From Bacteroidaceae bacterium (GTDB lineage Bacteria > Bacteroidota > Bacteroidia > Bacteroidales > Bacteroidaceae), in contig JAFTUK010000048.1 of assembly GCA_017466325.1 (NCBI GenBank), forward strand, positions 1-40,681: 40,681 nucleotides of DNA. Reading direction: 5' to 3'. A program made the translations under genes and the position numbers. The notes below the pieces were generated by a model that had not been told where the DNA came from, searched no databases, and saw only the letters and a program-made list of their open reading frames with translations. The stretch's first letter is position 1, and each line of letters begins with the position of its first letter. This document shows positions 1 to 40,681 of this stretch, piece after piece.

Positions 1-852
1 GGCCCCGTAGCACAGTGCCTGGACATTCACCGTGGCGACCGCTTCACCACTCTGATTGCCATGGACACCGAGAGCTTCGTAGGTAAGGATTGGGTGAAGA
101 GCAAGACCGGCAAGGAGTGCACGGAATTCCGCAATGGTGACCACACCACCACTCTGATGCGTACCGCACAGGGTAAGGTTGTTGAAATCCAGCACAACGT
201 TATGACTCCCCAGCCCTATAACCGTCTGTTCAAGCTCACCGGTACCAAGGGTTATGCTACCAAGTATCCCGAACCCAAGTTCGCTCTCTCTGGCGAGGCT
301 ATGAAGGGTACTGGTGCTCCTCAGGTTGACAACCTCAACGCTCACGGCTTCATGAACGCCGAGCAGCAGAAGGCTCTCGAGAAGAAGTACTATCACCCCA
401 TCCTCACCAAGTACGGTGAACTGGGTCGTGAGATGGGTCACGGCGGTATGGACTACATCATGGAGGCTCGTCTGGTTTACTGCCTGCAGAACGGTCTGCC
501 CCTGGATATGGACGTTTACGACATGGCTGAATGGTGCTGTCTGGCAGAACTCGGCACATTGTCTATGGACAACAACTGCGCTGCCGTTACATTCCCCGAC
601 TTCACTCGTGGCTACTGGAACAAGGTAGAGGGTTACAAGCACGCTTACGCTCCTGCCGAGCAGGAGGCTAAGGCCGAGGCCGCTGCCAAGGCTTATACCG
701 CCGCTCAGAAGAAGGTAACTGCCGACTTCAACCTGTGGTCTCTCTACGACGCCATCAAGAGCGCAAAGAACCCCAAGTCTGCTCAGAAGAAGTACGACAA
801 GGCTGTTGTAAAGGCTGAGAAGGCTCTGGCCAAGGCTCTGGCTCAGAAGTAA
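1..852 (+). CDS. GH109-type glycosidase / Gfo-Idh-MocA family protein, C-terminal part
   Basis: The reading frame is open from base 1, so the gene starts outside the window; the first ATG at 61 is internal. The visible 283 residues match the C-terminal half of GH109 proteins, which use a bound NAD to cleave alpha-N-acetylgalactosaminides by an oxidation-elimination mechanism. Landmarks are LDIHRGDRFTTLIAMDT near the cut edge, a PYNRLFKLTGTKGYA stretch, and GHGGMDYIMEARL, a hallmark of this family's second domain. The N-terminal Rossmann domain and any Tat/Sec signal are not visible. The last 60 residues are an Ala/Lys-rich helical tail that looks like an extension to the catalytic core. Family assignment is firm; exact substrate is inference. 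Confidence 0.85.
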   Translation, partial: GPVAQCLDIHRGDRFTTLIAMDTESFVGKDWVKSKTGKECTEFRNGDHTTTLMRTAQGKVVEIQHNVMTPQPYNRLFKLTGTKGYATKYPEPKFALSGEAMKGTGAPQVDNLNAHGFMNAEQQKALEKKYYHPILTKYGELGREMGHGGMDYIMEARLVYCLQNGLPLDMDVYDMAEWCCLAELGTLSMDNNCAAVTFPDFTRGYWNKVEGYKHAYAPAEQEAKAEAAAKAYTAAQKKVTADFNLWSLYDAIKSAKNPKSAQKKYDKAVVKAEKALAKALAQK

Positions 853-982
853 TCTGCACCATCTTGCCCTTCCATACAAAGGGCAAATGAAGAACCAATA
901 GCATTGGCAGTCTTCCTCTGTGGGGGGCTGCCAATGTTCTTTTTCTGGTTAGTACATTATTATTATTATTATAAGGGATGTC

Positions 983-1285
983 ATGAAGAAGGTAAGAATA
1001 ACGGCCGTCCGCAAGGTGGAGCATCGCGACCTGATGTCCGTTTACGAGAATCCCATCGAGCATGCCTGTGATGTGTGCGAAGGCCAGTCGTGGGTATCGG
1101 TGGACGGGAAACGTCCCGAAGGTCTCTGTCCCGAAGCATGGAAGACGATGCGGGAATTTGTTGAACCCCTCGCTTGCGGAGGAGGCAACTTCTTTGACGG
1201 ATGGATGAAGAATCCCCACAGCGCCATGATAAGCTGCAATGACGGTTTCCGCCCCGTAAGTTTCTATATGGAAGTGATAGACTAA
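983..1285 (+). CDS. TIGR04076 family protein
   Basis: A 100-residue soluble protein of the TIGR04076 family, whose function is unknown. Visible family features are the N-terminal MKKVRITAVRKVEHRDL strand, a CDVC pair, the GLCPEAW segment (typically PEGFCPEAW) and the C-terminal DGFRPVSFYMEVI. Cysteines in CDVC and GLCPEAW plus ISCNDG suggest a metal or redox role, but that is inference. It stands alone, 130 bases after the GH109 gene and before a repeat-rich gap, with no operon partner. Confidence 0.8.
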   Translation: MKKVRITAVRKVEHRDLMSVYENPIEHACDVCEGQSWVSVDGKRPEGLCPEAWKTMREFVEPLACGGGNFFDGWMKNPHSAMISCNDGFRPVSFYMEVID

Positions 1286-1629
1286 AACTGTCGATTTAGT
1301 CAATTAGTTCGTTCTGGATATGCTGATTTATCTCAATTAGTTCGTTTTGCTACTGAGCCGGAGTTTGACCTGTACTCATACTAAGAGGACTGGAGTACTC
1401 ATAGTAAGAGGACTGGAGTACTCTTAATAAGAGGACTGCTGCTGTGACGAATGAAGAACGGAGAACGGATGAATGGAGAGCGTTGGGCGAATAACGTTGA
1501 AACGGAAAACGGAGTTATATCATATCCCCTCCGGAACTTTGTTCCTCGTCATCCCTTTCTCGGGGTGGAGAAAGAAATGGAAAACGGAAATGCAGGACAA
1601 TACTGACTCAGCAGGGTGGTGGGGGAGAT
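1286..1629. other. Non-coding gap with short repeats
   Basis: No credible gene. It holds two copies of TCAATTAGTTCGTT (1300-1313 and 1333-1346, 33 bases apart), a three-copy 23-base tandem repeat (separate entry), and low-complexity stretches of the AACGGAAAACGG type (about 1454-1512 and 1579-1590). The reverse complement of the latter (TTTTCCGTTTTCCG) recurs near 30465 and 33131. Confidence 0.6.
1373..1441. repeat. 23-base tandem repeat, three copies
   Basis: Three consecutive 23-base units begin at 1373, 1396 and 1419. Each starts TACTC and contains TAAGAGGACTG; units one and two differ at one base and the third diverges at several positions, mainly near its ends. It lies between a convergent gene end and the tRNA terminator. 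No function is apparent; slipped-strand expansion is the simplest origin. Confidence 0.8.
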
Positions 1630-1666
1630 GATAAAAAAGAACCCTTTCCATAGGGAAAGAGTTCTT
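1630..1666 (-). terminator. Intrinsic terminator of the tRNA unit
   Basis: On the minus strand a 13-pair stem with one mismatch (arms 1637-1649 and 1654-1666, loop of four) is followed by a run of six T. It lies ten bases past the tRNA-Glu 3' end, so it should end the Ser-Glu transcript. Confidence 0.8.
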
Positions 1667-1675
1667 GGTGTGTTG

Positions 1676-1747
1676 TAGCGACTACGGGAATCGAACCCGT
1701 GTTCCATGCGTGAGAGGCATGTGTCCTAACCCCTAGACGAAATCGCC
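1676..1747 (-). tRNA. tRNA-Glu (CTC anticodon)
   Basis: Reverse-strand cloverleaf: acceptor GGCGATT pairs with AGTCGCT, the anticodon arm is CATGC-CTCTCAC-GCATG giving anticodon CTC (reads GAG), and the T arm is ACGGG-TTCGATT-CCCGT. CCA is not encoded. The first pair is G-U by this alignment, so the ends may be off by a base. It follows tRNA-Ser in the same transcript. Confidence 0.92.
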
Positions 1748-1776
1748 ATTTGCAATTGATTGCCTTAAGACCTTTG

Positions 1777-1863
1777 CGGAAGCGGGGGGATTCGAACCCC
1801 CGGTACGGTAACCCGTACGTCAGTTTAGCAAACTGGTGGTTTCAGCCACTCACCCACACTTCC
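1777..1863 (-). tRNA. tRNA-Ser (GCT anticodon)
   Basis: Reverse-strand class II tRNA with a long variable arm (CGTACGGGTTACCGTACC region). Acceptor GGAAGTG pairs with CGCTTCC, the anticodon loop is TTGCTAA (anticodon GCT, reads AGC/AGU), and the T arm is GGGGG-TTCGAAT-CCCCC. It is first in the two-tRNA unit, 29 bases before tRNA-Glu. Confidence 0.94.
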
Positions 1864-1938
1864 AAACTTGGATGCTTCCTATGATTTCAGAGGTCTTTTT
1901 CAAGGCCTCTCTTGACCCCGTTCCTCTCAATTGCGATG

Positions 1939-1969
1939 CAAAGGTATAGCTTTTTTCTGATACATGCAA
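1939..1969 (-). promoter_or_regulatory. Promoter of the tRNA unit (minus)
   Basis: On the minus strand TACCTTTG (1939-1946) matches the Bacteroidetes -7 box TAnnTTTG, and a TTG at 1967-1969 lies 20 bases upstream where the -33 element belongs. It is about 75 bases before tRNA-Ser, back to back with the promoter of the fdtA-like gene. Confidence 0.65.
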
Positions 1970-1990
1970 GCATTTGTGGATAATTTTTTG

Positions 1991-1998
1991 TAACTTTG
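1991..1998 (+). promoter_or_regulatory. -7 box upstream of the ketoisomerase gene
   Basis: TAACTTTG fits TAnnTTTG exactly, 25 bases before the ATG at 2024, giving a leader of under 25 bases. No clear -33 TTTG sits at the ideal spacing. Confidence 0.6.
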
Positions 1999-2023
1999 TC
2001 CTAACAAATACATAATTACAGAT

Positions 2024-2461
2024 ATGTGCAAGATTAGTCATGCCCCTTTGGACGATGTTGAGGTGCGTTTCCGGTCATCGCGAGATAAAAGAGGGTTACT
2101 TACTTTTGCTGAAGGGATGAGGGATTTCCCTTTTCAGTTGAAGCGTATTTTTTGGATAACAGATGTATCGAAGGAGCATAAGCGTGGAGGGCATGCTCAC
2201 AAGAAATGCAAGCAGATGATATGTTGCGTAAAAGGCTCGTTCCGCCTTATAATTCATAATGGTTTGGTGAGTAGGGAATTTTTGCTCGACAGTCCGGATT
2301 ATGCCATCGTTATTCCAGAAGGGGTGTGGTGCTCGTTAGAAGAATTTGCGGATGGCTCGGTCGTATTGGTTGGTGCGAGCGAATATTATAATATGGACGG
2401 ATATATAAGGGACTTTGACGAGTTCATGTCGGTTTACGGCAAGAAGGAGGGTGGCGAATGA
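2024..2461 (+). CDS. fdtA: FdtA-like dTDP-sugar 3,4-ketoisomerase (WxcM/cupin)
   Basis: A 145-residue cupin of the WxcM/FdtA/QdtA family, which moves the keto group of dTDP-4-keto-6-deoxyglucose from C4 to C3 before transamination. The diagnostic RGGHAHKKCKQ (about residues 54-64) carries the active-site histidines, and PEGVWCSLEEF fits the second half of the barrel. The ATG follows its -7 box closely. The next gene, 30 bases downstream, carries the matching 3-aminotransferase domain, supporting a 3-amino-3,6-dideoxyhexose route. No rfbABCD genes are in the window, so the dTDP-sugar precursor must come from elsewhere. The stereochemical product is not predictable from sequence. Confidence 0.85.
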   Translation: MCKISHAPLDDVEVRFRSSRDKRGLLTFAEGMRDFPFQLKRIFWITDVSKEHKRGGHAHKKCKQMICCVKGSFRLIIHNGLVSREFLLDSPDYAIVIPEGVWCSLEEFADGSVVLVGASEYYNMDGYIRDFDEFMSVYGKKEGGE

Positions 2462-2491
2462 GTGCCGTGGCACATTCTTGATTTTTAGGAT

Positions 2492-4639
2492 ATGACAATA
2501 CAACCATATAGCGTCAACAAGAGGGAGGTATGGAATCGGTTTGTGGAGGAGAGCAAGCAGGGTACGTTCCTGCTGGACAGGAACTTCATGGACTATCACG
2601 CAGACAGGTTCTTTGACTGCTCGCTGCTGGTGTACAACGATGACAACAACGATTCCGAACTGAGCGATGACAGCCTGGTGGCCTTGTTTCCTGCCAATTG
2701 GGTGGAGGAGGAGAAGACCGTCTATTCCCATCAGGGGCTGACCTACGGTGGCCTGATAACCAAACCGAGCATAACGCAGAGCGAGGTGCTGAAGGCAATG
2801 CAGAAGATACTGATGTACTATGCCAGCCTGCTGGGTGCAAGGACCTTGGTGTACAGGGCCATACCTTATATATATAGTAGGGTGCCCAGCCAGGAGGACC
2901 TCTATGCCCTGTTTCGTGCCGGGGCGCAGTTGGAGGGGCGTGCCGTGGCTACGGTGCTGAGCGTGGCAAATCCGTTGAGCATGCGCACCCTGCGCGTGCG
3001 CAAGGCCAAGAAGGCGCTGGAATGCGGTTTCTACATAGAGCGCATGAGAGAGGGGGATGAGGCTTGCCTGAGGGAATACTGGCAGGTACTGGAGGAGGTC
3101 TTGGGCACGTACCACAACGCCAAGCCCGTGCACACGGCCGACGAGATGGCTCTGCTGATGAACCGTTTCCCCAGGAACATAAGGCTCTTTGTGGTGAAGG
3201 ACACTAATGCCAGGATAGTTTCCGGCATAGTGGTCTTCGAGACGGAGAACGTGGCACACATACAGTATATCGCCTCCGTGGCGGACGGTCGCAAATATGG
3301 TGCTCTGGACCTGCTGTTGCGCCACATCTGCGGAGAGCGCTACAAGGATAAGGAGTTCATAGACTTCGGCATAAGTACGGAGAACGGCGGACAGTTCCTG
3401 AACGAGGGACTGATTTTCCAGAAGGAGGGTTTCGGCGGCAGGGCTGTATGCTACGACGTGTACAAGTTGGAACTGAAGCGCAACCGTCTGCTGAAGATGT
3501 CCGAGATAGCACCCGAGGTAGGACGACGGAGCGTGCCTTTCCTGGACCTGAAGGCCATAAACGAAAGTTTCGAGCCGGAACTGTCCGACAGCATGTTGCA
3601 TGCCATGCAAAGCGGCTGGTATCTGTTGGGAGAGGAAAACCGCCTCTTCGAGCGCGACTGGTGCCGGTATGTGGGAACCTCCAATGCCGTGCTTTGCGGA
3701 AACGGCCTTGATGCGCTGGCCTTGATACTGCGTGCCTACAAGACCCTGAGGGGGTGGAGCGACGGAGACGAGGTGATAGTGCCGGCAAATACGTACATAG
3801 CAAGCATACTGGCCATAAGGGAGGCAGGACTGAAACCCGTGCTTGTGGAACCTAAGTTGGGGGATTATACCATCCATGCCGATGATTGCGCCAAAGCCGT
3901 AACGGACAGTACGAGGGCCATAATGCCGGTACATCTGTATGGAAGGGTGTGCCCCGATATGGAGAACATCCTGCTTCTTGCCAGGGAGCATGGTCTGGTG
4001 GTTGTGGAGGATGCCGCACAGGCACATGGTGCGATGTGGCAGGGCAGGAGAGCCGGACATCTGGGCGATGCGGCAGGGTTCAGTTTCTATCCCGGCAAGA
4101 ATCTGGGTGCCCTGGGCGATGCCGGTTGCGTGGTGACCGACGATGAAGAACTGGCACGCGTGGTGCGCTGCATGGCCAATTATGGAAGCAGCGTGAAGTA
4201 TGTCAATGAATACGAGGGAGTGAACAGCCGCATGGACGAGATACAGGCGGCCGCCTTGCGTGTGAAACTGCCCCGGCTGGACAAGGACAACGCACACCGC
4301 AGGGAGATAGCCCGGAAATACATGGACGGAATAAAGAACCCGATGATACAGTTGCCTCTGTGGCCCAAGGAAGAGCAGGAATGTGTGTGGCATGTGTTCC
4401 CCATACGGTGTGCTGAGCGCGATGCCTTGCAAAAGTACCTCGCCGAGGCAGGTGTGCAGACATTGATACACTATCCGGTAGCACCGCACAAGCAGGACGC
4501 CCTGAAGCATCTGGAGCACGGACCGTTGCCCCTGACGCAGAGGATACACGAGGAAGAACTCTCATTGCCCATCTCTCCGCTGATGACGCTGGAGGATGCC
4601 GAATACGTGGCGTGTCTGGTCAACAAGTTTGTAAAGTAA
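2492..4639 (+). CDS. Fusion: FemAB/GNAT-like acyltransferase + DegT/DnrJ/EryC1 sugar aminotransferase
   Basis: One uninterrupted 715-residue frame joins two enzymes. Residues 1 to about 335 form a two-lobed GNAT/FemAB-like acyltransferase ([18 protein letters not shown], and the C-terminal [11 protein letters not shown] / [13 protein letters not shown] segments). Residues about 348-715 form a PLP-dependent DegT/DnrJ/EryC1/StrS aminotransferase beginning [10 protein letters not shown], with [17 protein letters not shown] and the Schiff-base Lys536 in [15 protein letters not shown]. This half resembles FdtB, which aminates the 3-keto sugar made by FdtA. In known Fdt pathways the amine is then acylated by a separate left-handed-beta-helix enzyme; here an unrelated fold is fused. 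That the N-terminal half acylates the new amine is inference; it may act on peptide or lipid substrates. upp follows after 33 bases. Confidence 0.85.
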
Positions 4640-4672
4640 CATATACTCACACCATATAAAAACACTACATCC

Positions 4673-5323
4673 ATGAAGGTCATAAACTTTTCGGAGACAA
4701 ACAGTGTCATTTCCAACTATGTGGCACAGTTGCGCGACATTACGGTTCAGGGAAACAGAAACCTCTTCAGGAGCAACCTGAAGAAGATAGGCATGCTGAT
4801 GGCGTATGAGATAAGCAAGACGCTGGATTATTCCGCCAAGGCCATCCTGACACCTCTGGCGGAATGTCAGGTCAGCACGTATGACGACCATATAGTCGTA
4901 GGCACCGTACTGAGGGCTGGACTTGCACTGCACGAAGGCTTCATGCAGGTCTTTGACAATGCCGATGCCGGTTTTGTGGCAGCCTACAGGGTGGAGGACG
5001 GAAACGACATCAGCATACAGTTGGACTATCTGGCATGCCCCTCGCTGGACAAGTGCACCTTCATGCTGGTAGACCCTATGCTGGCTACGGGAAAGAGTTT
5101 CGAGACATCGTACCGCGCATATCTCAACAACGGAACTCCTGCCAAACTGCACATCGTGGCCGTGGTGGCGTCGGAGCAGGGCGTGGCATACCTGAAGGAG
5201 TGCTTCCCTTCGGACGATGTGACTCTGTGGTGTGCCGTCATAGACCCCGAACTGAACCGCCTTTCATACATAGTGCCAGGCTTGGGAGACTGCGGCGACC
5301 TGTGCTATGGGGAGAAACTGTAG
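4673..5323 (+). CDS. upp: Uracil phosphoribosyltransferase
   Basis: A 216-residue type I PRTase converting uracil and PRPP to UMP in pyrimidine salvage, cytosolic. The PRPP loop VDPMLATGKS (residues 133-142) and the uracil-binding signature YIVPGLGDCGDLCYGE near the C-terminus are intact, and the length is normal. Divergence from E. coli Upp (for example the N-terminal MKVINFSETNSVISNYV) is typical of the Bacteroidetes form. It is last in the rightward gene run before a strong shared terminator. Confidence 0.95.
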   Translation: MKVINFSETNSVISNYVAQLRDITVQGNRNLFRSNLKKIGMLMAYEISKTLDYSAKAILTPLAECQVSTYDDHIVVGTVLRAGLALHEGFMQVFDNADAGFVAAYRVEDGNDISIQLDYLACPSLDKCTFMLVDPMLATGKSFETSYRAYLNNGTPAKLHIVAVVASEQGVAYLKECFPSDDVTLWCAVIDPELNRLSYIVPGLGDCGDLCYGEKL

Positions 5324-5391
5324 CAGTGATTGCGCATGTCATGCCTAATGACTTACTGATTTACAGACCCCGATTTGGGATAATATATGAT

Positions 5392-5423
5392 AAGGGCTGG
5401 GTCTCGTTTGAGGTCCAGCCCTT
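5392..5423. terminator. Bidirectional hairpin terminator
   Basis: A 14-pair stem (arms 5392-5405 and 5410-5423, two G-U pairs) with loop GTTT lies between the convergent ends of upp and the efflux operon. There is no long T run on either side, so efficiency is uncertain. Confidence 0.7.
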
Positions 5424-5470
5424 ATAGTCATTGTCTTAGAATACGATCTAAGGCGATAGTCGGAAAATTG

Positions 5471-6868
5471 TTATTCGGCACCGCCACCGAGAGCAAGGTA
5501 GAGTTCTACCGTGGCACTGATGGCTTCCATGCGGTTGCTGATTTGGGTCATCTGAGCCTGAATGAGGTTGTTGTGGGCTGTGATGACGTTCAGGTAGTTG
5601 GCGCTACTGCCTGCAAACAGTTTCTTGGTTGCGTTGTAGGCTGTTTCCTGTGCCTCCACCTGCTTGTCAATCATCTCGCGCAGTTCTTCGGCAGAACGTA
5701 CCTTGAGCATGGCTGTGTTTACCTCGTTGCCAGCAGAGATGACGGCATTGGTGAAGTCGTTTGCAGCAATTTCCATCTGTGCCTTGCTGATCTTCAGTGT
5801 TGCCACAAGTCTTCCGTTCATGAAGATGGGCTGTGCCAAAGCTGCCAGGGCCTGACCGATGAATGCACCGGGGTTGATGTTGGCCTGGGAACCGTTGGTG
5901 AAGGTACCTGCGGCACTGAGGCTAAGGCTGGGGTAGAAGGCAGACTTGGCCTGGTTTACATCGTAGAAGGCCGATGCCAGAGTCATTTCCGCAATACGCA
6001 CATCAGGACGGCGTGACAGAATGCTGACGGGAGCACCTGTTGTCACGATGGCAGGCTGTTGGAAACTGGCCAGTGATGTGCGGCTGATCTTGGCTGAGGG
6101 CTCGTTGAGCAGTGTAGACATCTGGTTTTCCAGAATCCGGATGTTGTCCTTTATGGTAACCACGCTCTGGCAGATGCTCCAGTATGTTGCCTCTATGCTG
6201 GCAACTGCAGCGGCATTGGCCTGGCCGGCATCCATAAGCAGTTGCTGCATCTTCAGGTATTCCGCCCAGTTGGCCTTGGTCTGCTCCATCAGGTTGAGTT
6301 GTGCGTCCAGTTGTGCCAAGGTGTAGTACATGGTGGCGGTAGTAGATACGAGAGAAGCCTGGACTGCCTGTTTGGCGGCACGTGCCTGCTCGCGATTCAT
6401 TTCCGCTCCCTTCTTGGCATTGCGTAATTGCAGAAGGTTCACCTGCTGCCAACCTATGGTCATGCCGATGTTGTAGGGCTTGGTGCTTGGCTGGTTGGAG
6501 TAGTTGGAACGCTCATATGGATCCCACATCTTGCTGACACTGCCATTGGCTGTGAGGCTGATGCTTGGAGCGAAGGCCATCTTGGAGGCGGTCAGGGCAT
6601 GCTCAACCTGCTGTACTGCCAGGTCTGCATTCTTGATGTTGGTGTTCTGTTCCAGAACTCGTTCTATGAGTGCCTGCAGGGTGGGGTCGGTGAAGAGTTC
6701 ACGCCATTTCAGGTCGCCCAATCCCAAGGAATCTCCGCTCAGTGCGTCGCCATAGAGGTTCTCTGTCTCTATGGGTTGTGCCACCTTGTCGCGGTTGTAG
6801 TTCTTCATCACTCCGCAGCCTGTCAGTGACAGGGCTGCGAGTGATAGGATTATGATGTTTTTCTTCAT
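5471..6868 (-). CDS. TolC/OprM-type RND efflux outer-membrane lipoprotein
   Basis: A 465-residue outer membrane factor of the NodT/OprM family, the exit duct of a tripartite pump. A lipoprotein signal ends in LTGC (Cys18). Two long OEP repeats follow, with GAPVSILSRRPDVRIAEMTL, the typical link between repeats, around the middle and long Ala/Gln-rich helices for the periplasmic barrel. It is the last gene of a leftward three-gene operon, 49 bases after the pump gene, and ends at a shared terminator. Confidence 0.9.
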   Translation of the reverse strand: MKKNIIILSLAALSLTGCGVMKNYNRDKVAQPIETENLYGDALSGDSLGLGDLKWRELFTDPTLQALIERVLEQNTNIKNADLAVQQVEHALTASKMAFAPSISLTANGSVSKMWDPYERSNYSNQPSTKPYNIGMTIGWQQVNLLQLRNAKKGAEMNREQARAAKQAVQASLVSTTATMYYTLAQLDAQLNLMEQTKANWAEYLKMQQLLMDAGQANAAAVASIEATYWSICQSVVTIKDNIRILENQMSTLLNEPSAKISRTSLASFQQPAIVTTGAPVSILSRRPDVRIAEMTLASAFYDVNQAKSAFYPSLSLSAAGTFTNGSQANINPGAFIGQALAALAQPIFMNGRLVATLKISKAQMEIAANDFTNAVISAGNEVNTAMLKVRSAEELREMIDKQVEAQETAYNATKKLFAGSSANYLNVITAHNNLIQAQMTQISNRMEAISATVELYLALGGGAE

Positions 6869-6917
6869 CTTTATTATACTCTATTATTATAATAATGTGT
6901 GTGTGGAGAACTGTTGT

Positions 6918-9900
6918 TTAGTATTTCTCCTTCTGCTTTTGCTTCTGCTCGCGTTCCTCGCGTTCGTGGCGGATGCGCTCGCGCTCCATCAGAACCTGTG
7001 CATCAGGTTCCTCTATCATTGCCGGGCGGATTTTCTCCTGTACCCATTCAAAGAAGATGAAGAATACGGGTACTGTGAGCAGGATGGCCAATGTACCGAC
7101 AAACATACCACCGATAACGGCGATACCGATGGTGCGGTTACCGTTTGCACCGGCACCGGTCATGACAACCAAGGGGAACATACCGATGATCATGGTAAGT
7201 ACTGTCATCAGAATTGGGCGCAGACGCGCTTCGGCAGCAGCGTAGGCGGCCTCTACAATACCCAGACCCTTGCGGCGACGCTCCAGAGCATACTCGGTGA
7301 TAAGGATGGCTGTTTTGGCCAACAGACCGATAAGCATGATGACGGCAGTCTGCATGTAGATGTTGTTGTCAATCTTGCTGAGGAAGATGAAGGGCAGGAC
7401 AGCATAGCACTGGTTCCACAACCAAGCAAATCCGTAAGCACCCATCAGACCGGCAGGTACAGAGAGGATAACAGCCCAGGGAATGAGGAAACTTTCGTAG
7501 AGCATGCTCAAAATCAGGAATATCAGCACACAGCATACGCCATAGATGAGGTATGATGCCATGCTGCCCATCTGCTCATACTCCTCGCGGCTCATGCCAC
7601 CGTATTCAAAGGCATAGCCTGAGGGGAATACCTTGTCGAACTCCTCCTGTACGGCCACCATAACGTCGGTACTTGCATAACCGGCATTGGGGGTGAGGTT
7701 ACACATGATGGAGCTGAACAGGTTGAAACGTGTGTCAATCTCAGGACCAAGAACAGATGTGAGCTTGAGGAACTGGGACAGAGGCGCCATTTCGCTTCCA
7801 ATGCGTACGAACATGTTGCCGAGGTCCTCTTCAGTGATACGGGCCTTCTCGTTGGCGGCCATCATCACGCGGTAAACCTTGCCGAACTGGTTCATGTTGC
7901 TTACGTATGCACCACCGCAATAGGTGCCCAGTGCGCTGAGCACGTCAGCGGGTGAAACTCCGGCACGCTTGCACTGTGCGGCATCTACCTCAACCTGAAT
8001 CTGCGGGAAATTACGTGCGTATGATGTCATGGCACGGGCCACCTCGGGACGCTTGCCCATGGCCTCCAGGAACTTGTTGGTATACTCCAGGAACAATCCC
8101 TTGTCACCGCCCATCTTATCCTGCAGGTTCAATTCGATAGAACCGGTACCATAGCCGGGAATCATACCAGGTTCGAAGGCGAAACACTGTGCTTCGGGAA
8201 TCTCGCTCATCATGCGTAGGTTCAGTTTGGCATTGGCTACCATAGTACTTGATGACAAGAAGTTGTCTACGGGGTGGAGCATGCCATAGTTACGCTCGCT
8301 CCAATGCTTCAGACGTACGATGGCCATACCATAAGATACACCCTGACCGGCCATGAAACTGTAACCGTTTACACGGATATAGTCTTTGACCTCGGGGGTC
8401 TCCTGCATTATCTTCTCCACCTTGTCCATGGTCTTGACGGCAGTACCAAGGTTGGTGCCAGGAGGCGTGTTCATTACGAGCATTACCGTACCCTGGTCTT
8501 CAGCAGGAACAAGGCCTACAGACAGGTTACTGGCAAAGAATGCCATACCTGCAAAGGCAACCAGAATGCTGGTGGGGGCAATCCAACGGTTCTTGGCGCG
8601 GATAAGGGCAGCAAGAATATTACTGTACTTTCGGAGCATGGCATTGTAGGATGCTTCGTAGGCTCGGCGCGTATAGAAGTTGATGGAACCCATCACACCT
8701 TTACGGCGTTCTCCTGATGCAGGCTTCATGAGCATGGCACACAGGGCGGGGCAGAGGATAAGTGCGCTGACGCAACTCAGACCTACGGCAGTGGCCAGAG
8801 TGACACCGAACTGAGTGTAGAACATGCCGGAAGTACCGGGCATGAAACTTACGGGGATGAATACGGCCATGAAGACGAAGGTACAGGAGATTACGGCCAT
8901 GGTAACGTCGCTCATTGCATCGCGTGTGGCTTCATAAGGACTCTTGTATCCGGCATCGAACTTGGCCTGTACGGCCTCAACTACCACAATGGCATCGTCC
9001 ACCACAGTACCGATGGCAAGCACCAGGGCAAACAGGGTGAGAAGGTTGAGGGAGAAGCCTGCAATGGCCAGACATGCAAACGTACCTACCAGAGAAACGA
9101 TAATTGACACGGCAGGGATGAAGGTTGCACGGAAGTCCTGCAGGAAGAAGTACACCACCAGTACCACCAGGATAATGGCAATGATGAGGGTTTCCTCTAC
9201 ATTATAGATAGATGCATTGAGGAAGTCGTTAGAAGACATTACGTTCACGAACTCCAGACCTGCAGGCAGATTCTCGCTCAACTCGGCCAACTTTGCGTCA
9301 ATGGCATCGTTGGCTTCCTTTGAGTTGGTGCCTGCCATCTGGAATATCATGAATGTGGTGGAGGGGTTACCGTTACATGTGCCATAGAAGGCATAACTGT
9401 TTGAACCCAGTTCCACGTCTGCCACGTCACCAAGGTGCAGTATGCTACCGTCGGGGAGAGCCTTGAGGACAATGTTCTCGAACTCTTCCACAGACTTCAA
9501 ACGGCCGGTGTACTTCAGGGTGTACTGATATACGTTCTCTATACCGTTACCACGGTTGGCCGTCATGGGTTTTTCACCAAGCTGACCGGCAGGAGACTCG
9601 AGGTTCTGCTCGGCAAGCGCATAGGTTATGTCGGTGGGAACCAGTTTGTGCTGTGCCATCAGTTCGGGCTTCAGCCATATGCGGAGTGAATACTGGCCGC
9701 CCATAGCCATAACGTCGCCTACACCCTTGATACGCTTGATTTCGGGGATGACGTTGATGTCAAGGTAGTTTGAAATGAAGTCCTGGTCGTATTCGCCGTT
9801 TGTACAGGTCAGGGCGTTACCCTGCAGGAATGAAGTCTGGCGCTTCTGTGTGGTGACACCGATCTTCGTTACTTCCTGGGGCAGCAGTCCCTGTGCCTTT

Positions 9901-10238
9901 GATACACGGTTCTGTACGTTCACCGCAGCCATATCGGGGTCGGTACCCTGCTTGAAGTAAACGGTAATGGAGGCAGAACCTGAGTTGGTGGATGTGGAGG
10001 TCATGTACATCATGTTTTCCACACCGTTGATGCTCTCTTCCAAAGGCTGGATAACGGCATTGGTAACGGCATCGGCATTGGCACCTGTATACTGTGCACT
10101 AACGGAAATGGTTGGGGGGGCAATATCAGGGAACTGCTCCATGGGCAGTGTGAAGAAACTGATTGCACCCACTATCAGAATCATGATGGAGATGGACATC
10201 GCCATCACGGGTCTTTTAATGAATATGTTTCCTTTCAT
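6918..10238 (-). CDS. AcrB/MexB-family RND (HAE1) efflux permease
   Basis: A 1106-residue inner-membrane proton antiporter that captures drugs or other amphiphiles in the periplasm. It opens with MKGNIFIKRPVMAMSISIMI, the usual first transmembrane segment, and carries the proton-relay acidic pair in GTVVDDAIVVVEAVQAK and the relay lysine in GLLAKTAILITEYALERR. Two large periplasmic loops and 12 predicted helices fit the family. The C-terminus is extended by a charged Arg/Glu/Gln/Lys-rich tail of about 30 residues. It sits between adaptor and outer-membrane genes. The substrate cannot be read from sequence. Confidence 0.95.
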   Translation of the reverse strand: MKGNIFIKRPVMAMSISIMILIVGAISFFTLPMEQFPDIAPPTISVSAQYTGANADAVTNAVIQPLEESINGVENMMYMTSTSTNSGSASITVYFKQGTDPDMAAVNVQNRVSKAQGLLPQEVTKIGVTTQKRQTSFLQGNALTCTNGEYDQDFISNYLDINVIPEIKRIKGVGDVMAMGGQYSLRIWLKPELMAQHKLVPTDITYALAEQNLESPAGQLGEKPMTANRGNGIENVYQYTLKYTGRLKSVEEFENIVLKALPDGSILHLGDVADVELGSNSYAFYGTCNGNPSTTFMIFQMAGTNSKEANDAIDAKLAELSENLPAGLEFVNVMSSNDFLNASIYNVEETLIIAIILVVLVVYFFLQDFRATFIPAVSIIVSLVGTFACLAIAGFSLNLLTLFALVLAIGTVVDDAIVVVEAVQAKFDAGYKSPYEATRDAMSDVTMAVISCTFVFMAVFIPVSFMPGTSGMFYTQFGVTLATAVGLSCVSALILCPALCAMLMKPASGERRKGVMGSINFYTRRAYEASYNAMLRKYSNILAALIRAKNRWIAPTSILVAFAGMAFFASNLSVGLVPAEDQGTVMLVMNTPPGTNLGTAVKTMDKVEKIMQETPEVKDYIRVNGYSFMAGQGVSYGMAIVRLKHWSERNYGMLHPVDNFLSSSTMVANAKLNLRMMSEIPEAQCFAFEPGMIPGYGTGSIELNLQDKMGGDKGLFLEYTNKFLEAMGKRPEVARAMTSYARNFPQIQVEVDAAQCKRAGVSPADVLSALGTYCGGAYVSNMNQFGKVYRVMMAANEKARITEEDLGNMFVRIGSEMAPLSQFLKLTSVLGPEIDTRFNLFSSIMCNLTPNAGYASTDVMVAVQEEFDKVFPSGYAFEYGGMSREEYEQMGSMASYLIYGVCCVLIFLILSMLYESFLIPWAVILSVPAGLMGAYGFAWLWNQCYAVLPFIFLSKIDNNIYMQTAVIMLIGLLAKTAILITEYALERRRKGLGIVEAAYAAAEARLRPILMTVLTMIIGMFPLVVMTGAGANGNRTIGIAVIGGMFVGTLAILLTVPVFFIFFEWVQEKIRPAMIEEPDAQVLMERERIRHEREEREQKQKQKEKY

Positions 10239-10297
10239 CGTTGTTTTCGTGATTTAGTTGTTTGGCGGTTAAGCCTTTGTAACTTTCCGTCAGTCTA

Positions 10298-11401
10298 TTA
10301 CTTTACCTTTTGGTTTTCCTTAACCATACCAGCACCCTCGGCAACGATTTCTTCACCGCCCTCAAGACCAGATGTAACAATGAACTGGTTGCCGGCCTTG
10401 TGTTCGTTGACGGTTACAACCTTGCCATTAGCGATACCGTCCTTGTTTACGAGGAACACACGGAAACGGTCCTGAGTCTGCACTGCTGCTGTCGCAGGGA
10501 TAACAAGTACCTGATTGTAAGGTGTGGGGATGATTACGTTACCTGTGCTGCCGCTATGCAGGATGCCGTTGTCGTTGTCGAATACGGCACGGAGCTGTAC
10601 GCTGCCGGTGTTGCTGTTGACAACGCCGCTGATACTTTCCACACGTCCCTTCTTTTCGTAGGTAGAGCCGTCAACCAGTGTCAGTGTCACCTCGGGCATA
10701 TTCTTGAGAGCCTCATCGATTGAACCGCTCTTGCGAACAATATTGAGAAGATCACGCTCAGACATGCTGAAATATACCCACATTTGACTGTTGTCGCTTA
10801 TGGTGGTCAGAGGCTGAGGCATCTGTGCGCCTACAAGAGCGCCCTGACGATAGGGGAGTGTGCCGACAACACCATCGGTGGGTGAGGTGACAACAGTATA
10901 TGAAAGGCTGTTGCGTGCGTTCACTACTTGTGCCTGTGCCTGTGCAACTTGTGCCTTGGCAGTGAGCAGAGTGTTGTAGGTGGTTTGGAGGTCAAAATCA
11001 GAAATTACATTCTCTGCAAACAGTTTCTTTTTGCTCTCATAGTTCATCGCAGCAGTAGCTTCGCCGGCCTGTGCGGCTTTGAGGGCGGCTTCTGCGGTGT
11101 TCAGTGCAGCCTGATAGGGAACCTGGTCGATGATGAACAGCGTCTGACCCTTGCGTACGGCCTGACCTTCGGTAACGCAGATCTGTTTCAATGTACCGCC
11201 AACCTGAGGATAGATGTCTACATCCTGACGGCCACGGATGGTGGCGCTGTACTTGGTCTCTAATGTCAGGTCCTGACGGCCGACCTTCATGGTCTTGAAG
11301 GTCGCTGTGGGCATCTGCTGTTGTTTTTTCTCACCACAGGATGCCAGCATAGCCGAAGCGGCGATGGCTACGGCAAAAACAATCTTTCCGTTCACTTTCA
11401 T
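10298..11401 (-). CDS. RND efflux periplasmic adaptor (AcrA/MexA family)
   Basis: A 367-residue membrane fusion protein linking the AcrB-like pump to the TolC-like duct. The lipoprotein signal ends in LASC (Cys22). The split lipoyl halves are visible as VDIYPQVGGTLKQICVTEGQ and VVTSPTDGVVGTLPYRQGAL, separated by an Ala-rich hairpin, followed by the beta-barrel and membrane-proximal domain (VLVIPATAAVQ). It is the first gene of the operon, 59 bases ahead of the pump. No TetR-type regulator gene adjoins the operon. Confidence 0.93.
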   Translation of the reverse strand: MKVNGKIVFAVAIAASAMLASCGEKKQQQMPTATFKTMKVGRQDLTLETKYSATIRGRQDVDIYPQVGGTLKQICVTEGQAVRKGQTLFIIDQVPYQAALNTAEAALKAAQAGEATAAMNYESKKKLFAENVISDFDLQTTYNTLLTAKAQVAQAQAQVVNARNSLSYTVVTSPTDGVVGTLPYRQGALVGAQMPQPLTTISDNSQMWVYFSMSERDLLNIVRKSGSIDEALKNMPEVTLTLVDGSTYEKKGRVESISGVVNSNTGSVQLRAVFDNDNGILHSGSTGNVIIPTPYNQVLVIPATAAVQTQDRFRVFLVNKDGIANGKVVTVNEHKAGNQFIVTSGLEGGEEIVAEGAGMVKENQKVK

Positions 11402-11487
11402 TGTTTCTGTGTTTGTTTATTTATATTGTTTTGTTGTTTGTGTCTCCTCGATAGTTGGTCGATATGTCTGTAGGGCACGATAACTCT

Positions 11488-11505
11488 CTCTTTCTTGTGA
11501 AAGAG
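11488..11505 (-). other. Hairpin in the efflux operon leader
   Basis: Perfect 7-pair stem CTCTTTC/GAAAGAG with a four-base loop, within about 10-30 bases of the predicted transcript start. It may stabilise the mRNA 5' end; no T run follows. Confidence 0.4.
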
Positions 11506-11521
11506 TATATTAAATCGCGTG

Positions 11522-11556
11522 CAAAGTTACATTATTTGTCGGACATAAAAAACAAA
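11522..11556 (-). promoter_or_regulatory. Promoter of the RND efflux operon
   Basis: On the minus strand TAACTTTG (11522-11529) is a perfect -7 box and TTTG at 11553-11556 a candidate -33 element (spacing 23, slightly long). The predicted leader before the adaptor ATG is about 110 bases. The -33 element overlaps the T run of the upstream rng terminator. Confidence 0.6.
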
Positions 11557-11586
11557 TTAGGCAAAAGAGAACATCCTTTTGCCTAA
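11546..11586 (-). terminator. Intrinsic terminator of rng
   Basis: Perfect 11-pair inverted repeat (11557-11567 and 11576-11586, loop of eight) followed on the minus strand by TTTGTTTTTTA. It lies about 60 bases past the rng stop and should separate rng from the efflux operon. Confidence 0.85.
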
Positions 11587-11644
11587 TATTAAACACCCAG
11601 TTAATAATCATTAACTTAAAGGTAGTGTCTGTTGGTATATGAAA

Positions 11645-13219
11645 TCAACGTATTTCTATTTCTTCCTGCACGTCAATCTCCTGTCCTTCGTTGTTATAGA
11701 ACTCGTACTGCAGAAGTCCCAGTTTCTGACTGGGGATTACCTTTACCCCCAAACCGTATCGCCATTGCCATTTCATCTTCAGGCTGCATAGGCCTTGGCA
11801 GATATAGGCGTAAACGTATGGATGGACATGGAGGGTGAAGGACTTGATGCCCAGCCTGTTCTGCATCATCTGTATCTTGCCTTCAAGGACTTTTGTAAAT
11901 AGCAGGCTACTCTTGATGTTGCCTGTTCCATGGCATGTTGGGCACACCTCTTCCACCTTCACGTCCATGACAGGACGGACACGTTGGCGTGTTATCTGCA
12001 TCAAGCCGAATTTCGTCAGTGGCAGAATGTTGTGTTTGGCACGGTCCTTCTTGAGATTCTCTACCATGCGGTCATACAGTGCTTGCCGGGACTCTGCGTT
12101 TTTCATGTCGATGAAATCAACGACAATGATGCCTCCCATGTCTCTGAGACGCAACTGGCGCGCTATTTCATCGGCGGCGCCGAGGTTGACTTCAAGGGCA
12201 TTGGCTTCTTGGGAATCTTCCTTCTTTGTGCGGTTTCCGCTGTTTACGTCAATAACGTGAAGGGCCTCAGTGTGTTCTACTATAAGGTAGGCGCCTCCCT
12301 TGTACGTTACTGTGGTTCCAAAACCTGATTTGATTTGCCTTGTGATGTCAAAATTGTCAAAAATAGGCAGCGAACCTCTGTACATCTTGACACATTCGGC
12401 GCGTTCGGGGGCAATAAGGCTTACGTAGTCACGAACCTCTTGGAATACGTCTTCGCGGTTTACATAAATGCCTTCGTAGGATGGGTTGAACAAATCCCTG
12501 AGCATACCCACAGCGCGACTGCTCTCCTCGTAGACGAGGGTAGGTAAGTCCTTGGCTTTCTGTGCGTGGGTCTGTGTGTCAATCCAGCGCTGGGTCAGGA
12601 TCCTCATCTCGTTGTCCAGTTCGCTGGCCTTTTTCCCTTCGGCAACGGTGCGTACGATAATTCCGACGTTTTCAGGTTTGATACTTTCTATTACCTGTTT
12701 CAGCCGTGCCCTTTCTTTCTGGTTCTTGATTTTGGAGGATACGTTTACCTTGTCCTGAAAAGGCATTAGCACCAAGAAACGTCCGGCGAAGGAAAGTTCG
12801 CATGTCAGGCGGGGACCCTTGGTGGAGATGGGTTCCTTGACGATTTGCACAAGAATCTCTTGCCCCTGTTGCAGGAAGTGCTGGATCGCACCGTCCTTTG
12901 GACAGTCTTGCGTGTTTGGGGATTTGTCTTGTGACGGCAGGTTCTTGCGGTCAGCTCTCAACCGCTTTGTGTACTTGGCGTACGAGTTGAATTGTGGTCC
13001 GAGGTCCAGATAGTGCAGGAATGCGTCTTTTTCATAACCAACGTTTACAAAGCATGAATTCAGTCCTGGCATCAGTTTCTTGACCTTTGCCAGATATACA
13101 TTGCCCACCTGGAAACTTGCCTCTTGGCTCTCTTCCTGGTATTCCATCAACCGCTTGTCCTCGGTCAGGGCGATTGATATCTTCTTGGGTTGTACGTCGA
13201 TGAATAGTTCGCTGGTCAT
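11645..13219 (-). CDS. rng: Ribonuclease E/G family protein
   Basis: A 524-residue RNase G/E catalytic core acting in rRNA 5' maturation and mRNA decay. An N-terminal S1 domain (QVGNVYLAKVKKLMPGLNS, residues about 37-55) is followed by the 5' sensor/RNase H-like region. The two catalytic aspartates lie in HVIDVNSGN and IVVDFIDMKN, and the Zn-link cysteines in CPTCHGTG. Length matches RNase G without the long disordered scaffold of E. coli RNase E. An insertion of about 25 residues rich in Lys/Pro/Gln (around 90-115) splits the S1 region. A hairpin with a T run lies directly upstream of its start codon (see 13231-13291). Confidence 0.94.
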   Translation of the reverse strand: MTSELFIDVQPKKISIALTEDKRLMEYQEESQEASFQVGNVYLAKVKKLMPGLNSCFVNVGYEKDAFLHYLDLGPQFNSYAKYTKRLRADRKNLPSQDKSPNTQDCPKDGAIQHFLQQGQEILVQIVKEPISTKGPRLTCELSFAGRFLVLMPFQDKVNVSSKIKNQKERARLKQVIESIKPENVGIIVRTVAEGKKASELDNEMRILTQRWIDTQTHAQKAKDLPTLVYEESSRAVGMLRDLFNPSYEGIYVNREDVFQEVRDYVSLIAPERAECVKMYRGSLPIFDNFDITRQIKSGFGTTVTYKGGAYLIVEHTEALHVIDVNSGNRTKKEDSQEANALEVNLGAADEIARQLRLRDMGGIIVVDFIDMKNAESRQALYDRMVENLKKDRAKHNILPLTKFGLMQITRQRVRPVMDVKVEEVCPTCHGTGNIKSSLLFTKVLEGKIQMMQNRLGIKSFTLHVHPYVYAYICQGLCSLKMKWQWRYGLGVKVIPSQKLGLLQYEFYNNEGQEIDVQEEIEIR

Positions 13220-13230
13220 AATTGGTGAGA

Positions 13231-13291
13231 TAATAAAAAATCCGGCACCTGCACCTTATATATAAAATATATGGCCGCTCGGCTACCGGAT
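13231..13291 (-). terminator. Hairpin with T run in the rng leader (terminator or attenuator)
   Basis: On the minus strand an ATCCGG...CCGGAT outer stem (13286-13291 and 13240-13245) encloses an AT-rich inner inverted repeat and is followed by TTTTTTATTA. The T run ends only about a dozen bases before the rng ATG. It could end the small-gene transcript or attenuate read-through into rng. Confidence 0.55.
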
Positions 13292-13334
13292 GTTGTTCCT
13301 TTGCGTATATTAACGCAGTCAGACGGCAAGCGTT

Positions 13335-13424
13335 TTACTTGCTCTTGTGTCTGTTCTTGCGCAGTCTCTTCTTACGCTTGTGAGTAGCCATCTTGTGGCG
13401 CTTGTGCTTCTTTCCGTTAGGCAT
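13335..13424 (-). CDS. 29-residue basic protein, AURKAIP1/COX24-type
   Basis: The frame encodes 29 residues beginning MPNGKKHKRHKMATHKRK and ending in a Lys/Arg/His-rich stretch; about 60 percent of residues are basic. This matches the tiny COX24/AURKAIP1-domain proteins common in Bacteroidetes, relatives of the mitochondrial small-subunit protein mS38, so a ribosome-bound role is likely but not shown. A -7 box lies about 43 bases upstream. It precedes rng on the same strand by 115 bases. Confidence 0.8.
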   Translation of the reverse strand: MPNGKKHKRHKMATHKRKKRLRKNRHKSK

Positions 13425-13466
13425 AATTTTTAGAGATATTTGTTGTTAATACATAATTTCAGTGTG

Positions 13467-13474
13467 CAAAGGTA
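13467..13474 (-). promoter_or_regulatory. -7 box for the 29-residue protein gene
   Basis: TACCTTTG on the minus strand, a perfect TAnnTTTG, about 43 bases before the ATG; the -33 position (about 13494) is only T-rich. Confidence 0.6.
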
Positions 13475-13526
13475 ATGTTTTTTGTCGGAATATAAAAGTC
13501 TTTGCCTCTTTTTTTTAGAAAAAAGT

Positions 13527-14282
13527 CTAAAAGCCATGGTCGGCGGCCGTCATTAGTGCCAAGTCATATTTCAGCGGGTCTTCTGCTGACCACGTCCGAA
13601 AAATGTTTGTCAGTTCCACGCATGCTTTCCAATCTGCCTGTTTTCGTGTGAGAATAGATGCTGTGAGTTGGCAGACATGTACGTCCATTACGGCATAGAG
13701 CTTTCTCTGGTCCATGTCTTTCCAGAGTCCGAGGTCGGGTTCTTCCTGCCTGATCATCCAGCGGAGGTACATGCAGATGCGCTTGCACGCCGATACGCCA
13801 GGTTTGCCGAGTCTCGCCGGAGATAGCCATTGGCATAGGGTGGCTATAATGTCTTCTATGCTTTTTCCAAGAAACAGATTTTCCAGAGTTTTTGCCTTTT
13901 CATCGCAGTTTCCTTCAAGCAGTGCCTGGCGGATGTTTTCGCAGACGCGTATGAAGTTTTCCCTGTTCAGAGTACGGTAGACACAGCCGTTCTTGGCATC
14001 TGTATAACTTTCTGTGTACTTTCCTTTGAGAATGAAATCGGCGGGTTGCCATTGCATCTCATCTCTGAGCATTCTCCTTGCTGCTTGTTTTATCGCTTTT
14101 CTGTTTCCCCAGGTTATCATGGCCACAAATAGGGCACCAAGTTCCAAGTCGAGTTGGCTGCCGGTGTGCTCCTTCAGTTCGTATACCAATCCGCAGGGAT
14201 CCGTTTCAAGAAACTTCTCTTTATTGAAGTGCCGCTTGTGGATTTCTTCCAGTATGTCCTTGTTGATTACGATGTTGCTCAT
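13527..14282 (-). CDS. TIGR02757 family protein
   Basis: A protein of about 251 residues in the TIGR02757 family, a Bacteroidetes-enriched group related to helix-hairpin-helix DNA glycosylases of the endonuclease III fold. Recognisable segments are LVYELKEHTGSQLDLELGALFVAMITWGNRK near the N-terminus, CKRICMYLRWMIR with DLGLWK (about 170-190), and the C-terminal DPLKYDLALMTAADHG. The frame extends three codons further to a GTG at 14289-14291, but that codon overlaps the -7 box, so the ATG at 14280-14282 is preferred; the mRNA would then be nearly leaderless. Substrate is unknown. It is divergent from ssb. Confidence 0.8.
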   Translation of the reverse strand: MSNIVINKDILEEIHKRHFNKEKFLETDPCGLVYELKEHTGSQLDLELGALFVAMITWGNRKAIKQAARRMLRDEMQWQPADFILKGKYTESYTDAKNGCVYRTLNRENFIRVCENIRQALLEGNCDEKAKTLENLFLGKSIEDIIATLCQWLSPARLGKPGVSACKRICMYLRWMIRQEEPDLGLWKDMDQRKLYAVMDVHVCQLTASILTRKQADWKACVELTNIFRTWSAEDPLKYDLALMTAADHGF

Positions 14283-14290
14283 GTCGGGCA

Positions 14291-14298
14291 CAAAGGTA
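14291..14298 (-). promoter_or_regulatory. -7 box of the TIGR02757 gene
   Basis: TACCTTTG on the minus strand ends eight bases before the ATG at 14282, placing the transcript start at or almost at the start codon. Confidence 0.55.
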
Positions 14299-14374
14299 TG
14301 AAAAATATCTTTAATTTACACCTTTGCCGACTTGTATTGCATTGAGTCTGCCGTTAACTTGTGTCGGCAAATGC

Positions 14375-14405
14375 TTGCCTGTATCAGAATTATTCCTTAA
14401 CTTTG
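14375..14405 (+). promoter_or_regulatory. Promoter of ssb-gldE
   Basis: TAACTTTG at 14398-14405 is a perfect -7 box, and TTG at 14375-14377 lies 20 bases upstream. The ssb ATG at 14432 is 27 bases downstream. Confidence 0.6.
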
Positions 14406-14431
14406 CACCGATTATATCTATTGAGTCAGTT

Positions 14432-14803
14432 ATGAACAAGGTCATGCTTATTGGTAATGTCGGCGTAGAACCCGATGTGCGTTATGTTGATGCCGGAGTG
14501 GCGGTGGCCAGTCTCCGTCTTGCAACCACGGAACGCGGTTATCGTCTTCAGAACGGTACCGAGGTGCCCGACCGTACCGAATGGCACAATATTGTCCTGT
14601 GGCGTGAGTTGGCAGAGACGGTGGTGAAGTATGTCCACAAGGGTGACAAACTTTACATAGAGGGTAAGTTGCATACGCGTTCCTACGATGACCGTTCCGG
14701 ACAGAAACGTTATGTCGTGGAGATATGGGCGGATGCCATGGAGTTGCTTTCTCCCCGCCGTCAGGATACTGCTGCCCCCTCTGTTGCGGAGCCAAGTGTT
14801 TAG
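14432..14803 (+). CDS. ssb: Single-stranded DNA-binding protein
   Basis: A 123-residue OB-fold SSB beginning MNKVMLIGNVGVEPDVRYVD, with the core TERGYRLQNG, DRTEWHNIVLW and YVHKGDKLYIEGKL. An upstream in-frame ATG at 14324 would add 36 unrelated residues and lies before the promoter, so 14432 is taken. The tail is only about 20 residues, ends PSVAEPSV, and lacks the acidic DDxPF-type tip that recruits repair and replication partners. gldE follows 50 bases later, an arrangement common in Bacteroidetes. Confidence 0.92.
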   Translation: MNKVMLIGNVGVEPDVRYVDAGVAVASLRLATTERGYRLQNGTEVPDRTEWHNIVLWRELAETVVKYVHKGDKLYIEGKLHTRSYDDRSGQKRYVVEIWADAMELLSPRRQDTAAPSVAEPSV

Positions 14804-14853
14804 TGGCTTCGGTTACGTTTTCATTGTATCAGTTAATTCATAGTATTCTTTAG

Positions 14854-16170
14854 ATGATTTCCTTTCCGGAATTAAATATGGCCTTTGCCATCAGTGTTAC
14901 AGAACCTTCTTTGTGGGCTTGGATAGCCTTGGGTTGCAGTTGCCTGTTGCTCGTATGTAGCGGACTTGCCTCTGCCAGCGAGATTGCTTTTTTTAGTCTT
15001 ACCCCCCAGCATCTGGCAGAAATTTCCGAAGAACGCCGTAGTTGCGATACACGCATATTGCAACTACGTGAACATAGCGACAGGGTATTGGCAACAATTC
15101 TTATATTGAACAATCTTGTCAATGTGGGTGTCATCATGTTGCTAAACTACTTCTTTATGGATTGGCTTCATTTCGGACAGGGCGCAGAATGGCTGGAGTT
15201 CCTTTTGCTCACCGTGTTGCTGACGTTCCTGTTGCTGCTCTTCGGCGAAATCATGCCAAAGATATATAGCACCCAGCATACATTGTCATTTGCCCGTTTT
15301 GCGGCCCCCCTGCTTTTTGTTATACAGAAGATATTTTATCCGATTTCATCCATGCTGATGCTGAGCAAGGCATTTACAGACAGACTAGTGTCCTACGAAA
15401 CCGAGTCTTTGACGGTGGATGATTTGGAGAAGGCCATGGAACTGACCAACAAGAAAGACATAGCCGAGGAAAGCCAGATGTTGCAGGGTATTATCCGCTT
15501 TGGTGGTGAAATGGCCCGTGAAATCATGACTCCTCGTGTTGATATTGTGGATTTGGATATGGACACTTCCTTTCAGGACGTCATAAAGTGTGTCGTTGAG
15601 AACAATTACAGCCGTATTCCCGTCTATAAGGGTTCCTCGGACAACATCCAGGGGGTCCTCTACATCAAGGACCTTCTGCCTCATCTGCAAAAGACCGCAT
15701 TCCGTTGGCAAAGTCTGATACGTCCTCCATATTTCGTGCCGGAAACCAAGATGATTGACGACCTTCTGCGCGATTTCCAACAGAACAAGGTGCACATAGC
15801 CATTGTGGTTGACGAGTTTGGCGGAACTTCCGGTATTGTTACAATGGAGGATATAATAGAGGAAATCATTGGTGAGATAGACGATGAATACGATGATGAC
15901 GAGAAAACCTACCAGCGTCTGAATCAGAATACTTACGTCTTTCAAGCAAAGACCTTGCTGACGGACTTCTATCGCATCATGAAGTTGGATGATGATTTCT
16001 TTGACGAGATAGAAGGTGATGCTGATACTTTGGCCGGTCTGCTGTTGGAATTGAAGGGCGAATTCCCTGCTCTACGCGAACGTCTTACTTACCGGAACTT
16101 TACCTTTGAGGTTATGGAAATGGACGAGCGTCGTATTGTTTCCATAAAGGTTATACAGGGTAAGGTGTGA
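14854..16170 (+). CDS. gldE: GldE-like CNNM (DUF21)/CBS/CorC_HlyC membrane protein
   Basis: A 438-residue protein with an N-terminal DUF21/CNNM membrane domain (three to four hydrophobic segments between about 20 and 155, including [14 protein letters not shown]), a CBS pair (about 205-340, with [35 protein letters not shown] and [24 protein letters not shown]) and a C-terminal CorC_HlyC domain. It is the Bacteroidetes GldE type, named for a role in gliding in Flavobacterium but widely kept in non-gliders, where divalent-cation transport or sensing is more likely. It follows ssb. No terminator was seen after it. Confidence 0.88.
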
Positions 16171-16564
16171 ATTTCTTCATGCCTTATAATTCCGGTAGGG
16201 GGGCTCATGGTTCTTCTGTGGAATAACTTTTTTTCTGGGCAGTTTCGCTTGATGCTATGGAGGACGCTATTTGGTCCTTAGTGGCGGTAAAAAGAACCGC
16301 CACTGGCGGTGACTTTTGTCGCCACTGGCGGTGACCTTTACCGCCACCGAGGGTAATTTTGATACATGCTTGGAGTCCTTCGGTTTTATTCGTGGAAACA
16401 ATGATTTTGCCGATGAATCCCATGCAAGATCTGTTTCTGAAATCACTTGAGGAGGCATGTGTGTCAGGTGTCTCAATACTTGATTTATGTCGTTTGGATG
16501 CAAGATGAGAGTGTTCTATAATTCTCCAAGTTGTGTTTGCTATGGTGTGAATATGGCGATTCTT
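16171..16564. other. Non-coding gap upstream of the acyl operon
   Basis: About 390 bases without a convincing gene; two 72-78 codon minus-strand frames here look like chance. It contains a phased CGCCACTGGCGGTGAC repeat cluster (separate entry), with the operon promoter at its right edge. Confidence 0.6.
16280..16348. repeat. Phased GGCGGT/ACCGCC repeat cluster
   Basis: AGTGGCGGT (16280-16288) and ACCGCCACT (16296-16304) form a perfect inverted repeat. CGCCACTGGCGGTGAC occurs exactly at 16298-16313 and 16320-16335, starts 22 bases apart (two helical turns), and a further ACCGCCACC follows at 16339-16348. Operator or REP-like element are both possible. Confidence 0.75.
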
Positions 16565-16595
16565 TTTGTAAAACCACGTATTTTTAATAACTTTG
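16565..16595 (+). promoter_or_regulatory. Promoter of the 11-gene acyl-lipid operon
   Basis: TTTG at 16565-16568 and TAACTTTG at 16588-16595 with 19-base spacing form the best consensus Bacteroidetes promoter in the window. It lies about 80 bases before the first ATG at 16677; no other comparable site was seen in the short gaps of the operon. Confidence 0.8.
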
Positions 16596-16676
16596 TGCCC
16601 GTAAATGTTGTTTATTATAGAATATAATCATTAATAGGATTGTAGCCAGAAGCAGGTAGTGTTAACAGGGAAAGAG

Positions 16677-17810
16677 ATGGGAAAAATCAACGTCATAAAG
16701 GTTTCGACGAAGAAGGATTTGGATGCTTTTATTAAATTCCCTCTTGATTTGTATGCCGGCAACGAACAGTTTGTGCCGGAGATGGCCAATGATGTCCGTG
16801 ACAGTTTCAATCCCGAAAAGAATCACGGCCTGTCGTTTACCGAGGTTCAGGCATTCATAGCGGAAAGGGACGGCGAGGTTGTAGGACGTATTGCCGGCAT
16901 TATAAACACCAGAGCCAACAAGAAGTGGAATGCTTCCGTAGTACGTTTCGGTTACATAGATTTCATTGATGACCCCGAGGTAAGCAAGGCTTTGCTCGAT
17001 ACGGTAGTGGAGTGGGGCAGAGAACGGGGCATGACAGAGATACAGGGTCCGCTGGGCATTACAGATTTTGACAAGGAGGGTATGCTCGTCGAGGACTTTG
17101 ACCGCTTGGGTTCCATGATAGACATATACAATTATCCCTATTACCCCAGGCACATGGAGGCACACGGTTATTCCAAGATAACGGACTGGTTGCAGATAAG
17201 GGTGGAGGTGCCGAAGGAGGTTCCTCCGAGATATGCCCGTGTGGCCAGGCTGAGCAGCGAGATGTATGGTCTGAAGGTGCGCAAAATAACGTTGCAGGAG
17301 GCCTACAACGGAGAAGGGCGCAGGGTATTCGAACTGATGAACCAGGCTTACGCCCCATTGTTCGGATACAGTTCATTCACCCCAAATCAGATAGACTATT
17401 TCCTGAAGATGTATCTTCCTATCGCAGATATGGACTTGATTCCTCTGGTGGAAAACGAGAAGGGAGAACTTGTTGCCGCTGCCGTGACGATGGCCAGTAT
17501 GTCCAGAGCCTTGCAGAAATCAAAGGGCAAGTTGTTCCCCGTCGGTTGGTGGCACATGTTCAAGGCTCTGAAGATAAAGCACGAGGATACCGTTAACATG
17601 ATGCTTATCGCCGTGAGGCCGGACATGCAGGGCTTGGGAGTAAATGCCCTTATCTTCAATGACCTGATTCCCATCTATAACAAGAAGGGCTACAAGTATG
17701 CCGAAACAGGTCCCCAACTGGAAGATAATGTCAAGGAACTCAGTCAATGGAAGTCCCTGAATCCGGAAGTCATCAAGCGCAGGCGCTGCTATGGCATGAA
17801 GATAGATTGA
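16677..17810 (+). CDS. GNAT-fold acetyltransferase-like protein
   Basis: A 377-residue soluble protein with GNAT-like features: the N-terminal half has LSFTEVQAFIAERDGEVVGRIAGIIN and GPLGITDFDKEGMLVEDFD, and the C-terminal half ends with a GNAT-type core (MLIAVRPDMQGLGVNALIF; KYAETGPQLEDN). An in-frame GTG 18 bases upstream is a less likely start. It heads the fatty-acid-like operon. Possible roles are an N-acyltransferase using the pathway's acyl-ACP or acyl-CoA, or acylation of an amino-headgroup. No substrate can be read. Confidence 0.75.
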   Translation: MGKINVIKVSTKKDLDAFIKFPLDLYAGNEQFVPEMANDVRDSFNPEKNHGLSFTEVQAFIAERDGEVVGRIAGIINTRANKKWNASVVRFGYIDFIDDPEVSKALLDTVVEWGRERGMTEIQGPLGITDFDKEGMLVEDFDRLGSMIDIYNYPYYPRHMEAHGYSKITDWLQIRVEVPKEVPPRYARVARLSSEMYGLKVRKITLQEAYNGEGRRVFELMNQAYAPLFGYSSFTPNQIDYFLKMYLPIADMDLIPLVENEKGELVAAAVTMASMSRALQKSKGKLFPVGWWHMFKALKIKHEDTVNMMLIAVRPDMQGLGVNALIFNDLIPIYNKKGYKYAETGPQLEDNVKELSQWKSLNPEVIKRRRCYGMKID

Positions 17811-17861
17811 AATAGAAGTAAATACATTCGAGAAAGAAGAATCATTAAATACAAGACTATT

Positions 17862-19082
17862 ATGGAAAATAGAGTTGTTATTACAGGTATGGGAATCTGG
17901 TCTTGCTTGGGTCAGACCTTGGACGAGGTACGCCAGAGCCTGTATGATGGAAAGAGTGGTATCATATTCTCTCAGGAGAGAAAGGATATGGGTTTCCGCA
18001 GCGGACTCTGTGCCGACGTGCCCAAACCCGATTTGAAGAAATTGGTAAGCCGTACCATGCGCCAGTTCATGCCCGAGGAGGCACAGTATGCCTACATGGC
18101 CACAAAGGACGCTTTGGAGCATGCACGTCTGGATCAGGACTATATAGATTCTCACGAAGTGGGTATCATTTATGGTAACGACAGCGTTGCCGAGGCCACT
18201 ATGGTTGCCCTGGACCGTTTCCGCGAGTTTAAGGAGACCAGCGCCTGTGGCAGCGGTGCTATCTTCCAGAGCATGAACAGTACCGTTACCATGAACCTGG
18301 CATGTCTGTTCCGTCTCCGTGGCATCAACCTCACCAGCAGTGCTGCATGTGCAAGTTCCTCTTTGGCCATAGGCAATGCCTATCTCCTCATCAAGAACGG
18401 TTTGTCCGATTGCATCATCACCGGTGGTGCTCAGGAGGCAAACATGTACTGTGTGGCCAGCTTCGACGGTATTCAGGCATTCTCTACCCGTGAGGATGAA
18501 CCCACCAAGGCTTGCCGTCCCTTCGACAAGAACCGCGACGGCCTGGTACCTGGCGGCGGTGCTGCTACCATTATTCTGGAAAGTTATGAACATGCCGTAA
18601 AGCGTGGTGCTCCTATCCTTGCAGAAATCGTAGGCTGGGGCTTCAGCGGCAACGGTGACCATATTTCCACTCCCAATGTGGCAGGTCCTGCACGTTCATT
18701 GGAACTGGCTATCCGCAACGGCGGTGTCAATCCCCTGGAAATCGGTTATCTCAATGCCCATGCCACCAGTACACATGCCGGCGACGGACGCGAGGCAATG
18801 GCCATCAAGCAGATTTTCGGCGACTATGCCATTCCCGTCACTTCCACCAAGTCGCAGACCGGACACGAGATGTGGGCTGCAGGTGCTGCAGAGTGCATCT
18901 ACAGTATGCTGATGATGAAGAACGGCTTCATTGCCGGCAACATCAACTTTGAGGAACCCGACGAGGAGACTGCATGCGTGAATGTCATCCCCGAGACAAC
19001 AGAGAAGCATTTCGACATGTTCCTGAGCAACAGTTTCGGTTTCGGCGGTACCAACAGCACCCTTATCGTAAAGAACCTATAA
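17862..19082 (+). CDS. FabB-like beta-ketoacyl-ACP synthase (KAS I type)
   Basis: A 406-residue condensing enzyme with the Cys163-His300-His335 triad in SSAACASS, NAHATSTHAGDG and KSQTGHEMW. The sequence follows E. coli FabB closely in marker regions (GIIFSQERKDMGFRSG near the N-terminus; GFIAGNINFEEPDEE and SNSFGFGGTNSTLIV at the C-terminus), more than it follows FabF. It should condense malonyl-ACP with an acyl primer. Aryl-polyene and flexirubin clusters have two or more KS or chain-length-factor genes; only this one is present here. The ACP gene follows after 50 bases. Confidence 0.93.
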   Translation: MENRVVITGMGIWSCLGQTLDEVRQSLYDGKSGIIFSQERKDMGFRSGLCADVPKPDLKKLVSRTMRQFMPEEAQYAYMATKDALEHARLDQDYIDSHEVGIIYGNDSVAEATMVALDRFREFKETSACGSGAIFQSMNSTVTMNLACLFRLRGINLTSSAACASSSLAIGNAYLLIKNGLSDCIITGGAQEANMYCVASFDGIQAFSTREDEPTKACRPFDKNRDGLVPGGGAATIILESYEHAVKRGAPILAEIVGWGFSGNGDHISTPNVAGPARSLELAIRNGGVNPLEIGYLNAHATSTHAGDGREAMAIKQIFGDYAIPVTSTKSQTGHEMWAAGAAECIYSMLMMKNGFIAGNINFEEPDEETACVNVIPETTEKHFDMFLSNSFGFGGTNSTLIVKNL

Positions 19083-19132
19083 ATAAGAGACAAACCCCCA
19101 ATTATTAACATTATAACCAATTTTAATTGATT

Positions 19133-19372
19133 ATGACAAGAGAAGAAATTATCGAGAAGGTTATTGAAACCCTTTCAGAGGAATTTGAGGTAGAGCAGGA
19201 GGTTATCACCCCCGATGCAGTAATCTATGACACCCTGCAGCTGGACAGCCTGAGTCTCGTGGACCTGGTTGCCGTTGTTCAGTACACCTTCAAGGTTAAG
19301 ATTCCTGTTGCTGACCTGCCCAGTGTAAAGACATTCAACGACCTGTATGACTACATCGAGAGCCATCAGTAA
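19133..19372 (+). CDS. Acyl carrier protein
   Basis: A 79-residue acidic ACP with the phosphopantetheine serine at Ser39 in QLDSLSLVDL. The ATG at 19133 is taken over an in-frame TTG two codons upstream. It differs from a housekeeping AcpP in its DSLSLVDL motif and many Val/Ile residues, so it is a dedicated carrier. The next gene overlaps its end by 26 bases. Confidence 0.92.
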   Translation: MTREEIIEKVIETLSEEFEVEQEVITPDAVIYDTLQLDSLSLVDLVAVVQYTFKVKIPVADLPSVKTFNDLYDYIESHQ

Positions 19373-19781
19373 GATTGAAGAACTCATACCCCAGCGCTTG
19401 CCCATCATGATGGTGGACGAGCTGCTGAAGGTTGTGGGCGACGAGTGTACTTGTCGTCTGACAGTTCGTGAAGACAATTTCTTCCTCGAGGAGGACGGAC
19501 AGATGGCGGAACCTGGAGTGATAGAGCATATTGCCCAGAGTGCATCGGCATTTGCCGGGTATCGTGCTGTGGCCGAAGGTGCAACGGAACCTCCTGTCGG
19601 ATATATCGGCGAGGTGAAGAACTTCCGCCTTTACCGCCGCCCCAAATTGGGCGATGACCTCCAAACGACAATTACCATGGGAGCAACGGTGGCCGGAGTT
19701 ACCATCATCAACGCTGCAACCCTTGTCGGAGAGGAGACAATAGCAGAGACACAGATGAAAATCTTTGTCCGCGAGGATTGA
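19347..19781 (+). CDS. Hotdog-fold dehydratase-like protein (ApeP-like)
   Basis: A 144-residue single-hotdog protein. IEELIPQRLPIMMVDELL matches the FabZ/FabA family opening, and PGVIEHIAQSASAFAGY matches the central helix with the catalytic acid. The GHFPG segment carrying the catalytic histidine in FabZ is replaced by EDGQMAEPG, so it probably needs a partner. It resembles the ApeP class of aryl-polyene systems, known to pair with ApeI-type subunits. The ATG lies within the ACP gene (26-base overlap); no better start precedes the conserved core. Confidence 0.8.
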   Translation: MTTSRAISKIEELIPQRLPIMMVDELLKVVGDECTCRLTVREDNFFLEEDGQMAEPGVIEHIAQSASAFAGYRAVAEGATEPPVGYIGEVKNFRLYRRPKLGDDLQTTITMGATVAGVTIINAATLVGEETIAETQMKIFVRED

Positions 19782-19823
19782 ACACACTTATACTATACTA
19801 TACATTATATATAATATATATAA

Positions 19824-20195
19824 ATGCTATTAGAAAACAAGTTCTACAGGGTATTGTCCGAAGAACGGGGCGAAGGTCTCAGTGCAAAGTATCGTGTGGC
19901 AATACTTCCGGAATGTAATGTCTATGACGGGCATTTCCCCGGAGACCCTGTTTGCCCGGGGGTATGCAACATAGAAACCATCAAGGAATGTGCAATCCTG
20001 TTGTGTGGCGAGCAGTTGCGGTACTCCACAATCAAGCAATGCCGTCTGACGGCTTTGGCTACACCCACGGTTTGCCCGGAGGTTGACGTGCAGGTAAATC
20101 TTTCTCCATCAGGTGAGGGGTATGCGTTGCAGGCAACTATTGCAGATGACAGGCAGACTTATATGATTTTGAAAGGTCAATTGGATAAGGCATGA
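19824..20195 (+). CDS. FabZ/ApeI-like 3-hydroxyacyl-ACP dehydratase
   Basis: A 123-residue hotdog protein with the full motif YDGHFPGDPVCPGVCNIETIKE: catalytic His37 and Glu51 are in place. It is the catalytically complete member of the two-gene dehydratase pair and resembles ApeI. A very AT-rich stretch (about 19790-19822) precedes the ATG. Its stop overlaps the exporter start by four bases (ATGA), implying coupled translation. Confidence 0.82.
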   Translation: MLLENKFYRVLSEERGEGLSAKYRVAILPECNVYDGHFPGDPVCPGVCNIETIKECAILLCGEQLRYSTIKQCRLTALATPTVCPEVDVQVNLSPSGEGYALQATIADDRQTYMILKGQLDKA

Positions 20196-22690
20196 CAAGA
20201 TTATTTGTTAGGATATATCACTATTTGAGGAAACATCGGGCCATTATGTGGTGCTCGATGCTTCTCTTGTTTTTGTTCTGTGGCTGGTTTGCAGCCCAGA
20301 TACATCTGGAGGAGGATTTGAACAAACTGATGCCGTCGTCCAAGAATGAAGACGGCACGACCAAGTTGGCCTTTGCCAATTTAAGGATTAAGGACAAGAC
20401 TTTCCTGCTTTTCGAAGGCAAGGAAGGCACTACGCCCGAAGAGATAATAGAGTGTTGCGATGAATTTGTCGACTCATTGACAGCACAGAACGAGGCTCTG
20501 GACAGCAACAGGGTGTTTTCGGACATCTTCTATAGGTTGGATGACGACCTCATGCCCACAGCCATTGACTATTTGAGCCAGAACATTCCTGCATACATTG
20601 ATGCATCCATATATTCTTCCTTCGACACTCTGCTTACAGAAGAGCACATGTTGCAACAGATGCAGCAGAATGCCGAGGACTTCGACAGCGAGTTCGGCAG
20701 CATGTTCCCCGAACTTATCGAGATGGACCCCATAGGAATGCGCAATGTTTTGGCACGTTCCATGAAGGGCGTCATGGGCGATAAGGTCGGAGGTATTACT
20801 ACCGTAGACAACCACTTCTTTGTGCCCGATACAACGGTGTGCCTGGCATTCGTCTCGCCACAGTTCTCTGCCACCAACACGGGACAGGGCAACAAGATGT
20901 TTGACATCATCAACGGGGAGATCAAGGATTTCTCCGCCCGCCATCCCAATGTCCATATTTGCTACTATGGCACTCCGGCCAACGGATACTACAATTCCAC
21001 CACCATCAAGGGAGATTTGGTAGGTACGGTGGCATGGAGCGAAGTCATAGTGCTGCTGCTCTTGTTCCTTTGCATGCGCAACTGGAACACCATCCCCCTG
21101 CTGTTCCTGCCGGTAGCCTTCGGCACGCTGTTCGGATTGGCGGTAATGTACTTCATCAAAGGCCAGTTCTCGCTCATGGCACTTGGTATCGGAGCCATAG
21201 TGCTTGGAGTTGCCATGAGTTATGTGCTGCACATATTGGTGCACTACAAGTATGTAGGCAATGCGGAGCAGGTTTTGCGCGACGAGACCAAGCCGGTGCT
21301 TCTTGGCTGTGTGACAACTATAGGTTCGTTCATAGGCCTGCTGTTCGTCAAGACAGACCTTTTGCAGGACTTCGGCCTGTTTGCCGCCCTGGCCATTATC
21401 GGAACTACGGTATTCTCCCTGATATACCTTCCCCATCTGATGGAAATGGAGAAGAACAAGATAAACCGCAAGGCCTTTGCCCTGATTGATAAGTTCAATG
21501 CATACAGGTTCCACGAAAAGAAATGGTTGCTTGCCATCATAGCGATATTTACAATCACCTGCACTGCCGCGTATCTTTATAAGGGAACGTTGTTTGACTC
21601 TGATATGGCCAATCTCGGCTATGTCGACAAGGAAGTCAGCTATGCCAGCAAACTTTATCACGACAAGACGGCCACCGGTTACAACTCCACCTTCTTCGCC
21701 TCACAGGGCAAGACAATGGAGGAGGCCTTGGAGAACTTCTCTTTGCTGGAGTACAAGCTCGACTCGCTTCAAGAACTCGGACTCGTAAAGAAATACACTC
21801 CTATCAACAAGTTCTTCATTCCGTTGGATGTACAGCAGGAGAGAATAGATGCGTGGCATGAATATTGGAACGAAGAACGCCTCGGCAAGGTACGCACCCT
21901 GATAGCCAGGACTGCCCCCAAGGCAGGTCTTAATGCCGAAGGCTTTGAACCGTTCTTCGACATGGCAACCGCCGATTATGAACCCGAACCTCTTTACGAG
22001 GCAGGCATCATCCCCGAGGGGTATCTTTCCACCTTGATGGAGGAGACCTGGAACGGTGATTATCTCTGTATTACCAGCGTCCAGTACGAGGGAAAGGGCA
22101 GTGTGTCTGAAAACAAGGACTTCCTGAATATCTGCAATAGCATTGCCAGGGAACCCAACCTGCTTGTCATGAACACATCGTATTACACACAGGACACCCT
22201 GAGCGCATTGAACAGCGATTTCAATGTCCTGCAGTGGATGAGCATGGTATTCGTGTTCCTCGTGTTGCATGTCAGCTTCCACTTCAACCTCCGCAATACC
22301 ATTTTGGGTTTTGCGCCCATCCTGCTGAGTTGGATTATCGTGTTGGGAGCAATGGCGATATTCGGTATGCAGTTCAACCTGATAAACATCATTATATCCA
22401 CATTCATCTTCGGCATTGGTGTGGACTACAGCATCTTCGTCATGAACGGTTTGATTGCAGACAGGTACAATGGCAGCGCCGGCAGTGATATGCTTCGTTT
22501 CCACAAGACCGCCATCGTCTTCAGCGCGGTTATCCTGATTGTCACCGTGGCAAGCATGCTCTTTGCCAAGCACCCTGCCATACAGAGCGTAGGTTTCGCC
22601 ACTCTGGTGGGCATGGTCAGCGCCGTGGTGCTCAGTTATGTATGCCAGCCTGCCATATTCAAGTGGATGCACGACAGAAAACAAAAGTAA
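20192..22690 (+). CDS. MMPL/RND-superfamily lipid exporter
   Basis: An 832-residue membrane protein of the MMPL branch of the RND superfamily. A first helix (about 15-35) is followed by a large periplasmic loop, a block of five to six helices (about 280-460, with GIGAIVLGVAMSYVLHILVH), a second loop, and a second block (about 680-825, with FGIGVDYSIFVMNGLI carrying the proton-relay Asp). MMPL proteins in pigment and lipid clusters move acylated products across or out of the inner membrane. Four-base overlap with the upstream dehydratase and four-base spacing to the next gene indicate tight coupling. Confidence 0.9.
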   Translation: MTRLFVRIYHYLRKHRAIMWCSMLLLFLFCGWFAAQIHLEEDLNKLMPSSKNEDGTTKLAFANLRIKDKTFLLFEGKEGTTPEEIIECCDEFVDSLTAQNEALDSNRVFSDIFYRLDDDLMPTAIDYLSQNIPAYIDASIYSSFDTLLTEEHMLQQMQQNAEDFDSEFGSMFPELIEMDPIGMRNVLARSMKGVMGDKVGGITTVDNHFFVPDTTVCLAFVSPQFSATNTGQGNKMFDIINGEIKDFSARHPNVHICYYGTPANGYYNSTTIKGDLVGTVAWSEVIVLLLLFLCMRNWNTIPLLFLPVAFGTLFGLAVMYFIKGQFSLMALGIGAIVLGVAMSYVLHILVHYKYVGNAEQVLRDETKPVLLGCVTTIGSFIGLLFVKTDLLQDFGLFAALAIIGTTVFSLIYLPHLMEMEKNKINRKAFALIDKFNAYRFHEKKWLLAIIAIFTITCTAAYLYKGTLFDSDMANLGYVDKEVSYASKLYHDKTATGYNSTFFASQGKTMEEALENFSLLEYKLDSLQELGLVKKYTPINKFFIPLDVQQERIDAWHEYWNEERLGKVRTLIARTAPKAGLNAEGFEPFFDMATADYEPEPLYEAGIIPEGYLSTLMEETWNGDYLCITSVQYEGKGSVSENKDFLNICNSIAREPNLLVMNTSYYTQDTLSALNSDFNVLQWMSMVFVFLVLHVSFHFNLRNTILGFAPILLSWIIVLGAMAIFGMQFNLINIIISTFIFGIGVDYSIFVMNGLIADRYNGSAGSDMLRFHKTAIVFSAVILIVTVASMLFAKHPAIQSVGFATLVGMVSAVVLSYVCQPAIFKWMHDRKQK

Positions 22691-22694
22691 GTTG

Positions 22695-24116
22695 ATGACA
22701 AAGTCAGACATTATTATAATAGGTAGCGGACTCGGTGGCCTCGAGGTTGCCCTGATGATGGCCAAGGAAGGCCGGAAGGTTCTTGTTTTGGAGCGTCAGC
22801 ATCAGGCAGGTGGCTGTATGCAAAGTTACCGCCGCGGCCGCTTGAATTTCGACACAGGCCTGCATTATGTTGGCGGACTTGAAGAAGGCGGCCAACTGTA
22901 TGATGCCTTTGAAAGCCTTGGATTGATGACTCTGCCCTGGAAGCAGATGGATGCAGATTGTTTCGAGGAGATTCATATTGGCGGACGTACATTCCGTTGG
23001 CCTCAGGGCAAGAAGCGCTTCATCAATGCCATGAAGAGTTATTTCCCCGACGAGGAGAAAGGCCTGGACCTGTATGGCGAACTCCTTGACTGTACCGACG
23101 AACTTTGGATGCAGAAAACCAACGCCTGGGAATATCTGACTTCAATCATTTCCGACCCTCTGCTTCTGCAGGTGCTTTCCGCTCCTGCTACGTGCAAGAT
23201 GGAACTGCGCAAGGAAACGCTGCCCCTGTTCACCTATGTGCATGGCATAGCGCCTTTCATAGAAAGCAGTTGGCGTTTGGCAGGCGACGGCAATATGTTG
23301 GTGTCATGTCTGGTAGAACAGATACGCGCTTATGGCGGTGAGGTGCTGACAGACAAGGACGTCGTTTCCCTGAAGGAAGAGGATGGCCGGATTGTTCAGG
23401 CCCTGTGTGCCGACGGCACTTCCTACGAGGCCGACTTTTTCGTCAGCAATGCCCATCCTGCCGTAACATGTTCCCTGGTAGGGGAGAGTGCCCTGATGAA
23501 GAAGGTCTTCCGTCGCCGCATGGGCATGCAGCCCAACACCTTCGGCATCTTCACCCTGCACCTCCAGTTGCGAAGCGGTTCTTTGCCATATTTCAATCAC
23601 AACAAACTCGTCTTTGCAGAACCGGACTGTTGGGATATGGCAGTGGACAAGAGTCTTGCCGTAAAGGGCATAATGATGAGTGCCAGAATACCCGAAAAGG
23701 GCGGGAACGTGGTGAATATAGACATCCTTACCCCCATGCTGTGGGAAGTTGTGGAAGAATACGATGGCACCAAACTTTTCCACCGCCCCAAGGCTTACAA
23801 GGAGATGAAGGCCAGGGTGGCGGAGCAGTGTCTGGCTCTGGCAGAAACCGTTATCCCCGGTCTTGGCGAAATGATACTCAAGACCTGGTCAAGCACACCA
23901 TTGACCTACAAGGACTATAATCTGACACCCGAGGGCAGCGCCTTCGGTTTCCGGAAGGACTTCAGTAATCCCATGATGACCATAGTATCCCCCAAGACAC
24001 AGATCCCCAATCTGTTCATGACGGGGCAGAGTCTGATGCTTCATGGATTGCACGGAGTCACCATGACAGCGGCATATACATGTCAAGAGATAAATCAGAA
24101 CACAATTTCAGAATAA
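22695..24116 (+). CDS. CrtI/RetSat-like FAD-dependent oxidoreductase
   Basis: A 473-residue flavoprotein with an N-terminal dinucleotide fold IIIIGSGLGGLEVALMMAKEG (about residues 5-25), GGCMQSYRRG and FDTGLHYVGG, typical of the phytoene-desaturase / retinol-saturase group, and the C-terminal FAD-closing PNLFMTGQSLMLHGLHGVT. An upstream in-frame ATG at 22638 lies inside the exporter gene, so ATG 22695 is used. Related enzymes introduce or reduce double bonds in long conjugated chains; here it could saturate or desaturate the acyl product. Direction is inference. Confidence 0.88.
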   Translation: MTKSDIIIIGSGLGGLEVALMMAKEGRKVLVLERQHQAGGCMQSYRRGRLNFDTGLHYVGGLEEGGQLYDAFESLGLMTLPWKQMDADCFEEIHIGGRTFRWPQGKKRFINAMKSYFPDEEKGLDLYGELLDCTDELWMQKTNAWEYLTSIISDPLLLQVLSAPATCKMELRKETLPLFTYVHGIAPFIESSWRLAGDGNMLVSCLVEQIRAYGGEVLTDKDVVSLKEEDGRIVQALCADGTSYEADFFVSNAHPAVTCSLVGESALMKKVFRRRMGMQPNTFGIFTLHLQLRSGSLPYFNHNKLVFAEPDCWDMAVDKSLAVKGIMMSARIPEKGGNVVNIDILTPMLWEVVEEYDGTKLFHRPKAYKEMKARVAEQCLALAETVIPGLGEMILKTWSSTPLTYKDYNLTPEGSAFGFRKDFSNPMMTIVSPKTQIPNLFMTGQSLMLHGLHGVTMTAAYTCQEINQNTISE

Positions 24117-24130
24117 CTAAAGAGAACAAG

Positions 24131-26824
24131 ATGAAACGTTACATCCTATTCATATTTGCAATGTTCCTGCTCATACCGGCCTATGCCCAGTACATTACCG
24201 GCAAGGTGGTTGCAGACGATGATGGCATGCCGTTGGTCGGTGCAACGGTCTGGTATGAAGCGAATCCTGCCGCCAAGGTGAGGGTAGGCGAGGACGGACA
24301 GTTCCGGATCCGTTTCCGCAAGGGCACGTTGGTGTTCCATTGCTTTGGTTTTGATAACTATAAGACCGAGGTTACACGCACCCGTACTGTCAACGTCAGG
24401 CTCAAGCCCACTGCCATGGAAATGTCTGAGGTTGTTGTCAAGGCCGAGAAGAAGAAGTATAGCCGCAAGAACAATCCTGCCGTCGAACTGATGGAGAAGG
24501 TAATGGCGGCAAAGAAGTCCAGGGACATGCGTACCAACGACTATGTCAGTTACGAGAAGTATGCGCGTACCATGCTTGCCCTCAACGAGTTTACTGTAGA
24601 GTCTCTGGAACAGGACGAGAATCTGAAGGGCAAGGCCTTCCTCAAGAACTATGCCGAGGTATTCCCCGAAACGGGAAAGACCATTGTGCCCATCTCCATA
24701 GAAGAGAAGAAGACCACGGAACTCTACCGCAAGAGCGATGGCAAGAGCAAGAGCGTTGTCCACGGTCATCATGCGGAAAGCCTTCTGGATGTGATTGCCG
24801 CAGGTGAGTTCATCGAAACAAAGTTCAAGGACAACCTCAAGGATGTGGACATCTACAAGGACGAAATGGTCCTCCTGGAGCACAACTTCATCAGCCCCAT
24901 CGGAGGCAATGCCGCTATCCGCTTCTATCATTACGCTTTGGGTGATACCGTAGATCTCGATGGCGAAAAGTGTATCAAGGTAGCCTTCTCTCCCGGCAAT
25001 CCTCAGGACTTCGGTTTCAGCGGTTATCTGTACATCCTTGCCGACAGTACCTATCGTGTGCGCCGTGCCAAGTTCGGTGTACCTGTTGCCAGTGGCATCA
25101 ACTTCGTTGAGAAGATGGATGTAGACCAGGAATATGTATCCCTGCCATCTGGCGAACAGATATGCAGCAAGAACAGGATGATGATGCAGCTTAAACTGAC
25201 ATCATACATGAACAAGATTCTTGTAGACTACAATGTTGTCTACAGCGATTGGACCTTTGACCCCATACCCGATTCCGAAATGGACTTTATGGGTGACGAG
25301 CGTTATGAAAAGGAGGCCAAGTCACGCGGCAATGACTATTGGGTGGCAAGCCGTCCGGACACGCTCAGCTATGCCCAGGCAAACGTTGCCGAGATGAAAC
25401 GCCGTTTCGTTGACCAGCCCACCGTAAAGGCTGTTATCTACGGTATGCGTGTCATACTCGACAACTATCTGGAAACCAGCACCAACCCCAACAAACCCAG
25501 TAAGTTCGTCATTGGTCCCTTCACTTCCATCCTTGGACATAGCAAGGCAGAGGGTTTCCATGTCCGCGTGGGTATTCAGACAACAGGTGCCCTCAACAAG
25601 CATTGGTTCCTGAAGACATGGTTCAAGTACGGTTTCAAGGACAGGCGCCCCAAGGGCTATCTCGAACTGATATATTCGTTCAACGAGAAGGAGAAGGAGG
25701 TAATCGCATACCCCATCCGCACACTGTCGGTTTCTTATGCCAACGACATACAGAGCCCCACCGACAAGTACATGCAGTTCGACAAGGACAATGCCTTCAT
25801 GGCCATCACATGGAACTCTACCCACTTCCAGTCCTACTATGAGCGCTTCAAGTTCAAGTACGATTGGGAGTTCAGCAACGGCTTGCGCCTGAATGCCGCA
25901 TTCGTACACGAGACGAATACTGGCACGGGCGACCTCTACTTCAATACCCTTCGCGAATGGGACGATGCCAAGAGGATACAGGCCGACATTCAGAAGAACA
26001 TGAACACCTACGTTCCCCTGGACGAGGTCTTGCAGTCCAATAAAATCAAATACACCGAAATACAGTTGGGCATGGAGTATCAGCCCGGTGTCAAATACCT
26101 GAACACCAAGAACCAGCGCTTCCTTGCCAACAGAGAGGCTCCTATCTATGGCATCACACATACTGTGGGTATAAAGGGTTTCCTCGGAGGCGACTATAAC
26201 TACAACCATACAGAGTTTACCCTGAAGAAGCGTTTCTGGCTCAAGTCGTGGGGTAGCATAGACGCATTCCATAGCGCCATGTTCCAGTGGAACACCGTTC
26301 CTTTCCAGCTGCTGTGTCTGCCTCAGGCCAACCCCAGCTACATCCGCAACGACAACACCTTCTCCCTGATCCGCAACATGGAGTTCCTCAACGACCGCTC
26401 CTTCGCCATGATGTACCGCTGGAATCTGAACGGCAAACTCCTCAACCGCATCCCCCTTATCAAGAAGTTGAAATGGCGCGAGAACATCGGTTTCAACATG
26501 ATGTGGGGCTATCTCAGCGACAAGAACAACCCCTTCCGTTTCAACGACACCAGCCGTTATCCCGATGAGGCCAGCAAGATGGCAGACCCAGGTTATCAGT
26601 TCCTCTACAATATGCCCGGTGAATGGGTCAATATGGAGGACGGTACAAGGCAGTACCAGCCCATCACCCAGATTATGAACAGCTGGAAACCCTATGTGGA
26701 ATTGAATGTAGGTCTCAGCAACCTGTGGAAGTTCTTCAGCATAGACTACTACCATCGCCTCACCTATAACCGCCCCGGCACTCAGACGTGGGGCATACGC
26801 TTTGCCTTCGAGGCTTCTTTCTAA
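24131..26824 (+). CDS. DUF5686 outer-membrane protein with CarboxypepD_reg-like domain
   Basis: An 897-residue exported protein. A signal peptide (MKRYILFIFAMFLLIPAYAQ) is followed by a carboxypeptidase-regulatory-like beta-sandwich (about 22-105, ITGKVVADDDGMPLVGATVWY), then the DUF5686 region with long aromatic-rich beta strands, ending FAFEASF with a terminal Phe as in outer-membrane beta-barrels. ATG 24131 is chosen because the upstream in-frame ATG would bury the signal. DUF5686 proteins are Bacteroidetes-specific barrels of unknown function; the operon context suggests placing or exporting the lipid product at the outer membrane. Confidence 0.85.
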   Translation: MKRYILFIFAMFLLIPAYAQYITGKVVADDDGMPLVGATVWYEANPAAKVRVGEDGQFRIRFRKGTLVFHCFGFDNYKTEVTRTRTVNVRLKPTAMEMSEVVVKAEKKKYSRKNNPAVELMEKVMAAKKSRDMRTNDYVSYEKYARTMLALNEFTVESLEQDENLKGKAFLKNYAEVFPETGKTIVPISIEEKKTTELYRKSDGKSKSVVHGHHAESLLDVIAAGEFIETKFKDNLKDVDIYKDEMVLLEHNFISPIGGNAAIRFYHYALGDTVDLDGEKCIKVAFSPGNPQDFGFSGYLYILADSTYRVRRAKFGVPVASGINFVEKMDVDQEYVSLPSGEQICSKNRMMMQLKLTSYMNKILVDYNVVYSDWTFDPIPDSEMDFMGDERYEKEAKSRGNDYWVASRPDTLSYAQANVAEMKRRFVDQPTVKAVIYGMRVILDNYLETSTNPNKPSKFVIGPFTSILGHSKAEGFHVRVGIQTTGALNKHWFLKTWFKYGFKDRRPKGYLELIYSFNEKEKEVIAYPIRTLSVSYANDIQSPTDKYMQFDKDNAFMAITWNSTHFQSYYERFKFKYDWEFSNGLRLNAAFVHETNTGTGDLYFNTLREWDDAKRIQADIQKNMNTYVPLDEVLQSNKIKYTEIQLGMEYQPGVKYLNTKNQRFLANREAPIYGITHTVGIKGFLGGDYNYNHTEFTLKKRFWLKSWGSIDAFHSAMFQWNTVPFQLLCLPQANPSYIRNDNTFSLIRNMEFLNDRSFAMMYRWNLNGKLLNRIPLIKKLKWRENIGFNMMWGYLSDKNNPFRFNDTSRYPDEASKMADPGYQFLYNMPGEWVNMEDGTRQYQPITQIMNSWKPYVELNVGLSNLWKFFSIDYYHRLTYNRPGTQTWGIRFAFEASF

Positions 26825-26861
26825 AACAAAACCGAATATAAACGTATTACAACTACCGAAT

Positions 26862-27596
26862 ATGAAGTATGCACTTGTAACAGGCGGCAGCCGTGGCATC
26901 GGACGTGCCGTATGTGTCAAACTGGCTCAGATGGGCTATAATGTTCTCATAAACTTTGCAGGCAACATCACCGCTGCCGAAGAGACCCTGCGTCTTGTAC
27001 GCGAGGCAGGTACCGACGGCGAACTGATGAAGTTCGATGTCAGCAATGCCGAGGAGACCAGCTCCGCCATCGAAGCATGGCAGCAGGCTCACGAGGACCA
27101 GGACGAATACATAGAGATTCTTGTAAACAACGCCGGCATCCGCAAGGACAATATCATGGGTCTCATGCCCCAGGAGGATTGGATTAGCGTGCTTGGTGTT
27201 AGTCTCAACGGCTTCTACAACGTCACCCAGCCTCTGCTCATGCCCATGCAGTTCCACAAGTTCGGCCGTATCATCAATATGGCCAGTGTCAGCGGCATCA
27301 TGGGTATGCAGGGACAGACCAACTACTCGGCTGCCAAGGGTGGCCTTATCGCTGCCACCAAGGCTCTTGCCAAGGAAGTTGCCAAGAAGAACGTCACCTG
27401 CAACGCCATTGCCCCCGGTTTCATCAAGACCGACATGGTGGAAGGTCTCGACGAGGCGGCACTTAAGAAGACCATCCCCGCCAACCGTTTCGGCACACCC
27501 GAGGAGGTGGCAGAGTGTGTCGCTTTCCTGTGCAGTCCTCAGGCAGGCTACATCACCGGCAACGTCATTTCCATCAACGGTGGCCTGTACACATAA
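26862..27596 (+). CDS. FabG-like 3-oxoacyl-ACP reductase (SDR)
   Basis: A 244-residue short-chain dehydrogenase: cofactor motif TGGSRGIG (7-14), NNAG (89-92), catalytic Ser142, Tyr155 and Lys159 (NYSAAKGG), and C-terminal GYITGNVISINGGLYT. It should reduce the beta-keto group made by the operon's ketosynthase using NADPH. ATG 26862 is preferred to the frame's earlier ATG inside the DUF5686 gene. Confidence 0.92.
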   Translation: MKYALVTGGSRGIGRAVCVKLAQMGYNVLINFAGNITAAEETLRLVREAGTDGELMKFDVSNAEETSSAIEAWQQAHEDQDEYIEILVNNAGIRKDNIMGLMPQEDWISVLGVSLNGFYNVTQPLLMPMQFHKFGRIINMASVSGIMGMQGQTNYSAAKGGLIAATKALAKEVAKKNVTCNAIAPGFIKTDMVEGLDEAALKKTIPANRFGTPEEVAECVAFLCSPQAGYITGNVISINGGLYT

Positions 27597-27631
27597 TTTT
27601 TGTTACATAAACAAAAAGAATATAACAGAAA

Positions 27632-28216
27632 ATGAAGAAGATTCTTAGCTTCATATTCCTCTCCGTCCTCACACTGTCGTCTTTGGCACAGAACGTGGAT
27701 TTCCAGAAGGCCGTGGCCAAGTTCCGCGGAACGACAGGCGTAACTGCCGTTGCCACCCGTGTTGACCACAAGGCAGCCGTTGCCGAGGACGACAAGGCCA
27801 CAGGCACAATGGTTATACAGAGTCCCGACAAGATGAACATCAGTGTTGCCGACGGCAAGGAGCAACTGGACATGAACGGCGACGATTTCACTATGATTAT
27901 GCGTGGTCGCGAGTACAAGGCCAACAGCAAGAAGAACAACCAGTTCGTCGCTTTCCAGGCAGTACTTACCGCCATCATCAAGGGCGACGGCACGGGTTTG
28001 GCCGAGGTTCCCGGCGTCGAACTCACCCAGAAAGGCAATATCATTACCATACACATGGACCCCACGGTAGGTCAGGCCAAGAAGAAGCGCATGATGTTCA
28101 GCTCCTTCGTCATCACCTTGGATGTCAAGAAGGGAGAAATCCTTACCCTGCGCATGAACGGCCGTGGCAAGAACTATACCGAGTATAGCTTCAGTGGTTT
28201 TGTGTTCAAGAAATAG
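27632..28216 (+). CDS. LolA-like outer-membrane lipoprotein carrier protein
   Basis: A 194-residue periplasmic protein with a signal peptide (MKKILSFIFLSVLTLSSLAQ) and LolA/LolB-like beta-strand pattern (ATGTMVIQSPDKMNIS, FTMIMRGREYKANSKKNNQF, TLRMNGRGKNYTEYSFSGF). LolA-like proteins occur in aryl-polyene-type clusters and are thought to shuttle hydrophobic products between membranes. It is 35 bases after fabG-like and nine bases before the thioesterase. Confidence 0.8.
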   Translation: MKKILSFIFLSVLTLSSLAQNVDFQKAVAKFRGTTGVTAVATRVDHKAAVAEDDKATGTMVIQSPDKMNISVADGKEQLDMNGDDFTMIMRGREYKANSKKNNQFVAFQAVLTAIIKGDGTGLAEVPGVELTQKGNIITIHMDPTVGQAKKKRMMFSSFVITLDVKKGEILTLRMNGRGKNYTEYSFSGFVFKK

Positions 28217-28225
28217 CCCTCTCCC

Positions 28226-28648
28226 GTGGAAATAACAGACGTTTGCCGTGTTCCGGTAAAGTTCAGCGAGATAGACTCCATGCGCATAGTATGGCATGGC
28301 AACTACATCGTGTATTTCGAGGACGGTCGCGAATCCTTCGGCCGCCATTATCCCGGCATGGGTTACGAAGTCATGCAGGAGACAGGCATCTATGCCCCCA
28401 TCTACGACGTCCACACCCGTCACTATGCATCCTTGCAAATGGGGGATGTCGCCGTTATCCACACCACCTTCGTTCACAAGCGCGGAGCACGCCTCGACTA
28501 TAAATACCGCATATACCGCGAGCGCGACGGCGTCCTTTGTTGCGAAGGCGAAACTACCCAGTTGTTCATCGAACCCAACGGCGATTTGATGCTCGACTTG
28601 CCCGACTTCGTAAAGGCCTGGAAAGAAAAATGGCTGAAACAGCAATAA
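28226..28648 (+). CDS. 4HBT-type acyl thioesterase
   Basis: A 140-residue hotdog thioesterase of the YbgC/FadM class; EIDSMRIVWHGNYIVYFEDGRES matches the family active-site helix (Asp17, His24, Glu32). The start is a GTG nine bases after the LolA-like stop; no ATG precedes the conserved opening. It is the last gene of the operon, with a terminator 12 bases after the stop, and likely releases or transfers the acyl chain. Confidence 0.87.
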   Translation: MEITDVCRVPVKFSEIDSMRIVWHGNYIVYFEDGRESFGRHYPGMGYEVMQETGIYAPIYDVHTRHYASLQMGDVAVIHTTFVHKRGARLDYKYRIYRERDGVLCCEGETTQLFIEPNGDLMLDLPDFVKAWKEKWLKQQ

Positions 28649-28659
28649 CACAAATCAAG

Positions 28660-28700
28660 AAATGGAGAGAACCAATGCCGCTTCTCTCCATTTTGTTTAT
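28660..28700 (+). terminator. Terminator of the acyl-lipid operon
   Basis: AAATGGAGAGAA (28660-28671) pairs perfectly with TTCTCTCCATTT (28682-28693), loop of ten, followed by TGTTTATT. It also faces the convergent fic gene. Confidence 0.82.
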
Positions 28701-28756
28701 TGCCTCACATCGGTCATTAGCGCATAACAGTCTTTTGACCGGTTGGGGATAATATG

Positions 28757-30073
28757 TTACTCCTTTGCTCCTTTTATCAAAGCCTCGAAGTGCTGACCTC
28801 TAATATAGTTGAATTTGACTTTGTTGACAGGGACTTTTTCAACAAAACCTCTTTCGACCAATGCGTCCATATCCAATTTAACTGTGGGATGACTGACGGC
28901 AAACCTGTTTTGCAGTTCTTTGATGGTCAAGACCAAATGCGGATTCTCGTTCAGTAGAGATAGTATTACAGCCTGTCTATCGTTCAGATTGCCCAGTTTG
29001 ATAAAATCAAACGTTTGTTGTTGCTGGGATTTCTTGTCAATATAGTGTTTCAACTCTTTGAATGCCAGTTCCAACGCCCTCAAATGGTAGGTTATGAAAT
29101 ATCCAATATCGTTACCATCGGCTTCGGCATGCAAGTAGGCCTTTTCATAGCTTGCCTTGGATTTATATATAACTCTTGAGATAGAGAGGTATTCGGTCAA
29201 CCAATATCCACTCTTAAGCATATACCAATAAAACAGGGCACGTGCCGTTCTTCCGTTTCCATCGACAAAGGGGTGGACATAGGCAATCATGAAATGCACA
29301 ATGATAGCCCTGATAATAGGATGCACAAACACCTCTTTCTCCATATCATTGAAGAAATTACACAATGATTCTACAAACTCAGGTATGTCAGTATAACCGG
29401 GAGGTGTATGTACCACTTCATGTGTAATGCTATTCTCTACCACGATATTATCATTCTCTCTAAACCGTCCTTCATCTTCGGGGTTTTCAAGAGTCTTGTA
29501 TGTCATCAGAGAATGTATTTGTTGCAATAGTTCTTTGGTCAATGGCTTATCTTTATTCTCAACGATGAAACGGATAGAGACATAATTGTTGTAAATCATC
29601 TGTTCAGAACGGCTACGCGGAGATATTTCTTTTCGCAGCATCTCCTTAGCCACCTTTCTGGTTGTCGAAGCGCCCTCCATCTGACTGGAAGAAATAGCCT
29701 CTTCCATCAACGAAGATATGAGGTATTGTTCCTTACTCTTGTGAGGGATAAGTGAGTTGTTGCCCCACGAACCGCCAAAGTTCATGTCAAAGTAATGACA
29801 CAAACGCTGCATGCTATTCGTCAAGAAAAACGATATACCATACCTCTTCCATACCGTAAGCCCCTGAAGCATTCTACTAAACTTTACGCACGCCCACAGT
29901 TCAGCGGGTGCGATGTCTCCTGAGCCATCGGCAACTCTCTTGTATTTCACATCGGACCAATACAGGTATTTCTCATTGATTTCATCAACCAATTCCCTTA
30001 CCTCGGGCTTATTCATTAACGGAACGGCCTTAGCCATCAATTCATGGTTGAGTTGTGGAGAACTTTCAATCAT
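28757..30073 (-). CDS. Class II Fic family protein with C-terminal winged helix
   Basis: A 438-residue Fic protein. The catalytic motif HPFVDGNGR (267-275) is complete, so AMP transfer from ATP is likely. The inhibitory motif SSQMEG (129-134) lies N-terminal to the Fic core, defining class II (self-inhibited by Glu133). The last 80 residues contain NDRQAVILSLLNENPHLVLT and a winged-helix segment (RFAVSHPTVKLDMDALVERG). Its promoter region holds palindromic TGTAGATTCTACA sites, consistent with autoregulation by this winged helix. Base composition is more AT-rich than the operon to its left, as expected for an acquired gene. Target protein unknown. Confidence 0.92.
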   Translation of the reverse strand: MIESSPQLNHELMAKAVPLMNKPEVRELVDEINEKYLYWSDVKYKRVADGSGDIAPAELWACVKFSRMLQGLTVWKRYGISFFLTNSMQRLCHYFDMNFGGSWGNNSLIPHKSKEQYLISSLMEEAISSSQMEGASTTRKVAKEMLRKEISPRSRSEQMIYNNYVSIRFIVENKDKPLTKELLQQIHSLMTYKTLENPEDEGRFRENDNIVVENSITHEVVHTPPGYTDIPEFVESLCNFFNDMEKEVFVHPIIRAIIVHFMIAYVHPFVDGNGRTARALFYWYMLKSGYWLTEYLSISRVIYKSKASYEKAYLHAEADGNDIGYFITYHLRALELAFKELKHYIDKKSQQQQTFDFIKLGNLNDRQAVILSLLNENPHLVLTIKELQNRFAVSHPTVKLDMDALVERGFVEKVPVNKVKFNYIRGQHFEALIKGAKE

Positions 30074-30091
30074 ACTATTCTATATTTGGTG

Positions 30092-30175
30092 TAAAGATAG
30101 TACAAATACTTGTAGATTCTACAAAAATCTTCAAGAAATTACAAGAAATAGGTTAAAATTCTTGTAGATTCTTCA
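30092..30175 (-). promoter_or_regulatory. fic promoter with operator-like palindromes
   Basis: Minus-strand TATCTTTA (30092-30099) resembles a -7 box, and TTTG at 30122-30125 could be a loose -33 element (spacing 22). Between and over them lies the perfect palindrome TGTAGA-T-TCTACA (30111-30123). A near copy (TGTAGATTCTTCA) lies at 30163-30175, and the 12-mer CTTGTAGATTCT is exact at 30109-30120 and 30161-30172. Confidence 0.6.
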
Positions 30176-30497
30176 AACATCTACATAAAACTACAAGTTT
30201 CTTGCAACTTCCGAGTTTGCTGCCCCTTTGACAAACCTCCCTTTTGTTTCTTGCGTTTCCGTGTAATAGCAAATAGGCTTAAATGCAGTTTTCTCACATC
30301 GGGGGGATGATGTAGACGGGGTTGTTGCAGATTGAACGTCAGTTCGCTTTGCGGTCTTAAATCTGCTCACGCTCGGGGATGTAGGGACTCGGCATGCCGA
30401 GTCCGCTTATGCTTTGTTATCGGACACGGCTGCCGTGTCCCTACCATGCTCGCGCTTACTCGCAGTTTTCCGTTTTCCGATTTCACTTTTCCGTTCT
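30176..30497. other. Non-coding gap with REP-like palindromes
   Basis: No supported gene. Contains two G+C-rich palindromes (separate entry) and, near 30465-30480, a TTTTCCGTTTTCCG stretch shared with other gaps in the window. Confidence 0.55.
30382..30443. repeat. REP/BIME-like pair of inverted palindromes
   Basis: GGACTCGGCATGCCGAGTCC (30385-30404) is a perfect 20-base palindrome. GGACACGGC-T-GCCGTGTCC (30422-30440) is a perfect 9-1-9 palindrome. The first is preceded by GTAG and the second followed by CTAC, so the two units are diverged inverted copies of one module, as in BIMEs. No RAYT transposase is in the window. Confidence 0.7.
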
Positions 30498-30716
30498 TCA
30501 AGGTTCGCCCAGAAAGTCCTCTATCACCTTCATCTGCCTTAGTGTCAAGGTACGCTGGTTGGGTTGGTATCCTATTTCTGTAAGGGCTTCCAGAAGTCCA
30601 CGCGTCTTCACTATCTCATCCCGGAAATGGCGCAGGGCATTCTTGTAGTTGCACTCGGGGAAATAGCGCATGGCAACCCTGCCAAATTGTAGTGCATGTT
30701 TCTTTCTGTTTCTCAT
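30498..30716 (-). CDS. DUF4248 family protein
   Basis: A 72-residue protein matching DUF4248: RYFPECNYKNALRHFRDEI (approximately FPxxxxxxAxxxLxxWI), ALTEIGYQPNQRTLTLRQMKVIEDFLGEP with the conserved C-terminal LGEP. Function unknown; the family is frequent in Bacteroidales accessory modules next to M15 peptidases and VirE/DUF3987 helicases, as here. Last gene of the leftward module. Confidence 0.85.
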   Translation of the reverse strand: MRNRKKHALQFGRVAMRYFPECNYKNALRHFRDEIVKTRGLLEALTEIGYQPNQRTLTLRQMKVIEDFLGEP

Positions 30717-30761
30717 TTGCTTTTAGGTTATTAGGTGGACCCAGCGCCCCCCCGAATACTC

Positions 30762-30917
30762 GGACCCTCCCCCTTGCCCCTCCACAAGGGAGGGGAGTAT
30801 GATGTATCTGTAAAAGAGGGATTGATGGGTCATGGTTAATAGATTTTGTTAATGCTTAATATTCAATAGTCGGTTGTAATCACTCCCTCCCATAGAGGGG
30901 AGGGCTGGGGAGGGGTC
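30762..30917. repeat. GC-rich inverted-repeat element, copy A
   Basis: The left arm (30762-30800) contains CCCTCCACAAGGGAGGGGAG; the right arm (about 30858-30917) reads in from ATTCAATAGTCGGTTGTAA to a CCCTCC...GGGAGGG hairpin and GGGGTC. The arms are roughly inverted copies around a 55-60 base AT-richer core. The left arm differs from copy B at only 2 of 39 positions by eye. The right arm forms the 3' end of the M15 peptidase gene. Confidence 0.75.
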
Positions 30918-31316
30918 TTTCAGGCGCTTTGCCGAAACATGTATCCAATGTGTGTTTCCGTTCCTCTCCCATATCAGTTCATGCACGGCTGGCAGAGTCT
31001 TCAGGAAGGCCAGATACTCCAGCCCTTTCTCCACCGATGGCAAATGAATGTCTGCCGCCTCGCCTCGGAGGTGCTGGGAGTTCTTCACGCCACCCACGGC
31101 TCCATTCAGTTCGGGGCAACGGTAGCCGCTCGTTATCCTGATAGGCCCGAACCTGTCGCGCAGGGGCTGTAGCACCATGTGGCACAGGTATGCCAGGTTC
31201 AATACTTGCTCCACGCTGGAGCATTCGTTCTCTATGCCAAGTCTTTTAGCGGTGTCCGAGCGAGTGAACTCGCTCAGACGGAAGTTGGTTGATAGTTGCA
31301 TGTTGGTGTTATACAT
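30849..31316 (-). CDS. M15-type D-Ala-D-Ala carboxypeptidase / endolysin-like
   Basis: A 155-residue Peptidase_M15_3-type zinc peptidase, as in phage endolysins and Bacteroidales accessory modules. Zinc ligands lie in SQHLRGEAADIH and HWIHV; ITSGYRCPELNGAVGG is the standard lead-in. No signal peptide. ATG 31314-31316 or a second ATG five codons in (31299-31301) could start it. The last 22 or so residues (from about 133) are translated from interspersed repeat copy A, so the ancestral protein probably ended near RLKD. Confidence 0.85.
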   Translation of the reverse strand: MYNTNMQLSTNFRLSEFTRSDTAKRLGIENECSSVEQVLNLAYLCHMVLQPLRDRFGPIRITSGYRCPELNGAVGGVKNSQHLRGEAADIHLPSVEKGLEYLAFLKTLPAVHELIWERNGNTHWIHVSAKRLKDPSPALPSMGGSDYNRLLNIKH

Positions 31317-31330
31317 CGTTCAAAAACTAA

Positions 31331-31362
31331 CTGTTAAACTGTTAAACTGTTAAACTGTTAAA
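31331..31362. repeat. Octamer tandem repeat CTGTTAAA x4
   Basis: Four exact CTGTTAAA units span the end of the VirE-like gene and supply its last codons and TAA stop. Because the period is eight, TAA falls in every frame, and both strands contain TAA (TTTAACAG), so the block stops translation in all six frames. Confidence 0.85.
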
Positions 31363-33731
31363 GCGTCCTGCCTGTTCTTGTACCATTGGGTCTTGGCATA
31401 GCGTTGGCGCATCTGTTCCGATTGTGGCATTTCCTCGCCATGCAGTTCTATATAACCGCGTTTTCTCCACATACCAAGCATGGCGCTCAGGCTTCCGCGC
31501 TCCAAACCCTTCTTTTGTCGTAGCAGGTGTGCCTCCTCGCGGGTGAAGATGTCGGGAAGGAAGTCCAGCAGGTTGCGGGGACCATTTCTCTTGGAGATGT
31601 TCATGGCACTTTCTGCCAACTCTATGTCCTGGCCGAAGAAGCGCATCTTGCACCAGAGGTCATACTGGAGGCTCCAGCGGATGAAGTTCTCCACCGTCTT
31701 GTCCCACTTCCCTCCGCTTGCCACGAAGAGCACCATGGCTTTCAGATAGGCGATGACGTTGGCACGGAAGGACAGGTTTTCGTAGACACGGCTTTGCGAG
31801 AGGCGGGAGAAGTCGGCACACTCCTCTATGAGCCGCTTTGCCAGGGTGCGAGCCTTGGGGCAGTCAATGAGCCCCCGCGCCTTGTTGAGGTTCTCTATGT
31901 AGGGACGGAGTTCCTCGTCGAAAGCCTCGTCGTAAGTGCCGTAGACGGGCATGTCAGCACCTATCTCGCGCTCGGGTATGGTGCAGAAGTTTATGCGGCT
32001 GATGGGGCCGTCGGTCAGCACCTGACTGAAATACCTTCTGCCCTTCTGCACGGTGGTGGAGGCGTTCCAGTTGAAGCGTATGCTCACTCGCTCGCTAACG
32101 GAGCCCGTACCTATTCGCGTCTGTCCGTACACGTTGCGGGGGTCGAAGGCCAGGCACATTATCTGGAACTGCGCCTTGCTCCTGCCCGAACCCTTCAGGG
32201 CATCGAACTGGTCAATCTCGTTCATCTTCGTATAGAGGAAACGGTCCTCGGCATCTGCCAGGCGCTGAACGAAGGCAGCGTTTGTCATGTCGGGGTCAAT
32301 CTCCTGGATGACCAGGCCCTCGGGACGCTGGCGCTTGTCCTTGTTGGCACCCTTGCTCTGCACCTCCTTCTTCCACTCTCGCTCGCGTCGGAGGTTGTCC
32401 ATGTCGCGCTGGCGGATGTCTGCCATGATGCGGTTTATGGGTTCGCTGATGCAGTTCTTTCCTGCACCTGTGCCTGCCATCAGCACGTTCATCAGTGTTG
32501 CCTCGTGCTCCACGTTGTCGATGTAGCGGAACCTTGTTTGCCACAGGTGCGTTGCCAAGGCTGGGAATACCGCATGCGCCACGGCTGGCTTGTAGATGTC
32601 GGGAGTTTTGCTTATCAAGAGCCTTATGAGCGGTGGCAGCACCCTGGGCATCTGCGGTGGCATGTCGGGGTTCTCCTCTGCCTCGCGCTCTTCCCGTTCA
32701 CGCTCCTTGCAGATGGCCAGCACGCGTTGCATCAGGCGTTGCAGGCGTGGCGACTGGTTGCGGTTGCAGGCGCTCCGTATGGTTGCCATCCACTTCTCGC
32801 GGTTCTCGCCGTAGGTGGGGAGGATACGGGCAATCCACTCGGGGTCATCGTTGCACACATACCTGAGGTGGCATGCCATGGTAAAGATGAAGTTGTTGCG
32901 GCTGCCGTGGGTGGGGATACCGCCAAGTTGGTCTTCAAGGACGGAAACGAGAGAGGACCCACCCCCCTGCCCCTCCACAAGGGAGGGGAGTATAATGTCC
33001 TGCTGATGTGGGCACAAGTCGGTTGTAACTGACTCTACCCCTAAGGTAGGGGTAGTACCCCGTAGGGGGGAGGGGGTATGCGAATCCACGTTCATCGCTC
33101 CGCGCTCACCGTTCACCGTTGAAATGCTGTTTTCCGATTTCCGTTTTCCGATTTCCGTTTGTGCGCTATCTCTCTCCTCAAAGAGGGAATTAGAGAGAAA
33201 GAGCACATATTCCCTGGGCACTATGAACGAGCACCGTGCATAGTCCTTTACGCACTCGTCGTATTTCTGGTCGCCCAACTGCTCTGCCATCCAGCGCTGT
33301 GCTTCTGCCAAGGTCTTGCCATCGGGTATAATGAACAGCAGTCGCAAACCTTCTGCGCTTGGCGTGATGTGCGCCATGACGATGCCCAGTTCGTCCTTGC
33401 GTGGCTCTATCTCTCGCCATCGGCCTTCGGGGTCGGGGATGTGGTCAAGGTCGTACATGCTCAGCCCCGAGGGTACAGCATCGGCATTGAGGCGTCGGCC
33501 GTTCTTGAATGTAGCGTGAGGGGTAAGGATAGGCAACCGCTTCTTCAGGCGGCCTTTAAGTTCCTCAAACTCCTCAAGGGTGATTTCCCCACGTTTCTCT
33601 TGCTCCCATGCGTCCTTTATGTCAGCGCACACCATTGCTACGAGTGGCGAATCCATTGCCTCCTTCAGCATCTCAGGGGTGCATATCTGCACCTGCTGAG
33701 ATTTTACACTATTTGAAATTCCAAATGTCAT
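31350..33731 (-). CDS. BT4734/VirE-N plus DUF3987-type primase-helicase-like protein
   Basis: A 793-residue protein of a mobile-DNA family. Residues 1 to about 185 match the BT4734/BF3469 VirE N-terminal (primase-like) domain (LPILTPHATFKNGRR, SGLSMYDLDHI, AHITPSAEGLRLLF). Residues about 265-780 resemble DUF3987, with a P-loop variant AGTGAGKN (419-426) whose usual Ser/Thr is Asn, and NEIDQFDALKGSGRSKAQF as the Walker B/sensor region. Residues about 190-260 form a Gly/Ser/Thr-rich linker encoded by repeat DNA: a TTTCCG-type stretch (about 190-216) and element copy B (about 217-260). Likely role is DNA replication of a mobile element; this is inference. Confidence 0.82.
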   Translation of the reverse strand: MTFGISNSVKSQQVQICTPEMLKEAMDSPLVAMVCADIKDAWEQEKRGEITLEEFEELKGRLKKRLPILTPHATFKNGRRLNADAVPSGLSMYDLDHIPDPEGRWREIEPRKDELGIVMAHITPSAEGLRLLFIIPDGKTLAEAQRWMAEQLGDQKYDECVKDYARCSFIVPREYVLFLSNSLFEERDSAQTEIGKRKSENSISTVNGERGAMNVDSHTPSPLRGTTPTLGVESVTTDLCPHQQDIILPSLVEGQGGGSSLVSVLEDQLGGIPTHGSRNNFIFTMACHLRYVCNDDPEWIARILPTYGENREKWMATIRSACNRNQSPRLQRLMQRVLAICKEREREEREAEENPDMPPQMPRVLPPLIRLLISKTPDIYKPAVAHAVFPALATHLWQTRFRYIDNVEHEATLMNVLMAGTGAGKNCISEPINRIMADIRQRDMDNLRREREWKKEVQSKGANKDKRQRPEGLVIQEIDPDMTNAAFVQRLADAEDRFLYTKMNEIDQFDALKGSGRSKAQFQIMCLAFDPRNVYGQTRIGTGSVSERVSIRFNWNASTTVQKGRRYFSQVLTDGPISRINFCTIPEREIGADMPVYGTYDEAFDEELRPYIENLNKARGLIDCPKARTLAKRLIEECADFSRLSQSRVYENLSFRANVIAYLKAMVLFVASGGKWDKTVENFIRWSLQYDLWCKMRFFGQDIELAESAMNISKRNGPRNLLDFLPDIFTREEAHLLRQKKGLERGSLSAMLGMWRKRGYIELHGEEMPQSEQMRQRYAKTQWYKNRQDALTV
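32955..33080. repeat. GC-rich inverted-repeat element, copy B, inside a coding region
   Basis: The left arm (32955-32993) is nearly identical to copy A's; the right arm (about 33018-33080) carries AAGTCGGTTGTAAC followed by ACCCC/GGGGT hairpins. The copy lies fully within the VirE-like gene and keeps its frame open. Confidence 0.72.
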
Positions 33732-33740
33732 AGTAAGAAA

Positions 33741-33892
33741 GACCCCTCCACGTACCCTCCCACAGGGAGAGGGAGTATATAGTACTGGGGTTAGGGATTT
33801 TGTTAAAGGGTTAATCGATTTGTTATGGGTAAATATTCAATAGTCTGTTGTAACTACTCCCCTCCATACAGGGAGGGGCTGGGGGTGGGTCC
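33741..33892. repeat. GC-rich inverted-repeat element, copy C
   Basis: The left arm (33741-33780) has CCCTCCCACAGGGAGAGGGAGTAT; core with TTTTGTTAA; the right arm (about 33833-33892) has ATTCAATAGTCTGTTGTAAC then ACTCCCCTCC...GGGAGGGG and GGGTCC. It lies between two minus-strand genes and supplies the 3' end of the upstream one. Confidence 0.72.
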
Positions 33893-34183
33893 ACCCTTTA
33901 TATATTGGCTTGCGGTAATACTCTCGTCTATGAGCACCTGTGCCGGATGTATTCCGTGCTCGTCAAAATCTACGCTCAGCGTCAACCGAAGGTTCTCGGA
34001 ACTCATCGACACCCTTCCGTGGGGCAGTTTGCGGAACTCGCGGGCAGGGTGCTCACGTTTTCTGTTGTGCACATTGAAGTTTCCCTCTCTGGGCGATACC
34101 AGGGCTATGGTGCCTTGTACTCGGGTGTTGCCCTTCAAAAGTGATGCATATACAGCATCGGGTAGTTGAAGTTTTATAGTCAT
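33854..34183 (-). CDS. Conserved hypothetical protein of the VirE/DUF3987 module
   Basis: A 109-residue protein without a domain I can name. The start MTIKLQLPDAVYASLLKGNTRVQG and FRKLPHGRVSMSSENLRLTLSVDFDE suggest a small beta-rich fold, and such proteins often precede VirE/DUF3987 genes in Bacteroidales. The last 12 residues (about 98-109, Pro/Ser/Gly-rich) come from repeat element C. About 120 bases separate it from the VirE-like gene. Confidence 0.65.
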   Translation of the reverse strand: MTIKLQLPDAVYASLLKGNTRVQGTIALVSPREGNFNVHNRKREHPAREFRKLPHGRVSMSSENLRLTLSVDFDEHGIHPAQVLIDESITASQYIKGGPTPSPSLYGGE

Positions 34184-34216
34184 AACTTAAGATGTTTTGT
34201 GAGAGAAAGCATTGGG

Positions 34217-34248
34217 AAGGTGGCCACCTTTCAGAACTCCTGGAGTTC
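34217..34248. repeat. Two adjacent perfect palindromes
   Basis: AAGGTGGCCACCTT (34217-34230) and GAACTCC-T-GGAGTTC (34234-34248) stand three bases apart in the 98-base gap between two minus-strand genes. They could be a bipartite operator, a structured mRNA element, or a second REP-like unit. Confidence 0.65.
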
Positions 34249-34281
34249 CCTCACTTCCATCTCGAGGTTAAATGAATTGGT

Positions 34282-34560
34282 TTAGTTCTTGGTTGAGAGT
34301 ATCTCGCCCACAACGATGTCCTGATACCACTGGCCGTTGTACTCTCTGGCCTGGAATCGCAAACTGGCAAGGACAATATCCCCAGCCGACCACCGGCACA
34401 GGGCGCTGTTGCCCAGCAGGGTGCATACAAAGGTATTGCCATACTTGTCGCCCCATTCCTGCAGGGTGATCATACACTTGCTCAACTGGCCTCCTTCGGC
34501 CTTCTGGCTTGCCACCTGCTGGGGCTCACCTTGTTTGATTACTCTGAAGCTTGATTTCAT
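34282..34560 (-). CDS. Small OB-fold-like protein (DUF3127-like)
   Basis: A 92-residue protein starting MKSSFRVIKQGEPQQVASQK. ITLQEWGDKYGNTFVCTLLGN and VLASLRFQAREYNGQWYQDIVVGEI look like DUF3127, a Bacteroidetes OB-fold family related to single-strand binding proteins (compare the SREFNGRWYTD-type motif). The frame runs 14 codons further upstream, but ATG 34558-34560 is favoured by distance to the -7 box and by the conserved start. First gene of the leftward module. Confidence 0.6.
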   Translation of the reverse strand: MKSSFRVIKQGEPQQVASQKAEGGQLSKCMITLQEWGDKYGNTFVCTLLGNSALCRWSAGDIVLASLRFQAREYNGQWYQDIVVGEILSTKN

Positions 34561-34631
34561 AATATATCTCTCAGCCTCCGCCTTTCTATGGATGGCCCGC
34601 ACCGTTGCCGCTCATCTCAGAGGAACTGGTG

Positions 34632-34639
34632 CAAAGGTA
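34632..34639 (-). promoter_or_regulatory. -7 box of the leftward mobile module
   Basis: TACCTTTG on the minus strand, a perfect TAnnTTTG, about 72 bases before the DUF3127-like ATG. No convincing -33 TTTG. Confidence 0.55.
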
Positions 34640-34677
34640 CGGCAAGAAAAAGCCGGATGGAAGTGAATTCCAACCGG

Positions 34678-34750
34678 CGTAAAGTTTCCCGTAAAGAACT
34701 GTCCGTTTTTGCCCCTCGCCGTAAGGTTTTTCGGAAAATCCGTAAAGTTT
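34678..34750. promoter_or_regulatory. Four CGTAAAGTTT-type repeats, candidate operators
   Basis: CGTAAAGTTT (34678), CGTAAAGAAC (34690), CGTAAGGTTT (34720) and CGTAAAGTTT (34741) have starts 12, 30 and 21 bases apart, close to whole helical turns. They fill the space between the divergent -7 boxes of the DUF3127-like module and the S24 gene, where a shared regulator would bind. Confidence 0.55.
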
Positions 34751-34784
34751 TTGAAAGTTTTTCGGGAGTTTTATGAATAAATGG

Positions 34785-34792
34785 TATCTTTG
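34785..34792 (+). promoter_or_regulatory. -7 box of the S24 peptidase gene
   Basis: TATCTTTG, a perfect TAnnTTTG, 43 bases before the ATG at 34835. The -33 position is only T-rich. Confidence 0.55.
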
Positions 34793-34834
34793 CATGAAAC
34801 CTAACGGGAAACGTTCAACGTTAACCCATAGACC

Positions 34835-35695
34835 ATGGAAATAAACATAGAAACCGACCTGCAGGAAATTTTCCGCCAACTCGAAGCCTCGGGCATGAAC
34901 CCGCGCCTGTGCACCATACCCGTACCCTGCTATAGCGGAGGCATACATGCCGGCACACCCACTATGCCCGGCGATATCACCGTGGAGGAGCACATGTTCA
35001 TGGCGGGCGACGTGCTAATGTCAGAGCGCATCTACATAGTGGATGTAGTTGGCGATTCCATGCGCGACGTGGACATCATGCCCGGCGACCAACTTCTGGT
35101 AAGGCACATAGAAGATCCCTCGCTCGTACGCGACGGCGATGCCGTAATAGCATGGGTGGCGGGGCAGAACACCGTAAAGGCCTTCATGCGCGACGAGCAG
35201 GGCAATGCATGGCTCGTGCCGCGCAACCCGAAATACGCACCCTTCCGCATCACCGAGGACATGCGCATCACCGGGTTGGTGATACGGTGCATCAAGTCCA
35301 ACACCTCATCCGCCTATGCCGACCTGGCACGCATACTGAAAAAAGCCCAACTGACGCCAGAGCCAACCCCTCCCTCAGAAAAAGCCATTGCCCAGGCCGT
35401 GCTCTACATCTGCGACTCCGTGTCCAACGGACGCCAGTGTTTTGCCGTCTACCGTGCCCTGGCAGATACGGGTGCCATCCGCGATAACGATTTCACCACC
35501 TTTGCCAACCTCGTTGCCGACCTGCTCCCCGAACATCCCTGTCTGCCCGTGGTGTCGGAAATGCGCCGCATGAACGTGCAGAGTTTCCGCAAGCCCCTGC
35601 ACCTGTGGAAACCCTACGATGCCCCCGTATCTGGCAGCATCTTCGAGAAATATGCTCGCCTGGCACAGGAAGTGAAGGAGAGGCTGGAGGGGTAA
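34835..35695 (+). CDS. LexA/UmuD-like S24 peptidase with extra C-terminal region
   Basis: A 286-residue protein. Residues about 25-165 form an S24 self-cleaving domain: nucleophile Ser75 in VVGDSMRDVDIMPGD, general-base Lys115 in QNTVKAF (40 residues on, near the LexA/UmuD spacing), and a candidate Ala39-Gly40 cleavage site in GGIHAG. No helix-turn-helix precedes it, so it is UmuD-like rather than a classic repressor. Residues about 165-286 form a helical region I cannot name. It is divergent from the mobile module with repeats between. Possible roles: damage-triggered switch working with a separate DNA-binding partner, or polymerase accessory; no umuC is nearby. Confidence 0.82.
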   Translation: MEINIETDLQEIFRQLEASGMNPRLCTIPVPCYSGGIHAGTPTMPGDITVEEHMFMAGDVLMSERIYIVDVVGDSMRDVDIMPGDQLLVRHIEDPSLVRDGDAVIAWVAGQNTVKAFMRDEQGNAWLVPRNPKYAPFRITEDMRITGLVIRCIKSNTSSAYADLARILKKAQLTPEPTPPSEKAIAQAVLYICDSVSNGRQCFAVYRALADTGAIRDNDFTTFANLVADLLPEHPCLPVVSEMRRMNVQSFRKPLHLWKPYDAPVSGSIFEKYARLAQEVKERLEG

Positions 35696-35792
35696 GGGAA
35701 GAGAGGTCCCTAATACAATGAACGCATGATTTGGGAAAGTTGTACGGCCCCTGACAAGAAAATATTTTCACGAATATCTATATAAGGTAGCC

Positions 35793-35930
35793 CCATTGGA
35801 AAGGAATAAGTTAATTGTTGAAGAATGTGATTGTGTACTTGCTTTTTGGGATGGTAATAGTAGAGGTACAAAGTTTACTCTAGACTATGCCAAAGAAAAG
35901 AATAAGCCAATTAAAATAGTAAACATATAA
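35793..35930 (+). pseudogene. Remnant of a SLOG/DUF2493-type nucleotide-binding gene
   Basis: An open stretch without a start codon encodes PLERNKLIVEECDCVLAFWD, continuing with GNSRGTKFTLDYAKEKNKP and ending IKIVNI. This matches the C-terminal part of YspA/DUF2493-like SLOG proteins (RNxxMV...AFWDGxSxGTK...AKxxxxPV). The N-terminal half is absent; upstream the frame runs into unrelated sequence and a TGA near 35725. It marks the point where composition turns AT-rich, 11 bases before mcrB. Confidence 0.7.
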
Positions 35931-35940
35931 ACCATCTATT

Positions 35941-37809
35941 ATGAACATATCTGAAATAGTTAGTAAGATTGATTTAAGAGATTCAACCCCCTTCTTTGAT
36001 TTTACAAAGAAGTGGATTGGGTATGTTACTTCCAAGAAAAGAAGTGTTGAAATTAGTGATAATGATTGGTCAGAATTATTTGGCAGAAGAAATCCTGTTG
36101 CAGGCATTGATTGGGGCGAAATGACTGAAGTAGCATCTTTTGCAACAAAAAAAGGGAAGAACACAAAGAATACGAATGAACAAAGTTCCTTCAAGGGGAA
36201 ATGGGATACCGACATTAGACCTGCCATTGAAGCTGCTATTAACATCAAGGATGCATCTGAAAAACTACAAAAGATAAAGGATCTGAACCAACTTATTCAG
36301 AACATAATTACTGATGGTGGTGGCAGGGATAGAACTACTGCTATCAACAGAATTCTAACCACCTTCTTTCCTGATTTATTTGTTACCATTCCACAGCCTG
36401 AAAGACTATCAGAATTTATAGTTATATTACAAAAAGAGATTGCAAATGGAAGTACTATAACCAAAGCAGATAATTGGATAGACAATAGTTATCAGGTCAA
36501 AAGGTTTTTAGACAAAGAACTTGGTGATGATAACTTAACTGCTTCTGCTTGGAGATTCTATGACTATCTTAAAGAAGATAAGCCAAAAGAACCTATCGTA
36601 ATTAAAGAGGATACAAAAGCCACTACATCTATGGATAAAAACAAATATGATGATTTCCAGAAATTGTTATTAGGCAACTATAATCTTATTCTTACTGGAG
36701 CCCCGGGAACTGGTAAAACATATCTAGCAAAGAAAATTGCATTAGCAATTGGAGCAAGCGAAAAATCAATCAAAATGGTTCAGTTCCACCCATCCTATGA
36801 TTATACTGATTTTGTGGAAGGGTTGCGACCTATAAAGGAAGGTGACACTTTGGGATTCCAAAGAAAAGATGGTGTGTTTAAGACATTTTGCAAAGAAGCT
36901 CTAAAATATGAAAAACCAGATGTTGATAGTGCATTAGCAGCCTTTCATTCTGATTTGAAGAGGAAAGGTATTTCCATCAAAAGCCATAAAAGCAACACTA
37001 CATTTGAAGTCAGGTTAACAGAAAAGAATTATAAGATATTCACATCAACAAATAATTGTCCAAAGGATGGTTATAATTGTGCTTTTGATGCTGTAAGGAA
37101 GTACATTGAAACTGGTGATTATATAGAAGGCCATCAAACATATCAGCCATCAATAGGTGAATATGTTAAGGAAAACTATATGAAAAGGATTCCCTTCGTA
37201 TTTATTATTGATGAAATTAACCGTGGTGAAATATCCAAGATATTTGGTGAACTATTCTATTCCATTGATGCAGGTTATAGGGGTATAAAAGGACGGGTTG
37301 AAACACAATATCAGAACCTTGTTCCTGAAGATGATGTGTTCAGCAAAGGTTTTTACATTCCCCAAAATGTTTATATCATAGGCACAATGAATGATATAGA
37401 TAGAAGTGTGGAAAGTATGGACTTTGCTATGAGAAGAAGATTTGCTTGGAAGGAAATAACGGCTGAATCTAGACAATCTATGCTTGATGAAGATGAAGCC
37501 TGGGGAACTGAAGGAAAACCTTCTGAAAAAGTGATCGATGAAATGAAAGTCAGAATGGACAACCTTAATTCAGCCATCATAGATCAGTATGGTGATGAAG
37601 AACTTAGCAATAAAGATAAAGTTGGATTAACTAAGGCATATCAAATAGGTGCTGCATATTTCTTGAAGTATGTATTATATAATAACTTTAAAGAATTGTG
37701 GACTAACCACCTTGAAGGTTTGTTGTATGAGTATCTAAGGGGTAAAACCAATGTTGATGAGAAAATAAAAAGATTGTATCAAGCATATAACGATACGACC
37801 ACACATTGA
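35941..37809 (+). CDS. mcrB: McrB-like AAA+ GTPase of a type IV restriction system
   Basis: A 622-residue protein with an N-terminal region (1-230) of unassigned recognition type, then a McrB AAA+ domain: Walker A GAPGTGKT (253-260), Walker B FIIDEINRGE (421-430), and the McrB-type MNDIDRS (483-489, usual form MNTxDRS) followed by MRRRF. An insert (about 323-400) lies between the two Walker motifs. McrB binds modified DNA and uses GTP to drive McrC cleavage. The DNA-recognition domain is not the classical DUF3578 by eye, so modification preference is unknown. Strongly AT-rich with lax codon use compared with left-hand genes, indicating transfer. Confidence 0.9.
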   Translation: MNISEIVSKIDLRDSTPFFDFTKKWIGYVTSKKRSVEISDNDWSELFGRRNPVAGIDWGEMTEVASFATKKGKNTKNTNEQSSFKGKWDTDIRPAIEAAINIKDASEKLQKIKDLNQLIQNIITDGGGRDRTTAINRILTTFFPDLFVTIPQPERLSEFIVILQKEIANGSTITKADNWIDNSYQVKRFLDKELGDDNLTASAWRFYDYLKEDKPKEPIVIKEDTKATTSMDKNKYDDFQKLLLGNYNLILTGAPGTGKTYLAKKIALAIGASEKSIKMVQFHPSYDYTDFVEGLRPIKEGDTLGFQRKDGVFKTFCKEALKYEKPDVDSALAAFHSDLKRKGISIKSHKSNTTFEVRLTEKNYKIFTSTNNCPKDGYNCAFDAVRKYIETGDYIEGHQTYQPSIGEYVKENYMKRIPFVFIIDEINRGEISKIFGELFYSIDAGYRGIKGRVETQYQNLVPEDDVFSKGFYIPQNVYIIGTMNDIDRSVESMDFAMRRRFAWKEITAESRQSMLDEDEAWGTEGKPSEKVIDEMKVRMDNLNSAIIDQYGDEELSNKDKVGLTKAYQIGAAYFLKYVLYNNFKELWTNHLEGLLYEYLRGKTNVDEKIKRLYQAYNDTTTH

Positions 37810-39119
37810 TTACAAGTGATTATAGTATAGCCAATATAACCCCTGATGAACTTGATGATCTAAGGGTTATTGCAGATGTGGAAATCTCCAATATTTCTTT
37901 GGAAGATTATCCTAATTTGCTTGTGTTTCCTGATTCCTTTAGTAGTTATGATAGGGATTTTGGAAAGAAGGTTATATGTAGTATTGCAGATGAAGGAAGG
38001 AAACTATGTACCAATAGTATGGTTGGGTTTATAGGCAGAAACAATACCCACCTATCCATCCATTCAAGATTTGCTGATAATGGTAAAGAAGATTTCTTCT
38101 TGCACTATATGCTTCAGAAGGTAGCGAAGATTAACTTGTTTAACCTTCAGCACACAATGGATGAAGATAGTGTGTTTGACTTCCTTCTTTATCTGTTTCC
38201 CTTGTACTTGAAGAATGCAATCAGTCAAGGTGTCTATAGGCAGTACATCACACATAAATATAATGATGCCAATGTGAGGGGTGTTATAGATGTCAGCAGA
38301 CACATCAAGTATAATGAGCCCTTTAATGGTGCAGTTGCCTACACAACTAGGGAATATAGTTATGACAACCATATTACCCAATTAATCAGGCATACTATTG
38401 AGTTCATTTCCAAAAATGGTGGTGATGATATTCTAAATATAGATGAAGACACTAAGCAGGCTGTAGCACAAATCATAGGTGCTACCCCTAGTTATTTGAG
38501 TAATGAACTACAATCAATCATCAACAAGAACCTTACCCCTATAGCACATCCTTACTATAATGAGTATGCCCCACTTCAAAGGTTATGCTTACAGATTCTA
38601 AGACACGAAGAATTGAAATATGGTCAGGAAGAAGATGAAGTATATGGTGTTCTAATTGATGCAGCCTGGTTGTGGGAAGAATACCTAGCAACTATATTGG
38701 AAGGAAAATACAACCATTATTTGAAGGATACTGGCAAAAGGTTTTATTTATTTAAGCCAAAGAAGCAGCAGATTATTCCTGATTACCTTTCCTTGGATAA
38801 GAAGATTGTTGCTGATGCTAAATACATACCCTTGAATGAAAAGATTTGGTTTAAGGAAGATAGCGCAAGTGCTACAGCAGTCTACTATAAAACCATTACC
38901 TATATGTATAGGTTTTGCTCAAAAGAAGGTTACTTGTTTTACCCCCATCCAGATGAAGACGTGTCACCCATCAAAGATGAAATTATAACGGAAATAGAAG
39001 GGGAAAATGGTGGCAGTATTACAAAACTTGGGTTAAGGATACCTAGTAATTGTTCTGACTTTAACGAGTTTACAAGTAGGATAAATGAAGAAGAAACCAT
39101 TTTTAATAATCAATTGTAA
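37806..39119 (+). CDS. mcrC: McrC-like nuclease subunit
   Basis: A 437-residue McrC family protein; the C-terminal PD-(D/E)xK site is Asp326 in IIPDYLSL and Asp337-Ala-Lys339 in VADAKY. FVVxGR-like FIGRNNTHLSIHSRF and RGVIDVSRHI fit the N-terminal McrB-contact region. The start appears to be a TTG at 37806 overlapping the mcrB stop by four bases (TTGA); no ATG is close to the conserved start, so translational coupling is likely. A strong hairpin terminator follows. Confidence 0.88.
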   Translation: MITSDYSIANITPDELDDLRVIADVEISNISLEDYPNLLVFPDSFSSYDRDFGKKVICSIADEGRKLCTNSMVGFIGRNNTHLSIHSRFADNGKEDFFLHYMLQKVAKINLFNLQHTMDEDSVFDFLLYLFPLYLKNAISQGVYRQYITHKYNDANVRGVIDVSRHIKYNEPFNGAVAYTTREYSYDNHITQLIRHTIEFISKNGGDDILNIDEDTKQAVAQIIGATPSYLSNELQSIINKNLTPIAHPYYNEYAPLQRLCLQILRHEELKYGQEEDEVYGVLIDAAWLWEEYLATILEGKYNHYLKDTGKRFYLFKPKKQQIIPDYLSLDKKIVADAKYIPLNEKIWFKEDSASATAVYYKTITYMYRFCSKEGYLFYPHPDEDVSPIKDEIITEIEGENGGSITKLGLRIPSNCSDFNEFTSRINEEETIFNNQL

Positions 39120-39123
39120 AAAC

Positions 39124-39158
39124 AAGCCCCACCTTAGGCAACTAAGGTGGGGCTTTTC
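39124..39158 (+). terminator. Terminator of mcrBC
   Basis: Perfect 14-pair stem AAGCCCCACCTTAG / CTAAGGTGGGGCTT (39124-39137 and 39142-39155) with loop GCAA and a TTT tail, five bases after the mcrC stop. Confidence 0.92.
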
Positions 39159-39299
39159 TTACCCAATTACCCACTTCCCTTCCTTCAGAGTTAGGCACAC
39201 AGCCAAGGACTTTGGCAAATCAATCATTTCCTTCCATTCCTTTCCTGAATCAATGGCTGTGGTTTTGTTTGCCCACACCCATTTTGTAGGTTGTTTCTT
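39159..39299 (-). other. Possible minus-strand coding remnant
   Basis: A 46-codon frame bounded by TAG and TAA encodes a protein-like C-terminus (KWVWANKTTAIDSGKEW ... SLAVCLTLKEGKWVIG) with no suitable start. I do not recognise it. It may be the tail of a gene truncated by the mcrBC insertion, or chance. Confidence 0.25.
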
Positions 39300-39318
39300 C
39301 TACTTGTAACAATCCCTG

Positions 39319-39612
39319 ATGAACTATTCAATTTTCTTCAGGCTGAAGATATCTCCTGAAGAGTGTCTGTTACTACATGGTTTTCCTAAGGGCTTCAAAC
39401 TCTGCGGTAATGAAGGGCAGCGGTATCGCCAAGTTGGCAATAGCGTAAGTTGTTGCATTGTCAAAGAACTGGTAAATGTCTTCAAGATTTGGGAGTTCTT
39501 GCTGGTAAAAGAAAACGCAAAAAATCTAAATAAGATTGATAACGAAATAAATAACCCCACTGATTTCAGCATCAATACTTATTTTCTGTGGGTTAAATAT
39601 TCCCCAAAATGA
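39319..39612 (+). pseudogene. C-terminal remnant of a cytosine-5 DNA methyltransferase
   Basis: The frame carries ISPEECLLLHGFPKGF and RYRQVGNSV, the last conserved blocks of C5 methyltransferases (motif IX-end LTPxECxxLQGFP and motif X QxGNSV). Everything upstream (SAM-binding FxGxG, catalytic PCQ, ENV) is missing, and the frame is closed by TAA twelve bases before the ATG. About 50 unrelated residues follow motif X. Fragment of a former restriction-modification system beside McrBC. Confidence 0.75.
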
Positions 39613-40061
39613 GACCCACTAACCATTAGGGGGGACATTAGATGATAAGAACCAATGTAACTCTTTACCTACCATCATGACTATAACGTAAGTGAACATT
39701 GAGAAACCAGAACGAAGAAGAACCAAAATAAATACGGGGCATCATTAAGAATAGTGTATAAAAGAAACCGGCAGTAAAGAACAAGTAAACACTGCACCGC
39801 AGCACTCGATTTCCTCACAACCAGTTTCTGCCAGCAAAGATACGGCATCCTCCAGTTATATACAAGTAAATCCGAGAATAACTACACGGTTAAGTACTAA
39901 TCTTAATAAGAAAGTCCACCTTTCCCGTCAAAAGTCAACGAAACATGGGCAGGAAGTCAACCCTTTCAGTATGGAAAAGTCTTGTAAACGGGGATGTTTC
40001 CCTTAGGCGGTTTATCAGTGTAACAAACTAAGTCCCTTATTATCAACGGTCTATTGACACG
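39613..40061. other. Non-coding region with a minus-strand promoter-like site
   Basis: No open frame of useful length. Minus-strand TATCTTTG (39835-39842) with TTG at 39863-39865 (spacing 20) fits a promoter reading left toward 39.6 kb, where only very short frames exist; a small RNA is possible. Confidence 0.4.
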
Positions 40062-40225
40062 GCGTTACAGCGTTACAGCGTTACAGTAAGAAAATGTACT
40101 ATTATCTACTGAAAACTGAAAAGGTATAAAAATAGATTTTATTATATATATAATTTTATATATATAATAAACTTTCACTTTAGGGTTCTGGCATAGCGAT
40201 GATTTTAACTGTAACGCTGTAACGC
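40062..40225. repeat. Iteron-like CGTTACAG repeats flanking an AT-only hairpin
   Basis: CGTTACAG occurs three times in tandem (40063, 40071, 40079); the inverted form CTGTAACG occurs twice (40209, 40217). A 17-base sequence GCGTTACAGCGTTACAG is thus present as a perfect inverted repeat about 130 bases apart. Between them lies a perfect palindrome of A and T only, TTATTATATATATA / TATATATATAATAA (40139-40152 and 40157-40170, loop ATTT). This layout resembles a plasmid/element origin (iterons plus unwinding element) or mobile-element control region; function is inference. Confidence 0.65.
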
Positions 40226-40681
40226 ATAGCAATGTAAAGATTATTCAACCTTGCTAGACGATTGGCGTTTTACGATAGCCGCACTGTTTGCTGAAGAAAT
40301 GTGCAAAAGACAACAAGAATACATTAAGTTGATATTCAGGGTGTTATTTTGATATACTACTCCCTTGCCACTTACTTTTTTCGTTCTTTTTCCCCGTTCT
40401 CACATCGCCCGTGAGATGCTGACATATTGTCATGCGCCCGCTCATTCATGTTCACGGCTGATTCCATGCGAGGACCGAGCCTTGACGATACGAGGATTTC
40501 CCGCCCTGTAATGCGCAAACAGAGATGTAAAGTATTTTCATAAGAGGTGAACGGTTTATTGCCCACAGAAATATAGGATATAACCAAATAAATCTGCAAT
40601 TATTTTTATTATTTTCTCAAATTAGATGTTCCGCCTTCCTCCAGAACGCTTTGCCGCGCTTGATAACGGCGAACATTCTCA
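40226..40681. other. Right-edge region, mostly unassigned
   Basis: No recognised gene. A 75-codon minus-strand frame at 40372-40599 begins with TTG and is Arg/Asn/Glu-rich at its end; I cannot support it as real. A minus-strand frame open to the window edge (40617-40679, ending AFWRKAEHLI then TGA) could be the 3' end of a gene lying to the right; too short to identify. Confidence 0.3.

Follow-up and report, generated by a model that had tools for sequence, protein, structure and literature searches.

An eleven-gene operon in a 40,681-nucleotide contig of a Bacteroidaceae bacterium (GenBank assembly GCA_017466325.1, contig JAFTUK010000048.1; the whole stretch is called the window below) appears to represent a reduced, non-aryl branch of the flexirubin/aryl polyene (APE) systems, known for yellow-orange pigments, and its product is probably a conjugated polyene acyl chain that is carried on a membrane lipid and exported to the outer membrane. 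We place moderate confidence in this interpretation, which is built on gene content, family kinship, residue patterns, co-occurrence and folds obtained by modelling; the reactions, their substrate and product, and the sequence of export steps are all inferred from these. An earlier, sequence-only reading had offered ‘acyl lipid or polyene’ as alternatives. Both elements are retained, but the choice between them is not, because the encoded enzymes belong with those of flexirubin/APE polyene synthesis and a non-aryl polyene acyl lipid is therefore more likely than either possibility alone.

All eleven genes lie on the + strand, between positions 16677 and 28648. When gene starts are fixed by comparison with homologues, the intergenic gaps in gene order are 51, 50, -26, 42, -4, 4, 14, 37, 35 and 9 bases, and several longer overlaps in the raw open reading frame list are artefacts of upstream start codons. 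The tight spacing, single promoter match and single hairpin terminator first read from the sequence are thus confirmed, with gaps ranging from -26 to +51. The Bacteroidota-type promoter match (TTTG-N19-TAACTTTG, positions 16565 to 16595, + strand) is the sole instance of the pattern TTTG-N17..22-TAnnTTTG when both strands of the window are scanned, and we consider it plausible, not significant, because simulation predicts 0.7 matches by chance. Among three loci checked for a match within 400 bases upstream, L005 has one, and L001 and L002 do not. The core stem of the terminator (28663 to 28690, + strand) is followed by TTTTGTTT, and the stretch from 28655 to 28705 has a folding energy of -16.8 kcal/mol in a structure that also pairs A residues upstream of the stem with part of the T run. 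This hairpin was missing from the list produced by a simple terminator scan. Chance neighbourhood as an explanation for the grouping of the genes was ruled out, as the gene order recurs in other contig contexts.

For a survey of related loci, 51 (including the window) were chosen from 87 annotated loci by requiring an operon ketosynthase (KS) of at least 700 bits and a CrtI-like protein of at least 560 bits. One locus (L091) was excluded because it derives from the same genome as L002, and 35 others fell under a threshold; the latter include loci of type 2, contig ends and also split operons, such as L042-L045, L050, L056, L058, L060, L062-L065, L118, L119 and L130. Aromatic ammonia-lyase, chain-length factor (CLF), second KS, LpxL acyltransferase and methyltransferase genes were each found within 0 of the 51 stretches, with lyase, LpxL and methyltransferase also at zero in ten type-2 control stretches, as those genes lie outside them. 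A ligase-like match occurs in two of the 51 loci and a weak glycosyltransferase (GT2) match in one. Family searches likewise bear out the original observation that the operon itself encodes no lyase, CLF or aryl-CoA ligase. The sequence-only reading had judged an aryl pigment unlikely and an envelope acyl chain the better guess, unless the missing genes proved to be conserved beside the operon in related genomes; this judgement survives the survey.

Nearly all parts of the operon are akin to flexirubin/APE enzymes, which could suggest that it makes an aryl polyene alone, using an aromatic starter activated by distant genes. We regard this as very unlikely, since lyase is absent from the genome itself and from all 51 loci, the operon has neither CLF nor methyltransferase, and so few loci have a ligase-like match. 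In 7 of 7 flexirubin-type clusters checked (a comparison from which the G954 gene list was left out), aromatic lyase, FlxB and the operon-type KS family occur side by side, and relatives of most operon genes were found in these lyase-containing clusters.

Like the flx cluster of Chitinophaga pinensis (PMC3992019), the window operon encodes a FlxB-family reductase, a FlxC-type KS, an acyl carrier protein (ACP), dehydratases, a thioesterase, a LolA-like carrier and an exporter. Unlike that cluster, it includes no elongating KS-CLF pair or second KS, no aromatic starter genes (lyase or ligase), and no LpxL, methyltransferase or GT2 to provide head group and anchor, and it adds GNAT and DUF5686 genes. 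Similarly, it shares with the APE cluster of E. coli CFT073 (apeA-R; PMC8253772) an ApeR-like KS, ApeQ-like ketoreductase, ApeI/ApeP-like split dehydratase, ACP, ApeK-like thioesterase and MMPL protein, and each of these seven proteins (counting both dehydratase halves) has the expected APE protein as its top match inside the E. coli cluster; the likeness of the LolA-like gene is weak. The ApeO/ApeC pair, ApeH ligase, ApeD and ApeJ transferases and ApeB methyltransferase of E. coli are not represented.

The gene names proposed initially hold with small changes, one being that the two dehydratases look like one split enzyme. DH1 (19347 to 19781), the ApeP-like half, retains an invariant Glu and has no HFPG His (alignment A5, 15 sequences), and DH2 (19824 to 20195), the ApeI-like half, has an invariant GHFP motif and either Glu or Gln at the Glu position (alignment A6, 15 sequences). 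In PDB searches, chain A of 6qsr, an entry that we take to be ApeI:ApeP, tops the 20 matches of DH2, and chain B ranks seventh of 19 for DH1, behind leading FabZ proteins. Identities to E. coli ApeP and ApeI are 25% and 28%, respectively. APE clusters are described in PMC8041823 as having a heterodimeric ApeI/ApeP dehydratase with one active site, and a pairing of DH1 with DH2 is predicted.

The lone KS (17862 to 19082; PF00109 and PF02801), encoded without a CLF, is of FabB type and resembles FlxC/ApeR, the initiating KS of flexirubin/APE systems; its best PDB matches are FabB, and it is 36% identical to E. coli ApeR. In a KS tree it clades with 51 other operon KS sequences, adjoining six flexirubin-type KS. 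The outgroup branches of this tree are saturated and leave its root unset, and the direction ‘flexirubin first’ rests on gene content, not on the tree. The ketoreductase (26862 to 27596) belongs to the FlxB family (NF053542, 384.7 bits against a cut-off of 340) and is 46% identical to ApeQ, and the hotdog thioesterase (28226 to 28648; PF13279) is 28% identical to ApeK. PF13622 has no match in this genome. The ACP (19133 to 19372; PF00550) is 96-100% identical across L001, L002, L003 and L005.

In the proposed pathway, the KS would lengthen an ACP-bound chain by malonyl units, probably starting from a short acyl primer of the ordinary kind, FlxB would reduce the 3-keto group formed in each round, and DH1 and DH2, paired in one composite active site, would dehydrate the product. 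Family searches found no enoyl reductase among the eleven genes, and thus the double bonds should stay to yield a conjugated polyene acyl chain, which the thioesterase may edit or release. The reaction types are those of type II fatty acid synthesis (FabB, FabG, FabZ and ACP), from which the operon differs in its split dehydratase, its own transport genes and the missing reductase. A point against this scheme is that a lone ApeR-like KS serving as extender has no precedent in E. coli, where the principal APE lipid was still produced by an apeR mutant and the gene may be dispensable (PMC8253772).

The first gene (16677 to 17810) is predicted to encode a tandem-GNAT acyltransferase, a refinement of the initial GNAT assignment that comes from a structural model. 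Sequence searches of PDB gave chance matches only, and fold comparison of the model with VIA-align was needed to reveal its resemblance to N-acyl- and N-acetyltransferases. This protein, or PlsC in many distant relatives, would transfer the chain to an acceptor among the membrane lipids, with a glycerolipid as the simplest candidate. One of these two enzyme types, tandem GNAT or PlsC, is encoded in 41 of the 51 loci, with PlsC as the first gene in 13 (two from the window's genus). The earlier statement that acyltransferases are lacking therefore holds only in part. Against the polyene-lipid reading, GNAT folds also acetylate small molecules, and neither GNAT nor PlsC lies within the stretch in 10 of 51 loci. 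In favour of a membrane-lipid product, LPG_synthase_TM occurs in eight loci and CDP-alcohol phosphatidyltransferase in five, none of which has MMPL.

Fecapentaenes, plasmalogens and Bacteroides are linked, and a polyenyl ether phospholipid of the fecapentaene precursor type could be a special case of the polyene lipid in carriers that also have plasmalogen synthase. A literature search on the fecapentaene/plasmalogen link found no gene paper. PlsC in 13 loci is consistent with this proposal, as is the presence of DUF2229, which we take to be PlsA-type, in 18 of 29 carriers chosen by CrtI versus 108 of the remaining 364 genomes (p 7e-4, without correction for kinship). However, when a KS beside CrtI is required, the counts become 10 of 19 versus 116 of 374 (p 0.07), the window's own genome has no DUF2229, and two genomes from this bacterial family, each a single contig of 5 Mb (G636 and G680), carry a flexirubin-type cluster and no type-1 CrtI. 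The weak co-occurrence and the absence from the own genome led us to drop this as the main interpretation, and even as a special case it is highly improbable.

The CrtI-like FAD enzyme (22695 to 24116; PF13450 and PF01593) resembles CrtD/CrtI profiles at scores under their cut-offs, and its PDB sequence matches are too weak for naming a reaction. It probably acts on the polyene chain, which it might isomerise or desaturate further. CrtI-like families include saturases and isomerases, and that this member could be a saturase counts against a polyene product. A rather unlikely alternative is that such a flavin saturase replaces the enoyl reductase, or that only one or two rounds of extension occur, to give a non-polyene modified fatty acid that the GNAT protein uses to N-acylate an amino acid or amine. 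The FabB-like KS, the ranking of FabZ above 6qsr chain B among the PDB matches of DH1 and the modelled GNAT fold are compatible with this arrangement, but the reductase and the residue split between the dehydratase halves are APE-type. In addition, CrtI-like relatives of the same family were identified in five of the seven flexirubin-type clusters (the remaining two stretches stop short of that point), and flexirubins contain a conjugated aryl-polyene (PMC3992019).

Transport of the polyene lipid is predicted to involve three further proteins. The MMPL/RND-type exporter (20192 to 22690; PF03176, with HpnN similarity under the cut-off) would move the lipid out of the inner membrane to the LolA-like periplasmic carrier (27632 to 28216), which matches NF053544 LolA2_flexi weakly (36.8 bits against a cut-off of 125) and has no match in a Pfam search. 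The DUF5686 outer-membrane protein (24131 to 26824) might then assist lipid placement. Its barrel models as Omp85/BamA-type, with about 10% identity to Omp85 proteins; it resembles the Omp85 superfamily (BamA, TamA and Sam50) in the barrel and appears to differ in its N-terminus, where Pfam places a carboxypeptidase-regulatory-like domain (PF13715, 39-120 in the open reading frame) and no POTRA, in a half that the fold search barely covered. No paper in the literature searched mentions DUF5686.

MMPL and LolA genes are jointly present in 26 of the 51 loci and jointly absent from 25, never one alone, which also counts against the main reading. The export module is best read as detachable, and the earlier notion of a self-contained export route is not upheld as a constant feature; at L001, DUF5686 is missing together with MMPL and LolA. 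Outside the 51 loci, L042-L044 and L119 have LolA without MMPL in the stretch, and L130 has MMPL without LolA. The mismatch in genome G229 (L042 and L130) results from a split operon.

The same genome carries a second, APE-like operon (C20:12449-25330) with genes for a methyltransferase, LpxL-type acyltransferase, dehydratase, CLF, ACP, KS, LolA, DH2-like protein, GT2-PlsC and MMPL, such that KS/CLF, LpxL and GT2-PlsC do occur elsewhere in this genome. The C20 operon has no FlxB, FlxC-type KS, thioesterase or CrtI, functions that the window operon has, and this is a point against the non-aryl reading. The two operons might be halves of one aryl polyene pathway, in which C20 gives CLF, KS, methyltransferase, LpxL and GT2 and borrows ketoreductase, FlxC-type KS, the first ACP, thioesterase and CrtI. 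Consistent with this, window-type (type-1) KS occurs in 8 of 9 type-2 genomes of the genus without a FlxC-type KS versus 12 of the 23 that have one (p 0.10). Nevertheless, we consider such a division unlikely. Genome G1046 (88% complete) has a KS 98% identical to that of C20 and no type-1 KS, and 9 of 81 genus genomes, many incomplete, have type-1 KS without a C20-type KS (among these, G1023 carries a type-2 KS of FlxC type). The own genome (88% complete) has no ammonia-lyase (PF00221). Moreover, FabF and the operon KS make up the whole KS complement of 6 of 29 carrier genomes (95-99% complete), which rules out CLF from elsewhere as a general requirement. Across the 81 genus genomes, type-1 KS is found in 29; both types occur in 20, one alone in 9 and 12, and neither in 40. 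Since this joint occurrence is above chance (p 1e-4, kinship not removed), the two types may share work in some genomes.

The branch is patchily distributed within its bacterial order, its aromatic and chain-length parts are gone, and exporter and carrier are gained or lost as a block. We tentatively suggest that a pigment pathway has turned into a membrane-lipid pathway with a single KS without CLF, a non-aryl conjugated chain, a GNAT/PlsC glycerolipid anchor and a detachable MMPL-LolA-Omp85 line that delivers lipid rather than protein, though the odds are against this full account. The variation within this branch constitutes a natural gene-content experiment that separates enzymes for chain building from those only for chain placement, and DUF5686 is a possible Omp85-type lipid-placing protein. 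If the non-aryl polyene lipid reading is true, a polyene membrane lipid is predicted in gut-type anaerobes and is open to direct search.

Individual enzymes are absent from some of the 51 stretches (FabG from 13, thioesterase from 15, DH2 from 9, DH1 from 6 and ACP from 1); some cases are splits, some are contig ends and the rest are without explanation. In all four genomes with an operon cut to GNAT-KS-ACP-CrtI-DUF5686, the FabG-DH1-TE-DH2 genes are grouped at another place, which counts in favour of the main reading. Points against it are that no DH2 relative was found in G609, and that these split-off sets have more divergent sequences and count as one event because their genomes form one clade.

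The eleven window-operon genes all lie in one direction between positions 16677 and 28648 of the + strand. They encode a GNAT protein, a ketosynthase (KS), an acyl carrier protein (ACP), two hotdog dehydratase proteins (DH1, ApeP-like, and DH2, ApeI-like), an MMPL protein, a CrtI-like enzyme, a DUF5686 protein, a FabG reductase of the FlxB family, a LolA-like protein and a thioesterase (TE). Intergenic gaps range from -26 to +51 bases when gene starts are corrected by homologues. A promoter match (TTTG-N19-TAACTTTG) at 16565 is the sole match in the window (chance expectation 0.7), and the operon ends with a hairpin (core stem 28663-28690) followed by TTTTGTTT. The proposal of the sequence-only reading that this is a self-contained eleven-gene operon running from promoter to terminator is thus upheld. 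Moreover, the cluster sits in different surroundings in three compared loci (L001, L002 and L005), which indicates that it is an independent unit. The source genome is a draft of 2.59 Mb in 56 contigs, this one among them, with 88% completeness, and the nearest named loci belong to Bacteroidaceae and Prevotellaceae MAGs. No description of the operon was found in the literature searched, a search that leaves out most subscription papers.

Palindromic repeats with CGCCACTGGCGG, comprising two complete copies plus two half sites, occupy 16281-16347, approximately 220-285 bases ahead of the promoter; no complete copy was seen in L001, L002, L005, L088, L089 or L156. Downstream, the minus strand (28757-33731) encodes a Fic-family protein, an M15-type peptidase and a BT4734-like protein, the latter two being common in Bacteroidales mobile elements. 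The KS (17862-19082) and ACP (19133-19372) exhibit 96-100% identity to their counterparts in L001, L002 and L005, and DH2, MMPL, CrtI and LolA exhibit 69-86% where present. Judged by these identities, constraint is uneven between the two sets of genes.

The core enzymes point, by sequence comparison, to the flexirubin/aryl-polyene (APE) family. The reductase scores above the curated FlxB cut-off and shares 46% identity with E. coli ApeQ, and the KS is 36% identical to ApeR and also matches ApeO, less well. The ACP, DH1, DH2, TE and MMPL proteins each match their APE counterparts at E 1e-5 or better (20-30% identity), and the LolA-like protein does so at E 0.03 only. Residues Cys163, His300 and His335, which we take to be catalytic from their likeness to FabB, are kept in the KS of the window and of three near relatives, and therefore the KS looks competent. 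The roles of a His and a Glu are known from FabZ. In alignments of 15 sequences each, DH1 retains an invariant Glu in EHIAQ and lacks the His of HFPG, and DH2 keeps GHFP with either Glu or Gln at the Glu position. PDB entry 6qsr, whose chains A and B are presumably ApeI and ApeP, provides the best of 20 matches to DH2 (chain A) and the seventh of 19 to DH1 (chain B, behind FabZ proteins). The ApeI/ApeP dehydratase is described in PMC8041823 as a heterodimer with one active site.

An operon-type KS (694-714 bits) and FlxB adjoin an aromatic amino acid lyase gene (PF00221, confirmed in all seven) in three genomes of the same family (G165, G636 and G680) and four of the same class (G744, G897, G913 and G938). 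These clusters also carry a CLF-like (chain-length factor) gene, a second KS gene and a second ACP. Genes for MMPL, LolA, DH2 and a CrtI-like enzyme are present in most of them, some stretches ending before these genes, and LpxL (PF03279) and GT2 (PF00535) were Pfam-checked in one lyase cluster each, plus contig C20 of the window's own genome. In a KS tree whose root is unreliable, the operon KS proteins form one clade of 52 rows, supported at 96/98, with six of the seven lyase-cluster KS proteins next to it. Gene content makes the window operon look like a flexirubin-type cluster lacking the genes for aromatic, chain-length and head-group functions and with GNAT and DUF5686 added; on this reading it is a variant of the flexirubin/APE kind. 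Clusters of the flexirubin/APE-like type (hereafter type 2) carry tandem CrtI-like gene pairs in L069, L070, L071, L129 and L151, and one high-scoring fused frame in L074. Bacteroides xylanisolvens has an aryl-polyene-type cluster that resembles flexirubin according to PMC12940132, and this cluster fits type 2.

At an E-value of 1e-60 or lower, and with type-2 clusters counted, the CrtI profile matched 112 of 393 genomes from the order and, within the family, 75 of 301. We annotated 87 loci, 51 of which (window included) have both the operon KS and CrtI. The sequence-only reading had called for a check for the missing KS/CLF, ligase and lyase genes beside related operons. Lyase, CLF, second KS, LpxL and methyltransferase genes were found in none of the 51 loci, a ligase-like gene in two (L104 and L108), and GT2, weakly, in one (L057). 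As a positive control, the same models detected ligase in 9, CLF in 7, second KS in 7 and GT2 in 10 of ten type-2 loci; the lyase, LpxL and methyltransferase models gave 0 in these stretches, outside which the genes lie, and have their source loci as sole control. The earlier interpretation is partly supported: an aryl pigment looks unlikely from this operon. An export route of the operon's own is not supported as a fixed part, since MMPL and LolA, found together in 26 loci, are both absent from 25 (LolA of L120 and L122 being recovered by a wider model). Outside the 51, LolA without MMPL is present in L042-L044 and L119, and MMPL without LolA in L130, within the stretches covered; L042 and L130 belong to the same genome, where the operon is split between them. 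GNAT is encoded in 30 of the 51 loci, PlsC in 13, both in 2 and neither in 10, and DUF5686 accompanies 22 of the 30 GNAT loci versus 0 of the 21 others. Among loci without MMPL, eight have LPG_synthase_TM and five a CDP-alcohol phosphatidyltransferase, three having both (each Pfam-confirmed in one example). Because PlsC and CDP-alcohol phosphatidyltransferase are glycerolipid enzymes by family, our guess is that the chain is anchored to a glycerolipid.

Whether such operons (type 1) need a CLF was addressed by a KS census of 29 genomes picked by CrtI score, 19 of which showed the operon KS beside CrtI. Six of the 29, all of them among these 19 (G258, G105, G078, G182, G135 and G221; 95-99% complete), carry just two Ketoacyl-synt_C genes: the first occupies the place of the operon KS and the second is FabF by score. 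This search is sensitive to CLF proteins, as it detected the one on C20. Four such genes occur in the window's own genome, namely FabF, the window KS, and the KS and CLF of the APE-like operon on C20 (L088; 12449-25330). That operon encodes a methyltransferase, an LpxL-type acyltransferase, a DH, a CLF-like KS, an ACP, a KS, LolA, a DH2-like protein, a GT2-PlsC fusion, an esterase-like protein and MMPL; FlxB, FlxC-type KS, TE and CrtI were not found in it. Among 81 mostly incomplete genomes of the genus, the type-1 KS is present in 29 and the C20-type KS in 32; 20 genomes carry both, whereas 40 carry neither (p 1e-4, without correction for kinship). The type-1 KS is present in 8 of 9 type-2 genomes without an FlxC-type KS versus 12 of the 23 that have one (p 0.10). 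In G1046 a 98% identical C20 KS occurs without type 1, and G1023, tallied as type 1 only, has an FlxC-type type-2 KS. Census and co-occurrence together suggest that type 1 stands alone in general, with the window operon and C20 possibly sharing work in their own genome.

In the mechanism we propose for a reduced, non-aryl branch, the KS, FlxB and DH pair would extend a chain that, as these enzymes include no enoyl reductase of their own, would become a conjugated polyene. For the CrtI-like enzyme, isomerisation or desaturation is the probable reaction; GNAT would anchor the chain, TE would serve in editing, and placement would proceed from MMPL through LolA to DUF5686. According to PMC8253772, E. 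coli loses its APE pigment in most mutants deleted for core biosynthesis and transport genes, and an in vitro study cited there gives ApeR a role in initiation. The same paper reports that an E. coli mutant in apeR continues to produce the main APE lipid, which counts against our proposal and lowers our confidence in it slightly. An ApeR-like KS extending repeatedly alone would be new and needs proof.

Reduced and split versions of the operon also occur. In the 21 kb of L001, the full set of eight biosynthetic genes is present, and the operon genes missing are precisely MMPL, DUF5686 and LolA; a search of the L001 genome (G981, completeness not given) turned up no MMPL relative. In four of four genomes, which form one clade (G581, G687, G669 and G553), GNAT-KS-ACP-CrtI-DUF5686 and FabG-DH1-TE-DH2 lie at separate places, the latter sets scoring below in-operon copies. 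G609, where a DH2 relative is absent, is an exception to this pattern. The ACP frame is interrupted in L106 (near 7568-7802) and DUF5686 is in two pieces in L117, which may reflect assembly error or decay.
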